A stretch of DNA of 39,003 nucleotides from Methylomicrobium sp. (lineage in GTDB: Bacteria > Pseudomonadota > Gammaproteobacteria > Methylococcales > Methylomonadaceae): assembly GCA_018333785.1 (NCBI GenBank), contig JAGXSU010000199.1, positions 1 to 39,003 of the forward strand, given 5' to 3'. Both the position numbers and the translations under genes were made by a program. The notes below the pieces were generated by a model, which saw only the letters and a program-made list of their open reading frames with translations, had not been told where the DNA came from and ran no database searches. This document shows positions 1 through 39,003 of the stretch, piece by piece; position 1 is the first letter of the stretch; each line of letters begins with the position of its first letter.

Positions 1-3000
1 GCCTCTGCTTCTGCTTGTATAACAGTGAGTGGACAAGCCGTATCTGCTGATGGTTGTAATGATGCATCGACACGACCTTCAGATTGGAATACAGAAGTTG
101 GGGAAACCATCAAATTAGGCATGGGCGGTTCTTTAACCAAAAATGATTTGGCTTGAATTTTCGTGCCACTGTCTCCTGTAATACTTAGCTCTGCAGTGTA
201 ATAACCTCCAGGCAAACCATTTGCGGTCACAGATATCGGAATATCTAGGCCTGGATCAAGCGAACCGAGATCTTTCGTATCAACAATTGATGTCCCTTTT
301 TTTATGACCAAGGAACCAGACATTGGCGCATTACAGCCATAACCCTTATAGGTTGTGTCAAAGGTTAAGTCCTCATATGACAAAACACTTGGGGCATTTA
401 GGGAAGCAATAACAGCTGGGACACATGCAACTTCAATGGTTTGAGTGACTTCACCCATTTTCAGCATTTGCGCTCCATTCGATTTTTGAATTTCAGCAGT
501 AACAGGAAAACTTCCACCGTCGGTGATAATGCCCGTTAAATAAGGCAAGGATCCGGAAGTATTCTCGGTCATCCCAGGTGGAATGCCTGTGAACTTGACA
601 TAGCACAAACTTGGATCGGCTTGTGCGGCCGAAAGATCGGTCGTGAATGGACAATTAGCCACAGGAGGATTCGAAAGCGAAGCCCTGACCAGGGTATCCT
701 GGCCTACCGTAATATTTAGGCTAGGCGTAATAGTTAAGATTGGCAAAGCTATTGGATCGACAGAAAAACTTTGCTGCCATGAGTCACCATCCGCATAGGT
801 AATAACATCATTAACCATATTCAGATTAAAGATATATGGCCCTCCCACCGAAACAGACAAAGGATTGATCGTAAAAGTCTTGGTAAGGTTATTCCCAATT
901 CCAGGCAAGAAAAGATTATCAATCAAGAAAACTTGGGTACCGTTTCCATCTTTTATATCCAGATTAGTAGTAACGCCCATAGCACATTGCGGAACACTAT
1001 AGTCGACAGTGACATTTATGGGTGTTTGCTCTAAATAACTACTGGCAAGACTGACACTGTTGATGTAATTTTTGCAGTAGATATAAATATCCCCGGTTCC
1101 GTTAAGCATTGCCCCGACTTTATCACTGACACTATAAGTAAATGTGAAGTGACCTGATGTTGCACCATCACTTGGCGGGGTATAGGTAAATTTGTCGCCA
1201 CCACTTATGGACACTAGCCCCTTACTGGGCTGCGTCAGAATTGCAAAGGTGAAATTATCATCCTGTCCCGCCTCTTTATTAGGATCTGTTACTGCAGGCA
1301 CTTGAGCTGAACTTGCAGTGGTCGAGGTTGGCGATGTCAATATCAGCGATGTCACTGTTGGCGCTCGATTGGCATAACCAGATGCTTGATTGCTGTCAGC
1401 GCCGACTAGAGAGCCAACAGCGGCTCTTACGGTATAGTAATAAACGGAAACACCGGATACGCTGTTGTCAGCGTAGGTGATGGATGGCGCGGTGACAGCG
1501 CCTATTTTAGTAGTGGCACCTGTTGATGTTGCTGAACGCCAAATTTCATAGGATGTAGCATCGGCAACGGCAGACCAATTCAATCTAACTAGATTGGTAA
1601 CCGTCCCCTGAGTGGCCACTAAGTCCGATACGACACCAGGAACTTTTCCCCAGCCTGCGGCCTGATCCGAATCAGGCGAGACACCCAAGATGTTTTTGCC
1701 AACTACCGTATAAAAATAATGGGTAATACCTGAAACGGTCGTGTCATCATAGATTGGCGATGTGGAAGAACCGATGAGGGAGCCTTTTGTTCCAGCCGAA
1801 GTCGACCGGTAAATGTCATAAGTTGATGCGGCAGTATCAACATTCCAGGTAATAGTCGATTTGCCGTACAGAGTACCTTGAGTAGCAGTTACTCCAGTAA
1901 TTTTAGAAACTGGAATTACTGCAAAACCCATGGCCTCATTACTGGGTAGTGATTTGACAGTCCCAACAACAGTCTTAACCGTATAGAAGTACTGGGTCAT
2001 GCCAACAGTCGTGGTGTCTTCATAATAACCAGTCGCTAGGGCGCCGGTAGTAGTGATCAGCGTTGCGGATCCACCGGACGACGTTGCTCGCCAGATCTCA
2101 TAGCCGGTAGCATCTATGTTTTTAGTCCAAGTCAACCCAACTTTTGATTGAAGCGTACCTTGAGTTGCCGTCAGATCGGTAATTGTTGTTGGAACTTTAC
2201 CCCAGCCTTCGGCCTGGGCGGAATCGGGCGCGGTACTAATCAGGTTTTTAGCAACGACAGTATAGAAATAATGTGTTGTTCCGGATACAGACGTATCGTC
2301 GTAGGTATTTGTCCCAACAGTAACAAGAAGTGTCCCTTTGGTGCCCGAAGCTGTAGAACGGTAAACGTCGTAACTTGCCGCAGCGGCATCGGCATTCCAG
2401 CTGACTGTAGATTTTCCGTAAAGGGTCCCTTGTGTGGCCGTTACGCCTGATACCTGAGAAACAGCCACAATTGCATAACCCATCGCTTCATTACTTGGAG
2501 CCGAAACCGTAGTCCCAACTACGGCTTTAACCGTGTAGTAATAGCGCGTCATTCCGACAGTCGTCGTGTCTTCGTAATAACCAACAGCCATAGCACCGAC
2601 TGTGCCAATTTGAGTGGCAACACCGCCTGACGTTGTTGCTCGCCAGATTTGATAGCCGGTGGCATCTGGGTTTTTAGACCAACTCAAACCGACCTTATTC
2701 TGCAAAATGCCTTTTGTGGCCGTTAAGTCGGTAATGTTGGTTGGAACTTTCCCCCAACCTTCGGCCTGAGCGGAGTCAGGAGACGTGAACAAAGCATTCT
2801 TTGCAACGACCGTATAGAAGTAATGGGTTGATCCAGAAACGGTCGTGTCGTCGTATGCCGTTCCAGTAAAGCCGGCGCTGATGATGCTGCCCTTGGTTCC
2901 AGCCGAAGTAGACCGGTAAATGTCATAACTGGTAGCAGAAGCAACGGCAGTCCAGCTAACCGTTGATTTCCCGTAAAGCGTACCTTGGGTTGCGGTTACA

Positions 3001-4238
3001 TTTTGAGGTTGGCCAAGGACGCTAACGGTCGCAGAAGCAACAAATGTAGCACCTGCCATATCAGTTACGCGGTAGGTAAATGAGTAACTGCCGCCGGTAC
3101 CGCTCGAAATAGGGGTGTAGCAAACCTTGTTTGAAACAATTGAAGCCGTACCCACAGTTGGCTGAGTAATAATCGAGAATGTGAATGTATCGCCTTGCGA
3201 AGTATTAGCATCCGTGACGGATGGTGTCACACACTGCCGTGCACCGCCGACCACAGTGGAAATATTTGCAGAAGATGCGGTTGGAGCAAGGTTGGCATGG
3301 CCAACGTTTTGATTACTCCAAGGGCCGGGGCCATTAATGTTCTTTGGGATAACGGTGTAATAGTAAAGCGTAGCTGTATATTGCGTGTCGGAGTAACTAT
3401 TGGTAGTCGTATTTGTAATCAGAGCCCCAAGTGTCCCAGATGCTATCGAGCGATAAATGTCATAGCTTGTAGTCGAAGTTGATGGTGACCACGACAAATT
3501 GATCGCATTGGTAATTGTTCCGTCAGTCGCACTAAGATTTGAGATTTGCGAGGGTGGCGGTGTTGGATTGGTCACCGTTCCGGAAGCCGTTCCATTCAAA
3601 ACGCTACCCGCTTTATCAGTGACCCTGATGGTGAAACTGTAACTCTGTGTTGGGCCTGAAGCGGGAGGGGTATAACAAACCTGATTGCCGGATACGTATG
3701 CACTACCAACGGCCGGTTGAGAAACCAAAGAGTAAGTAAGGACTTCTGGAACTGAAGTGTTTGGTTGGTACTGGTTTGGATCAGAGACGCTTATCGTAGT
3801 ACATACCGTGCCGCCACCAATAGTAGACCCCGGCATTGAGGCACTTAATGCCGTTGGAGGATTGTTGGCCCAACCACGGTCGGTATAGCCATTGCACCAT
3901 AAATAGAGTGATGGACTTGCAACTTCCATGTAATAGTCGTAACTTTGACCAGGAGTTCCACCGGTATCTTCCGCATACAGGTAATAATATCCACCGGGAA
4001 CATATCTAGAGAAATAAAGCGTCCACGTAGAGGCTGTAGGGAGCTTCCTATAATGCAACTCATAATGGTTGTAACTCACATAGGTACAACTACCTCCTGA
4101 AACAAACGAATGAATAACCTTATTAATCTGGGTTCCATCAGTCGCAGTGGAGTTAATAATCGCCTTTGCATTCCCAGCAAACAGTATTGCAAACAGTAGC
4201 AGTAAAGCAGAAAAAACTTTTCTGATTTTAGATGGCAT
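1..4238 (-). CDS. Giant secreted fibronectin type III repeat protein, C-terminus beyond window
   Basis: The minus-strand frame is open from ATG 4238 to the left edge, giving at least 1,412 residues with no stop, so the C-terminus is missing. The N-terminus (MPSKIRKVFSALLLLF...AGNAKA) is a clear Sec signal peptide, with AAAGG as ribosome binding site. About seven FN3-like modules follow in alternating types: one with VTATQGTLYGKSTVSW and YDxYRSTSAGTKG, the other with LTATQGTLQxKVGLxW and GYEIWRATSSGG. Cadherin/Ig-like blocks (YTPPxSG...F.V.DKAG) lie before and after them. The last visible residues (CPLTVIQAEAE) align with an internal part of the upstream 2,609-aa protein, so the two are paralogues of like architecture. 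Only 24 bp separate them, suggesting one operon. An extracellular adhesin or matrix role is inferred; no catalytic domain is visible. Confidence 0.85.
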   Translation of the reverse strand, partial: MPSKIRKVFSALLLLFAILFAGNAKAIINSTATDGTQINKVIHSFVSGGSCTYVSYNHYELHYRKLPTASTWTLYFSRYVPGGYYYLYAEDTGGTPGQSYDYYMEVASPSLYLWCNGYTDRGWANNPPTALSASMPGSTIGGGTVCTTISVSDPNQYQPNTSVPEVLTYSLVSQPAVGSAYVSGNQVCYTPPASGPTQSYSFTIRVTDKAGSVLNGTASGTVTNPTPPPSQISNLSATDGTITNAINLSWSPSTSTTSYDIYRSIASGTLGALITNTTTNSYSDTQYTATLYYYTVIPKNINGPGPWSNQNVGHANLAPTASSANISTVVGGARQCVTPSVTDANTSQGDTFTFSIITQPTVGTASIVSNKVCYTPISSGTGGSYSFTYRVTDMAGATFVASATVSVLGQPQNVTATQGTLYGKSTVSWTAVASATSYDIYRSTSAGTKGSIISAGFTGTAYDDTTVSGSTHYFYTVVAKNALFTSPDSAQAEGWGKVPTNITDLTATKGILQNKVGLSWSKNPDATGYQIWRATTSGGVATQIGTVGAMAVGYYEDTTTVGMTRYYYTVKAVVGTTVSAPSNEAMGYAIVAVSQVSGVTATQGTLYGKSTVSWNADAAAASYDVYRSTASGTKGTLLVTVGTNTYDDTSVSGTTHYFYTVVAKNLISTAPDSAQAEGWGKVPTTITDLTATQGTLQSKVGLTWTKNIDATGYEIWRATSSGGSATLITTTGALATGYYEDTTTVGMTQYFYTVKTVVGTVKSLPSNEAMGFAVIPVSKITGVTATQGTLYGKSTITWNVDTAASTYDIYRSTSAGTKGSLIGSSTSPIYDDTTVSGITHYFYTVVGKNILGVSPDSDQAAGWGKVPGVVSDLVATQGTVTNLVRLNWSAVADATSYEIWRSATSTGATTKIGAVTAPSITYADNSVSGVSVYYYTVRAAVGSLVGADSNQASGYANRAPTVTSLILTSPTSTTASSAQVPAVTDPNKEAGQDDNFTFAILTQPSKGLVSISGGDKFTYTPPSDGATSGHFTFTYSVSDKVGAMLNGTGDIYIYCKNYINSVSLASSYLEQTPINVTVDYSVPQCAMGVTTNLDIKDGNGTQVFLIDNLFLPGIGNNLTKTFTINPLSVSVGGPYIFNLNMVNDVITYADGDSWQQSFSVDPIALPILTITPSLNITVGQDTLVRASLSNPPVANCPFTTDLSAAQADPSLCYVKFTGIPPGMTENTSGSLPYLTGIITDGGSFPVTAEIQKSNGAQMLKMGEVTQTIEVACVPAVIASLNAPSVLSYEDLTFDTTYKGYGCNAPMSGSLVIKKGTSIVDTKDLGSLDPGLDIPISVTANGLPGGYYTAELSITGDSGTKIQAKSFLVKEPPMPNLMVSPTSVFQSEGRVDASLQPSADTACPLTVIQAEAE

Positions 4239-4262
4239 AGCCGATAAACCTTTGATGAGAAA

Positions 4263-7200
4263 TTAGTAGTCGATAGTGATGGATACTGGGACCGATGGGT
4301 CTTTCGCATCATCAATGGCGGTAATAGTGGCTTTGGCTGATTGAGGCGTACCGGTTTTGCCAAAGCTTATTCGGTAAGATGTCGCGCTGATTGGCTGGTC
4401 ATTGACCCGCCAGGCATAGCCAACAATCTTTCCATCCGCATCCGTGCACTTGGCCTCCGCATAAACCACATAGGCGTTTGGAATGGCAGTTAATTGGCAG
4501 GAGGGCTTTTGGTTGGCGACTAAATGCAGCGAGTGGCTCACGGTAGCTGTTTCACCCATCTTGCTATTCAGCGTGTAACTGATGGTGTGATCACCTGGTT
4601 CGGTAATGGTGGAGACCATATAGCTTCGATTGGTGTAATCATCAATCTGCAAGCCATCGACTTTCCATATTTGGCCAACAACTGAATCAAGAGGATGTCC
4701 TCCATAAATGGTTGGACGGACTGTTACAGTCATTGGTACACGATCATAGTAATTGGACTTTCCAACTTTAATTGTCGGTGCATAGGGAACGGCTGGCTCT
4801 GCAACGACATGTTGGGTCAATTGAGTTTGGTTCCCTCTGGAATCGCTAATCTTGATCGTGATGTCATATTCACCTGCGTATACCGCCTGCCCAGCCGCAC
4901 GGTTTGGGAATGCTTCGTTTTGGCGGGCATTGACATTGGTAGGGAAAGTCCATTCATACTTCAAATCCTCAAAGCGCCTATTCATTTCAAGACGATCATG
5001 ACTTACGATGAAAAACAAATCCGCGGGGGCTTGGACGGTTAACTGTTTTAGGACGATCGAGAAATTCGGCCAGACATATTCCCAAGGGACATAAGAAACG
5101 CTGGTTTCCTTGGTTGTAGATTCCTTGAATTCATTAACCCAAGCTCTAAATTTCAAAGGCTTTGGATCGACCAAATCAGATTGCGAAGGAGACCAATCAA
5201 CTTCATTTCCTGCAACTAAGCGGCCATCGGGCAATTCCCATTCCGACCCGATCGTGTGAACGCTAGGAACATTGCCCCAGGAAGGACGTGTTGTACCTAC
5301 ATAGTGATAGGTCTTTCCAACTTCTACATCTCGTGGACCAGTCGCTGAAACAGAAGGATAACTGGGGATTTTTGTCGTTATGACGTGGCGATCTATAGTC
5401 CATGCGTATTTATCATTTGCACTGGTATCAGACGGTCTGGCTCTCAACGAAATAAGGATTTTATTTTCGGTGTTGTCATTGATGGTTACGGTTGGTCCCG
5501 ACATTGTTTCGGTTCTGTCGTGATATTCAACAACCCAGTCATAAATTGCGGCGGCGGTTGCTTTTCCATCGCGATATAGTTCAGCACCAATTGTTACTGG
5601 ATAACCAGGTGCAACATGGCTTGGGCCAATAATGTTTACTTCGAGCTTCGAGTATGCCCAAACTTCTACAGGTGTGGTGTAACTTTCAATGTCAGTTTTA
5701 CTGACCATTTTTACCCGAATCAATTTGCGGCCGGGTGTTCGCATTCCGATACTGACTCTAAGAGGGCTCAACGTTTCAATTTCTTGCCATGTGTCGCCGT
5801 TATCTATACTTTCTTCCCAGTGGGTTTCTTTTAATGCGACCTTGTTATCGACAGTCATATCAAGATCGAGCGTGAACACCTTCGGAGCAGGCGCTTCGAG
5901 TTGTTTCGCGATAATGGTTCCAACCAAAGGCGCAGTATTGACTATGCCAACATATTTAGTTGGTGACTGAATTGAGTAATGTAATCCATCGATTGACGAA
6001 ACAATATCGGCTGACGCTGATATCTTCATAAACAGTTTATTAGCTGGATTTAATTTGAACTCGGCCTCGCCATTCACTAAATTAACGACATCAGATACAG
6101 GTGATCTAGCTGAATTATTTGTTTCAACGAATAATTGACCTTTCCAATCACCCAGCATTGTTTTGTCATAAACAAATCCGGCAGCGGTGTATTGTCCAAT
6201 TTTTACCTTGGCTACTAATTCGTCTGTGCTATTGGCTGTCTGCGGAACTTCGACGATGAGTTTTGGTGTTCCTTGTGGCCCACCAACAACTTTTAACAAC
6301 TTTTCACTGAAGACAGATGGGTAATCCATCCATGCAACTCGAACTTTGACCTCACGTTCCTGAAGTAAAGGTAGATTTTCTGTGGCTAACCAAAAGGAAC
6401 TGCCATTAGTTACATTATTTCTTGTAATGAGTTGAACGGTATCATCGGAAGTAATTTTTACCTTGGCTGAAAGAATTGGATTTGTGGATACGGTTAGTCG
6501 AGTGAAGGCAGAACCGGACTGAAGAAAATATTTGTCCTCAGCAATTTTGGAGCCTCCGGAAAAAGCCATTCCAGGAGCTGGTGGTTCTGTCACCTGAACA
6601 GTATGAGAACCAGTCCCCAATTGAAGAGCCATTCCATCCGCATATATTCTGCTTACTGAATAAGAAATTGATTTTTCGCCAACTGTTGCAAAAGTTCCAT
6701 TTAGTTGGGCAGAGTTTAAGTTAACTGCTGGTGTTAAATCAGAAGGGATCGTGAAGGTTACGAGACAAGATTTCTTGCCAGCAAGGGCATTTTTCAATGC
6801 ATCGTCATAGTTCAAAAACAAATAGCAATTGGTACCGTCAGTCTGTTTAAGTTCTAAATCTGACTTGGAAACACCAGTAAACATTTCTGTAGCGCCAGAA
6901 AATGCAAAGACTGGAATGCTATAACCCCTAACTACAAGCGTTTTTGTTACAGGCTTTGAATCGTATCTTTGACCATCAACCCAACGTGATACATTCAGGT
7001 CAATATCAAAATTCCCCGACTGTGAAGTGTATCCAATTATTGACGGCAACCCATTGCTACCGATAACAGTTTGAAGCCCTGGAACCGAATAGTTGAAATA
7101 AATAAAACATTTTCTCGGATCGTTTTCCGCATCGCTTTGTGTAGAGGTAAGCGGGCAGCTTTTGTCCTGAGAAGGAACTACCCCGATTGAAATTTTTGTT

Positions 7201-10200
7201 TCCCCTTGATCAATAAGTGAAGGCGAAATTGAAATAGATGGCAATGGGGTTTGTTTAACATTGAAAGCAAATGTCTTCGTTGCAGTTCCTTCTGCACCTT
7301 GAATTGATAAGTTGGCGGTATAACCACCTTCTGGCAAACCCTGACCAATCAATGAATAATCAAGATCACTACCAAATTCTATGAGAGTAATTGGTTGTGA
7401 TTCAACTGTACTTCCATCCTTATTGCTTGTTAGAACTAAATTGGCGGATAAAGCGCCATTACAAGCCAGCGCATCATAATTGAATTTATAGGTTGGCTTT
7501 ATGTATGACAATAAGTTCGATGTCGTGGAAAATGAATTAATTGTTGGCTGAGGGCACGATGCTGTTATAGTTTTTGATACCTTGCCGACGACTAATAATT
7601 CTTGCCCATTGAATTTGCTTACGGTAGCTTCAATAGGATATTGACCTGAATTTTGAATAACGCCATGAAGCGCTGGGAACGCGCCGGAATTATCTAACGT
7701 TAATCCATCAGGCGGAGTTGATAACTCAACCAAGCACTTCGATGCATCTGCCAGAGCAGTTTTTTTATCTTTTGTAAATTGGCAATTAACAACAGATGGA
7801 TTCTGCAAAGTAACATCAATAGTATCCTGGCCATCAACTACTGATGTTGATGGCAATATACCCATAACTGGCAAATTAACCGGTTTCACAACCAGTTGCG
7901 CGGATTTAATGTCTTCGCCTATATCTGTTGATATATGAGCTTTAACAGAAAACGTCCCTGATTTAGATAAGCCTTTAGTGTTGAATAAGGCAACATTCCC
8001 TATGCCACTGCTTATATTTTGTAAAACCGTAGACGATACGGAAAGATTATTATTATCAAAGATATTGATATAAATCTGTTTTGTTTTTGAACATGCCGGG
8101 ATTGAGTAAGTTATTGAAGAAGAAAATTCCGTTGCTATCAGAACAGGCGTTGTTGGTGAAAGCGCTGAAATAGAAGGTGTTGTACACGAAACATTTACAG
8201 AACCATTTGCAGTAAAATTTTGACCACCACGATCAGTAACAACGAATTTAAACGACAATGGCCCTGAAAAAGAGCCGTCCACAGGAGGTGTATATTTAAA
8301 CTTCCCATTACTAATACTTACCATTCCGGAAGTGGTTTGTTCGGTAATAGCGAACGAAAGAATTTCACCTTGTCCAGCATCAATATTAGGGTCCACGACA
8401 ATGGGCAATGTTTCCGCACTGGGAACATAGGATGTTGTGATTAGAGTAACTGATGCCGATGTTGGGGCTGCATTTGCGAATCCCTTTGCCTCATTCCCTA
8501 CTGGCCCAACGGCTTCTCCAACCTTCGTTTTAACGGTGTAGTAGTAATACGCAACACCCTGCGTTGTTGAGTCAACAAAATTTGACGATGTTGGATTGCT
8601 TATCAGAGACGCTGAACCACCACTTGCGGTACTTCTCCAAACTTCGTAGCTTGAAGCTTCTGGATCTGCTGTCCAGCTTAATGATATGGCCCCAGTGACG
8701 GTCCCAAGGCTTGCGGTTAATGTGGAAATTGGCGCTGGCTGCTTGGACCACCCAGCAGTTTCATTTCCTGCGGGTCCAACAAGGGCACTAACTTTTGTTT
8801 TGATGGTGTAGTAATAGGCGCTTCCAGGGAGCGCATTGTTGTCATCGTAGGAAGTAGTCGTACCGACGTTTCCTATTAGAGAGCCGGCGCCTCCGGAAGA
8901 GTTTGCTCGATAAATCTCATACCCGGTTGCATCAGGAAGGCTGACCCAAGTTAATTTAACCTTGGCAGTTAAAGTTCCTTGTGTGGCAGAAAGCGTATTA
9001 ACTGCCGCCGGTAACTTGCCCCAGCCTTCGGCTTGGGAAGAATCGGGAGCGCTGCCAGTGCTGTTCTTGGCCACAATCGTATAGAAGTAGTGAGTGCCGC
9101 CAGATGCCGTGCCGTCATCGTAGCTATTGCCTGTTTGCTCTGCAGCAATAAGGTTGTCCTTGGTACCGGCCGTCGATGATCGATAGACATCATAAGCAAG
9201 AGCACCGGTGGCCGAGGACCAAGAAACAGTCACTTTGTCATAGTAGGCGCCTTGTGAGGCAGTGACCCCTGACACTTGCGGTGGAGCGGGTTGCTTACCC
9301 CAACCGGTTGCCTCAGCGCCAGCCTGACCTTCAACAGTTCCCACGAGGGCTGTCACTTTGTAATAGTAAGCAGTTCCCGCCCCGGTCGTAGCATCGGTGT
9401 AATCGGTTGTGATCGAAGAACTTAAAAGAGCAAGAGAACCGCCTGGTACGGTTGATCTATAAATCTTGTAGCTAATAGCATCTTGAACAGCGCTCCAACC
9501 AAGGTGAACAGCGTTGATTACTGTGCCTTGAGAAGCAGTAAGGGTGTTGATGGTTGCCGGTAACTTGCCCCAACCTTCGGTTTGATTAGAGTCGGGAGAA
9601 TTACCTGAGGCATTCTTCGCCACAACCGTATAGAAGTAGTGATTCCCACCAGTGGCTACCGTGTCATCGTAGCTTAGGCCGGTTAGATCTGTGGAAATAA
9701 CAGATCCCCTTGATACAGCACTAGGTGATCGATAAACGTCATATGAGGCTGCACCAGTGACCAGTGACCAAGAAACCGTCACTTTGTCATAGTAGGTGCC
9801 TTGTGAGGCCGTGATGCCGGTTACCTGAACGGGAGCCGGTTGTTTCCCCCAACCCGCAGCTTCGTTACCCGACGGACCTTCAACGGTGCCAACGAGAGCC
9901 GAGACTTTATAATAGTAGGCAAGTCCCGAACCGGTATTATTATCGACATATCCTTCGGTATTCGATGTGCCAATCAAGCTGACAGCACCTCCTGATGAGG
10001 TCGCTCGATAAATGTTGTAGCTATTCGTATCGGCTATGGCAGTCCAACTCAATTGGACTGAATTCACGATAGTTCCCTGTGTAGCAGAAAGCGTATTGAC
10101 TGCCGCGGGCAACTTACCCCAACCCTCGGTTTGAGAAGAATCGGGAGCGCTACCGGTGCCGTTTTTGGCCACAATCGTATAGAAGTAGTGAGTGCCGCCA

Positions 10201-12092
10201 GATGTAGAGCCGTCATCGTAGCTATTGCCTGTTTGGTCTACAGCGATAATGTTGCCTTTGGTACCGGCGGTCGATGATCGATAGACATTGTAATTAAGAG
10301 CACCGGTGGCCGAGGACCAAGAGACAGTCACTTTGTCATAGTAGGTGCCTTGTGAGGCTGTGAGTCCGGTTACCTGAACTGGGGCCGGTTGTTTCCCCCA
10401 ACCCGCGTCTTCGTTACCAGCCTGACCTTCAACCGTGCCCACGAGGGTCGTCACTTTGTAATAGTAAGCATTACCAAATCCTGATGTGGAATCGGTATAG
10501 CTTGCTGTTAATGAAGCACTTAGCAAAGTGAATGCGCCACCTGAAGAATCCGAACGATAAACTTTATAGCTAGTCGCATCGGGTACGGCTAACCAGGATA
10601 ATTTGACGGCATTGATTACTGTGCCTTGAGTAGCTGAAAGCGCATTGATTGACGCTGGTAACTTGCCCCAGCCTTCGGCTTGGGAAGAATCGGGAGAGCT
10701 GCCGGTGCCGTTCTTGGCCACAACCGTATAGAAGTAGTGAGTGCCACCAGTTGCAGTTGTATCGTCGTAGGTAAGGATAGCTAGGCCGGATGCGATTAGA
10801 GACCCTTTGGCTCCTAAAGCTGTCGAACGAAAAAGATCAAAGGATCCTGCATTGAGGGAAAAAGACCAGGAAACCCTTACCTTGGCATAGAAAGTGTCTT
10901 GAGTTGCAGTAACACCCGTTACTTGAAGAGGAGCGGGTTGCTGTCCCCAACCTACTGCCTCATTACTCTTAGAACCTTCGACCGTATCAACCATAGCTGA
11001 GACCTTGTAATAAAAGGCAAGACCAAAGGTAGATGTCGAATCAGTAAAGCTTGGTGCTGGTGAATTTCCAATCAGAGTTAATGTACCGCCTGAACTGGAA
11101 GCGCGATAAATGTTATAACTTGTCGCATCGATTACAGCCGACCAAAACAAGTTGACCGCGTTGAGTACGGTACCTTTCGTCGCCGAGAGTGTGCTGATAG
11201 TACCAGGAACATTCATCCACCCTTCGGATTGGGTGGAGTCTGGTGAATTGCCCGTGGCATTCTTTGCAACTACTGTGTAGAAATAGTGAGTGCCGCCGGT
11301 TGCAGCTGAGTCATCGTAGCTTAGTCCTGATAAATCTGTTGCAATTGCAGTTCCTTTGACGCCAGAGCTTATAGAGCGATACAGGTCGTAAACTAGCGCT
11401 CCGCTAGATGTGGGCCATGAAACGCTGATCTTGTCATAGTAAGCACCTTGTGAAGCAGTGACTCCTGAGACTTGCGGTGGAGCGGGTTGCTTACCCCAGC
11501 CGGTTGCCTCATTACCCAGCGCCCCCTCAGCTCCACCGACAATTGCCGTTGCTTTGTAATAATAGGCTGTTCCAAACCCTGACGATGTGTCGTTATAAGA
11601 AGGTGTTGTTGATGCACCAACAAGACTCAGCGTTCCGCCTGAGCTGTTTGCTCGATAGATGTTATAGCTTGTTGCATTAACAATTGGGCTCCATGTCAAT
11701 TGAACAGCATTAACGACAGTACCCTGAGTGGCGGTTAATGTGCCCACAGGAGGTACTATATTCCCCCATCCTTCAGCTTGAGCAGAATCGGGTGAATCCC
11801 GCGTTGCATTCTTAGCAACTACCGTATAGAAAAAGTGGGTCGTATCAGAGGTGGGATCGTCCAGGGTGAGTACTGTTAAATTCGAAGCATGGAGAGTGCC
11901 TTTTGTTCCGGATGATGTAGAGCGATAGACATCATAGGCATTAGCCCGCGGCGCCGATGACCATGAAATCGTTACGCGTTGTAATAATGTGCCTTGAGTT
12001 GCTGTTACACCTGTTACCTGAGACGGAGCAGGCTGGGCTCCCCATGCGGTCAAGAAAAATGAAAATAACGTAAAAAATGTATAGATGCGCAT
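4263..12092 (-). CDS. Giant secreted FN3/Ig-repeat protein (2,609 aa)
   Basis: The frame extends upstream to 12155, but ATG 12092 gives a proper signal peptide (MRIYTFFTLFSFFLTAWGA) with GGACGG upstream, so it is chosen. The first half or so holds about 13 FN3-like modules of roughly 97 residues. They alternate between type A (QPAPxQVTGVTASQG...YDVYRS...HYFYTVVAKN...PDSSQAEGWG) and type B (LPAxINTLSATQGTVINAV...SYNIYRA...AYYYKVTALVGTVEG). A cadherin-like domain follows, then several Ig-like blocks with cysteines and a PKD-like terminal region (CTDADGKIVGYAWRVND). It is probably exported and surface-associated. The near-identical tandem modules invite copy-number change by recombination. No LPXTG, autotransporter barrel or obvious type I secretion signal is seen, so the export route past the outer membrane is unknown. 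Confidence 0.88.
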   Translation of the reverse strand: MRIYTFFTLFSFFLTAWGAQPAPSQVTGVTATQGTLLQRVTISWSSAPRANAYDVYRSTSSGTKGTLHASNLTVLTLDDPTSDTTHFFYTVVAKNATRDSPDSAQAEGWGNIVPPVGTLTATQGTVVNAVQLTWSPIVNATSYNIYRANSSGGTLSLVGASTTPSYNDTSSGFGTAYYYKATAIVGGAEGALGNEATGWGKQPAPPQVSGVTASQGAYYDKISVSWPTSSGALVYDLYRSISSGVKGTAIATDLSGLSYDDSAATGGTHYFYTVVAKNATGNSPDSTQSEGWMNVPGTISTLSATKGTVLNAVNLFWSAVIDATSYNIYRASSSGGTLTLIGNSPAPSFTDSTSTFGLAFYYKVSAMVDTVEGSKSNEAVGWGQQPAPLQVTGVTATQDTFYAKVRVSWSFSLNAGSFDLFRSTALGAKGSLIASGLAILTYDDTTATGGTHYFYTVVAKNGTGSSPDSSQAEGWGKLPASINALSATQGTVINAVKLSWLAVPDATSYKVYRSDSSGGAFTLLSASLTASYTDSTSGFGNAYYYKVTTLVGTVEGQAGNEDAGWGKQPAPVQVTGLTASQGTYYDKVTVSWSSATGALNYNVYRSSTAGTKGNIIAVDQTGNSYDDGSTSGGTHYFYTIVAKNGTGSAPDSSQTEGWGKLPAAVNTLSATQGTIVNSVQLSWTAIADTNSYNIYRATSSGGAVSLIGTSNTEGYVDNNTGSGLAYYYKVSALVGTVEGPSGNEAAGWGKQPAPVQVTGITASQGTYYDKVTVSWSLVTGAASYDVYRSPSAVSRGSVISTDLTGLSYDDTVATGGNHYFYTVVAKNASGNSPDSNQTEGWGKLPATINTLTASQGTVINAVHLGWSAVQDAISYKIYRSTVPGGSLALLSSSITTDYTDATTGAGTAYYYKVTALVGTVEGQAGAEATGWGKQPAPPQVSGVTASQGAYYDKVTVSWSSATGALAYDVYRSSTAGTKDNLIAAEQTGNSYDDGTASGGTHYFYTIVAKNSTGSAPDSSQAEGWGKLPAAVNTLSATQGTLTAKVKLTWVSLPDATGYEIYRANSSGGAGSLIGNVGTTTSYDDNNALPGSAYYYTIKTKVSALVGPAGNETAGWSKQPAPISTLTASLGTVTGAISLSWTADPEASSYEVWRSTASGGSASLISNPTSSNFVDSTTQGVAYYYYTVKTKVGEAVGPVGNEAKGFANAAPTSASVTLITTSYVPSAETLPIVVDPNIDAGQGEILSFAITEQTTSGMVSISNGKFKYTPPVDGSFSGPLSFKFVVTDRGGQNFTANGSVNVSCTTPSISALSPTTPVLIATEFSSSITYSIPACSKTKQIYINIFDNNNLSVSSTVLQNISSGIGNVALFNTKGLSKSGTFSVKAHISTDIGEDIKSAQLVVKPVNLPVMGILPSTSVVDGQDTIDVTLQNPSVVNCQFTKDKKTALADASKCLVELSTPPDGLTLDNSGAFPALHGVIQNSGQYPIEATVSKFNGQELLVVGKVSKTITASCPQPTINSFSTTSNLLSYIKPTYKFNYDALACNGALSANLVLTSNKDGSTVESQPITLIEFGSDLDYSLIGQGLPEGGYTANLSIQGAEGTATKTFAFNVKQTPLPSISISPSLIDQGETKISIGVVPSQDKSCPLTSTQSDAENDPRKCFIYFNYSVPGLQTVIGSNGLPSIIGYTSQSGNFDIDLNVSRWVDGQRYDSKPVTKTLVVRGYSIPVFAFSGATEMFTGVSKSDLELKQTDGTNCYLFLNYDDALKNALAGKKSCLVTFTIPSDLTPAVNLNSAQLNGTFATVGEKSISYSVSRIYADGMALQLGTGSHTVQVTEPPAPGMAFSGGSKIAEDKYFLQSGSAFTRLTVSTNPILSAKVKITSDDTVQLITRNNVTNGSSFWLATENLPLLQEREVKVRVAWMDYPSVFSEKLLKVVGGPQGTPKLIVEVPQTANSTDELVAKVKIGQYTAAGFVYDKTMLGDWKGQLFVETNNSARSPVSDVVNLVNGEAEFKLNPANKLFMKISASADIVSSIDGLHYSIQSPTKYVGIVNTAPLVGTIIAKQLEAPAPKVFTLDLDMTVDNKVALKETHWEESIDNGDTWQEIETLSPLRVSIGMRTPGRKLIRVKMVSKTDIESYTTPVEVWAYSKLEVNIIGPSHVAPGYPVTIGAELYRDGKATAAAIYDWVVEYHDRTETMSGPTVTINDNTENKILISLRARPSDTSANDKYAWTIDRHVITTKIPSYPSVSATGPRDVEVGKTYHYVGTTRPSWGNVPSVHTIGSEWELPDGRLVAGNEVDWSPSQSDLVDPKPLKFRAWVNEFKESTTKETSVSYVPWEYVWPNFSIVLKQLTVQAPADLFFIVSHDRLEMNRRFEDLKYEWTFPTNVNARQNEAFPNRAAGQAVYAGEYDITIKISDSRGNQTQLTQHVVAEPAVPYAPTIKVGKSNYYDRVPMTVTVRPTIYGGHPLDSVVGQIWKVDGLQIDDYTNRSYMVSTITEPGDHTISYTLNSKMGETATVSHSLHLVANQKPSCQLTAIPNAYVVYAEAKCTDADGKIVGYAWRVNDQPISATSYRISFGKTGTPQSAKATITAIDDAKDPSVPVSITIDY

Positions 12093-12174
12093 GAAAATGA
12101 TCCGTCCAGAATTTCTGATCATTAACACAAAATTAAGCCTGCTTGATAACTTCAAAAGGCCGCAAAATAGGCGT

Positions 12175-12202
12175 GTCTTTTAATTCGCTTCGGCGGAAAG
12201 AC
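12175..12202. other. Hairpin upstream of the FN3 operon
   Basis: GTCTTT and AAAGAC flank CGC-TTCG-GCG, a nested stem that on the plus strand has a UUCG loop. The same GTCTTTC/GAAAGAC words occur four times in each 203-bp operon-head repeat. It lies about 85 bp upstream of the FN3 start. The rest of 12093-12290 must hold the FN3 promoter, but I see no convincing -35/-10 pair. Confidence 0.4.
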
Positions 12203-12290
12203 CAAGATATCCACTAAGAACGAGCCATTATGAAAGCTTGTTGTGATCGATACTTTACGGCGGTGACATTAAACATCCATGTCTAACTTC

Positions 12291-12340
12291 AGTGAAAAAA
12301 AGAAAAAACCGAACACTGAAAAAAATCAGGTTCGGTTTTT
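12291..12340 (-). terminator. Intrinsic terminator ending the DNA-metabolism block
   Basis: In minus-strand sense, AAAACCGAAC and GTTCGGTTTT form a 10-bp stem around a T-rich loop, followed by TTCTTTTTTT. It lies about 25 nt downstream of the last gene (stop at 12367). The stem is also flanked by T's on the plus strand, so it could work in both directions. Confidence 0.85.
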
Positions 12341-12366
12341 GGTTGGAATTGGCGTCAACATTGCAG

Positions 12367-12633
12367 CTAACGCCCTTTTTGTCCGAAAGTTTCGATGATC
12401 TCAAGCAGTTCCATTCTGAAGCTGCCGAAAATATTGATCTCTCTGTTCAAGCTTCTGGCGCGCAAAGCAATTCCAAGTCTTTGCCGAAGATTCGGATTGA
12501 CACGGAATTCGCTGCGGAGCCAGTCGCGATAATGTTCCTTTCCGCCATCCCATCCCTGGGGTGGTGAAAAAGGAGACAGCGGATTGCCAGGAGATGTATC
12601 AATTCGACTGGCGTCGAAAACATACTGACACAT
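12367..12633 (-). CDS. Hypothetical protein (88 aa), last gene of the block
   Basis: The ATG at 12633 has a near-perfect AGGAGG seven bases upstream and follows the primase stop by 13 nt, so it is very likely translated from the primase transcript. The protein is basic and starts MCQYVFDASRIDTSPGNP, with a WLRSEFRVNPNLRQRLGIALRARSLNREI segment suggesting an amphipathic helix. I recognise no family. The opposite-strand frames here lack a ribosome binding site and cross the terminator. Confidence 0.7.
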   Translation of the reverse strand: MCQYVFDASRIDTSPGNPLSPFSPPQGWDGGKEHYRDWLRSEFRVNPNLRQRLGIALRARSLNREINIFGSFRMELLEIIETFGQKGR

Positions 12634-12646
12634 AGCAACCTCCTGC

Positions 12647-13717
12647 CTAACTTAGAGACCGAAAGACAAACGCATTTGGCCCGCTTTGATTGAGAACATC
12701 CAGCCAATCGATGCTTTTGGCGTCAATGGGTAACGATCCTGACGGTTCACGGATTTCAACTTGAATGCCTTGCGTTTTAGCACGTTCGGCAAGTTTTTGA
12801 GCCGCGAAGGTTCCTGCATGCGTTCGATCCAGATCTGACCAAATGATGAGCTTTTCCACCCCTTGCGGAATGATAAAGTGACTCATCAACGTGGAACTGA
12901 TCAATGGCCATGTCACCATTCCCGTAGCCTCGATAACAGACAAAGCTGTTTCGATGCCTTCGGTAACAGAGAGAACACGACCGGGGTTTCCAAGACGAAT
13001 ACCAGATCCCACAATCAAACGATCCGCGGGCACTGGCATTAACTTCTTTGGAGACTCAACCGGTGCTTTGCGACCATCACCCGTCAAAAACGAGCGATGG
13101 ATCGTAATGGCTCGGTTGTCCTTTTCGACCAAAGCCAACATGGCCGGAAAGTAACCAATCACTTGGTTGTCTTCGTTTCGATACTGCATCTTCGGGTGAA
13201 AACGAAGGCTTGGCCAATTGGGAAGCCAACCATCCAAACCGCGCGATTGTAAGTAAAGCCTTACAGGTTCGGCATCGGGATGATGGATCGATTTTGACTC
13301 TTGCCAAACGGTTCTTAAAAGCGCTCTGATCTTATCGTCATTGATCGACGATTTACATTGATCAAAGTGCGCTTTTCTGTGAACGATCCGCTGTGGCTGA
13401 TGAGAATCAGAGGATAATCCCAGGACGCCAGCAATCGCTGAAAGCGCTTCTGGAAATGTCCAGCCTCTCAACCACATCAACAACGAAAATCCATCAGGCT
13501 TGGGGCCGCAAGTATTGCAACAGCCTCCACCAGACAGATTGGCATCACGGAACAGACGGAAACCATCTTTTCCACCATGGACAGGGCAAGCGATATGCCT
13601 TTGACCCGGTTTCTCGATAGCTTTGTCAATCTCGGGCGCCAAATCATCCAAAACGGATAACCAGGAACCGCGAGCGGCATTTCTTACAACATCAGATTCA
13701 ATGGCTGAGGCGTTCAT
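12647..13717 (-). CDS. Zinc-ribbon/Toprim DNA primase
   Basis: This 356-aa protein has the layout of plasmid and phage primases related to P4 alpha and RP4 TraC. The N-terminal zinc ribbon has C44, H47, C67 and C70 (CPVHGGKDGFR...GGGCCNTCG). A linker region follows, then a C-terminal Toprim domain with SVTEGIETALS (acidic residue near 254) and IIWSDLDRTHAG (DxD near 297). It should synthesise RNA primers for plasmid replication or for the complementary strand after transfer. No helicase domain is present, so the helicase must come from elsewhere. The ATG overlaps the stop of the upstream 75-aa gene (ATGA), implying translational coupling. Confidence 0.88.
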   Translation of the reverse strand: MNASAIESDVVRNAARGSWLSVLDDLAPEIDKAIEKPGQRHIACPVHGGKDGFRLFRDANLSGGGCCNTCGPKPDGFSLLMWLRGWTFPEALSAIAGVLGLSSDSHQPQRIVHRKAHFDQCKSSINDDKIRALLRTVWQESKSIHHPDAEPVRLYLQSRGLDGWLPNWPSLRFHPKMQYRNEDNQVIGYFPAMLALVEKDNRAITIHRSFLTGDGRKAPVESPKKLMPVPADRLIVGSGIRLGNPGRVLSVTEGIETALSVIEATGMVTWPLISSTLMSHFIIPQGVEKLIIWSDLDRTHAGTFAAQKLAERAKTQGIQVEIREPSGSLPIDAKSIDWLDVLNQSGPNAFVFRSLS

Positions 13718-13941
13718 GCGAGCACCTCATCAACAATGGCTACAGTCTTGACGAAAAACAGCGCATTCAAGAAAGATTCACAGCCATTGTCCCAGCGGAT
13801 AGTGACATAAAAATCTCTGCCATAACGACCGACTTCTTTGAGATTGACAACTTGACCCAAAGAGTTTTTGGTCACATCAGGAAGCGCGTCTTCACAAACG
13901 GGACGTACATTGGTTCCAACTTTAACTTTTACAGCAAACAT
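13714..13941 (-). CDS. Small hypothetical protein (75 aa) coupled to primase
   Basis: Starts MFAVKVKVGTNVRPVCEDA and is mostly beta-strand-like with a W-D-N-G-C motif. The start has AGGAGAAAACC upstream and a structured leader. Its TGA overlaps the primase ATG, so its translation probably feeds the primase. It may be a small SH3-like fold. No family recognised. Confidence 0.75.
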   Translation of the reverse strand: MFAVKVKVGTNVRPVCEDALPDVTKNSLGQVVNLKEVGRYGRDFYVTIRWDNGCESFLNALFFVKTVAIVDEVLA

Positions 13942-14100
13942 GGTTTTCTCCTAGTAATGTCCCGACCGCCGGGACTTCCTAGATGCCCCACCAGTCCGGG
14001 AGAGAATCGAGGAAGTCCCGGCAGGCGGGATGGAAAAGAAAACCACCCGAGAGAAACCAAGCCCCTGTTGGGAGAATGTTTTCTCCCAGATGGGGTAAAA
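13942..14100 (-). promoter_or_regulatory. Switch-like RNA leader L1 (with inserted REP element)
   Basis: Segments in transcript sense: 1 GGGAGAAAAC, 2 TTCTCCC (8-bp hairpin with 1), 3 TTGGTTTCTCTC, 4 AGGAGAAAACCATG. A second complement of segment 4, TGGTTTTCT, lies just after segment 3. A palindromic element of about 71 bp (13960-14030) separates these from the Shine-Dalgarno. Confidence 0.65.
13960..14030. repeat. REP-like palindromic element
   Basis: The 21-nt arms at 13960-13980 (starts TCCCGACCGCCGGGAC) and 14010-14030 are inverted complements apart from about two positions, with a loop of about 29 bp. Each arm has its own small CCGCCGGG-type palindrome, as in REP/BIME elements. It is GC-rich against its surroundings and sits inside leader L1. 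No second copy is seen in this window. Confidence 0.75.
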
Positions 14101-14106
14101 AAATGC

Positions 14107-14355
14107 CTAACAGGCTAAAGGTTGGTAGCCTGTTTTTTTCAGGGTACCTAAAACACAGCTTTCTATCGAAGCTAACGTCGTGGCATAACTCATCAAAATA
14201 CGGTCCAGAAGTACCGTACCTTGAATCGATATACCAAATTGCTCTTGAGCAATCCTACAAGCTTCTTGCTGCGGCAATGATCCAGAAGTTAACTGGCCAA
14301 AATACTCGGCAGCAGCTTCCAAATCTTCGGTATTGATTTCATCAGCCTCACACAT
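14107..14355 (-). CDS. Small hypothetical protein (82 aa)
   Basis: Starts MCEADEINTEDLEAAAEYFG, probably helical and acidic at the N-terminus. It follows the stop of the 122-aa gene by 11 nt, with GGTGG upstream of the ATG and no leader of its own, so it is probably translated together with that gene. No family recognised. Confidence 0.65.
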   Translation of the reverse strand: MCEADEINTEDLEAAAEYFGQLTSGSLPQQEACRIAQEQFGISIQGTVLLDRILMSYATTLASIESCVLGTLKKTGYQPLAC

Positions 14356-14366
14356 GCCACCACCAC

Positions 14367-14735
14367 TTAATTGATAGCAGTTATCGAGAACTGATACCTA
14401 CCGGTGTCATTACGATCAAAGCCGGATGTATAGCCTTCAGAAACCAGTTTGAGAGCTTCATTCAAAGTCAATTCCAGATCAAAGGTCTCGACACCTTCAA
14501 TCTCAAGCGTCATTTTCAGGCGCTTTTGGTTCTTGGCTGAATAATGATTTTCAGCTTGTTCGAAAGCGGCTTCCGGTGTTAATGCAGTTGCTGCAATGCT
14601 TCCAACCGCACCGAATAACTGAATGGCAATCCAGGTGTGGTCAGCCGTTTTGCGGATGACGTAATCACCCAAAATGCCTTTGGCATCGCATTGGGTATCG
14701 CCGTTAGGGTTTTGATAAGGTCGTCCAATAGACAT
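14367..14735 (-). CDS. Hypothetical protein (122 aa)
   Basis: Starts MSIGRPYQNPNGDTQCDAKG. It carries the phrase LTPEAAFEQAENHYS, which resembles TDAEHAMEQAENAYPG in the 270-aa protein at 18.0-18.8 kb. This suggests a shared small domain that recurs among proteins of this element. The start is set by AGAGGAAACATATC before the ATG and by leader L2. First gene of a two-gene unit. Function unknown. Confidence 0.75.
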   Translation of the reverse strand: MSIGRPYQNPNGDTQCDAKGILGDYVIRKTADHTWIAIQLFGAVGSIAATALTPEAAFEQAENHYSAKNQKRLKMTLEIEGVETFDLELTLNEALKLVSEGYTSGFDRNDTGRYQFSITAIN

Positions 14736-14812
14736 GATATGTTTCCTCTTAGAATGAGACCAGGAAACACAATCCGCGAGCGGGAATGAGTTTCCCGGTC
14801 GGGTTAGAAAAA
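14736..14812 (-). promoter_or_regulatory. Switch-like RNA leader L2
   Basis: Segments: 1 CGGGAAAC, 2 TTCCCG (perfect hairpin with 1), CCGC/GCGG inner stem, 3 TGTGTTTCCT, 4 AGAGGAAACATATCATG. Segment 3 TGTTTCCT is an exact 8-nt complement of AGGAAACA in segment 4. It lacks the U-rich tract most others have. Confidence 0.7.
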
Positions 14813-14818
14813 AATGAA

Positions 14819-16426
14819 TCAGGCTGAAGTTACAGAAGCAACACGGCCATTTTCATCAAGCGTGATAACGAATGACTTCCCATACAGAGAAGGACAGCCA
14901 CCAAAACTAGGCAGCAATCGTTTCAATGCTTCAGCAGTATCAGAGGATGTATTCGCAACCACAAATTGCGAAAAATCATACTCATCTGTGTCGTAAGCTG
15001 ACTGTTGAAAGTCGTATTCATCCCTAAATGAAGAAGCCTGCGTAACAACCGAACCAGAGCCATCCTTTTGGGGAACTATGGCTTTGGTTCCATCAAACAT
15101 GGAGTCATCATCAATTTCAATTGAATCATCGCCAACCCAAATTCGATAAGATTGGCAGAAAAGCGTATCAAGAGAAATCCACTGGCCATCAAAACAAGCA
15201 CGGTGAGTTTCATTGATGAATTCAATTCGAACCGACTCCTTATTCAAATTACGAAGATGGTTGTGCATCCAGTGACCGTCATCCAACTTTTTAGAGCCTG
15301 CTGGGTAGACATAGAAGCCATTTTTGAATACATACATCGACAAAGCAGAGCCTTCATCTTGAATATACTCGTCGAAAGTCACTAACCGGGCTCGGCCAGA
15401 CATGACATCTTCCTGATGAACTGGTTTTTCAGGGCGAGCTTCAAATTCTCCAAAGCTCTCTTCAGAACAATTTGGATAGGTTGAATATTCTGTTAACGCT
15501 TTAATGGGAATGGCAGGCACATCGTTGAGAATAGGTAATAAACCCCATTCACTGATCATGTCGTAATAGCCCACAAATTCCTCAGAAGACATCCTGGACT
15601 TCATTTCGGTCAGACGTTTCTCGATTTCGCATCTTAAAACGGCCTTCACCAGACTTGCTGCATCATCTTTATCGACCAACTCATCACGATCCGGTAACCG
15701 TCCGAAGAATCTAGACGAGTCAAGATGAACGATATGAAAACCAGCTTGCCCAAAGGAACCGTAGTTAGAAGACTTGTAGATTGGCAAGCCCTGCAAATAC
15801 ATTACATAGGCATAGTTGTTCAAAGTCGGCTTATCAAAGCCGGCAAGAGAAACCAAGCCAACCTCAGTATTCACAAATTCAAGACCTGAATCTATCGCAT
15901 GAGGACGATCAAGTTCGGCGCCATTGAACAGAACTGGAATTGGAAATGCCGAGGCAAGACGTTTTAGTTCATGTTCGATGCGACCCAATTCAAGGTCAAC
16001 GCCAACCATGGTAATGGTTGTTACGTTGTCCCATTCTGGGACAGGCGTAATATCGACCGTCTTGAATGACAGAACATCATCGGTATTGACGGAAATTCGT
16101 CCGCTTTTACTGACGACAGTTATATGACGGCAGGCAAATAACGCCGACAAAAAACCAATGCCAAAAGGATGCTCTTGAGCAACCACATCGGCGTCCCAAC
16201 CGGATTCGGCGACGGTAAGCAAGGTCTCGATAGAATCGATACCACAGCCATCATCAGTCACGCGAAGTATCTTGGTTTCGGGAGCAAATTCGAAATTTAC
16301 CGAAGTTGCGCCGGCACGACGGGCATTTTGCATGAGTTCACCCAAAACCGTGGTCTTATTGGTAAAGCTGAACTTCAAGCTTTTGACCAGGTTGGATTGA
16401 TTAACTTTCATTGCAACTTGTTTCAT
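14819..16426 (-). CDS. GHKL (Hsp90/MutL-type) ATPase
   Basis: A 535-aa protein whose N-terminus has the Bergerat ATP-binding fold: E30 and N34 (GELMQNARRAG, the N box), DDGCGI at 58-63, and HPFGIGFLSALF at 86-97 (lid glycines). This is the pattern of Hsp90, MutL and MORC-like ATPases rather than histidine kinases, since no dimerisation-phosphorylation domain precedes it. The remaining 400 or so residues are unrecognised. The start at 16426 is chosen over 16462 because GGAGACAAAAC precedes it and the longer version runs into leader L3. It could act as an ATP-dependent clamp or chaperone in plasmid DNA metabolism (inference). Confidence 0.82.
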   Translation of the reverse strand: MKQVAMKVNQSNLVKSLKFSFTNKTTVLGELMQNARRAGATSVNFEFAPETKILRVTDDGCGIDSIETLLTVAESGWDADVVAQEHPFGIGFLSALFACRHITVVSKSGRISVNTDDVLSFKTVDITPVPEWDNVTTITMVGVDLELGRIEHELKRLASAFPIPVLFNGAELDRPHAIDSGLEFVNTEVGLVSLAGFDKPTLNNYAYVMYLQGLPIYKSSNYGSFGQAGFHIVHLDSSRFFGRLPDRDELVDKDDAASLVKAVLRCEIEKRLTEMKSRMSSEEFVGYYDMISEWGLLPILNDVPAIPIKALTEYSTYPNCSEESFGEFEARPEKPVHQEDVMSGRARLVTFDEYIQDEGSALSMYVFKNGFYVYPAGSKKLDDGHWMHNHLRNLNKESVRIEFINETHRACFDGQWISLDTLFCQSYRIWVGDDSIEIDDDSMFDGTKAIVPQKDGSGSVVTQASSFRDEYDFQQSAYDTDEYDFSQFVVANTSSDTAEALKRLLPSFGGCPSLYGKSFVITLDENGRVASVTSA

Positions 16427-16507
16427 GTTTTGTCTCCAAAAAAGAAAAATCACCGGAAACAAAACAATTCCGCTGGGAAATAGTTTGTTCCCAGCTGGGT
16501 TAAGAAA
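16427..16507 (-). promoter_or_regulatory. Switch-like RNA leader L3
   Basis: Segments: 1 GGGAACAAAC (16483-16492), 2 TTTCCC, 3 TGTTTTGTTTCC (16455-16466), 4 GGAGACAAAACA (16426-16437). Segments 3 and 4 can form 12 consecutive pairs with one G-U, and 1:2 is also complete. ATTTTTCTTTTTT follows segment 3. Confidence 0.78.
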
Positions 16508-16524
16508 AGGTAAGTCTTAGTGAA

Positions 16525-16818
16525 CTAGATCAGTTTAAGTGAATAGCTTAATCCTGATCTTTTGCAGTCTTTCAAGCTAAAAAGGCAATCCTGAAGAAAG
16601 CTTTCAAACTTAAAAAATCTACGGGTTTGCGCGTATTCTTTCAGCGATGTGAGCAGAATGCGGCAAGTGTTATGGTCGGTGGTATTGATGAATTCGGAAT
16701 CATCCGAAACAGAAAATACCTTGGCCAAGGAACTGGATTCGTCCTCGTTAAGAACAAGTCCGACATCGATATTGTCGCCGCTATTGGCGGGCGAAATTTG
16801 AAAATAGAATTTACACAT
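16525..16818 (-). CDS. Hypothetical protein (97 aa)
   Basis: Starts MCKFYFQISPANSGDNIDVG; acidic centre and hydrophobic C-terminus. The start at 16818 is set by AGGGAGATTGTC and leader L4; a longer frame to 16851 runs into the leader. It is the first gene after operon-head repeat copy 1. No family recognised. Confidence 0.7.
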   Translation of the reverse strand: MCKFYFQISPANSGDNIDVGLVLNEDESSSLAKVFSVSDDSEFINTTDHNTCRILLTSLKEYAQTRRFFKFESFLQDCLFSLKDCKRSGLSYSLKLI

Positions 16819-16888
16819 GACAATCTCCCTAAAAAAGAGGGAAATCATCATTGCCCAGCTAGGGAATAAAGATTTCCCGGTGGGTAAA
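16819..16888 (-). promoter_or_regulatory. Switch-like RNA leader L4
   Basis: Segments: 1 GGGAAATC, 2 ATTCCC, CCC-TAGCT-GGG inner stem, 3 GATGATTTCCCT, 4 AGGGAGATTGTCATG. Segment 3 ATTTCCCT pairs with AGGGAGAT, one G-U. CTTTTTT follows segment 3. Confidence 0.72.
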
Positions 16889-16890
16889 GA

Positions 16891-17093
16891 TAAGAATCAC
16901 GCCGAGGCGCTTAACAGGTTGCCTTATTTAGAGTGCTGAACTGGCACTTGCTTTTGAGTTCTCTTAGAGAACTACAAAAATCCGTCTTTCCACAACACTC
17001 ATGCCAAGCATTCTGGAAAGACGGTACCGGCAGTATGCCAAATACCGTCAATGTTTTTACATTCGAAAGACGCCTGTTTTAGCACGTCTTTCG
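16891..17093 (-). repeat. Operon-head repeat, copy 1 (about 203 bp)
   Basis: First of three same-orientation copies (others at 24942 and 32346). The half nearest the leader, about 85 bp, is almost invariant. It contains the palindrome AGTTCTCTTAGAGAACT (16957-16973), the inverted pair AGTGC/GCACT, and a small CGC-YUCG-GCG hairpin (CUCG loop here). The other half has two stems: CCGTCTTTCCA with TGGAAAGACGG, and CGAAAGACG with CGTCTTTCG. It begins 9 nt past the stop of the upstream gene and ends at leader L4, so it probably combines an operon end with the next promoter. A TAAATA -10-like box is present but no good -35, which may mean an activator is needed. Confidence 0.85.
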
Positions 17094-17101
17094 TTTGGTG
17101 G

Positions 17102-17920
17102 TTAGCTTAGCTCGTGGGCAATGACTTCAGCCTCTGAACCAGCATCGTTTTTCAGAAAACAGACATCGCTTGAATGAAGCAATTTGCCGGATTCTGTATG
17201 GATAGTATGGATCTTGTAGATACCACTGCTTATTCCCTGGTCAGGATCATTCCAGAATACCTCGTCACCAACGCTTAGCTCAGTGGACAAATAGTCCTGA
17301 GCATCAGCGAGATCGATGAATTCGGCATCATTGCCTAATGACATGGGAAGATTGGCAGCAAGAACCCCGGCAAGGGAAAACTTGGAAGCCGAAGCAACAT
17401 CAAAACTCCATCTATTTTGATTTGACCAATAACCACGCTCAGAATCAGATTTAATGACCTTTAATGTCGTAGCGTCGAGATCAGAAAATGATTCGAGACG
17501 ATAATTGTCTTGCCAGGTAGATGAACAATCCATGCAGGTCACGAACGACCAAACAAGATTGCCATCTGCCTCCATCGAGCCGGGAGACTCAATGTTCATA
17601 GAACCGCAGTTTGGACAGAATTTACCGTGCGTTTTTAGGTAATTTTCCTGCGCGGAATCTTCTTTACGATCACACTCAATAGCTTGATCGAAAGCCGCGA
17701 ACACTGCGTCAACATGCGGATTATCGCGAATGGCCTGCTCTATGTGCCCGAGAAACTCGGCTCCATTGGGCAATGTGGCCAATTCGTCTAAATCAGCGCC
17801 CTCAATATCGAAGTCCTGTATAGAGACACGAATATTGAGAGATGAATCGGTGTAAACGGCTTGAACCAAACCGCCTTCAACGTGAACGACCAAATTGATG
17901 GTTTTTTGACTGGTAGTCAT
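17102..17920 (-). CDS. Zinc-ribbon hypothetical protein (272 aa)
   Basis: Residues in the middle hold a four-cysteine zinc ribbon: CPNCGS, about 27 residues, then CMDCSSTW. The N-terminus (MTTSQKTINLVVHVEGG) looks like a beta-rich domain common in small plasmid proteins. The C-terminus holds a FWNDPDQGISSGIYKI segment reminiscent of KOW/SH3-like folds. The start at 17920 follows GGAGAAATATC and leader L5. It is the last gene of the middle operon, ending 8 nt before repeat copy 1. Function unknown; nucleic-acid binding is plausible. Confidence 0.75.
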   Translation of the reverse strand: MTTSQKTINLVVHVEGGLVQAVYTDSSLNIRVSIQDFDIEGADLDELATLPNGAEFLGHIEQAIRDNPHVDAVFAAFDQAIECDRKEDSAQENYLKTHGKFCPNCGSMNIESPGSMEADGNLVWSFVTCMDCSSTWQDNYRLESFSDLDATTLKVIKSDSERGYWSNQNRWSFDVASASKFSLAGVLAANLPMSLGNDAEFIDLADAQDYLSTELSVGDEVFWNDPDQGISSGIYKIHTIHTESGKLLHSSDVCFLKNDAGSEAEVIAHELS

Positions 17921-17993
17921 GATATTTCTCCAATAAATGTAATTAAACGGGAAACACAAAGCCCATTCCGGGATAAGTGTTTCCCGGAAGAGT
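17921..17993 (-). promoter_or_regulatory. Switch-like RNA leader L5
   Basis: Segments: 1 CGGGAAACAC, 2 ATCCCG, CCC-GGAAT-GGG inner stem, 3 GTGTTTCCC, 4 GGAGAAATATCATG. Pairing 3:4 tolerates the ATAT spacer through two G-U pairs and has one A-C mismatch. Confidence 0.65.
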
Positions 17994-18006
17994 GAAAGAA
18001 AAAGTG

Positions 18007-18819
18007 TTAGCCTTGGAGCGCTAGATCAATTGAATTAAGCAACTCTTCAGAACAACCACCGTGATTATGCCAAGCAATCGGCAATGCGCTTCTGCATTCA
18101 ATCAATAAAGTTTTGAGCTGTTGATCATCAGAAACATCCGACGACAAAGCATCATTGATGCGTTGAATTAAAGCTGGATCAACCCCTTCAGACTTTGCAA
18201 AAGACCAATCAGGCAAAGCTGCGCGTGCTTGTTCAATCGCTTCACGAATAGACCATTGAGAAGTATTTCCACCCAAAGTCGCAGCGTGAAGAATCTCTGC
18301 ACCAGGATAAGCGTTTTCGGCTTGTTCCATAGCGTGTTCAGCATCCGTTGCAAAACAATCGAAATGCAAGATCGTTTTGTCACCAGCTTCATCATGATAA
18401 GAAACGCGGAAAAGCTTGAGGTCAGGATTGAGGAGAAGCATCAAAACATCACTCCAGTTCCAGTCATCTTTGGACGGCGTTAGCATACTTATGACACTGA
18501 TATCGCAAGCAAATGCATTAGCCAAATTGAAACCAGCAGTTTGAACCTGGTCAACGGGTTCAAAATTGGGGTCGGCAGTCATAATGACACGATCATTAAG
18601 AACTAATCCGCAATCACCAGATGACAGGGTAATCAACCTCAAAGAAGGATGGATATTAGGACCGTAAAGATCGAGGCTAGATTTGACCTCCTCAATCAAT
18701 TTCTTGGTATCACCAATCGTTTCCAAACGCTTTTCATTACAACGGTTATAGCCATAATCGTTAACCATTTCCTCTAAAACGTTGATCAAATCTTGAATCA
18801 TTTTTTTATCTTTGCTCAT
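18007..18819 (-). CDS. Hypothetical protein (270 aa)
   Basis: Starts MSKDKKMIQDLINVLEEMVN, a helical N-terminus. Residues around 150-185 include FRVSYHDEAGDKTILHFDCFATDAEHAMEQAENAYPGAE (written here as one region, not one motif; key part DAEHAMEQAENAYPG), a phrase partly shared with the 122-aa protein at 14.4 kb. The start is set by GGAGATTCTTACA. An intrinsic terminator separates it from the CobT-like gene upstream. No enzyme motif seen. Confidence 0.75.
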   Translation of the reverse strand: MSKDKKMIQDLINVLEEMVNDYGYNRCNEKRLETIGDTKKLIEEVKSSLDLYGPNIHPSLRLITLSSGDCGLVLNDRVIMTADPNFEPVDQVQTAGFNLANAFACDISVISMLTPSKDDWNWSDVLMLLLNPDLKLFRVSYHDEAGDKTILHFDCFATDAEHAMEQAENAYPGAEILHAATLGGNTSQWSIREAIEQARAALPDWSFAKSEGVDPALIQRINDALSSDVSDDQQLKTLLIECRSALPIAWHNHGGCSEELLNSIDLALQG

Positions 18820-18884
18820 TGTAAGAATCTCCAAAAGAAACAAACAAAGAGCATGCCCCAGAGGGAAAGGCTCCCTGTCTGGGT
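18820..18884 (-). promoter_or_regulatory. Degenerate RNA leader L6
   Basis: Hairpin CCCAGA-AGGGA with TCCCT-CTGGG keeps the 1:2 and GGG elements, but the downstream segment (GCATGCTC) has only about four bases of complement to GGAG. The segment 3:4 switch is weak or lost. Confidence 0.45.
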
Positions 18885-18913
18885 AGAAAAAATGGCGATC
18901 CCGAAGAATCGCC
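18885..18913 (-). terminator. Intrinsic terminator after the CobT-like gene
   Basis: In minus sense GGCGAT and ATCGCC form a perfect 6-bp stem (18894-18899 with 18908-18913) followed by ATTTTTTC. It begins 11 nt past the stop at 18924. As no operon-head repeat follows, read-through must supply the downstream genes, or there is an unseen promoter. Confidence 0.7.
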
Positions 18914-18923
18914 AAAGGTTTAG

Positions 18924-20735
18924 TTAAGCAGCCAACAACAAATCTTTACTGATTCGAAAAAGCTCGGAACGCAGGTCGGACACATTGTTGATGCAGATCG
19001 AATTGTCAAACAAATGACTGGTATCGATACAGATCCCAACACCTACCAATTCAATGCCGGTCGCTTCGCAGCGGCGGATTACTGATTTGGCGGCATCATA
19101 ATCATCAGGCTCACCGTCGGTGAGTATCATGATGACCTTACGATCTTCCCTGGTTGCCATAACGCTCGCAGCGGCATACCAAAGTGCGGTATGAAGTGGC
19201 GTGCCTCCATTGGTAATTGCAGAAAACGCGGACGCATTAGGACGAACCTTCTGGCCATGCTTCAACAATGGATTGACGTTATCGGTATCTCCATGAGGAA
19301 AACGTGTAATCGCCGGATTGACACCTGAAATACCTTCAAGCGCCAAAGCCAGAGCCACAGCAGAATCCATGGCTATACGAGCCAAGGTAATCGACAAATT
19401 CGAGCTTATACGGTTATTCATAGAGCCCGACGCATCGACCAATAAGTGCAAGGCCGTATTAGGTGCCTGCTTGTGAGTTCTGCGTTCGAAAACGCGAGAA
19501 TCACCTTGCGACAAGCGAACCAATTTACGACCATCAATGCGATTTCCAGATCGTTTGTTAACAGGACGTTCATAACGACTGGATTGAATTAGGCCTTGTA
19601 AAGAAGCCCGGATTTTGCCAGATTCTGAAAGCGCTCGATTCAATATCGCATTGCCAGTCGGTGGATTACGGTTCGGATCCAACGCCAAGGGCAAATGGGT
19701 TTCAGAATCGTAACTATTTCTTGGCTGATTTCCCAACAGCTCTTGAGCTGCTTCAAACAAATCATCAGGTAAGTCATCTTGACCGGCAGAGAGCACCGAA
19801 GACAAGATTTGCGCTAATTGGTCGGCATCCTGAGATTGATCATTAGCATCGGAATGGGATGACGTTGCACCCTGTCCAGGTTGTTGATCCGTGTTGTCAT
19901 CGCCGGCATCAGACGTATCTGATTGGCCATTAGCATTATCTGCCTGTGACTGTTGATCCTGTTGAGAGTCCCCAGTATCAGAAGAGTCATCACTTTGATC
20001 GTCGGTGGAGTCATCAGAAGGATCCGATTGTCCACCAGAGTTACTTGGTGATTGTTGCGACTGTTGTTGCTGGGATTGTTGCCTAGCCTGTTCTTCAGCC
20101 TTTTCTTTCTCTTCTTGAATCATCCGCAAAATCTGATCGGCAAGCCGAACACAATCACGGGTATGACTCAAATGAGGCACATCAGACATAAGACCAAACA
20201 AACGGGTGACAGCGCCTACCGGAAAAACATCTTCCAGGAGGGCTTCAGCGGTATCAGCATAAGACGACAATGCCTTTTGACCAAGGACATCATGACGCAA
20301 ACGAAACAGCAGAAACTGTGAAAGAACACTGGCAGGATGCGGTTCGTCATCTTTTGTGACAAAACCATAAGCATCCGTTTGAACCAAGTATTCAGTCACT
20401 TTTTCCGTTGTCCGTTTTGTACCTGGATAGGGTTCTTGCATAGATTTCTCAATGCGAACGTCTTCCAGGATGTTGACAATATGCTTCCGTAGAGGATTTG
20501 TAGCGGCGTTGCGAAATTCACCAAAATCGGTAAAGCGAACGTGCGCTGCTTCATGTACCAAATAACCCCAGGCAACATCCTTAATATTGGAATCCTCACT
20601 ATCTAATGCAGGAAGGTGAATCCGATCGCCGGTTGTATAGGCATCGTCTCCACCTACCGAAACTTTGACGCCAAACTTGTTGCCCAATGCCGCAGCAACA
20701 ATTGGAAAGGCGTTATTCAAGGTTTGATTTTTCAT
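18924..20735 (-). CDS. CobT-like VWA-domain protein
   Basis: A 603-aa protein of the CobT/VWA type. Near the N-terminus is a metalloprotease-like HEAAH (61-65). From about 216 to 305 lies a Q/S/D-rich low-complexity linker. The C-terminus is a VWA domain with an intact MIDAS, DASGSM at 434-439, and LTDGEPDD further on. True cobaltochelatase CobT is replaced by such relatives in phages and mobile elements, where they pair with a CobS-like AAA ATPase, as here (23.9-24.9 kb). A MoxR/VWA-style chaperone or remodelling complex is inferred. No cobalamin genes are nearby, so a B12 role is unlikely. The start at 20735 has GGAGATTTAAACC and leader L7. Confidence 0.87.
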   Translation of the reverse strand: MKNQTLNNAFPIVAAALGNKFGVKVSVGGDDAYTTGDRIHLPALDSEDSNIKDVAWGYLVHEAAHVRFTDFGEFRNAATNPLRKHIVNILEDVRIEKSMQEPYPGTKRTTEKVTEYLVQTDAYGFVTKDDEPHPASVLSQFLLFRLRHDVLGQKALSSYADTAEALLEDVFPVGAVTRLFGLMSDVPHLSHTRDCVRLADQILRMIQEEKEKAEEQARQQSQQQQSQQSPSNSGGQSDPSDDSTDDQSDDSSDTGDSQQDQQSQADNANGQSDTSDAGDDNTDQQPGQGATSSHSDANDQSQDADQLAQILSSVLSAGQDDLPDDLFEAAQELLGNQPRNSYDSETHLPLALDPNRNPPTGNAILNRALSESGKIRASLQGLIQSSRYERPVNKRSGNRIDGRKLVRLSQGDSRVFERRTHKQAPNTALHLLVDASGSMNNRISSNLSITLARIAMDSAVALALALEGISGVNPAITRFPHGDTDNVNPLLKHGQKVRPNASAFSAITNGGTPLHTALWYAAASVMATREDRKVIMILTDGEPDDYDAAKSVIRRCEATGIELVGVGICIDTSHLFDNSICINNVSDLRSELFRISKDLLLAA

Positions 20736-21141
20736 GGTTTAAATCTCCAAAAAGGAGGCAAACCATGAGCCCGAGAGGCAAATGGTTTACCTCAAGGGTC
20801 AAAAGAAAAGGGGTTAAATCAAAGCAGTCGAACAGCGTAGCTATTACTAATTCGACATTTTGAACAAATTTAAGGCACAAGGCGCTTAATTGGTGAATGC
20901 TGCAATCTTTAAGAATCAGAACCGATTCTGTCTTCAGAATATTTCGTCCATGACTTTGATAAAGACCGGATAAACACCAATTGAATTGATCGCCAGAAAA
21001 ATAGACTTGGGTCTCTTTCTTGCCAACAGCTGAGTCGTACATTTTGAATGATAACGCAGCGGATGGTGGATCAAAAATATTCCAACCATTTGCATGAAGG
21101 ATATTGCAAATAAATTGCATGATTTCCTTTTGAGAACTCAT
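20713..21141 (-). CDS. Hypothetical protein (142 aa) reading through the next leader
   Basis: Starts MSSQKEIMQFICNILHANGW. ATG 21141 is preferred over GTG 21153 because GTGAGG lies six bases upstream; it overlaps the end of the preceding gene's region. The frame continues through the entire leader L7 and ends 23 bp inside the CobT-like gene. Its last 36 or so residues are therefore encoded by the leader. The stop could alternatively have been lost recently. No family recognised. Confidence 0.65.
   Translation of the reverse strand: MSSQKEIMQFICNILHANGWNIFDPPSAALSFKMYDSAVGKKETQVYFSGDQFNWCLSGLYQSHGRNILKTESVLILKDCSIHQLSALCLKFVQNVELVIATLFDCFDLTPFLLTLEVNHLPLGLMVCLLFGDLNHEKSNLE
20736..20803 (-). 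promoter_or_regulatory. Switch-like RNA leader L7
   Basis: Segments: 1 GAGGTAAACCAT, 2 TTTGCCTC (8 bp with 1), 3 CATGGTTTGCCTCC, 4 GGAGATTTAAACCATG. Segment 3 pairs with the start codon itself (CATGGTTT with AAACCATG) and with GGAG. CTTTTT follows. Confidence 0.78.
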
Positions 21142-21149
21142 AAACTGCC

Positions 21150-21647
21150 TCACATAGCAAACAAGCTACCAGAAATAAAGTCCATGAATTTGATGGCTTC
21201 AACATTAAGCGTAAAACGAGCATGAAGCACACTATCAATGAAAACTTCCCACGGATATTTGGGATCGTCGCACTTGGACAGAGTCATATCACCAACACGA
21301 AACTTCTTGTGTTGGTAAAGCGTTTCTTCGCGCGAGTCGATGCGGATAATGCAATGATCCAATAAGCCTGGACCACCACAATCACCAGAAGGCACTAACA
21401 AAGGAATTTTAATTCTTCCCGTAGAGCGCCCAATTCGACCGACAACATCAAACTCATCATGCCAGGACTGGCCTGTTTGAGCGTCACCGTAATAAATCCT
21501 GACTTCAGTGCCGCTATTTTGAAGTTTCTCCAAAATACGAATCACTTGATCAGGGGTTTCCTGGTGATAGCAAGTGCCTGAAGGCAATCTTGCATATTTA
21601 ATGACATTGCCGTTGGAAAGTTTTGATTCGAATAATTCTTTTTTCAT
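21150..21647 (-). CDS. Hypothetical protein (165 aa)
   Basis: Starts MKKELFESKLSNGNVIKYAR. It has a beta-rich centre (IRIYYGDAQTGQSWHDEFDVVGRIGRSTG) like small modulator proteins common on conjugative plasmids. The start has CGGAGAAAAACC and leader L8. It is followed at once by the 142-aa gene (gap 8 nt). No function assigned. Confidence 0.72.
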   Translation of the reverse strand: MKKELFESKLSNGNVIKYARLPSGTCYHQETPDQVIRILEKLQNSGTEVRIYYGDAQTGQSWHDEFDVVGRIGRSTGRIKIPLLVPSGDCGGPGLLDHCIIRIDSREETLYQHKKFRVGDMTLSKCDDPKYPWEVFIDSVLHARFTLNVEAIKFMDFISGSLFAM

Positions 21648-21710
21648 GGTTTTTCTCCGAAAAAGAGGCAAACCATGAGCCCAAGAGGCAATGGTTCACC
21701 TCAAGGGTTA
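21648..21710 (-). promoter_or_regulatory. Switch-like RNA leader L8
   Basis: Segments: 1 GAGGTGAACCAT, 2 TTGCCTC, 3 CATGGTTTGCCTC, 4 GGAGAAAAACCATG. CATGGTTT in segment 3 complements AAACCATG. CTTTTT follows. It is closely related to L7, suggesting duplication. Confidence 0.75.
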
Positions 21711-21715
21711 AATAA

Positions 21716-21768
21716 TTTGGCGGAGGCAAAACATCCAATGGGATGAATTTGCACCCACCGGGTAAAAA
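21716..21768 (-). promoter_or_regulatory. Orphan leader without a gene
   Basis: In minus sense GGTGGGTGCAAA and TTTTGCCTCCGCC pair around an inner hairpin CATCC-CATT-GGATG, preceded by ACCC as in other leaders. No start codon or Shine-Dalgarno follows before leader L8. It looks like the remains of a leader whose gene was lost. Confidence 0.6.
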
Positions 21769-21771
21769 AAA

Positions 21772-23061
21772 TTAGAACCAGAAATCCGCAACTACTTCTG
21801 CCGCATCTGGAGTTTCAGTTTCGTCCTTTGATTGAACAGGAATCGACGTTGAAGCGGTTTCAGCGGCAACTTGTACAGTTTCTTTGACAGAAGCCATAAA
21901 GCTGTTTGCTTCGGGAACCGAATTCAAAACATCTTGTGCGACATTGTCGAGGCAAAGAGCAGCATCAACAGAAGGCGTTGCATCAAATACATCCTGTGCA
22001 GGATTGTAGTTCGAGAGGAAGTCGTCAAAACCGGGAAGATCATCGTCTTCGGTATTGACAGCAGGAGTATCAGCAACAGGGGCTTCAACAGGCGCTTCAT
22101 CCACTACTACAGTAGAAGATGAATCGAGCATTACTGCGTCGTCATCTTGTTCGTCATCAGGTTCAACTGCGGCTATAGCATCTGAAACCGAGATGGATTC
22201 CATTTGCAACAAACCACCGCCATGACGCTTGATTTTGTCCGGATCGGACAACAGCAAACCAAGTGTAAAAAGGCTGTTGAAAGCAACGCCGTTATAGGGA
22301 CCTTGTTTGGGCAAGGCATCCAAAACAGCATCGATCTTATCGACAACCGGCATACACCGATGATCAAGAAAACCGAGACTGTCTAGCTTATCCCGCATTC
22401 TCCGAAAAGCATTGAGGGATCGACCGGTAACAGTATCCTTACCGACGAAAGATCGATCGATAAGTTGACTGGCTTCCTGAGCGATTTCATGGAAAAGCTG
22501 CTCACTCATGGAATTGGTACGGCGATGTAAGGAATCGACGGCAGCCGGTGTCGCATCAGGCAATGTGGTATCTGCCTGGGGAACGGTTACGCGAAAAACA
22601 ACGTAATCAAATCGCAACTTAGCAGCTACGGATTCAACAGGCTCAATCGCACGACGAATGGCATCGCCAAATTCAGCATGGCGGGCAATCCAGTCTTCGG
22701 TGTCCTCATGATAAGTAGCTAGGAGTTGATCGCGGGCCTCGTAGAAGGTCTTCGATAACGCATCCAGCTCTTGCGTAATACGAGGAATTTCCGCCCGCGG
22801 ATTAGCAAACCCCCCGATAAAGCGTGTTCCTGATTGAAGACAAATTCTTTCCGCTTCTTTTTTGATGCGATTGAATTCTTTCAGTTTGTCGGGATCAATG
22901 GTTTTTTTGGTGCCGAGATAAGCCAAATCTTCCGGTGGAAGCTTGGAACCATCAGCTAAAACGAGATCCTCGGGTCTTAATTTTTTTGAACTTGTCCAAA
23001 GGTTGATGTCGAGTTTGACAACATCGATTTGGTCCAAAATCATTTCTGCATTGTGTGACAT
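21772..23061 (-). CDS. DUF3150-like protein (429 aa)
   Basis: The N-terminal half matches my memory of the DUF3150 family: VVKLDINLWTSSKKLRPEDL, YLGTKKTIDPDKLKEFN, AERICLQSGTRFIGGFA and helical segments around EAIxRAIEPVE. Such proteins commonly sit between CobS-like ATPase and CobT-like VWA genes on ICEs, plasmids and phages, exactly as here. Residues from about 300 on are acidic and probably disordered. The C-terminus VVADFWF resembles the SSB tail. The start at 23061 has GGAGG and leader L9. Function is not known in the family; a partner of the ATPase/VWA pair is inferred. Confidence 0.78.
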   Translation of the reverse strand: MSHNAEMILDQIDVVKLDINLWTSSKKLRPEDLVLADGSKLPPEDLAYLGTKKTIDPDKLKEFNRIKKEAERICLQSGTRFIGGFANPRAEIPRITQELDALSKTFYEARDQLLATYHEDTEDWIARHAEFGDAIRRAIEPVESVAAKLRFDYVVFRVTVPQADTTLPDATPAAVDSLHRRTNSMSEQLFHEIAQEASQLIDRSFVGKDTVTGRSLNAFRRMRDKLDSLGFLDHRCMPVVDKIDAVLDALPKQGPYNGVAFNSLFTLGLLLSDPDKIKRHGGGLLQMESISVSDAIAAVEPDDEQDDDAVMLDSSSTVVVDEAPVEAPVADTPAVNTEDDDLPGFDDFLSNYNPAQDVFDATPSVDAALCLDNVAQDVLNSVPEANSFMASVKETVQVAAETASTSIPVQSKDETETPDAAEVVADFWF

Positions 23062-23131
23062 AAAAGCCTCCAAAAAAGGTAAAGAAGAGGCAGCACACGA
23101 CCCAAGGGGCGATAGACTGCCCCTTTAGGGT
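23062..23131 (-). promoter_or_regulatory. Switch-like RNA leader L9
   Basis: Segments: 1 AGGGGCAG, 2 GCCCCT, 3 GTGCTGCCTC, 4 GGAGGCTTTTATG. GCCTC in segment 3 complements GAGGC of the Shine-Dalgarno; the pairing does not reach the AUG. The tract TTCTTTACCTTTTTT follows. Confidence 0.62.
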
Positions 23132-23140
23132 TAGGAAAAA

Positions 23141-23881
23141 TTAAAAGTAAAAATCATCCTGAGAAGACGCAATAATCGATAAATCGATTCGCTTCTCTAT
23201 CAGGCCAAGTTCTTCAGCAACTGGTCTCACCGATTCAAGATCCGTGTCAAAAAGAGACAGGGCTTTAGGTTCGAGTTTGATCTGGTTACTGATTTCAACA
23301 CCATCATCATGCGATAAATGGATGCTGATTTGGTCAGGTGATACTTTCATCATGGCCATGAACAGCAATAATGAAGAAACGCCAAATTCCTTAAAGAGTT
23401 TCCCAGATAAAGGAAGCTGATCTTTGACGATCTTCTCAGAAAAACCTTTAATCCACTCGTGATCCGGCAATAATGATTGAATCGTCTTGCTCATAGACAA
23501 AGCGTTCAGCTGAAACGTACCAATTGCTTGAGTATCGGCTAATGAAGTTTGTTTTATCTTGACTCGCCAATAGATACACAATTCATCCTGGGTAGGATGA
23601 GGGTCTTGACCTTGAGGTTTTGATGTTTGAGAAGCAGATGCGATCTTGCCATCGTCATCAATCAATACCTCGCCAATCAGTCTGTACCCTTTATTGGTTT
23701 TAGACCGAATATGCTCATTCATGGAAAGCATATTTTTATTGAAGGTCTTTGATTGTAGCCTAGTACCCGTTTTGCCCCATCGAGAGGTATAGGTACCATC
23801 ACCGTTATCACGAACAGCCCAATCTTTGGTTGAGTGATCCGGATTGGTGAAGCGATAGAGCTCAAAGTTTAACCCTGCCAT
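23141..23881 (-). CDS. WGR-domain protein (246 aa)
   Basis: Residues 1-75 form a WGR domain: ELYRFTNPDHSTKDWAVRDNGDGTYTSRWGKTGTRLQSKTF, given here by its key parts WAVRDN and RWGKTG. WGR domains bind nucleic acid in PARPs and in bacterial proteins often near AAA/VWA genes. The rest is unrecognised. It ends SSQDDFYF, an SSB-tail-like C-terminus. Its ATG overlaps the stop of the CobS-like gene (TAATG), so the two are translationally coupled and probably act together. Confidence 0.8.
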   Translation of the reverse strand: MAGLNFELYRFTNPDHSTKDWAVRDNGDGTYTSRWGKTGTRLQSKTFNKNMLSMNEHIRSKTNKGYRLIGEVLIDDDGKIASASQTSKPQGQDPHPTQDELCIYWRVKIKQTSLADTQAIGTFQLNALSMSKTIQSLLPDHEWIKGFSEKIVKDQLPLSGKLFKEFGVSSLLLFMAMMKVSPDQISIHLSHDDGVEISNQIKLEPKALSLFDTDLESVRPVAEELGLIEKRIDLSIIASSQDDFYF

Positions 23882-24858
23882 TACGCATCATCTCCCCAAG
23901 CATCACCGAATACATCTTTGGCGATCCTGTGAATAGCTTCACGTTGAGAAGGCTCCGCACGCAAAGTAAGAGATCTATCCAACGAATAAGACAGCGCATT
24001 AGGAGCTCGTTTATAAGCAATCATCAAGTTTGTCCAGCGAACCAATGTTCGGGTAGACATGGTAACGCTCAACTCGCCCGCACCATCAGTACCGCCAACA
24101 AAGAGTCGACGGATTTCGTTGGCCACGTTGATCATCTTTTCTGTCAAATTTTCCATGACAGAATCGAACGGTACGCCCATTCCCGTTAAAACTGACTTGA
24201 GAATGGATTGTTCGACGGATGCTTCGGGATAACCAACTTCCATCAGGCGAAAACGATCAAGGAAAGCCAAGTTTTGTTGCATGACACCTTGATAAAGACC
24301 TGATTGATCACCTTGGCCAGCGGAGTTGCCGGTAGCGATCAAACGGAATTTAGGATGAGGCTTGATGACTTCACCGCCGTTTTGAGGAATTACCAAAGGT
24401 TGTCCTTCGATAATATCGTTCAAACCAGCCAACTCAGACGGGTCCATCAAATCAATCTCATTTAATATCAATAGATGTCCGTCTCGTACTGCTTGAGCCA
24501 AAGGTCCGTGCACAAATGACATAGAGCCATTGACCAGCATAAATTGACCAATCAAATCGTTCAGTTCAAGACGACCATGACAGGTAACTTGATGAACAGG
24601 CCAATTCAAACGGGCTGCAACTTGGCAGATCAACGATGTTTTGCCAGAGCCCGTGGGTCCAGTTAAATACAATGCATCGCCAAGCGGATTGGAAATGAAT
24701 GTAAGAACATCACGAAGATGCTCATTGCGAAACACATATTCCTTTCTGGCTGGGATTGATGGATGGTTTTCATCCTCGAATCCCTCGGCCATCATTGCAG
24801 CTGGAGCAGCAATGTTAAAAGTTGTGTTGATTGGGAATTTTTTTGCAATTGCAGTCAT
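23881..24858 (-). CDS. CobS-like (MoxR-type) AAA+ ATPase
   Basis: A 325-aa AAA+ ATPase: Walker A GPTGSGKTS (67-75), Walker B LLILNEIDL (129-137), sensor 1 LIATGNS (about 173-179). The order and the HGRLELNDLIGQF segment match CobS/gas-vesicle-GvpN/MoxR-like ATPases. It is the first gene after operon-head repeat copy 2 and is coupled to the WGR protein; DUF3150-like and CobT-like genes follow. It probably powers a remodelling complex with the VWA protein. The start at 24858 has AGGAGAAACATC; the longer frame to 24879 is leader sequence. Confidence 0.9.
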   Translation of the reverse strand: MTAIAKKFPINTTFNIAAPAAMMAEGFEDENHPSIPARKEYVFRNEHLRDVLTFISNPLGDALYLTGPTGSGKTSLICQVAARLNWPVHQVTCHGRLELNDLIGQFMLVNGSMSFVHGPLAQAVRDGHLLILNEIDLMDPSELAGLNDIIEGQPLVIPQNGGEVIKPHPKFRLIATGNSAGQGDQSGLYQGVMQQNLAFLDRFRLMEVGYPEASVEQSILKSVLTGMGVPFDSVMENLTEKMINVANEIRRLFVGGTDGAGELSVTMSTRTLVRWTNLMIAYKRAPNALSYSLDRSLTLRAEPSQREAIHRIAKDVFGDAWGDDA

Positions 24859-24938
24859 GATGTTTCTCCTGGTTTTCAAAAAGAAAAAGGGGAAACATCA
24901 ACGCCCATGCCGGGAGAAGTTGTTTCCCCGGTGGGTAA
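24859..24938 (-). promoter_or_regulatory. Switch-like RNA leader L10
   Basis: Segments: 1 GGGGAAACA, 2 TCTCCC, CCC-GGCAT-GGG inner stem, 3 TGATGTTTCCCC, 4 GGAGAAACATCATG. Segment 3 TGATGTTTC exactly complements GAAACATCA. CTTTTTCTTTTT follows. Nearly the same as L21. Confidence 0.8.
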
Positions 24939-24941
24939 AGG

Positions 24942-25143
24942 TAAGAATCACGCCGAAGCGCTTAACAGGTTGCCTTATTTAGAGTGCTGAACTGGCACTT
25001 GCTTTTGAGTTCTCTTAGAGAACTACAAAAAATCGTCTTTCCACAATACTCATACCAAGCATTCTGGAAAGGCAGTACCGGCAGTATGCCAAATGCCGTC
25101 AAGGTTTTTGCATTCGAAAGACGCCCGTTTTAGCGCGTCTTTC
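24942..25143 (-). repeat. Operon-head repeat, copy 2 (about 202 bp)
   Basis: Same orientation as copies 1 and 3. The conserved half has the 17-bp palindrome at 25008-25024 and a CGC-TTCG-GCG hairpin. In the variable half CGAAAGACGC pairs with GCGTCTTTCG; the other stem has a wobble and one mismatch (CGTCTTTCCA with TGGAAAGGCA). It starts 12 nt after the stop at 25156 and ends at leader L10, ahead of the CobS-like gene. Confidence 0.85.
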
Positions 25144-25155
25144 GGTGGAGGATAA

Positions 25156-25524
25156 TTAGTATTCAGACGGCAAAAGTAAAACGTCGTCGGTCAAATAGAA
25201 CTTCCATTCGCCGGCCGGCATTGTTGAAAATGAAAATTTTCTTGCCGTTATCTGGTCGTCATTACCATCGGTAACTGTGATTTCGGAAGAAAGTCCATCG
25301 AATGTAACGGTGATCGACAGAAATGGCTGTTCTGCCAGCAGTGGAAAAAACTCTGTTGCGACAACATCAATCAGCCAAAAGCAGCCTGTTCTATTCGCAA
25401 AATATTTAACGCCATCGGTATAGGTCATGGCGTTCACCAGGTGATGTGGATACCAATGACGGGTGCCACAGAAATCAGCCAACTCAGAAGCCAATTGGCA
25501 ACGATCAAGTAATTCGGTTTGCAT
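25156..25524 (-). CDS. DUF6876-like protein (122 aa)
   Basis: Residues FCGTRHWYPHHLVNAMTYTDGVKYF, WLIDVVA and the terminal YLTDDVLLLPSEY match what I remember of the DUF6876 family, small proteins on plasmids and phages without known function. Start at 25524 with CAGGAG upstream; a longer frame to 25596 reads leader sequence. It is the last gene of the first operon, just ahead of repeat copy 2. Confidence 0.75.
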   Translation of the reverse strand: MQTELLDRCQLASELADFCGTRHWYPHHLVNAMTYTDGVKYFANRTGCFWLIDVVATEFFPLLAEQPFLSITVTFDGLSSEITVTDGNDDQITARKFSFSTMPAGEWKFYLTDDVLLLPSEY

Positions 25525-25616
25525 GGAAACTCCTGGCAAGGCCGCAAAAAAAACACAGATCCAAAAAAGAATGCACGGGATTGATGCGCAAAGCACAACG
25601 ATCCCGTTGGTAAAAA
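25525..25616 (-). promoter_or_regulatory. Variant RNA leader L11
   Basis: ACGGGAT and ATCCCGT pair around an inner TGC-TTTG-CGCA stem, followed by TTTTTT. Unlike the others there is no evident complement to the Shine-Dalgarno (CAGGAG). About 50 bp upstream of it (25617-25667) I see nothing recognisable. Confidence 0.45.
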
Positions 25617-25667
25617 ATAACGACTAAATCCCTGATAGAGTCAAACAGAAAGTTGAAAACGCAAGCA

Positions 25668-26306
25668 TCAGGCTGCGCGTGAATTTGAGGGTGCCAAAAG
25701 TCCGCGTGTTTCATACTCGAAACAAGGTCCGCTGGTAGCTATGAAGCTCCAAGGCGACAAAGGTAGAAACCTAAATTTGAACAAAATGGCAGCATCCTTT
25801 AAGGAAATTAGGGGGTGCAGTCGCCAATAGCGTTCGCCAGTCTCGGTCTCATCCCATGATGCATGCTGATTGAGAAGATCAATGGTATACGGATAGTCTT
25901 TGACCAGTTTCTGATCGAGCTGAACTTGTAAGGAAAATACCCAATGGTTCGTTTCTTCAACAGAAATCGGTGCGGACAATGCATTTCGAACTCGGCGGAT
26001 ATAGCGTTCCGGGGTGGTATCGCGTTCACCGTAGAATCGTAGATTCCGGCCTTCGCAATACGCAGCCGAACGACAAGCTTCTTCAATGATGTCAGTGGCA
26101 TCGCCTTTGGCTCTGGTAGTCCAGTCTCTTGCATAAACTTCACGTCCAGTTACCGGATGAAAAGTCGTGCAATTGCTGGGGCCGCAGAGTTCGAGCAAGA
26201 TGAACTGATCGCGCCAAAACGAATGCGGGTAATCAGCAAGCTGTTCCTGCAATTGTTCGTGCGGAAATTTGATAGCCACATGTTTGTACGAAATGGTGTG
26301 AGACAT
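25668..26306 (-). CDS. Hypothetical protein (212 aa)
   Basis: Starts MSHTISYKHVAIKFPHEQL. It has a charged helical centre (DATDIIEEACRSAAYCEGR) and ERYIRRVRNAL. The start at 26306 has CAAGGAGTCATTT and leader L12; the longer frame to 26384 is leader. No family recognised. Confidence 0.72.
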   Translation of the reverse strand: MSHTISYKHVAIKFPHEQLQEQLADYPHSFWRDQFILLELCGPSNCTTFHPVTGREVYARDWTTRAKGDATDIIEEACRSAAYCEGRNLRFYGERDTTPERYIRRVRNALSAPISVEETNHWVFSLQVQLDQKLVKDYPYTIDLLNQHASWDETETGERYWRLHPLISLKDAAILFKFRFLPLSPWSFIATSGPCFEYETRGLLAPSNSRAA

Positions 26307-26376
26307 AAATGACTCCTTGAAAAACAAAATTCGCGGAGTCATTCCCTTGCGGAAATGAGCCCGCGAGGGTTGAAAA
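26307..26376 (-). promoter_or_regulatory. Switch-like RNA leader L12
   Basis: A long stem CGCGGG...TCATT with AATGA...CCGCG, capped by TCC-GCAA-GGG (GNRA loop). Its 3' arm AATGACTCC (26335-26343) exactly complements GGAGTCATT, the Shine-Dalgarno and spacer (26308-26316), nine pairs. Confidence 0.78.
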
Positions 26377-26406
26377 AAAAGCACTATTCCTGGATAGGAA
26401 TAGCGA

Positions 26407-26640
26407 TTATTGAAGCAATTCGGTAATGCGCTTGGCTTTCATAATCGAAAGTTTGCGCGATAACCTGGCTTGCTCTTCGATGGCAAAAGCCTGTGTCTGA
26501 AGATTATTTGGGCCAATCAACTGAAGATTCAGTTGACGGAACAAGCGATCAGAATGAAGCCAATGAGGGCCATCATGATCTGTGCAGCAACAGTCCTTTT
26601 CCAGGGTAACGATCGAGCCGTCTTCTAACCTGGCCAACAT
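26407..26640 (-). CDS. Small hypothetical protein (77 aa)
   Basis: Starts MLARLEDGSIVTLEKDCCCTDHDGPHW; the C-C-C-x-x-H cluster could bind metal. ATG 26640 is two bases after the stop of the 87-aa gene, with GGGGA upstream, so it is coupled to it. No leader. Function unknown. Confidence 0.65.
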   Translation of the reverse strand: MLARLEDGSIVTLEKDCCCTDHDGPHWLHSDRLFRQLNLQLIGPNNLQTQAFAIEEQARLSRKLSIMKAKRITELLQ

Positions 26641-26642
26641 GG

Positions 26643-26906
26643 TCAAAATCCCCATGCAACTAGGGTATCCAGCAATTCTTTTGGAACCGTGAGATTGGAG
26701 CGAATCGGCCAATAGGTATCGGCTTCAAGAATCATGGCAATGGTATAGCGCTTGCCATCATATAGAGCACCCCAATTTTCACCAGTTTCCTTGTGAATGA
26801 CGATATCGAGCTTGCCATTACGATTCATAAAAATACTGGGTATTTTTCGAATGAGAAATGATCCGACCGTTTTAGAGGCAACGGAAGTCTGCGTATTAAC
26901 CGACAT
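26643..26906 (-). CDS. Small hypothetical protein (87 aa)
   Basis: Starts MSVNTQTSVASKTVGSFLIRK. Start at 26906 with AGGAGAGCATC. It overlaps the end of the 152-aa gene by 11 bp and has no leader of its own; middle member of a three-gene coupled unit. No family recognised. Confidence 0.65.
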   Translation of the reverse strand: MSVNTQTSVASKTVGSFLIRKIPSIFMNRNGKLDIVIHKETGENWGALYDGKRYTIAMILEADTYWPIRSNLTVPKELLDTLVAWGF

Positions 26907-27354
26907 GATGCTCTCCTGAAAAGTCACGAATGGGCGCCCATGCCAAAACGCTTTGCATCGGAAAGCTCTGAGATAAATTGGAAACGCTTTCACCTTTCCA
27001 ATACCCATCATTGTGAAGCCACAGGAATTTTCTACCGAGCAAACCATGAGCGAACTCAGGCTTCATGACACATTCGACGCGCACAGCGACCGGCGGGCGT
27101 TCTTTGGATACATACCTCCAGGTGTTATCTGGAAGATTTTCGGCATCATTGATTCTGCCGTCATCCGTCAGAGGCCAGTCACCAATAGCCTTTGCAAAGT
27201 GCATCAAAGGTAAAAAATCAAGATGAATGGGGATCAGCTCATCAGGATGAGTACATCTTGCATCATCGTAATCGAGAACGACGGCATTGACGCCGTGATC
27301 AGCAAAGATTGTGGGAACTCCACCGCTTATTGTTACCAAAACTTTTTTGTTCAT
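26896..27354 (-). CDS. Hypothetical protein (152 aa)
   Basis: Starts MNKKVLVTISGGVPTIFADHGVNAVVLDYDD, a beta-rich small N-terminal domain that is common in conjugative-element proteins. The start at 27354 has GGAGAGATGTT and leader L13. First of three overlapping genes. Function unknown. Confidence 0.72.
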   Translation of the reverse strand: MNKKVLVTISGGVPTIFADHGVNAVVLDYDDARCTHPDELIPIHLDFLPLMHFAKAIGDWPLTDDGRINDAENLPDNTWRYVSKERPPVAVRVECVMKPEFAHGLLGRKFLWLHNDGYWKGESVSNLSQSFPMQSVLAWAPIRDFSGEHHVG

Positions 27355-27430
27355 AACATCTCTCCAAAAAAAAGAGAGATGCCAATCCCCCAAAGAGGGA
27401 ATGGGACATCCCTCTTGCAGGTTAAAAAAA
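27355..27430 (-). promoter_or_regulatory. Switch-like RNA leader L13
   Basis: Segments: 1 GAGGGATG, 2 CATTCCCTC, 3 GGCATCTCTCT, 4 GGAGAGATGTTATG. CATCTCTC complements GAGAGATG exactly (8 pairs) and pairs with GAGGGATG through a G-U. TTTTTTTT follows. Confidence 0.78.
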
Positions 27431-27438
27431 TTGATTAA

Positions 27439-27900
27439 TTAATTGAAATAGACCAGCGGCGAAAAATACGACAAGCTGATCATTCGATTAACAATGGATT
27501 GACGGATACTGCAAAAAGTCTGATAGACTGATTTCGCAGGTGTATTACGATCAATGCGCCAAACCTTTCCAAGGCAATTCGGGTAATAACGCAATATTTC
27601 GACAGGAAGCACCTGATGAGATCTGCCATCGAATCCTTTGTGGGAATGAAGACCAAGCGCAGATTGGGCGCCTAAATAAAGACCCGTGCGAAAACCACCG
27701 TTTAACGCCAAAGACATATCGAGATGATGATCTTGTGCAAGATCAAGCAACTCCACAGTCGTCAAACAATAGGTTTCAGGATCATCAACCAGTGAAGGAA
27801 ATGCCTTTTTGGCGTAATCCATAGCTGACTTTTGATCGCCGGCCAAAATGGATTGGCAGGCTTGATACGCATAGGTATTTTCACTGTTTTCGCTTTGCAT
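27439..27900 (-). CDS. Hypothetical helical protein (153 aa)
   Basis: Residues near the N-terminus, AYQACQSILAGDQKSAMDYAKKAFP, resemble AFYCTQALLSREMDSALEFAKKALP in the next gene, a TPR-like helix pair. Starts MQSENSENTY at 27900 with AGGAGAGAAACTC and leader L14. No known function. Confidence 0.7.
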   Translation of the reverse strand: MQSENSENTYAYQACQSILAGDQKSAMDYAKKAFPSLVDDPETYCLTTVELLDLAQDHHLDMSLALNGGFRTGLYLGAQSALGLHSHKGFDGRSHQVLPVEILRYYPNCLGKVWRIDRNTPAKSVYQTFCSIRQSIVNRMISLSYFSPLVYFN

Positions 27901-27968
27901 GAGTTTCTCTCCTAAATTGGTAGAGAGATGCAACCCCAAGGGAGTATGAATCTCCCTTGATGGATAAT
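27901..27968 (-). promoter_or_regulatory. Switch-like RNA leader L14
   Basis: Segments: 1 AAGGGAGAT, 2 ACTCCCTT, CCC-TT-GGGG inner stem, 3 GCATCTCTCT, 4 AGGAGAGAAACTCATG. TCTCTC complements GAGAGA. The tract is weaker in U. Confidence 0.62.
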
Positions 27969-27974
27969 TAAAAG

Positions 27975-28493
27975 TTAAAGGTCAAATGACGAAGACGTTT
28001 CCTTGGAAGAAACGCTCCAACCAATCGCATATAAGGCATCTCGAAGAGCATCTTCACGATTAGCAGCAATCACTTCAAAAGGATCGCAGCCGTTATCGCT
28101 CTTAACGATCCAAATGGTTTCTTCCGGTTGAGATGCGGCAAACTGAGGCAAAGCCTTTTTCGCAAACTCAAGGGCAGAATCCATTTCTCTGGATAACAAT
28201 GCCTGTGTGCAATAGAACGCGAACTGATTGGTCTTTAGCTGTTTGACGGATGAATCAGGCTCTGGAAACGACTGAACTTCTTCAGCGGAAAATTCCAGTG
28301 TTTCGCCTTCAACTTCTTCATAGTCATCGAACAGCAGCGGCATATCGCGCTTATCGTCCCAAATCACACCTTCATCAAAGGCATTGCTGGCAATTTGAAC
28401 AGCCGCGTTTTGGTCGGAAGCAGTAACACCGACAACAACACGGTGTTGATAGTCAATGGTGTAAGTGACTGCGAATTTTTTTAAATCAGACAT
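27975..28493 (-). CDS. Hypothetical protein (172 aa) sharing a motif with its neighbour
   Basis: Starts MSDLKKFAVTYTIDYQHRVVVG, an N-terminal beta domain, then an acidic linker and the helical AFYCTQALLSREMDSALEFAKKALP, related to the 153-aa protein downstream. Start at 28493 with GGAGAAACACC. Function unknown. Confidence 0.72.
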   Translation of the reverse strand: MSDLKKFAVTYTIDYQHRVVVGVTASDQNAAVQIASNAFDEGVIWDDKRDMPLLFDDYEEVEGETLEFSAEEVQSFPEPDSSVKQLKTNQFAFYCTQALLSREMDSALEFAKKALPQFAASQPEETIWIVKSDNGCDPFEVIAANREDALRDALYAIGWSVSSKETSSSFDL

Positions 28494-28567
28494 GGTGTTT
28501 CTCCAAAATGAAAAAATGGGGAAACACCAATGCCTCCAAATGAGGAAAAGATGTGTCCCCATGTGGG
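28494..28567 (-). promoter_or_regulatory. Switch-like RNA leader L15
   Basis: Segments: 1 TGGGGACACA, 2 TTTTCCTC, CCTC-ATTT-GGAGG inner stem, 3 TTGGTGTTTCCCCA, 4 GGAGAAACACCATG. TGGTGTTTC complements GAAACACCA exactly. ATTTTTTCATTTT follows. The preceding gene's stop lies in the conserved TTAACCC. Confidence 0.78.
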
Positions 28568-28924
28568 TTAATGTAATAGAGTCAGTCGACGCGTTCTTTT
28601 CAAACGATCAAGAATCGAGTCACGAACTTCTTCGGAATCGAGTCCAGTCAACGTACAGCAATTCACGAAGCTGAATGGATTCGGATCTCTGATGTCAGTC
28701 ATCCACTTGTAGATTTCAACAGCGGTTTCCAACGAGCATCGACCATCAAACAAATTCCGTAGTGAATCCTCTAAAAGACATTCGCAAATGTGCAAGATGT
28801 CTTGTTCGGACCACGAAGGAAGTTCCTCGATAATGGGTTCTGGCTTATATAACCAAAGCCATTTATCGTCAATCCAATCAAGATTGAACGTGCGATCGTG
28901 GCCTTTGAAGTAGGTTTTGCGCAT
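28568..28924 (-). CDS. Hypothetical protein (118 aa)
   Basis: Starts MRKTYFKGHDRTFNLDWIDD; tryptophan-rich N-terminal part and an acidic helical middle. Start at 28924 with GGAGGTGCACC and leader L16. Its stop codon forms part of leader L15. No family recognised. Confidence 0.68.
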   Translation of the reverse strand: MRKTYFKGHDRTFNLDWIDDKWLWLYKPEPIIEELPSWSEQDILHICECLLEDSLRNLFDGRCSLETAVEIYKWMTDIRDPNPFSFVNCCTLTGLDSEEVRDSILDRLKRTRRLTLLH

Positions 28925-28993
28925 GGTGCACCTCCAAAAGAAGATGAGGAACACATGCACCCAGTTGGGGACAGTGTTCCCCGGTGGGTTAAC
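28925..28993 (-). promoter_or_regulatory. Switch-like RNA leader L16
   Basis: Segments: 1 GGGGAACAC, 2 GTCCCC, 3 GGTGCATGTGTTCCTC, 4 GGAGGTGCACCATG. Here the complement of segment 4 is GGTGCA (with TGCACC), at the 5' part of segment 3. Confidence 0.62.
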
Positions 28994-29012
28994 AGGTGTG
29001 ATTCTTGGGTCG

Positions 29013-30065
29013 TTAAAACCAAAAATCGTCTTTAACTGAAGACATAATGTCTTCTATGGAATATGGCACGGAAGCCTTGTCTTCCTCTTTGAGCGTAAAA
29101 CGCGATCGCTCGGTAGACGGTTTCCTAAACTGCTCCAAAACAGCTGGATCAAGATCGGGATGCAATGACTTCAGGGCTGCCCTGTAATCAATGCTGCCTT
29201 GCTGTAGATAGCGACTGACACGAAGTCCGGCGCTTTCAGCGTGAGCGAAATCTCCCATCAATTGCAAAATACTGCTCTCAACGTGAGACTGCTCTTGTTC
29301 GAGCGCTTTGATTTTCGACTTGTAGTCCGAAATCATTTCCTCGGCATAGTGGTATGAAGATGCCAATGCGTTCCATTGATCGAGTTGCAAACCAGAGGGG
29401 ATAAAAATGTCTCGGTCTGGGTCTCTTTCAGGAGGCATATTGGTTTTCAAGCATTCCCAAAACTTTCTTGCTTCGAAAATGATCGTGTTGATGATCGCGT
29501 CATCACGAGGGATCGGAATGTCCAGATACTCGCGCTTGTTGAGATAGAGCGAAAGCTAAGCTCGGTCAGAATTGGCAACCAATATCTGCTGCTGAATCTG
29601 AAAGTAATAGCGCTTGTAAAGTTTGGATTCAGTCCGATTTTGTTGAACATCGCGAAAGTCTTCTTCAGATAAAAAAGCCTCTTGATCCTCTGAAGATTGA
29701 GCATCACGAAAATTTTTCTCCGTTGGCGCCTTGATTTCAACAGGAATACCGTTGTCGTCAATACCATCAAACGATGCCCGGATGAACGGATAGCCATCGG
29801 ATTCGGCACACACGGGTAACAGCATCGTGTTGTGACGACCTTCATATGCACGCCTGGCAACCGGTTCTAATCGAATACCGCGCTGAACGTGCGGATTTCG
29901 ATCGAGATTATCAGGGAGGATAAGTCCCTTCTTTTCAGCATAAAGCCGATACCGTGTCTTGTATGGACTTAACCCAAGAACAATATCGGCTTCAGAAGCT
30001 GAAACACCTAAGTTTCGCCATTGATGCCATTCGGGTGTTCTCTGGGGAATGTCCACAATTTTCAT
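29013..30065 (-). pseudogene. exo: YqaJ-type (lambda-exo-like) exonuclease interrupted by amber codon
   Basis: Read through, this is 350 residues; one in-frame TAG at 29556-29558 (codon 170) divides it. The N-terminal half has the YqaJ pattern: QRTPEWHQWRNLGVSASEA, E67, D100, E110-I-K112 and a QxxxQ helix, so the PD-(D/E)xK core precedes the stop. The frame continues for 180 residues (LYLNKREYLDIPIPRDDA) with a coiled-coil-like segment and the tail SVKDDFWF. A 5'-3' dsDNA exonuclease is the usual partner of Bet/RecT. It may be a recent nonsense mutation, suppressed, or a sequencing error; the missing residue may be Trp (TGG). The start overlaps the stop of the 56-aa gene (ATGA). Confidence 0.82.
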
Positions 30066-30232
30066 TGGAGATCCCCGGAATGAATACGAGTAAAGCGGCT
30101 TTTGCGTGGCTGGTAAATGGGTTTCCAGAATCTTTCCCGGAATACGCTGCCATGTTTACGCAAGAAAGCTGGCTTGTCGTATTCACTGTAATCCCGAGAA
30201 TAGAAAAGCGAATTTAAAACGATAGAACTCAT
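30062..30232 (-). CDS. Small basic protein (56 aa) coupled to the exonuclease
   Basis: Starts MSSIVLNSLFYSRDYSEYDK and ends RFTRIHSGDLQ. GGAGGTCGTT and leader L17 define ATG 30232. Its TGA overlaps the exonuclease ATG, so it is the leader-bearing first gene of a coupled pair. No family recognised. Confidence 0.65.
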   Translation of the reverse strand: MSSIVLNSLFYSRDYSEYDKPAFLRKHGSVFRERFWKPIYQPRKSRFTRIHSGDLQ

Positions 30233-30308
30233 AACGACCTCCAAAATAGAAAAAGAAGGGCGTCATGAAACCCAAATGAGCATCAAGGGACGCCCAGGTG
30301 GGTGAATT
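30233..30308 (-). promoter_or_regulatory. Switch-like RNA leader L17
   Basis: Segments: 1 GGGCGTC, 2 GATGCTC (seven pairs with 1, two G-U), 3 CATGACGCCCTTC (30255-30267), 4 GGAGGTCGTTATG (30230-30242). Pairing of 3 with 4 gives 12 of 13 positions, including the whole AUG. CTTTTTCTATTTT follows. Confidence 0.8.
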
Positions 30309-30312
30309 AAAT

Positions 30313-30441
30313 TTACTGCATCAAAACATGGAACATGTCATTCCAAAGTTCGGTGCAAATTTGCTTGCCAAGCATGCCGGCCAGCAAAACGATTGCGAAA
30401 AACAGATAACCAAACATTGCCAAAATTAAGTTTCTTATCAT
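30313..30441 (-). CDS. Small single-span membrane protein (42 aa)
   Basis: Starts MIRNLILAMFGYLFFAIVLLAG, one hydrophobic helix, followed by a short polar tail ending FHVLMQ. Start has GGAGAGTCATC and leader L18, as for genuine genes around it. Too short for family assignment. Confidence 0.7.
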   Translation of the reverse strand: MIRNLILAMFGYLFFAIVLLAGMLGKQICTELWNDMFHVLMQ

Positions 30442-30512
30442 GATGACTCTCCAAAAAAAGTTGAGGCATCATGAATTCCCAAAATGGGCATAAATGATGC
30501 CCATTAGGGTTG
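30442..30512 (-). promoter_or_regulatory. Switch-like RNA leader L18
   Basis: Segments: 1 ATGGGCAT, 2 ATGCCCAT (perfect 8-bp hairpin), CCC-ATTTT-GGG, 3 CATGATGCCTC, 4 GGAGAGTCATCATG. CATGATG complements CATCATG, start codon included. CTTTTTTT follows. Confidence 0.78.
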
Positions 30513-30528
30513 AACTAAGTCAGACAAA

Positions 30529-31512
30529 TCAAGCTAAAGCATCGCGTGCTTCAGACAAGTGTTGTCTATGCGGTTTGTTATTTACGGTTGCGCCAGGTGC
30601 AGCATTGTTGGCTGCATTGTCAGACACAGTTTCAGCAGCATTAGGCACCGCAGAACTTGATTGAGGCGATTTGGCTACATTTTGCGCAGGAAGCAAAGTG
30701 GCGTCAGCAGCAGCTTTAGCCTTATTGAGTTCCTGTGAGATGAAGTTCAAATCGATGCCAGTAAAGTTTTCACCAGCATAATCAAGTGCTGCTTGCCATG
30801 AGGCGTTTTCACTCGCTCTTTTGACAAGCTTTGGAAGAATGCGCTTGGCATTTTCACTGGGCTCTTGATGTGCAGCAGGATCAATAACGACTTCGGCTTG
30901 GCCTTCAATAATGCGCTCAGCTTCATCTTGGTCATAAATACCGACGAAGCCAAATGCAATACGAGAGCACTGAATCAATGACTTGTGGCGCAACATACGC
31001 TTGGTATGAGATTGCCATGGGCCGCTGACTTTGTAGGGGGAACCGTTGTTTTTACTGGTACCTTCAAATGGTGGACGATAAACCTCATCCAAGAACTCTT
31101 TGACTCGAACGGGATGGGATCGACCTTTACGATAGATCACACATTCAATCCAAGATGAGCAAGATTTGGCGTCAGGCAAATCGGTGATGACCTCGTCAGA
31201 ATAAACGAACTCAAGTCCATCCATATCGGGATGCTGATTGATGATACGAGACCATCCATCAACAGATACAACTGGAACGATGCCATTCTGCTTATCGGGA
31301 TAAGCAAAAATTTCTTTGGTGAACGGATTTAAACCGTACTGATCGGCAACGATCAAAAGAGCTGACATTTGTTCATCAGTCACAACGCCATCTTTGATCT
31401 TGAACGCGGTGGCTTTCAAGGTATCGATCAATTTTTTTTCGCCCGGAAAGTTGAATTTATCGGCGAATTTTTTGACCAGTGTATTGGATTGATTTTTAGC
31501 ATTAGCAGTCAT
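30529..31512 (-). CDS. bet: RecT/Bet-family single-strand annealing protein
   Basis: A 327-aa protein of the phage recombination protein Bet family. Visible landmarks are LLIVADQYGLNPFTKEIFAYP, VPVVSVDGWSRIINQHP, CVIYRKGRSHPVRVKEFLDE and the region WQSHTKRMLRHKSLIQCSR (split from AFGFVGIYDQDEA that follows). It anneals complementary strands, working with the exonuclease and SSB encoded close by, as in lambda Red and in SXT/IncA/C elements. The C-terminal 60 residues are A/N-rich. The start at 31512 has GGAGAAACACC and leader L19; an extension to 31560 is leader. Expected role: recombination repair and diversity of the element. Confidence 0.92.
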   Translation of the reverse strand: MTANAKNQSNTLVKKFADKFNFPGEKKLIDTLKATAFKIKDGVVTDEQMSALLIVADQYGLNPFTKEIFAYPDKQNGIVPVVSVDGWSRIINQHPDMDGLEFVYSDEVITDLPDAKSCSSWIECVIYRKGRSHPVRVKEFLDEVYRPPFEGTSKNNGSPYKVSGPWQSHTKRMLRHKSLIQCSRIAFGFVGIYDQDEAERIIEGQAEVVIDPAAHQEPSENAKRILPKLVKRASENASWQAALDYAGENFTGIDLNFISQELNKAKAAADATLLPAQNVAKSPQSSSAVPNAAETVSDNAANNAAPGATVNNKPHRQHLSEARDALA

Positions 31513-31583
31513 GGTGTTTCTCCAAAAATGAAAATAAAAAGAGGAACACCATGAGTCCAATGGGACAAATGGTGTCCCAAAGG
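31513..31583 (-). promoter_or_regulatory. Switch-like RNA leader L19
   Basis: Segments: 1 TGGGACACCA, 2 TGTCCCA (perfect stem), GTCC-CATT-GGAC inner stem, 3 CATGGTGTTCCTC, 4 GGAGAAACACCATG. CATGGTGTT complements AACACCATG exactly, start codon included. CTTTTTATTTT follows. Confidence 0.8.
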
Positions 31584-31636
31584 GAAAAGCTAAGAATTAG
31601 CGAAGCTCAAAATGACGGAGCAACGCCGTGGGTAAC

Positions 31637-32059
31637 CTAAAAATCAATGTCATCGAAATCATCATAGTTAGACGGATAATCGGCTGATTGAGAGGTTGAT
31701 GTAGATGAGTCAGAAGAAGAATTAGAGCCTGATTTAGAACCAAGCATCTTCATTTCTTCAGCGTGAAGCTCAGTGGTGTACTGATCTTTACTATCTTTAT
31801 CTTGCCATTTACGTGTGCGTAATGGACCTTCAAACAAAACGAGGGCACCTTTTTTAAGGTGATCACGAGCAATTTCAGCAAGTTTTCCAAACAGAACGAC
31901 ACGATGCCATTCCGTTTTTTCTTTACGCTCACCCGATTGGCGATCTTTCCAGGTCTCCGTAGTAGCCACTCTCAAATTGGCAATCGCCTTTTGATCTTGA
32001 GTAAAACGAACTTCTGGATCAGTTCCTAAACGGCCGATGATTGTAGATTTGTTGTACAT
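31637..32059 (-). CDS. ssb: Single-stranded DNA-binding protein
   Basis: A 140-aa SSB: OB fold from residue 1 to about 105 (MYNKSTIIGRLGTDPEVRFT, ANLRVATTETWKD, TEWHRVVLFGKLAEIA, LVLFEGPLRTRKW), a short serine-rich linker and an acidic tip ending DDFDDIDF instead of the usual DDDIPF. Start at 32059 with AGGAGATTCATC and leader L20. The adjacent bet suggests a recombination role. Stop codon is TAG. Confidence 0.93.
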   Translation of the reverse strand: MYNKSTIIGRLGTDPEVRFTQDQKAIANLRVATTETWKDRQSGERKEKTEWHRVVLFGKLAEIARDHLKKGALVLFEGPLRTRKWQDKDSKDQYTTELHAEEMKMLGSKSGSNSSSDSSTSTSQSADYPSNYDDFDDIDF

Positions 32060-32132
32060 GATGAATCTCCTAAAGGAAAAAATTAAAAAGGAGACCAAGA
32101 TACCCACAGGGAGTACAGGGTCTCCCAAATGG
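32060..32132 (-). promoter_or_regulatory. Switch-like RNA leader L20
   Basis: Segments: 1 GGGAGACC, 2 ACTCCC, CCC-TGT-GGG, 3 TTGGTCTCCT, 4 AGGAGATTCATCATG. GGTCTCCT pairs with AGGAGATT (two G-U). CTTTTTAATTTTTT follows. Confidence 0.75.
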
Positions 32133-32273
32133 TTAATTTGAAGCCAAAACAGCTTCGATTTGAGCGTGCCGGTTGGCAAGCAGGGATTTGCCGTTGTCCA
32201 AGGAATCCTTGGCTGCAGACAGTGCGGTTCCGATGCTGTAAAGGAATACGGCAATGACGATGAACGTTTTCAT
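32133..32273 (-). CDS. Small exported peptide (46 aa)
   Basis: Starts MKTFIVIAVFLYSIGTALSA, a probable signal peptide or single membrane span, followed by 26 residues (KDSLDNGKSLLANRHAQ). First gene of the first operon, right after repeat copy 3; start has AGGAGAAACATC and leader L21. Function unknown. Confidence 0.7.
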   Translation of the reverse strand: MKTFIVIAVFLYSIGTALSAAKDSLDNGKSLLANRHAQIEAVLASN

Positions 32274-32343
32274 GATGTTTCTCCTAAAAAGAAAGGGAAA
32301 CATCAACGCCCATACCGGGAGAAGTTGTTTCCCCGGTGGGTAA
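32274..32343 (-). promoter_or_regulatory. Switch-like RNA leader L21
   Basis: Segments: 1 GGGGAAACA, 2 TCTCCC, CCC-GGTAT-GGG, 3 TGATGTTTCCC, 4 GGAGAAACATCATG. TGATGTTTC complements GAAACATCA. TTTCTTTTT follows. Near twin of L10, as both follow the operon-head repeat. Confidence 0.8.
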
Positions 32344-32345
32344 AG

Positions 32346-32550
32346 TAAGAATCACGCCGAAGCGCTTAACAGGTTGCCTTATTTAGAGTGCTGAACTGGC
32401 ACTTGCTTTTGAGTCCTCTTAGAGAACTACAAAAATTCCGTCTTTCCACAGCACTCTCAACCAAGCACTCTGGGAAGACGGTACCGGCATTATGCCAAAT
32501 ACTGTCACGATTTTTTCATTCGAAAGACACTTGTTTTAGCGCGTCTTTCG
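32346..32550 (-). repeat. Operon-head repeat, copy 3 (about 205 bp)
   Basis: The conserved half is as in copies 1 and 2, with one change in the palindrome (32412-32428). The variable half keeps the stems by wobble (CCGTCTTTCCA with TGGGAAGACGG). Here it lies between the divergent rep gene and the first minus-strand operon. An additional CGTCTTTC occurs at about 32582-32589. Confidence 0.85.
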
Positions 32551-32654
32551 GTGGCCGCAATACAAAAGAGGCGTTTTTTCCGCGTCTTTCAACCCGTTGC
32601 GTTTTCGGAAATATAAATAGTATTGGGTGCACGATAGAGCCAAACGGATTGGTC

Positions 32655-33743
32655 ATGACTTCACCCGATAAACCTAAAAAAGAAGCTAAATTCGAGCCAC
32701 CAAATCAAGATGCTTTCACTTGCAAACAAATAGATCTTTTTCAGACCTTTTTATGCAACGGGGATGAGCAGCGAGAAAAGCTTTCCAATGCGATTCCACT
32801 ATGGGATTGCCTACCCCTTTATTCCGTCTCAAGGCAATGGGCGCACAAGATGAGGAAGGAAGGAAGTTTTCCTCAGTTATTGATAAGGGATAGTCTGTAC
32901 AAAGGGGGCAAAATCAGGATCGAAATTCAGCCGGCAAGGATATTGGAGAACGGCCTTGTAACTGAATATTACCCTGGGGCAAACGAAGAATTGATTGAGG
33001 CAGCCCTTCGAAAGATCGCTACTATACAAAACCACGGGTATTACGACGAGTCGACTCCTAGGTATGGCGTTAATTTTTCAATTTATCAGCTTAGAAAAGA
33101 ACTGAAAAACAGAGGGCATGCGCGGTCCTACCAAGAAATAGTGCTAAGTCTACGAATTCTGGCCCGCAGTTCGATAGAGATTACGGCGAATAACAACAAA
33201 ACCAAGATTTACGATGTAAGTAATTATTTTAGCCGATTGTCATCCGTTTCTCGTTTTGATATCGAAGAAGACCCGCATGCGCGATGGTATGTTGAATTCC
33301 ATCCACTCATCACAAAAGCCCTAAAGGCCATTGATTACCGGCAGTTCAATTACGAATTAATGATGTCGCATGATACGCAGCTCACTCGATGGCTTCACAA
33401 ATACCTTATAGCCAAATTTACCTACGCAGGAAGAGGCCAAAAATTTGAGATCCGGTACAGCACCATCAAACGTGACAGCGGCTTGCTTGAAAGTTTCGGG
33501 AACCATCGAAAAGCGATGCAATACGTGCGCAAAGCGCTAACTGAACTAGCGGACAAAGGGATTTTGGAACCGAAACTTTTGAGCCTTGACGGCCAAGAAA
33601 ATCTAATCCCATTCGAAGAAGCCAAGATTCTTGGGGAAAAAGGCCAAACCGAAGATGTTATTTACACCATCTATCCTGCGGGAAAATTTTCGAGTGAGTC
33701 CAAACAGGCAAATGCAAACCTGAACCGATTGTTGGAAAAATAG
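32655..33743 (+). CDS. Plasmid replication initiator (RepA-like)
   Basis: A 362-aa protein I take as an iteron-binding initiator of the RepA_C type. Landmarks: LPLYSVSRQWAHKMRKEGSFPQ, GKIRIEIQPARI, YGVNFSIYQLRKELKN (winged-helix-like), DTQLTRWLHKYLIAKFTYAG, and a second winged helix ending MQYVRKALTELADKGI. ATG 32655 is chosen over upstream frame extensions because homologous-looking sequence begins there; the ribosome binding site (GGATTGG) is weak. Immediately downstream are seven iterons, supporting the call. It would bind these, melt the AT-rich tract and recruit host DnaA/DnaB. The family assignment is from memory of such proteins. Confidence 0.8.
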   Translation: MTSPDKPKKEAKFEPPNQDAFTCKQIDLFQTFLCNGDEQREKLSNAIPLWDCLPLYSVSRQWAHKMRKEGSFPQLLIRDSLYKGGKIRIEIQPARILENGLVTEYYPGANEELIEAALRKIATIQNHGYYDESTPRYGVNFSIYQLRKELKNRGHARSYQEIVLSLRILARSSIEITANNNKTKIYDVSNYFSRLSSVSRFDIEEDPHARWYVEFHPLITKALKAIDYRQFNYELMMSHDTQLTRWLHKYLIAKFTYAGRGQKFEIRYSTIKRDSGLLESFGNHRKAMQYVRKALTELADKGILEPKLLSLDGQENLIPFEEAKILGEKGQTEDVIYTIYPAGKFSSESKQANANLNRLLEK

Positions 33744-34019
33744 CGGTAGGTATAAGGTACGGGTTCTCGCGCTTTTCGGTAGGTATAGAGTACGACCCTT
33801 GGTAGGAATAGGGTACGGAGGGGTTCAATGGTTGGGAAAGTAGGCATTTTTTGAAAAAGTTGTCGGTAGGTATAGGGTACGGACATCAAAAAATGCGGTA
33901 GGTATAGGGTACGGGTATTAAAAAATGCGGTAGGTATAGGGTACACCCGATCAAATTTAAGTCTGATTTTGGCTAAATCTGTGGATAACTTTTGGTTGCT
34001 CGGTAGGTATAGGGTACGG
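33744..34019 (+). repeat. Seven iterons, 19 bp, CGGTAGGTATAGGGTACGG
   Basis: Direct repeats start at 33744, 33777, 33800 (TGGTAGGAATAGGGTACGG), 33864, 33896, 33928 and 34001. Copies 4, 5 and 7 match the consensus; the others have one to three changes. Start-to-start distances are 33, 23, 64, 32, 32 and 73, several near three helical turns. Confidence 0.93.
33980..33988 (-). other. DnaA box
   Basis: TGTGGATAA on the plus strand is the exact complement of the consensus TTATCCACA. It lies between iterons 6 and 7. Confidence 0.85.
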
Positions 34020-34275
34020 GCTTAAAATATAAGGCAATGATTTATATTAATAAAAATTCAATTTTTTTGCTCTTATCCTTTTAACCTTATTTTTATCCAA
34101 AAATTATCCCTGCCGTCATTGTCTGTCGGATCTCATAATTAATGAAAAAAATCTCACAATTTCTTAAACATCCTGGCGGTTGACCGTGCCGACGGGCGCC
34201 CCAGTTATCGTGCTTAGGCGACCGATTGCTCGAAAGAAGCAGAAAAACAGCGCCTTTCACCCCGATACAAATCAA

Positions 34276-34314
34276 ATTCTCCTTGTAGTATCACCCAGAC
34301 ACAATCAGGAGAAT
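34276..34314 (+). promoter_or_regulatory. Shine-Dalgarno-sequestering hairpin
   Basis: ATTCTCCT (34276-34283) is the exact complement of AGGAGAAT (34307-34314), the ribosome binding site of the next gene, with an inner TTGT/ACAA pair. It is a simpler plus-strand version of the leader logic seen on the minus strand. Confidence 0.6.
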
Positions 34315-34319
34315 CTGAA

Positions 34320-34643
34320 ATGCAATCGAACGACGCCTCATCCTTAAACAACATCCCTTATAAACCGACCAAACTAGGTCGTCTTTTTTGGCTAGCAGCC
34401 AAAAATCTTGCCGTAGCGGATCCTGAATTCTCACATAAAGACAATGTCCGTTTTGCCCTAGCCTTGTATTCAGGCGCGTATATTAATCACATCCTGCTCT
34501 CAGATATGGTGGATTGCGTTATCAACACATTAGCCAACTATTACAAGCATGTTGGAGTCAACGATGTTGAGTTAAGGGCGCTGTTCAATGAGTTGAGAAC
34601 GGACTACGCCACCTTAACAAACCAAAAATGGGATCAAGATTAG
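34320..34643 (+). CDS. Hypothetical plasmid protein (107 aa)
   Basis: Starts MQSNDASSLNNIPYKPTKLG; helical with RLFWLAAKNLA and NTLANYYKHVG. The ribosome binding site AGGAGAAT is five bases upstream of the ATG but lies in a hairpin. It is next to oriV, so copy control or maintenance is possible, but no family is recognised. Confidence 0.7.
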   Translation: MQSNDASSLNNIPYKPTKLGRLFWLAAKNLAVADPEFSHKDNVRFALALYSGAYINHILLSDMVDCVINTLANYYKHVGVNDVELRALFNELRTDYATLTNQKWDQD

Positions 34644-34670
34644 GCTTTAGAAAAAATCATTTCAGCCTGC

Positions 34671-34875
34671 ATGAGCCGATCGATGCTTGCGCAAGTACGG
34701 GATGGAGACAATCTGCTCGTCGATCTTAGTGGGCCCGAGGTTGACTACAGAGAAGTCTGGGGAAGAGTCGAACGAGAAGAGAAAAAAGAACAGGAAGCAG
34801 AAAAAGAGAAAACTTTGGCGGTTTTCGAGAAATGCCGGTGCGATGGTATTGCGAAATGCCTTCGATTATTTGAAG
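34671..34875 (+). pseudogene. Unknown ORF truncated by IS3 insertion
   Basis: The frame starts MSRSMLAQVRDGDNLLVDLS and contains a charged coiled coil (EREEKKEQEAEKEK). At 34876 it enters the left end of the IS3-family element and stops at 34910. There is no clear ribosome binding site; ATG 34671 or 34683 could be the start. The missing 3' part is not found beyond the element. Confidence 0.5.
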
Positions 34876-34924
34876 TGGCTACACTAAACCGGACATACAA
34901 TCTAAAATAACCTAAAAATAGAGA

Positions 34925-35245
34925 GTGTGTCGAAAATGGATCAAGAAAAACAAAAAACAAAAAGTAAAAGTATATAGTGCCGAATTTAGAGAATCCTCCG
35001 TGAAGCTGGCGATAGGCTCAGATCAGCCGATCACCCAGACAGCAAAGGATTTAGGTGTTAATCCCAATACGCTCCATACCTGGATCAACAAATATAGCCA
35101 GCCAAAGGAGCCCAATAAAATTGTGCGAACCGATGAGCATCTCTATGAAGAATTGAAGCGGCTAAAGAAGGAAAACGCCCGATTGACAGAGGAACGTGAC
35201 CTATTAAAAAAAGCAGCGGCGTACTTTGCCAGAGAACAACGGTGA
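34925..35245 (+). CDS. IS3-family OrfA (HTH)
   Basis: About 95-106 residues: [37 protein letters not shown] is the helix-turn-helix (key part [17 protein letters not shown]), then a leucine-zipper region ([20 protein letters not shown]). The start is uncertain: GTG 34925 keeps the frame, while the ATG at 34936 is in another frame and stops early. The A7G run (in the LLKKAAAYF codons) is the usual -1 frameshift site producing OrfAB. Confidence 0.85.
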
Positions 35246-36108
35246 AGTACGCCTGGATCAAACAACATGAGCCCGAATTTTCGGTTAAGTCGATGTGCCG
35301 TTTCATGAGCGTTTCTCGTAGCGCTTACTATGGTTGGCTAGAACGTCCTCAGACAGCTATTGAAAAAGACGATGCTGAGTTGGTTGAGGTCATTAAGACC
35401 TTGTTTAAAAAAAGTCGAAAAAACTACGGAACGCGTCGTCTCAAGGAAGCCTTAATCAAACGAGATCGGCAGGTGAGTCGCCGTCGCATTGGCCGGTTAA
35501 TGGGAACTGCGGGTTTAGCCTGTAAAACCAAGCGCAAATTCAAAGCGACCACGAATTCCAAGCATAATTTGCCCATTGCCCCCAATCACTTGGATCGGCA
35601 ATTCACGGTGGCGCAACCGAATCAGACCTATGTCGGCGACATCACTTATATTCTTCATACACAGGAAGGCTGGTTGTACTTGGCTGTCGTAATCGATCTC
35701 TATTCGCGGCAGGTGGTGGGCTGGTCAATGGCCGAGCATATGAGGGCTAAATTAGTGAATGATGCGTTATTGATGGCCGTTTGGAAACGCAAACCCGGTA
35801 AAGGCTTGATTTGGCATACCGACAGAGGCAGTCAATACGCCTCTGACAGTCATCGTGCCCTATTGAAGGATCATGGCATCATCCAGAGCATGAGCCGCAA
35901 AGGCAACTGCTGGGACAATGCCGTCTCAGAAAGCTTCTTTCATACCCTGAAAACAGAACTGGTTCATCATCAGCGTTATCAAACCAGAGCTGAGGCTAAG
36001 CAAGAACTTTTTGAATATATCGAGGTGTTCTACAACCGTGAACGGCTTCATTCTGCCAATAACTATTTGTCGCCAGTGGACTACGAAATGAAGCTAAAAT
36101 CTGCTTAA
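35242..36108 (+). CDS. IS3-family OrfB transposase, DDE intact
   Basis: 288 residues with the rve fold. D133 (YVGDITYI), D194 ([10 protein letters not shown]) and E230 (DNAVSESFF) give the DD(35)E triad, and an HTH_21-like segment is at the N-terminus. GTG 35242 overlaps OrfA; the -1 frame is open upstream to the A7G site, so a fusion is probably made. It appears functional. Confidence 0.92.
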
Positions 36109-36133
36109 CTTTGTGTCCGGAAAAGTGTTGACA

Positions 36134-37051
36134 CATCAGTTTCGGTTGGCCACAGGGGAATTGCTGGGTTGTGCTCAGCCGTTTTCTTTGCGACTACTCA
36201 CTCCCAATCCAAGAGGATTGAATGCTATTTTGATGGAGCTGGCCGACTGCGCCTATCCGGTACTCCACGAAATCGTCGTGACCGATAACCCCTGGATCGC
36301 TTTCAAGGATGTGAACTATTCTTTTCTCGTTGGCGCAAAGCAAAGAAGACATGGCATGTTGAGGCGCGATCTGTTGCTGGAAAATGCCGAAATCTTTAGG
36401 GTACAAGGCAAAGCGTTGAATGATGTCGCTAACCGAAACGTCAAGATTTTGGTCGTCGGTAATCCAGCCAATACCAATACGTTGATTGCGATGAAAAATG
36501 CGCCCGACTTGGCGCCTGAATGCTTTTCATCCATGGCGATGCTCGACCATAACCGAGCCGTTGGATAGCTTGCGGAAAAATGCGGCGTACCTGCTGGCAA
36601 GATTCAGCGAGTGTCGGTGTGGGGAAATCACTCCAGCATGCAGTACCCGGATCTGCACTACGCGAAAGTTAATGGAGTTGATGCCTTATCGCTGGTGGAT
36701 AAAAATTGGTTCGTGAATGAATTCATCCCGGCGGTACAGCATCGAGGCGCAGAGGTTATCAAAGAACGAGGTCAATCCAGCGCTGCTTCCGCGGCGAATG
36801 CAGCCATTATGCAAATGTCGGCATGGATATTTGGGACTCGGCAGGGGGACTGGGTCAGTATGGGGGTTGCGTCAGACGGCAGCTATGGCATCCAAGAAGG
36901 ACTGGTGTGTTCGCTTCCTGTCGAAGTAAGAAACGGTCACTGCCAAATCGTATATGGACTCGATTTGAATGATTTCAGCAAAAAAATGTTGAAACAGAAC
37001 GAAACTAAATTGAGATCAGAGCGAGACGCGGTTAGGCATTTGTTGGTTTGA
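36134..37051 (+). pseudogene. mdh: Malate dehydrogenase pseudogene
   Basis: Residues FRLATGELLG, MELADCAYPVLHEIVVTD, VQGKALNDVANRNVKILVVGNPANTN, VSVWGNHSS, SSAASAANAA and SDGSYGIQEG are typical of NAD-dependent malate dehydrogenase. The N-terminus with the GxxGxxG nucleotide site, about 20 residues, is missing at the IS3 right end. An in-frame TAG at 36566-36568 replaces what is normally Gln in DHNRA-x-Q-LA. It is thus broken twice; both halves remain in the same frame. Confidence 0.9.
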
Positions 37052-37073
37052 CAAAAAAGTTTTAGGAACACCG

Positions 37074-37672
37074 ATGTTGATTGTTTATATGCGAGCCATC
37101 TGCCTTGGATGGCACGCAGGTTTTAGATTTGCAACCTGATGCCTTATTGTAAGCCGGTATTTCGCCAGAACACCTTTATGAAGATTTTGCATCCGGCAAA
37201 AGCGACGAGCGACAAGGATTGAAAGCTTACCTTAAAGCCTTACGCTCATCATGGAAACTAGATAGTCTCGATCGTAATTTGTGACACCTTGTCAATACCG
37301 TGCATGAGTTACCCAGCGGAGGGATTAGTTTCAAAGTGCTAACTGGGCAAGGGGCGAAAATCGATACCACCACTTCGCAAGACAAATTAGTATTCGGAAT
37401 TTTTCCGCTCTCGCTGAACTTGAGCGTGACTTGATTTCTGAGCGTACCAAGGCGTGTTTAGCTTCCGCTCATACCCATGGACGGAAAGGAGGCGCTCCGT
37501 TTAAAATGGCAAATGACACCACCTAAATTGCGGCTTGCAATGACCTCTATGGGCAAACTTGAAACCAACATTGGCGATTTATGTAAGTAACTTGAAATCA
37601 CACGCCACTCTCTCTATCTTCATACCGCCCCCGGCGGGTTTTGCGAGAGGACGGAGAGAAGTTATTGAAAAA
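37074..37672 (+). pseudogene. Degenerate Tn3-type serine resolvase
   Basis: Pieces of a resolvase occur in several frames: MLIVYMRA, then LYEDFASGKSDERQGLKAYL, HLVNTVHELPSGGISFKVLTGQ, AELERDLISERTKACLASAH and GRKGGAPFKM, followed by an HTH remnant. Frameshifts and stops interrupt it, including the catalytic-serine region. No res site is identified. Confidence 0.82.
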
Positions 37673-37700
37673 TACCTAATTTTGTTAATGAAATTTGAAG

Positions 37701-39003
37701 TTATCCTACTGCCAACCTTAAAGCCTTGGCCGCCTCGGTCATGTTGGCCAAGGAAATTCTAACATCCTCCCACTGCCGCGTTTTCAATCCGCAATCGGGA
37801 TTGACCCATAACTTGTCGGTATCTATCCTTTCTCCGGCTTTTTTCAGCAACGCAATTATGTCGTCGGTGGTTGGTACATTGGGGCTATGTATGTCATAGA
37901 CGCCAGGCCCTATCTCATTCGGATAGTTAAAATCGATAAAGGCCTCCAGCAGTTCCATATTGGAACGGGACGTTTCAATGGTAATCACATCGGCGTCCAT
38001 GTCGGCGATGGATGTTATGATGTCATTGAACTCCGAGTAGCACATGTGGGTGTGGATTTGCGTACTGTCTTTGACCCCGCTTGAACAAATTCGGAACGCG
38101 CGCACCGCCCAATCCAGGTAAGTTTGCCAGCGCGATTGGCGTGGCGGCAAGCCTTCCCTGAAAGCCGCCTCATCGATTTGAATGATCGGGATGCCGGCAC
38201 GTTCCAAGTCGTTGACTTCCTCGCGTATCGCCAGGGCCAATTGATAGGCCGTGGTTGATCGTGGCTGGTCGTCACGGACAAACGACCAGTTTAGGATAGT
38301 GACTGGGCCGGTCAACATGCCTTTCATGGGTTTGCCGGTCAGCGACTGGGCATACTGGCTCCAACGCACTGTCATCGGTTTAGGCCGACTCACGTCGCCG
38401 AAGATGATCGGCGGTTTGACGCAGCGGGAGCCGTAGGATTGCACCCAACCATTGGCGGTGAATAAAAATCCGTCCAGTTGTTCGCCGAAATATTCCACCA
38501 TGTCGTTGCGTTCCGCTTCTCCATGCACCAATACATCAAGCCCCAGTTTTTCCTGCTCGCTGACGCAGAACGCAATGGTTTGTTCCATGTGTTGGATATA
38601 GTCATCTTCGCTGAGCAAGCCGCGTTTAAAGTCCGCGCGGGCCTTGCGGATTTCCGGAGTTTGCGGGAACGAGCCGATGGTCGTGGTCGGATAGCCGGGC
38701 AGGTTCAGCCTGGCTTTCTGTTGCCCGCGCCGCACCGGGAATGGATTTTGCCGTTGCATCAGCGAGCTGTCGATCTTTGCGAGTTCGGCTTGCACAGCGG
38801 GATTATGAATCAATGTGGATTCCCGGCGGGAACGGATGGCGTTTGCCGAAACGATTAAATCGGGTTCTGCCGCCGCCGGTTCTTCGATCGCCAAACGCAA
38901 GACTTCCAGTTCGGTCAGTTTTTGCCGGGCGAACGCCAGCCAGGATTTGAGGGTCGGGTCTAAAGCGGCTTCGTGTTCCAGATCGATCGGCACATGCAGC
39001 AAA
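37701..39003 (-). CDS. metE: Cobalamin-independent methionine synthase, C-terminal part (cut by window edge)
   Basis: The frame of 433 residues runs off the right edge; the full enzyme is about 750-770 residues. It transfers a methyl group from 5-methyltetrahydrofolate-triglutamate to homocysteine. Seen here: [44 protein letters not shown] and the zinc ligands in THMCYSEF (His, Cys), ITIETSR (Glu) and NPDCGLKTR (Cys). All are intact. The higher GC than the plasmid genes suggests a chromosomal origin. Any upstream regulatory element lies outside. Confidence 0.95.

Follow-up and report, generated by a model that had tools for sequence, protein, structure and literature searches.

An exonuclease gene (exo) on a plasmid-type element of a Methylomicrobium sp. 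is interrupted by a single in-frame TAG at codon 170. Most probably, at odds that we would put near 80%, a nonsense mutation has recently struck a redundant copy of the gene; this would be gene decay of the ordinary sort and no new reading of the code, since the stop appears recent and private and an intact second copy is present in the genome. The window, the 39,003-nucleotide stretch of DNA that was analysed, is the whole of contig C199 of a 5.01-Mb draft genome of 201 contigs, and the exo features within it are the following.

29013..30065, minus strand: exo frame of the YqaJ/lambda-exonuclease family, 350 codons with one TAG inside, recognised by profile matches
29556..29558, minus strand: the in-frame TAG, codon 170, at a column that is aromatic in 50 of the 57 relatives reaching it
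29013..29555, minus strand: frame beyond the stop, holding the end of the nuclease core and a C-terminal part, along which homology persists

Read with the TAG as X, the frame runs to a DDFWF tail followed by TAA, with no indel and no second lesion. The first 169 codons match Pfam YqaJ (PF09588; E=1.8e-23, 83.9 bits against a cut-off of 22) over profile positions 1-148 of 150. The part after the stop, searched alone, has no Pfam match, and each half separately matches phrog_434, a RecE-like recombination exonuclease (3.4e-25 before the stop, 1.2e-16 after it). With the YqaJ match before the stop and phrog_434 matches on both sides of it, exo is not a chance frame, and an earlier, sequence-only reading of this DNA was right to describe one TAG in an otherwise intact 350-codon frame with sensible sequence beyond it. 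That reading also placed all of the catalytic residues before the stop. This holds for the candidate catalytic residues E67, D100, E110, K112, Q156, Q158 and Q160, which are invariant in a 30-sequence alignment, but six of the 24 invariant columns of the alignment (P212, D215, D219, P223, W231 and G280) lie after it. The seven candidates are presumably the counterparts of the lambda active site. By its domain and these residues, the exo frame falls in the lambda-exonuclease/YqaJ family, and an intact product would be predicted to act as a 5'-3' exonuclease.

An exo match is present in 29 of 200 related genomes, at 45 places, and a TAG at only two of these, the window locus itself and a weak, 26%-identical match (24 bits) in G001, a genome of the same genus. 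The window exo has an open G001 orthologue at 96% identity. Named genomes, a set that overlaps the 200, were scanned separately, and none of 58 relatives' loci has a stop within the match. The 57 loci that reach the codon-170 column have phenylalanine (22), tryptophan (15), tyrosine (13), V, L, K, R, I and T once each, and one gap; in the 200-genome set 27 loci reach this column, and those other than the window itself have F (12), Y (7), W (4), D (2) and V (1). Tryptophan occupies the position in the closest relatives, the G001 orthologue and three further sequences. Within the sets searched the TAG is confined to the window gene, and it looks private to this lineage. Changes after the stop, polarised with three outgroups, number 10 synonymous and 4 non-synonymous in the window lineage and 13 synonymous and 7 non-synonymous in the G001 lineage, with 3 further changes unpolarised; before the stop there is one of each kind in the window lineage and none in the G001 lineage. 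These counts give no excess of amino-acid changes after the stop in the window lineage over the G001 lineage, as relaxed selection would have produced, and so the stop shows no sign of age. Such a pattern fits a young stop and would equally fit a codon that is read. The sequence-only reading had left these two open, a recent loss or a codon that is read; the private stop, the open orthologue at 96% identity and the want of an amino-acid excess speak for the first, and the suppressor evidence given below speaks against the second. In one relative the exo (G028:C1:2210809-2211806, locus L057) appears frameshifted, with two overlapping matches in different frames, indicating that exo copies do decay.

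Divergence from G001 is very uneven along the gene. Two of the 169 codons before the stop differ from the G001 orthologue, against 35 of the 180 after it (third positions, 1 of 169 and 25 of 180), and the best breakpoint falls at codon 169 if the TAG is counted and at codon 201 if it is not (2-unit interval 166-214), with a support reached by none of 1000 shuffles in either case. Decay was rejected as the source of this excess because the differences are mostly synonymous, which marks a recombination boundary. The conserved side is a tract that extends past the start of the gene.

29558..30145, no strand assigned: near-identical tract, differing from the G001 orthologue at 2 of its 588 bases, with the best breakpoint near the TAG

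Positions 31801-32000 and 32901-33500 are, like this tract, near-identical to G001, and the rest of 28102-34873 is ~7% different; judged by this pattern of differences, 28102-34873 is a recombination mosaic relative to G001.

The same genome carries an intact exo copy, 81% identical, at C164:3478-4539, with ssb and bet adjoining it. We read the window exo as the exonuclease member of a Red-like pair (ssb-bet-exo) that a methanotroph carries on a plasmid-type mobile element. A recent nonsense mutation would have changed codon 170, tryptophan in the closest relatives, to TAG, so that the product should have 169 residues and end within a core strand of the predicted nuclease fold, a presumably inactive fragment that is probably degraded. 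Bet and SSB remain, and the intact ssb-bet-exo set at the second locus could supply the exonuclease in trans. Because that set is present elsewhere in the genome, loss of exo activity from the element is plausibly tolerated through redundancy, with the C164 copy as the putative supplier. Among the literature matches listed, as titles and abstract openings, nothing concerned this amber.

The stop could instead be an error of sequencing or assembly, the true genome having a sense codon and an intact exo, and we regard this as unlikely. A private TAG, single-base in kind, within a frame whose remainder looks functional is what an error would leave, and the assembly is a draft in 201 contigs. Two other genes of the contig are, however, also interrupted by TAG beside an insertion sequence, which makes real decay likely here, and the exo frame has neither an indel nor a second lesion, although neither argument is decisive. 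The first of the two genes, 34320-34910, has its TAG at 34641-34643, aligned to a glutamine of an open 236-aa G001 counterpart, and has lost its end near an IS3, where the counterpart runs on. The second, 36113-37051, is a malate dehydrogenase (mdh) fragment with an in-frame TAG at 36566-36568 and adjoins the IS3-type element at 34925-36108; an open mdh, 62% identical, is on contig C136. Other stops met by relatives' frames in the window were judged by eye to lie in chance ORFs in the wrong frame or upstream of the true start. A frame for cobalamin-independent methionine synthase (metE) occupies 37701-39002 at the contig end, and on this account the contig seems to join the element to chromosome-type genes through the IS3/mdh stretch.

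Reading of the TAG by a suppressor or near-cognate tRNA would yield the full-length exonuclease, perhaps at a low, regulated level. In favour of this, the frame beyond the stop stays open and homologous without an excess of amino-acid changes, and all three genes of the contig judged interrupted are interrupted by TAG. A TAG is, however, one step from a tryptophan or a glutamine codon, so that three of them are presumably unremarkable and constitute weak evidence for recoding. The usual companions of recoding, absence of RF1, disuse of TAG or a stop conserved in relatives, were not what we found: RF1 is encoded (prfA scores over its cut-off), TAG is a normal stop, ending 4 of the 27 window frames taken as genes (TAA ends 17 and TGA 6), and none of the 58 relatives' loci has the stop. 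The suppressor tRNA for which the sequence-only reading had proposed a search did not appear. The anticodon CTA is absent from the 38 tRNAs found, an incomplete list (scores were obtained for 150 of the 257 candidates, and neither GAT (Ile) nor TGC (Ala) is among the anticodons), and from 12 further pattern sites, of which 11 held no tRNA and one was a known tRNA-Arg (TCT). Read-through is accordingly very unlikely, and the suggestion that the codon is read finds no support.

The sequence-only reading had also proposed that the 169-aa product might still cut DNA. All seven invariant candidate residues precede the stop and the YqaJ profile is matched almost to its end, as expected of a working, shortened nuclease, but models of the two products place the stop inside the fold. 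The read-through protein is modelled with a mean pLDDT of 87.2 and a pTM of 0.70 (30 sequences), has strands at residues 168-175 and 179-186 and a helix at 189-208, and has lambda exonuclease as its best Foldseek match (E 5e-11). Four lambda exonuclease entries align to model residues 2-211 and two LHK exonuclease entries to residues 10-211, at Z 18.3-19.7, and so the fold appears to be common to lambda exonuclease (1avq, 3sm4), LHK-Exo (3syy) and the read-through model. With this alignment running across codon 170, the stop costs the product ~40 residues of the core that it shares with these enzymes, and also the C-terminal part, a region of ~140 residues that the window frame has in addition to the lambda and LHK enzymes. 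It falls within core strand 168-175, and strand 179-186 and helix 189-208, both in the aligned stretch, are lost; a complete nuclease core is thus present in the read-through frame and not in the predicted product, which should end at residue 169. The 169-aa product itself is modelled with a mean pLDDT of 64.2 against 87.2, although from 12 sequences against 30. Nuclease activity of this product, if not disproved, is thus unlikely on these models, and we give a functional short nuclease very little credence. Translation restarting after the stop was also considered and set aside, as the first in-frame ATG is codon 210 (a TTG is codon 206) and the resulting fragment would have none of the candidate catalytic residues.

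The genes around exo are those of a plasmid-type module, as listed here.

30529..31560, minus strand: bet (RecT/Bet annealing protein), intact, with family matches and a same-genus homologue without a stop
31637..32254, minus strand: ssb, intact, with family matches and a same-genus homologue without a stop
23881..24879, minus strand: AAA ATPase (AAA_5/CbbQ_C)
21772..23073, minus strand: DUF3150 protein
18924..20735, minus strand: CobT/VWA protein
32388..33743, plus strand: divergent frame in the place of the YRD-M1 replication protein gene; its G001 counterpart aligns from 32511

That bet and ssb are intact, as first described, is confirmed by their alignment to the same-genus homologues, and the family search gave no identification for the divergent frame at 32388..33743. 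Exo relatives occur in 1127 plasmid records, the best 59.8% identical. Matches in a phage collection occur in 59 records, the best in AB571791 (38.8%), listed as Salmonella, and the others listed (39 of the remaining 58) are about 22-29% identical; IMG/VR has one exo locus, 26% identical. A phage or prophage origin was rejected, as the nearest exo relatives found are plasmid-borne. The combination that we took as the mark of an SXT-IncC-type element is present, with adjacent bet and ssb on an element that also has AAA ATPase, DUF3150 and VWA genes, and by this comparison of gene content the element is plasmid-type, with a gene order like that of IncC and methanotroph plasmids. The order ssb, bet, exo, DUF3150, VWA recurs in an IncC plasmid, where the AAA ATPase gene precedes ssb, whereas here it follows exo; exo proteins of IncC-type plasmids are ~39% identical to that of the window. 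The plasmid unnamed1 of Methylobacter sp. YRD-M1 likewise has, in the same order, a divergent replication protein, ssb, exo, AAA ATPase, DUF3150 and VWA genes, and its exo, 59.8% identical, is open. Among its genes listed there is a group II intron gene between ssb and exo, and no bet.

Among the closest known systems are s065-s066 of SXT/R391 elements and bet-exo of IncA/C plasmids, which form the Red-like pair of these conjugative elements (PMC2786100, PMC4542580). The window element resembles them in grouping ssb, bet and exo into a single block that has genes for an AAA ATPase, a DUF3150 protein and a VWA protein close by. Unlike those elements, the one described here has an interrupted exo, and no conjugation gene was found among the window proteins searched, a set that leaves out the frames 3-4238 and 4263-12155. 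Both of these frames lie on the minus strand and are very long, with at least 1412 and 2630 aa, respectively, and their G001 counterparts cross-match them. Passages of one account have s065 and s066 of SXT/R391 aiding the formation of hybrid elements, most visibly without recA (PMC2786100), and passages of the other have bet and exo expression under SetCD or AcaCD and, in SXT, a translational attenuator that precedes bet (PMC4542580). For this locus, the phage picture gives way to that of an IncC/SXT-like plasmid module carried by a methanotroph.

A non-coding repeat of ~105 nt is present in three copies in the window, each before a gene block.

32343..32449, minus strand: leader copy upstream of the ssb-bet-exo block
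24939..25044, minus strand: leader copy upstream of the AAA-ATPase gene
16888..16993, minus strand: leader copy upstream of a HATPase-containing block

A core model built from 21 copies has three hairpins, and the full leader upstream of ssb has a better fold than shuffled sequences, with z -6.2 as RNA and -5.1 as DNA. With this model 40 places are detected in 12 of the 200 genomes, a count that includes some of the copies used to train it; seven of these 12 also have an exo match, and 22 of the 29 genomes with exo have no leader match. In an alignment that was fitted to the model and leans towards it, changes on both sides of a predicted pair involve 6 pairs and 14 cells, where shuffles give 2.5 and 3.2. 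An unfitted alignment of 16 with three IncC copies has 4 of 8 predicted pairs varying on both sides; for two of these pairs the variation comes from the IncC copies alone. The leader's last predicted hairpin (32270-32306) contains AGGAG before the next ATG and may, on this folding, hide a ribosome-binding site.

Three divergent leader copies are located in an IncC plasmid before the AAA ATPase gene, the DUF3150 gene and a further gene, and have one 21-mer in common. A search of this IncC stretch with the leader model gave E values of 0.0091, 0.022 and 0.14 unfiltered and a single match, at E 0.077, with default filters; the filtered search of the whole IncC plasmid record gave no match. By blastn, the IncC leader element is found at 4788 places in 869 plasmid records. 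Rfam has nothing for window positions 14000-37500 up to E 0.5 and, for the IncC stretch, only mir-451 at E 0.34, far below that family's cut-off. A scan of viral contigs with the leader pattern found no match, and the literature matches listed, as titles and abstract openings, held nothing on such leaders. For comparison, Frpo is described as a single-strand promoter (PMC11541004). The repeat could be an undescribed RNA leader that works by controlling translation or by antitermination, or else a Frpo-type single-strand promoter, that would jointly switch on ssb-bet-exo and its neighbours at plasmid entry; this is a tentative proposal, to which we give somewhat less than even odds.

Loss of the gene is in itself of little weight, as the plasmid recombination exonuclease that would have been recently broken is a redundant copy. 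It does provide a natural case of an element that has bet and ssb, its own exo broken, with a full set elsewhere in the genome. We judge the repeated leader to be of more interest than the amber; if functional, it would be a control element shared by IncC-type and methanotroph plasmids.
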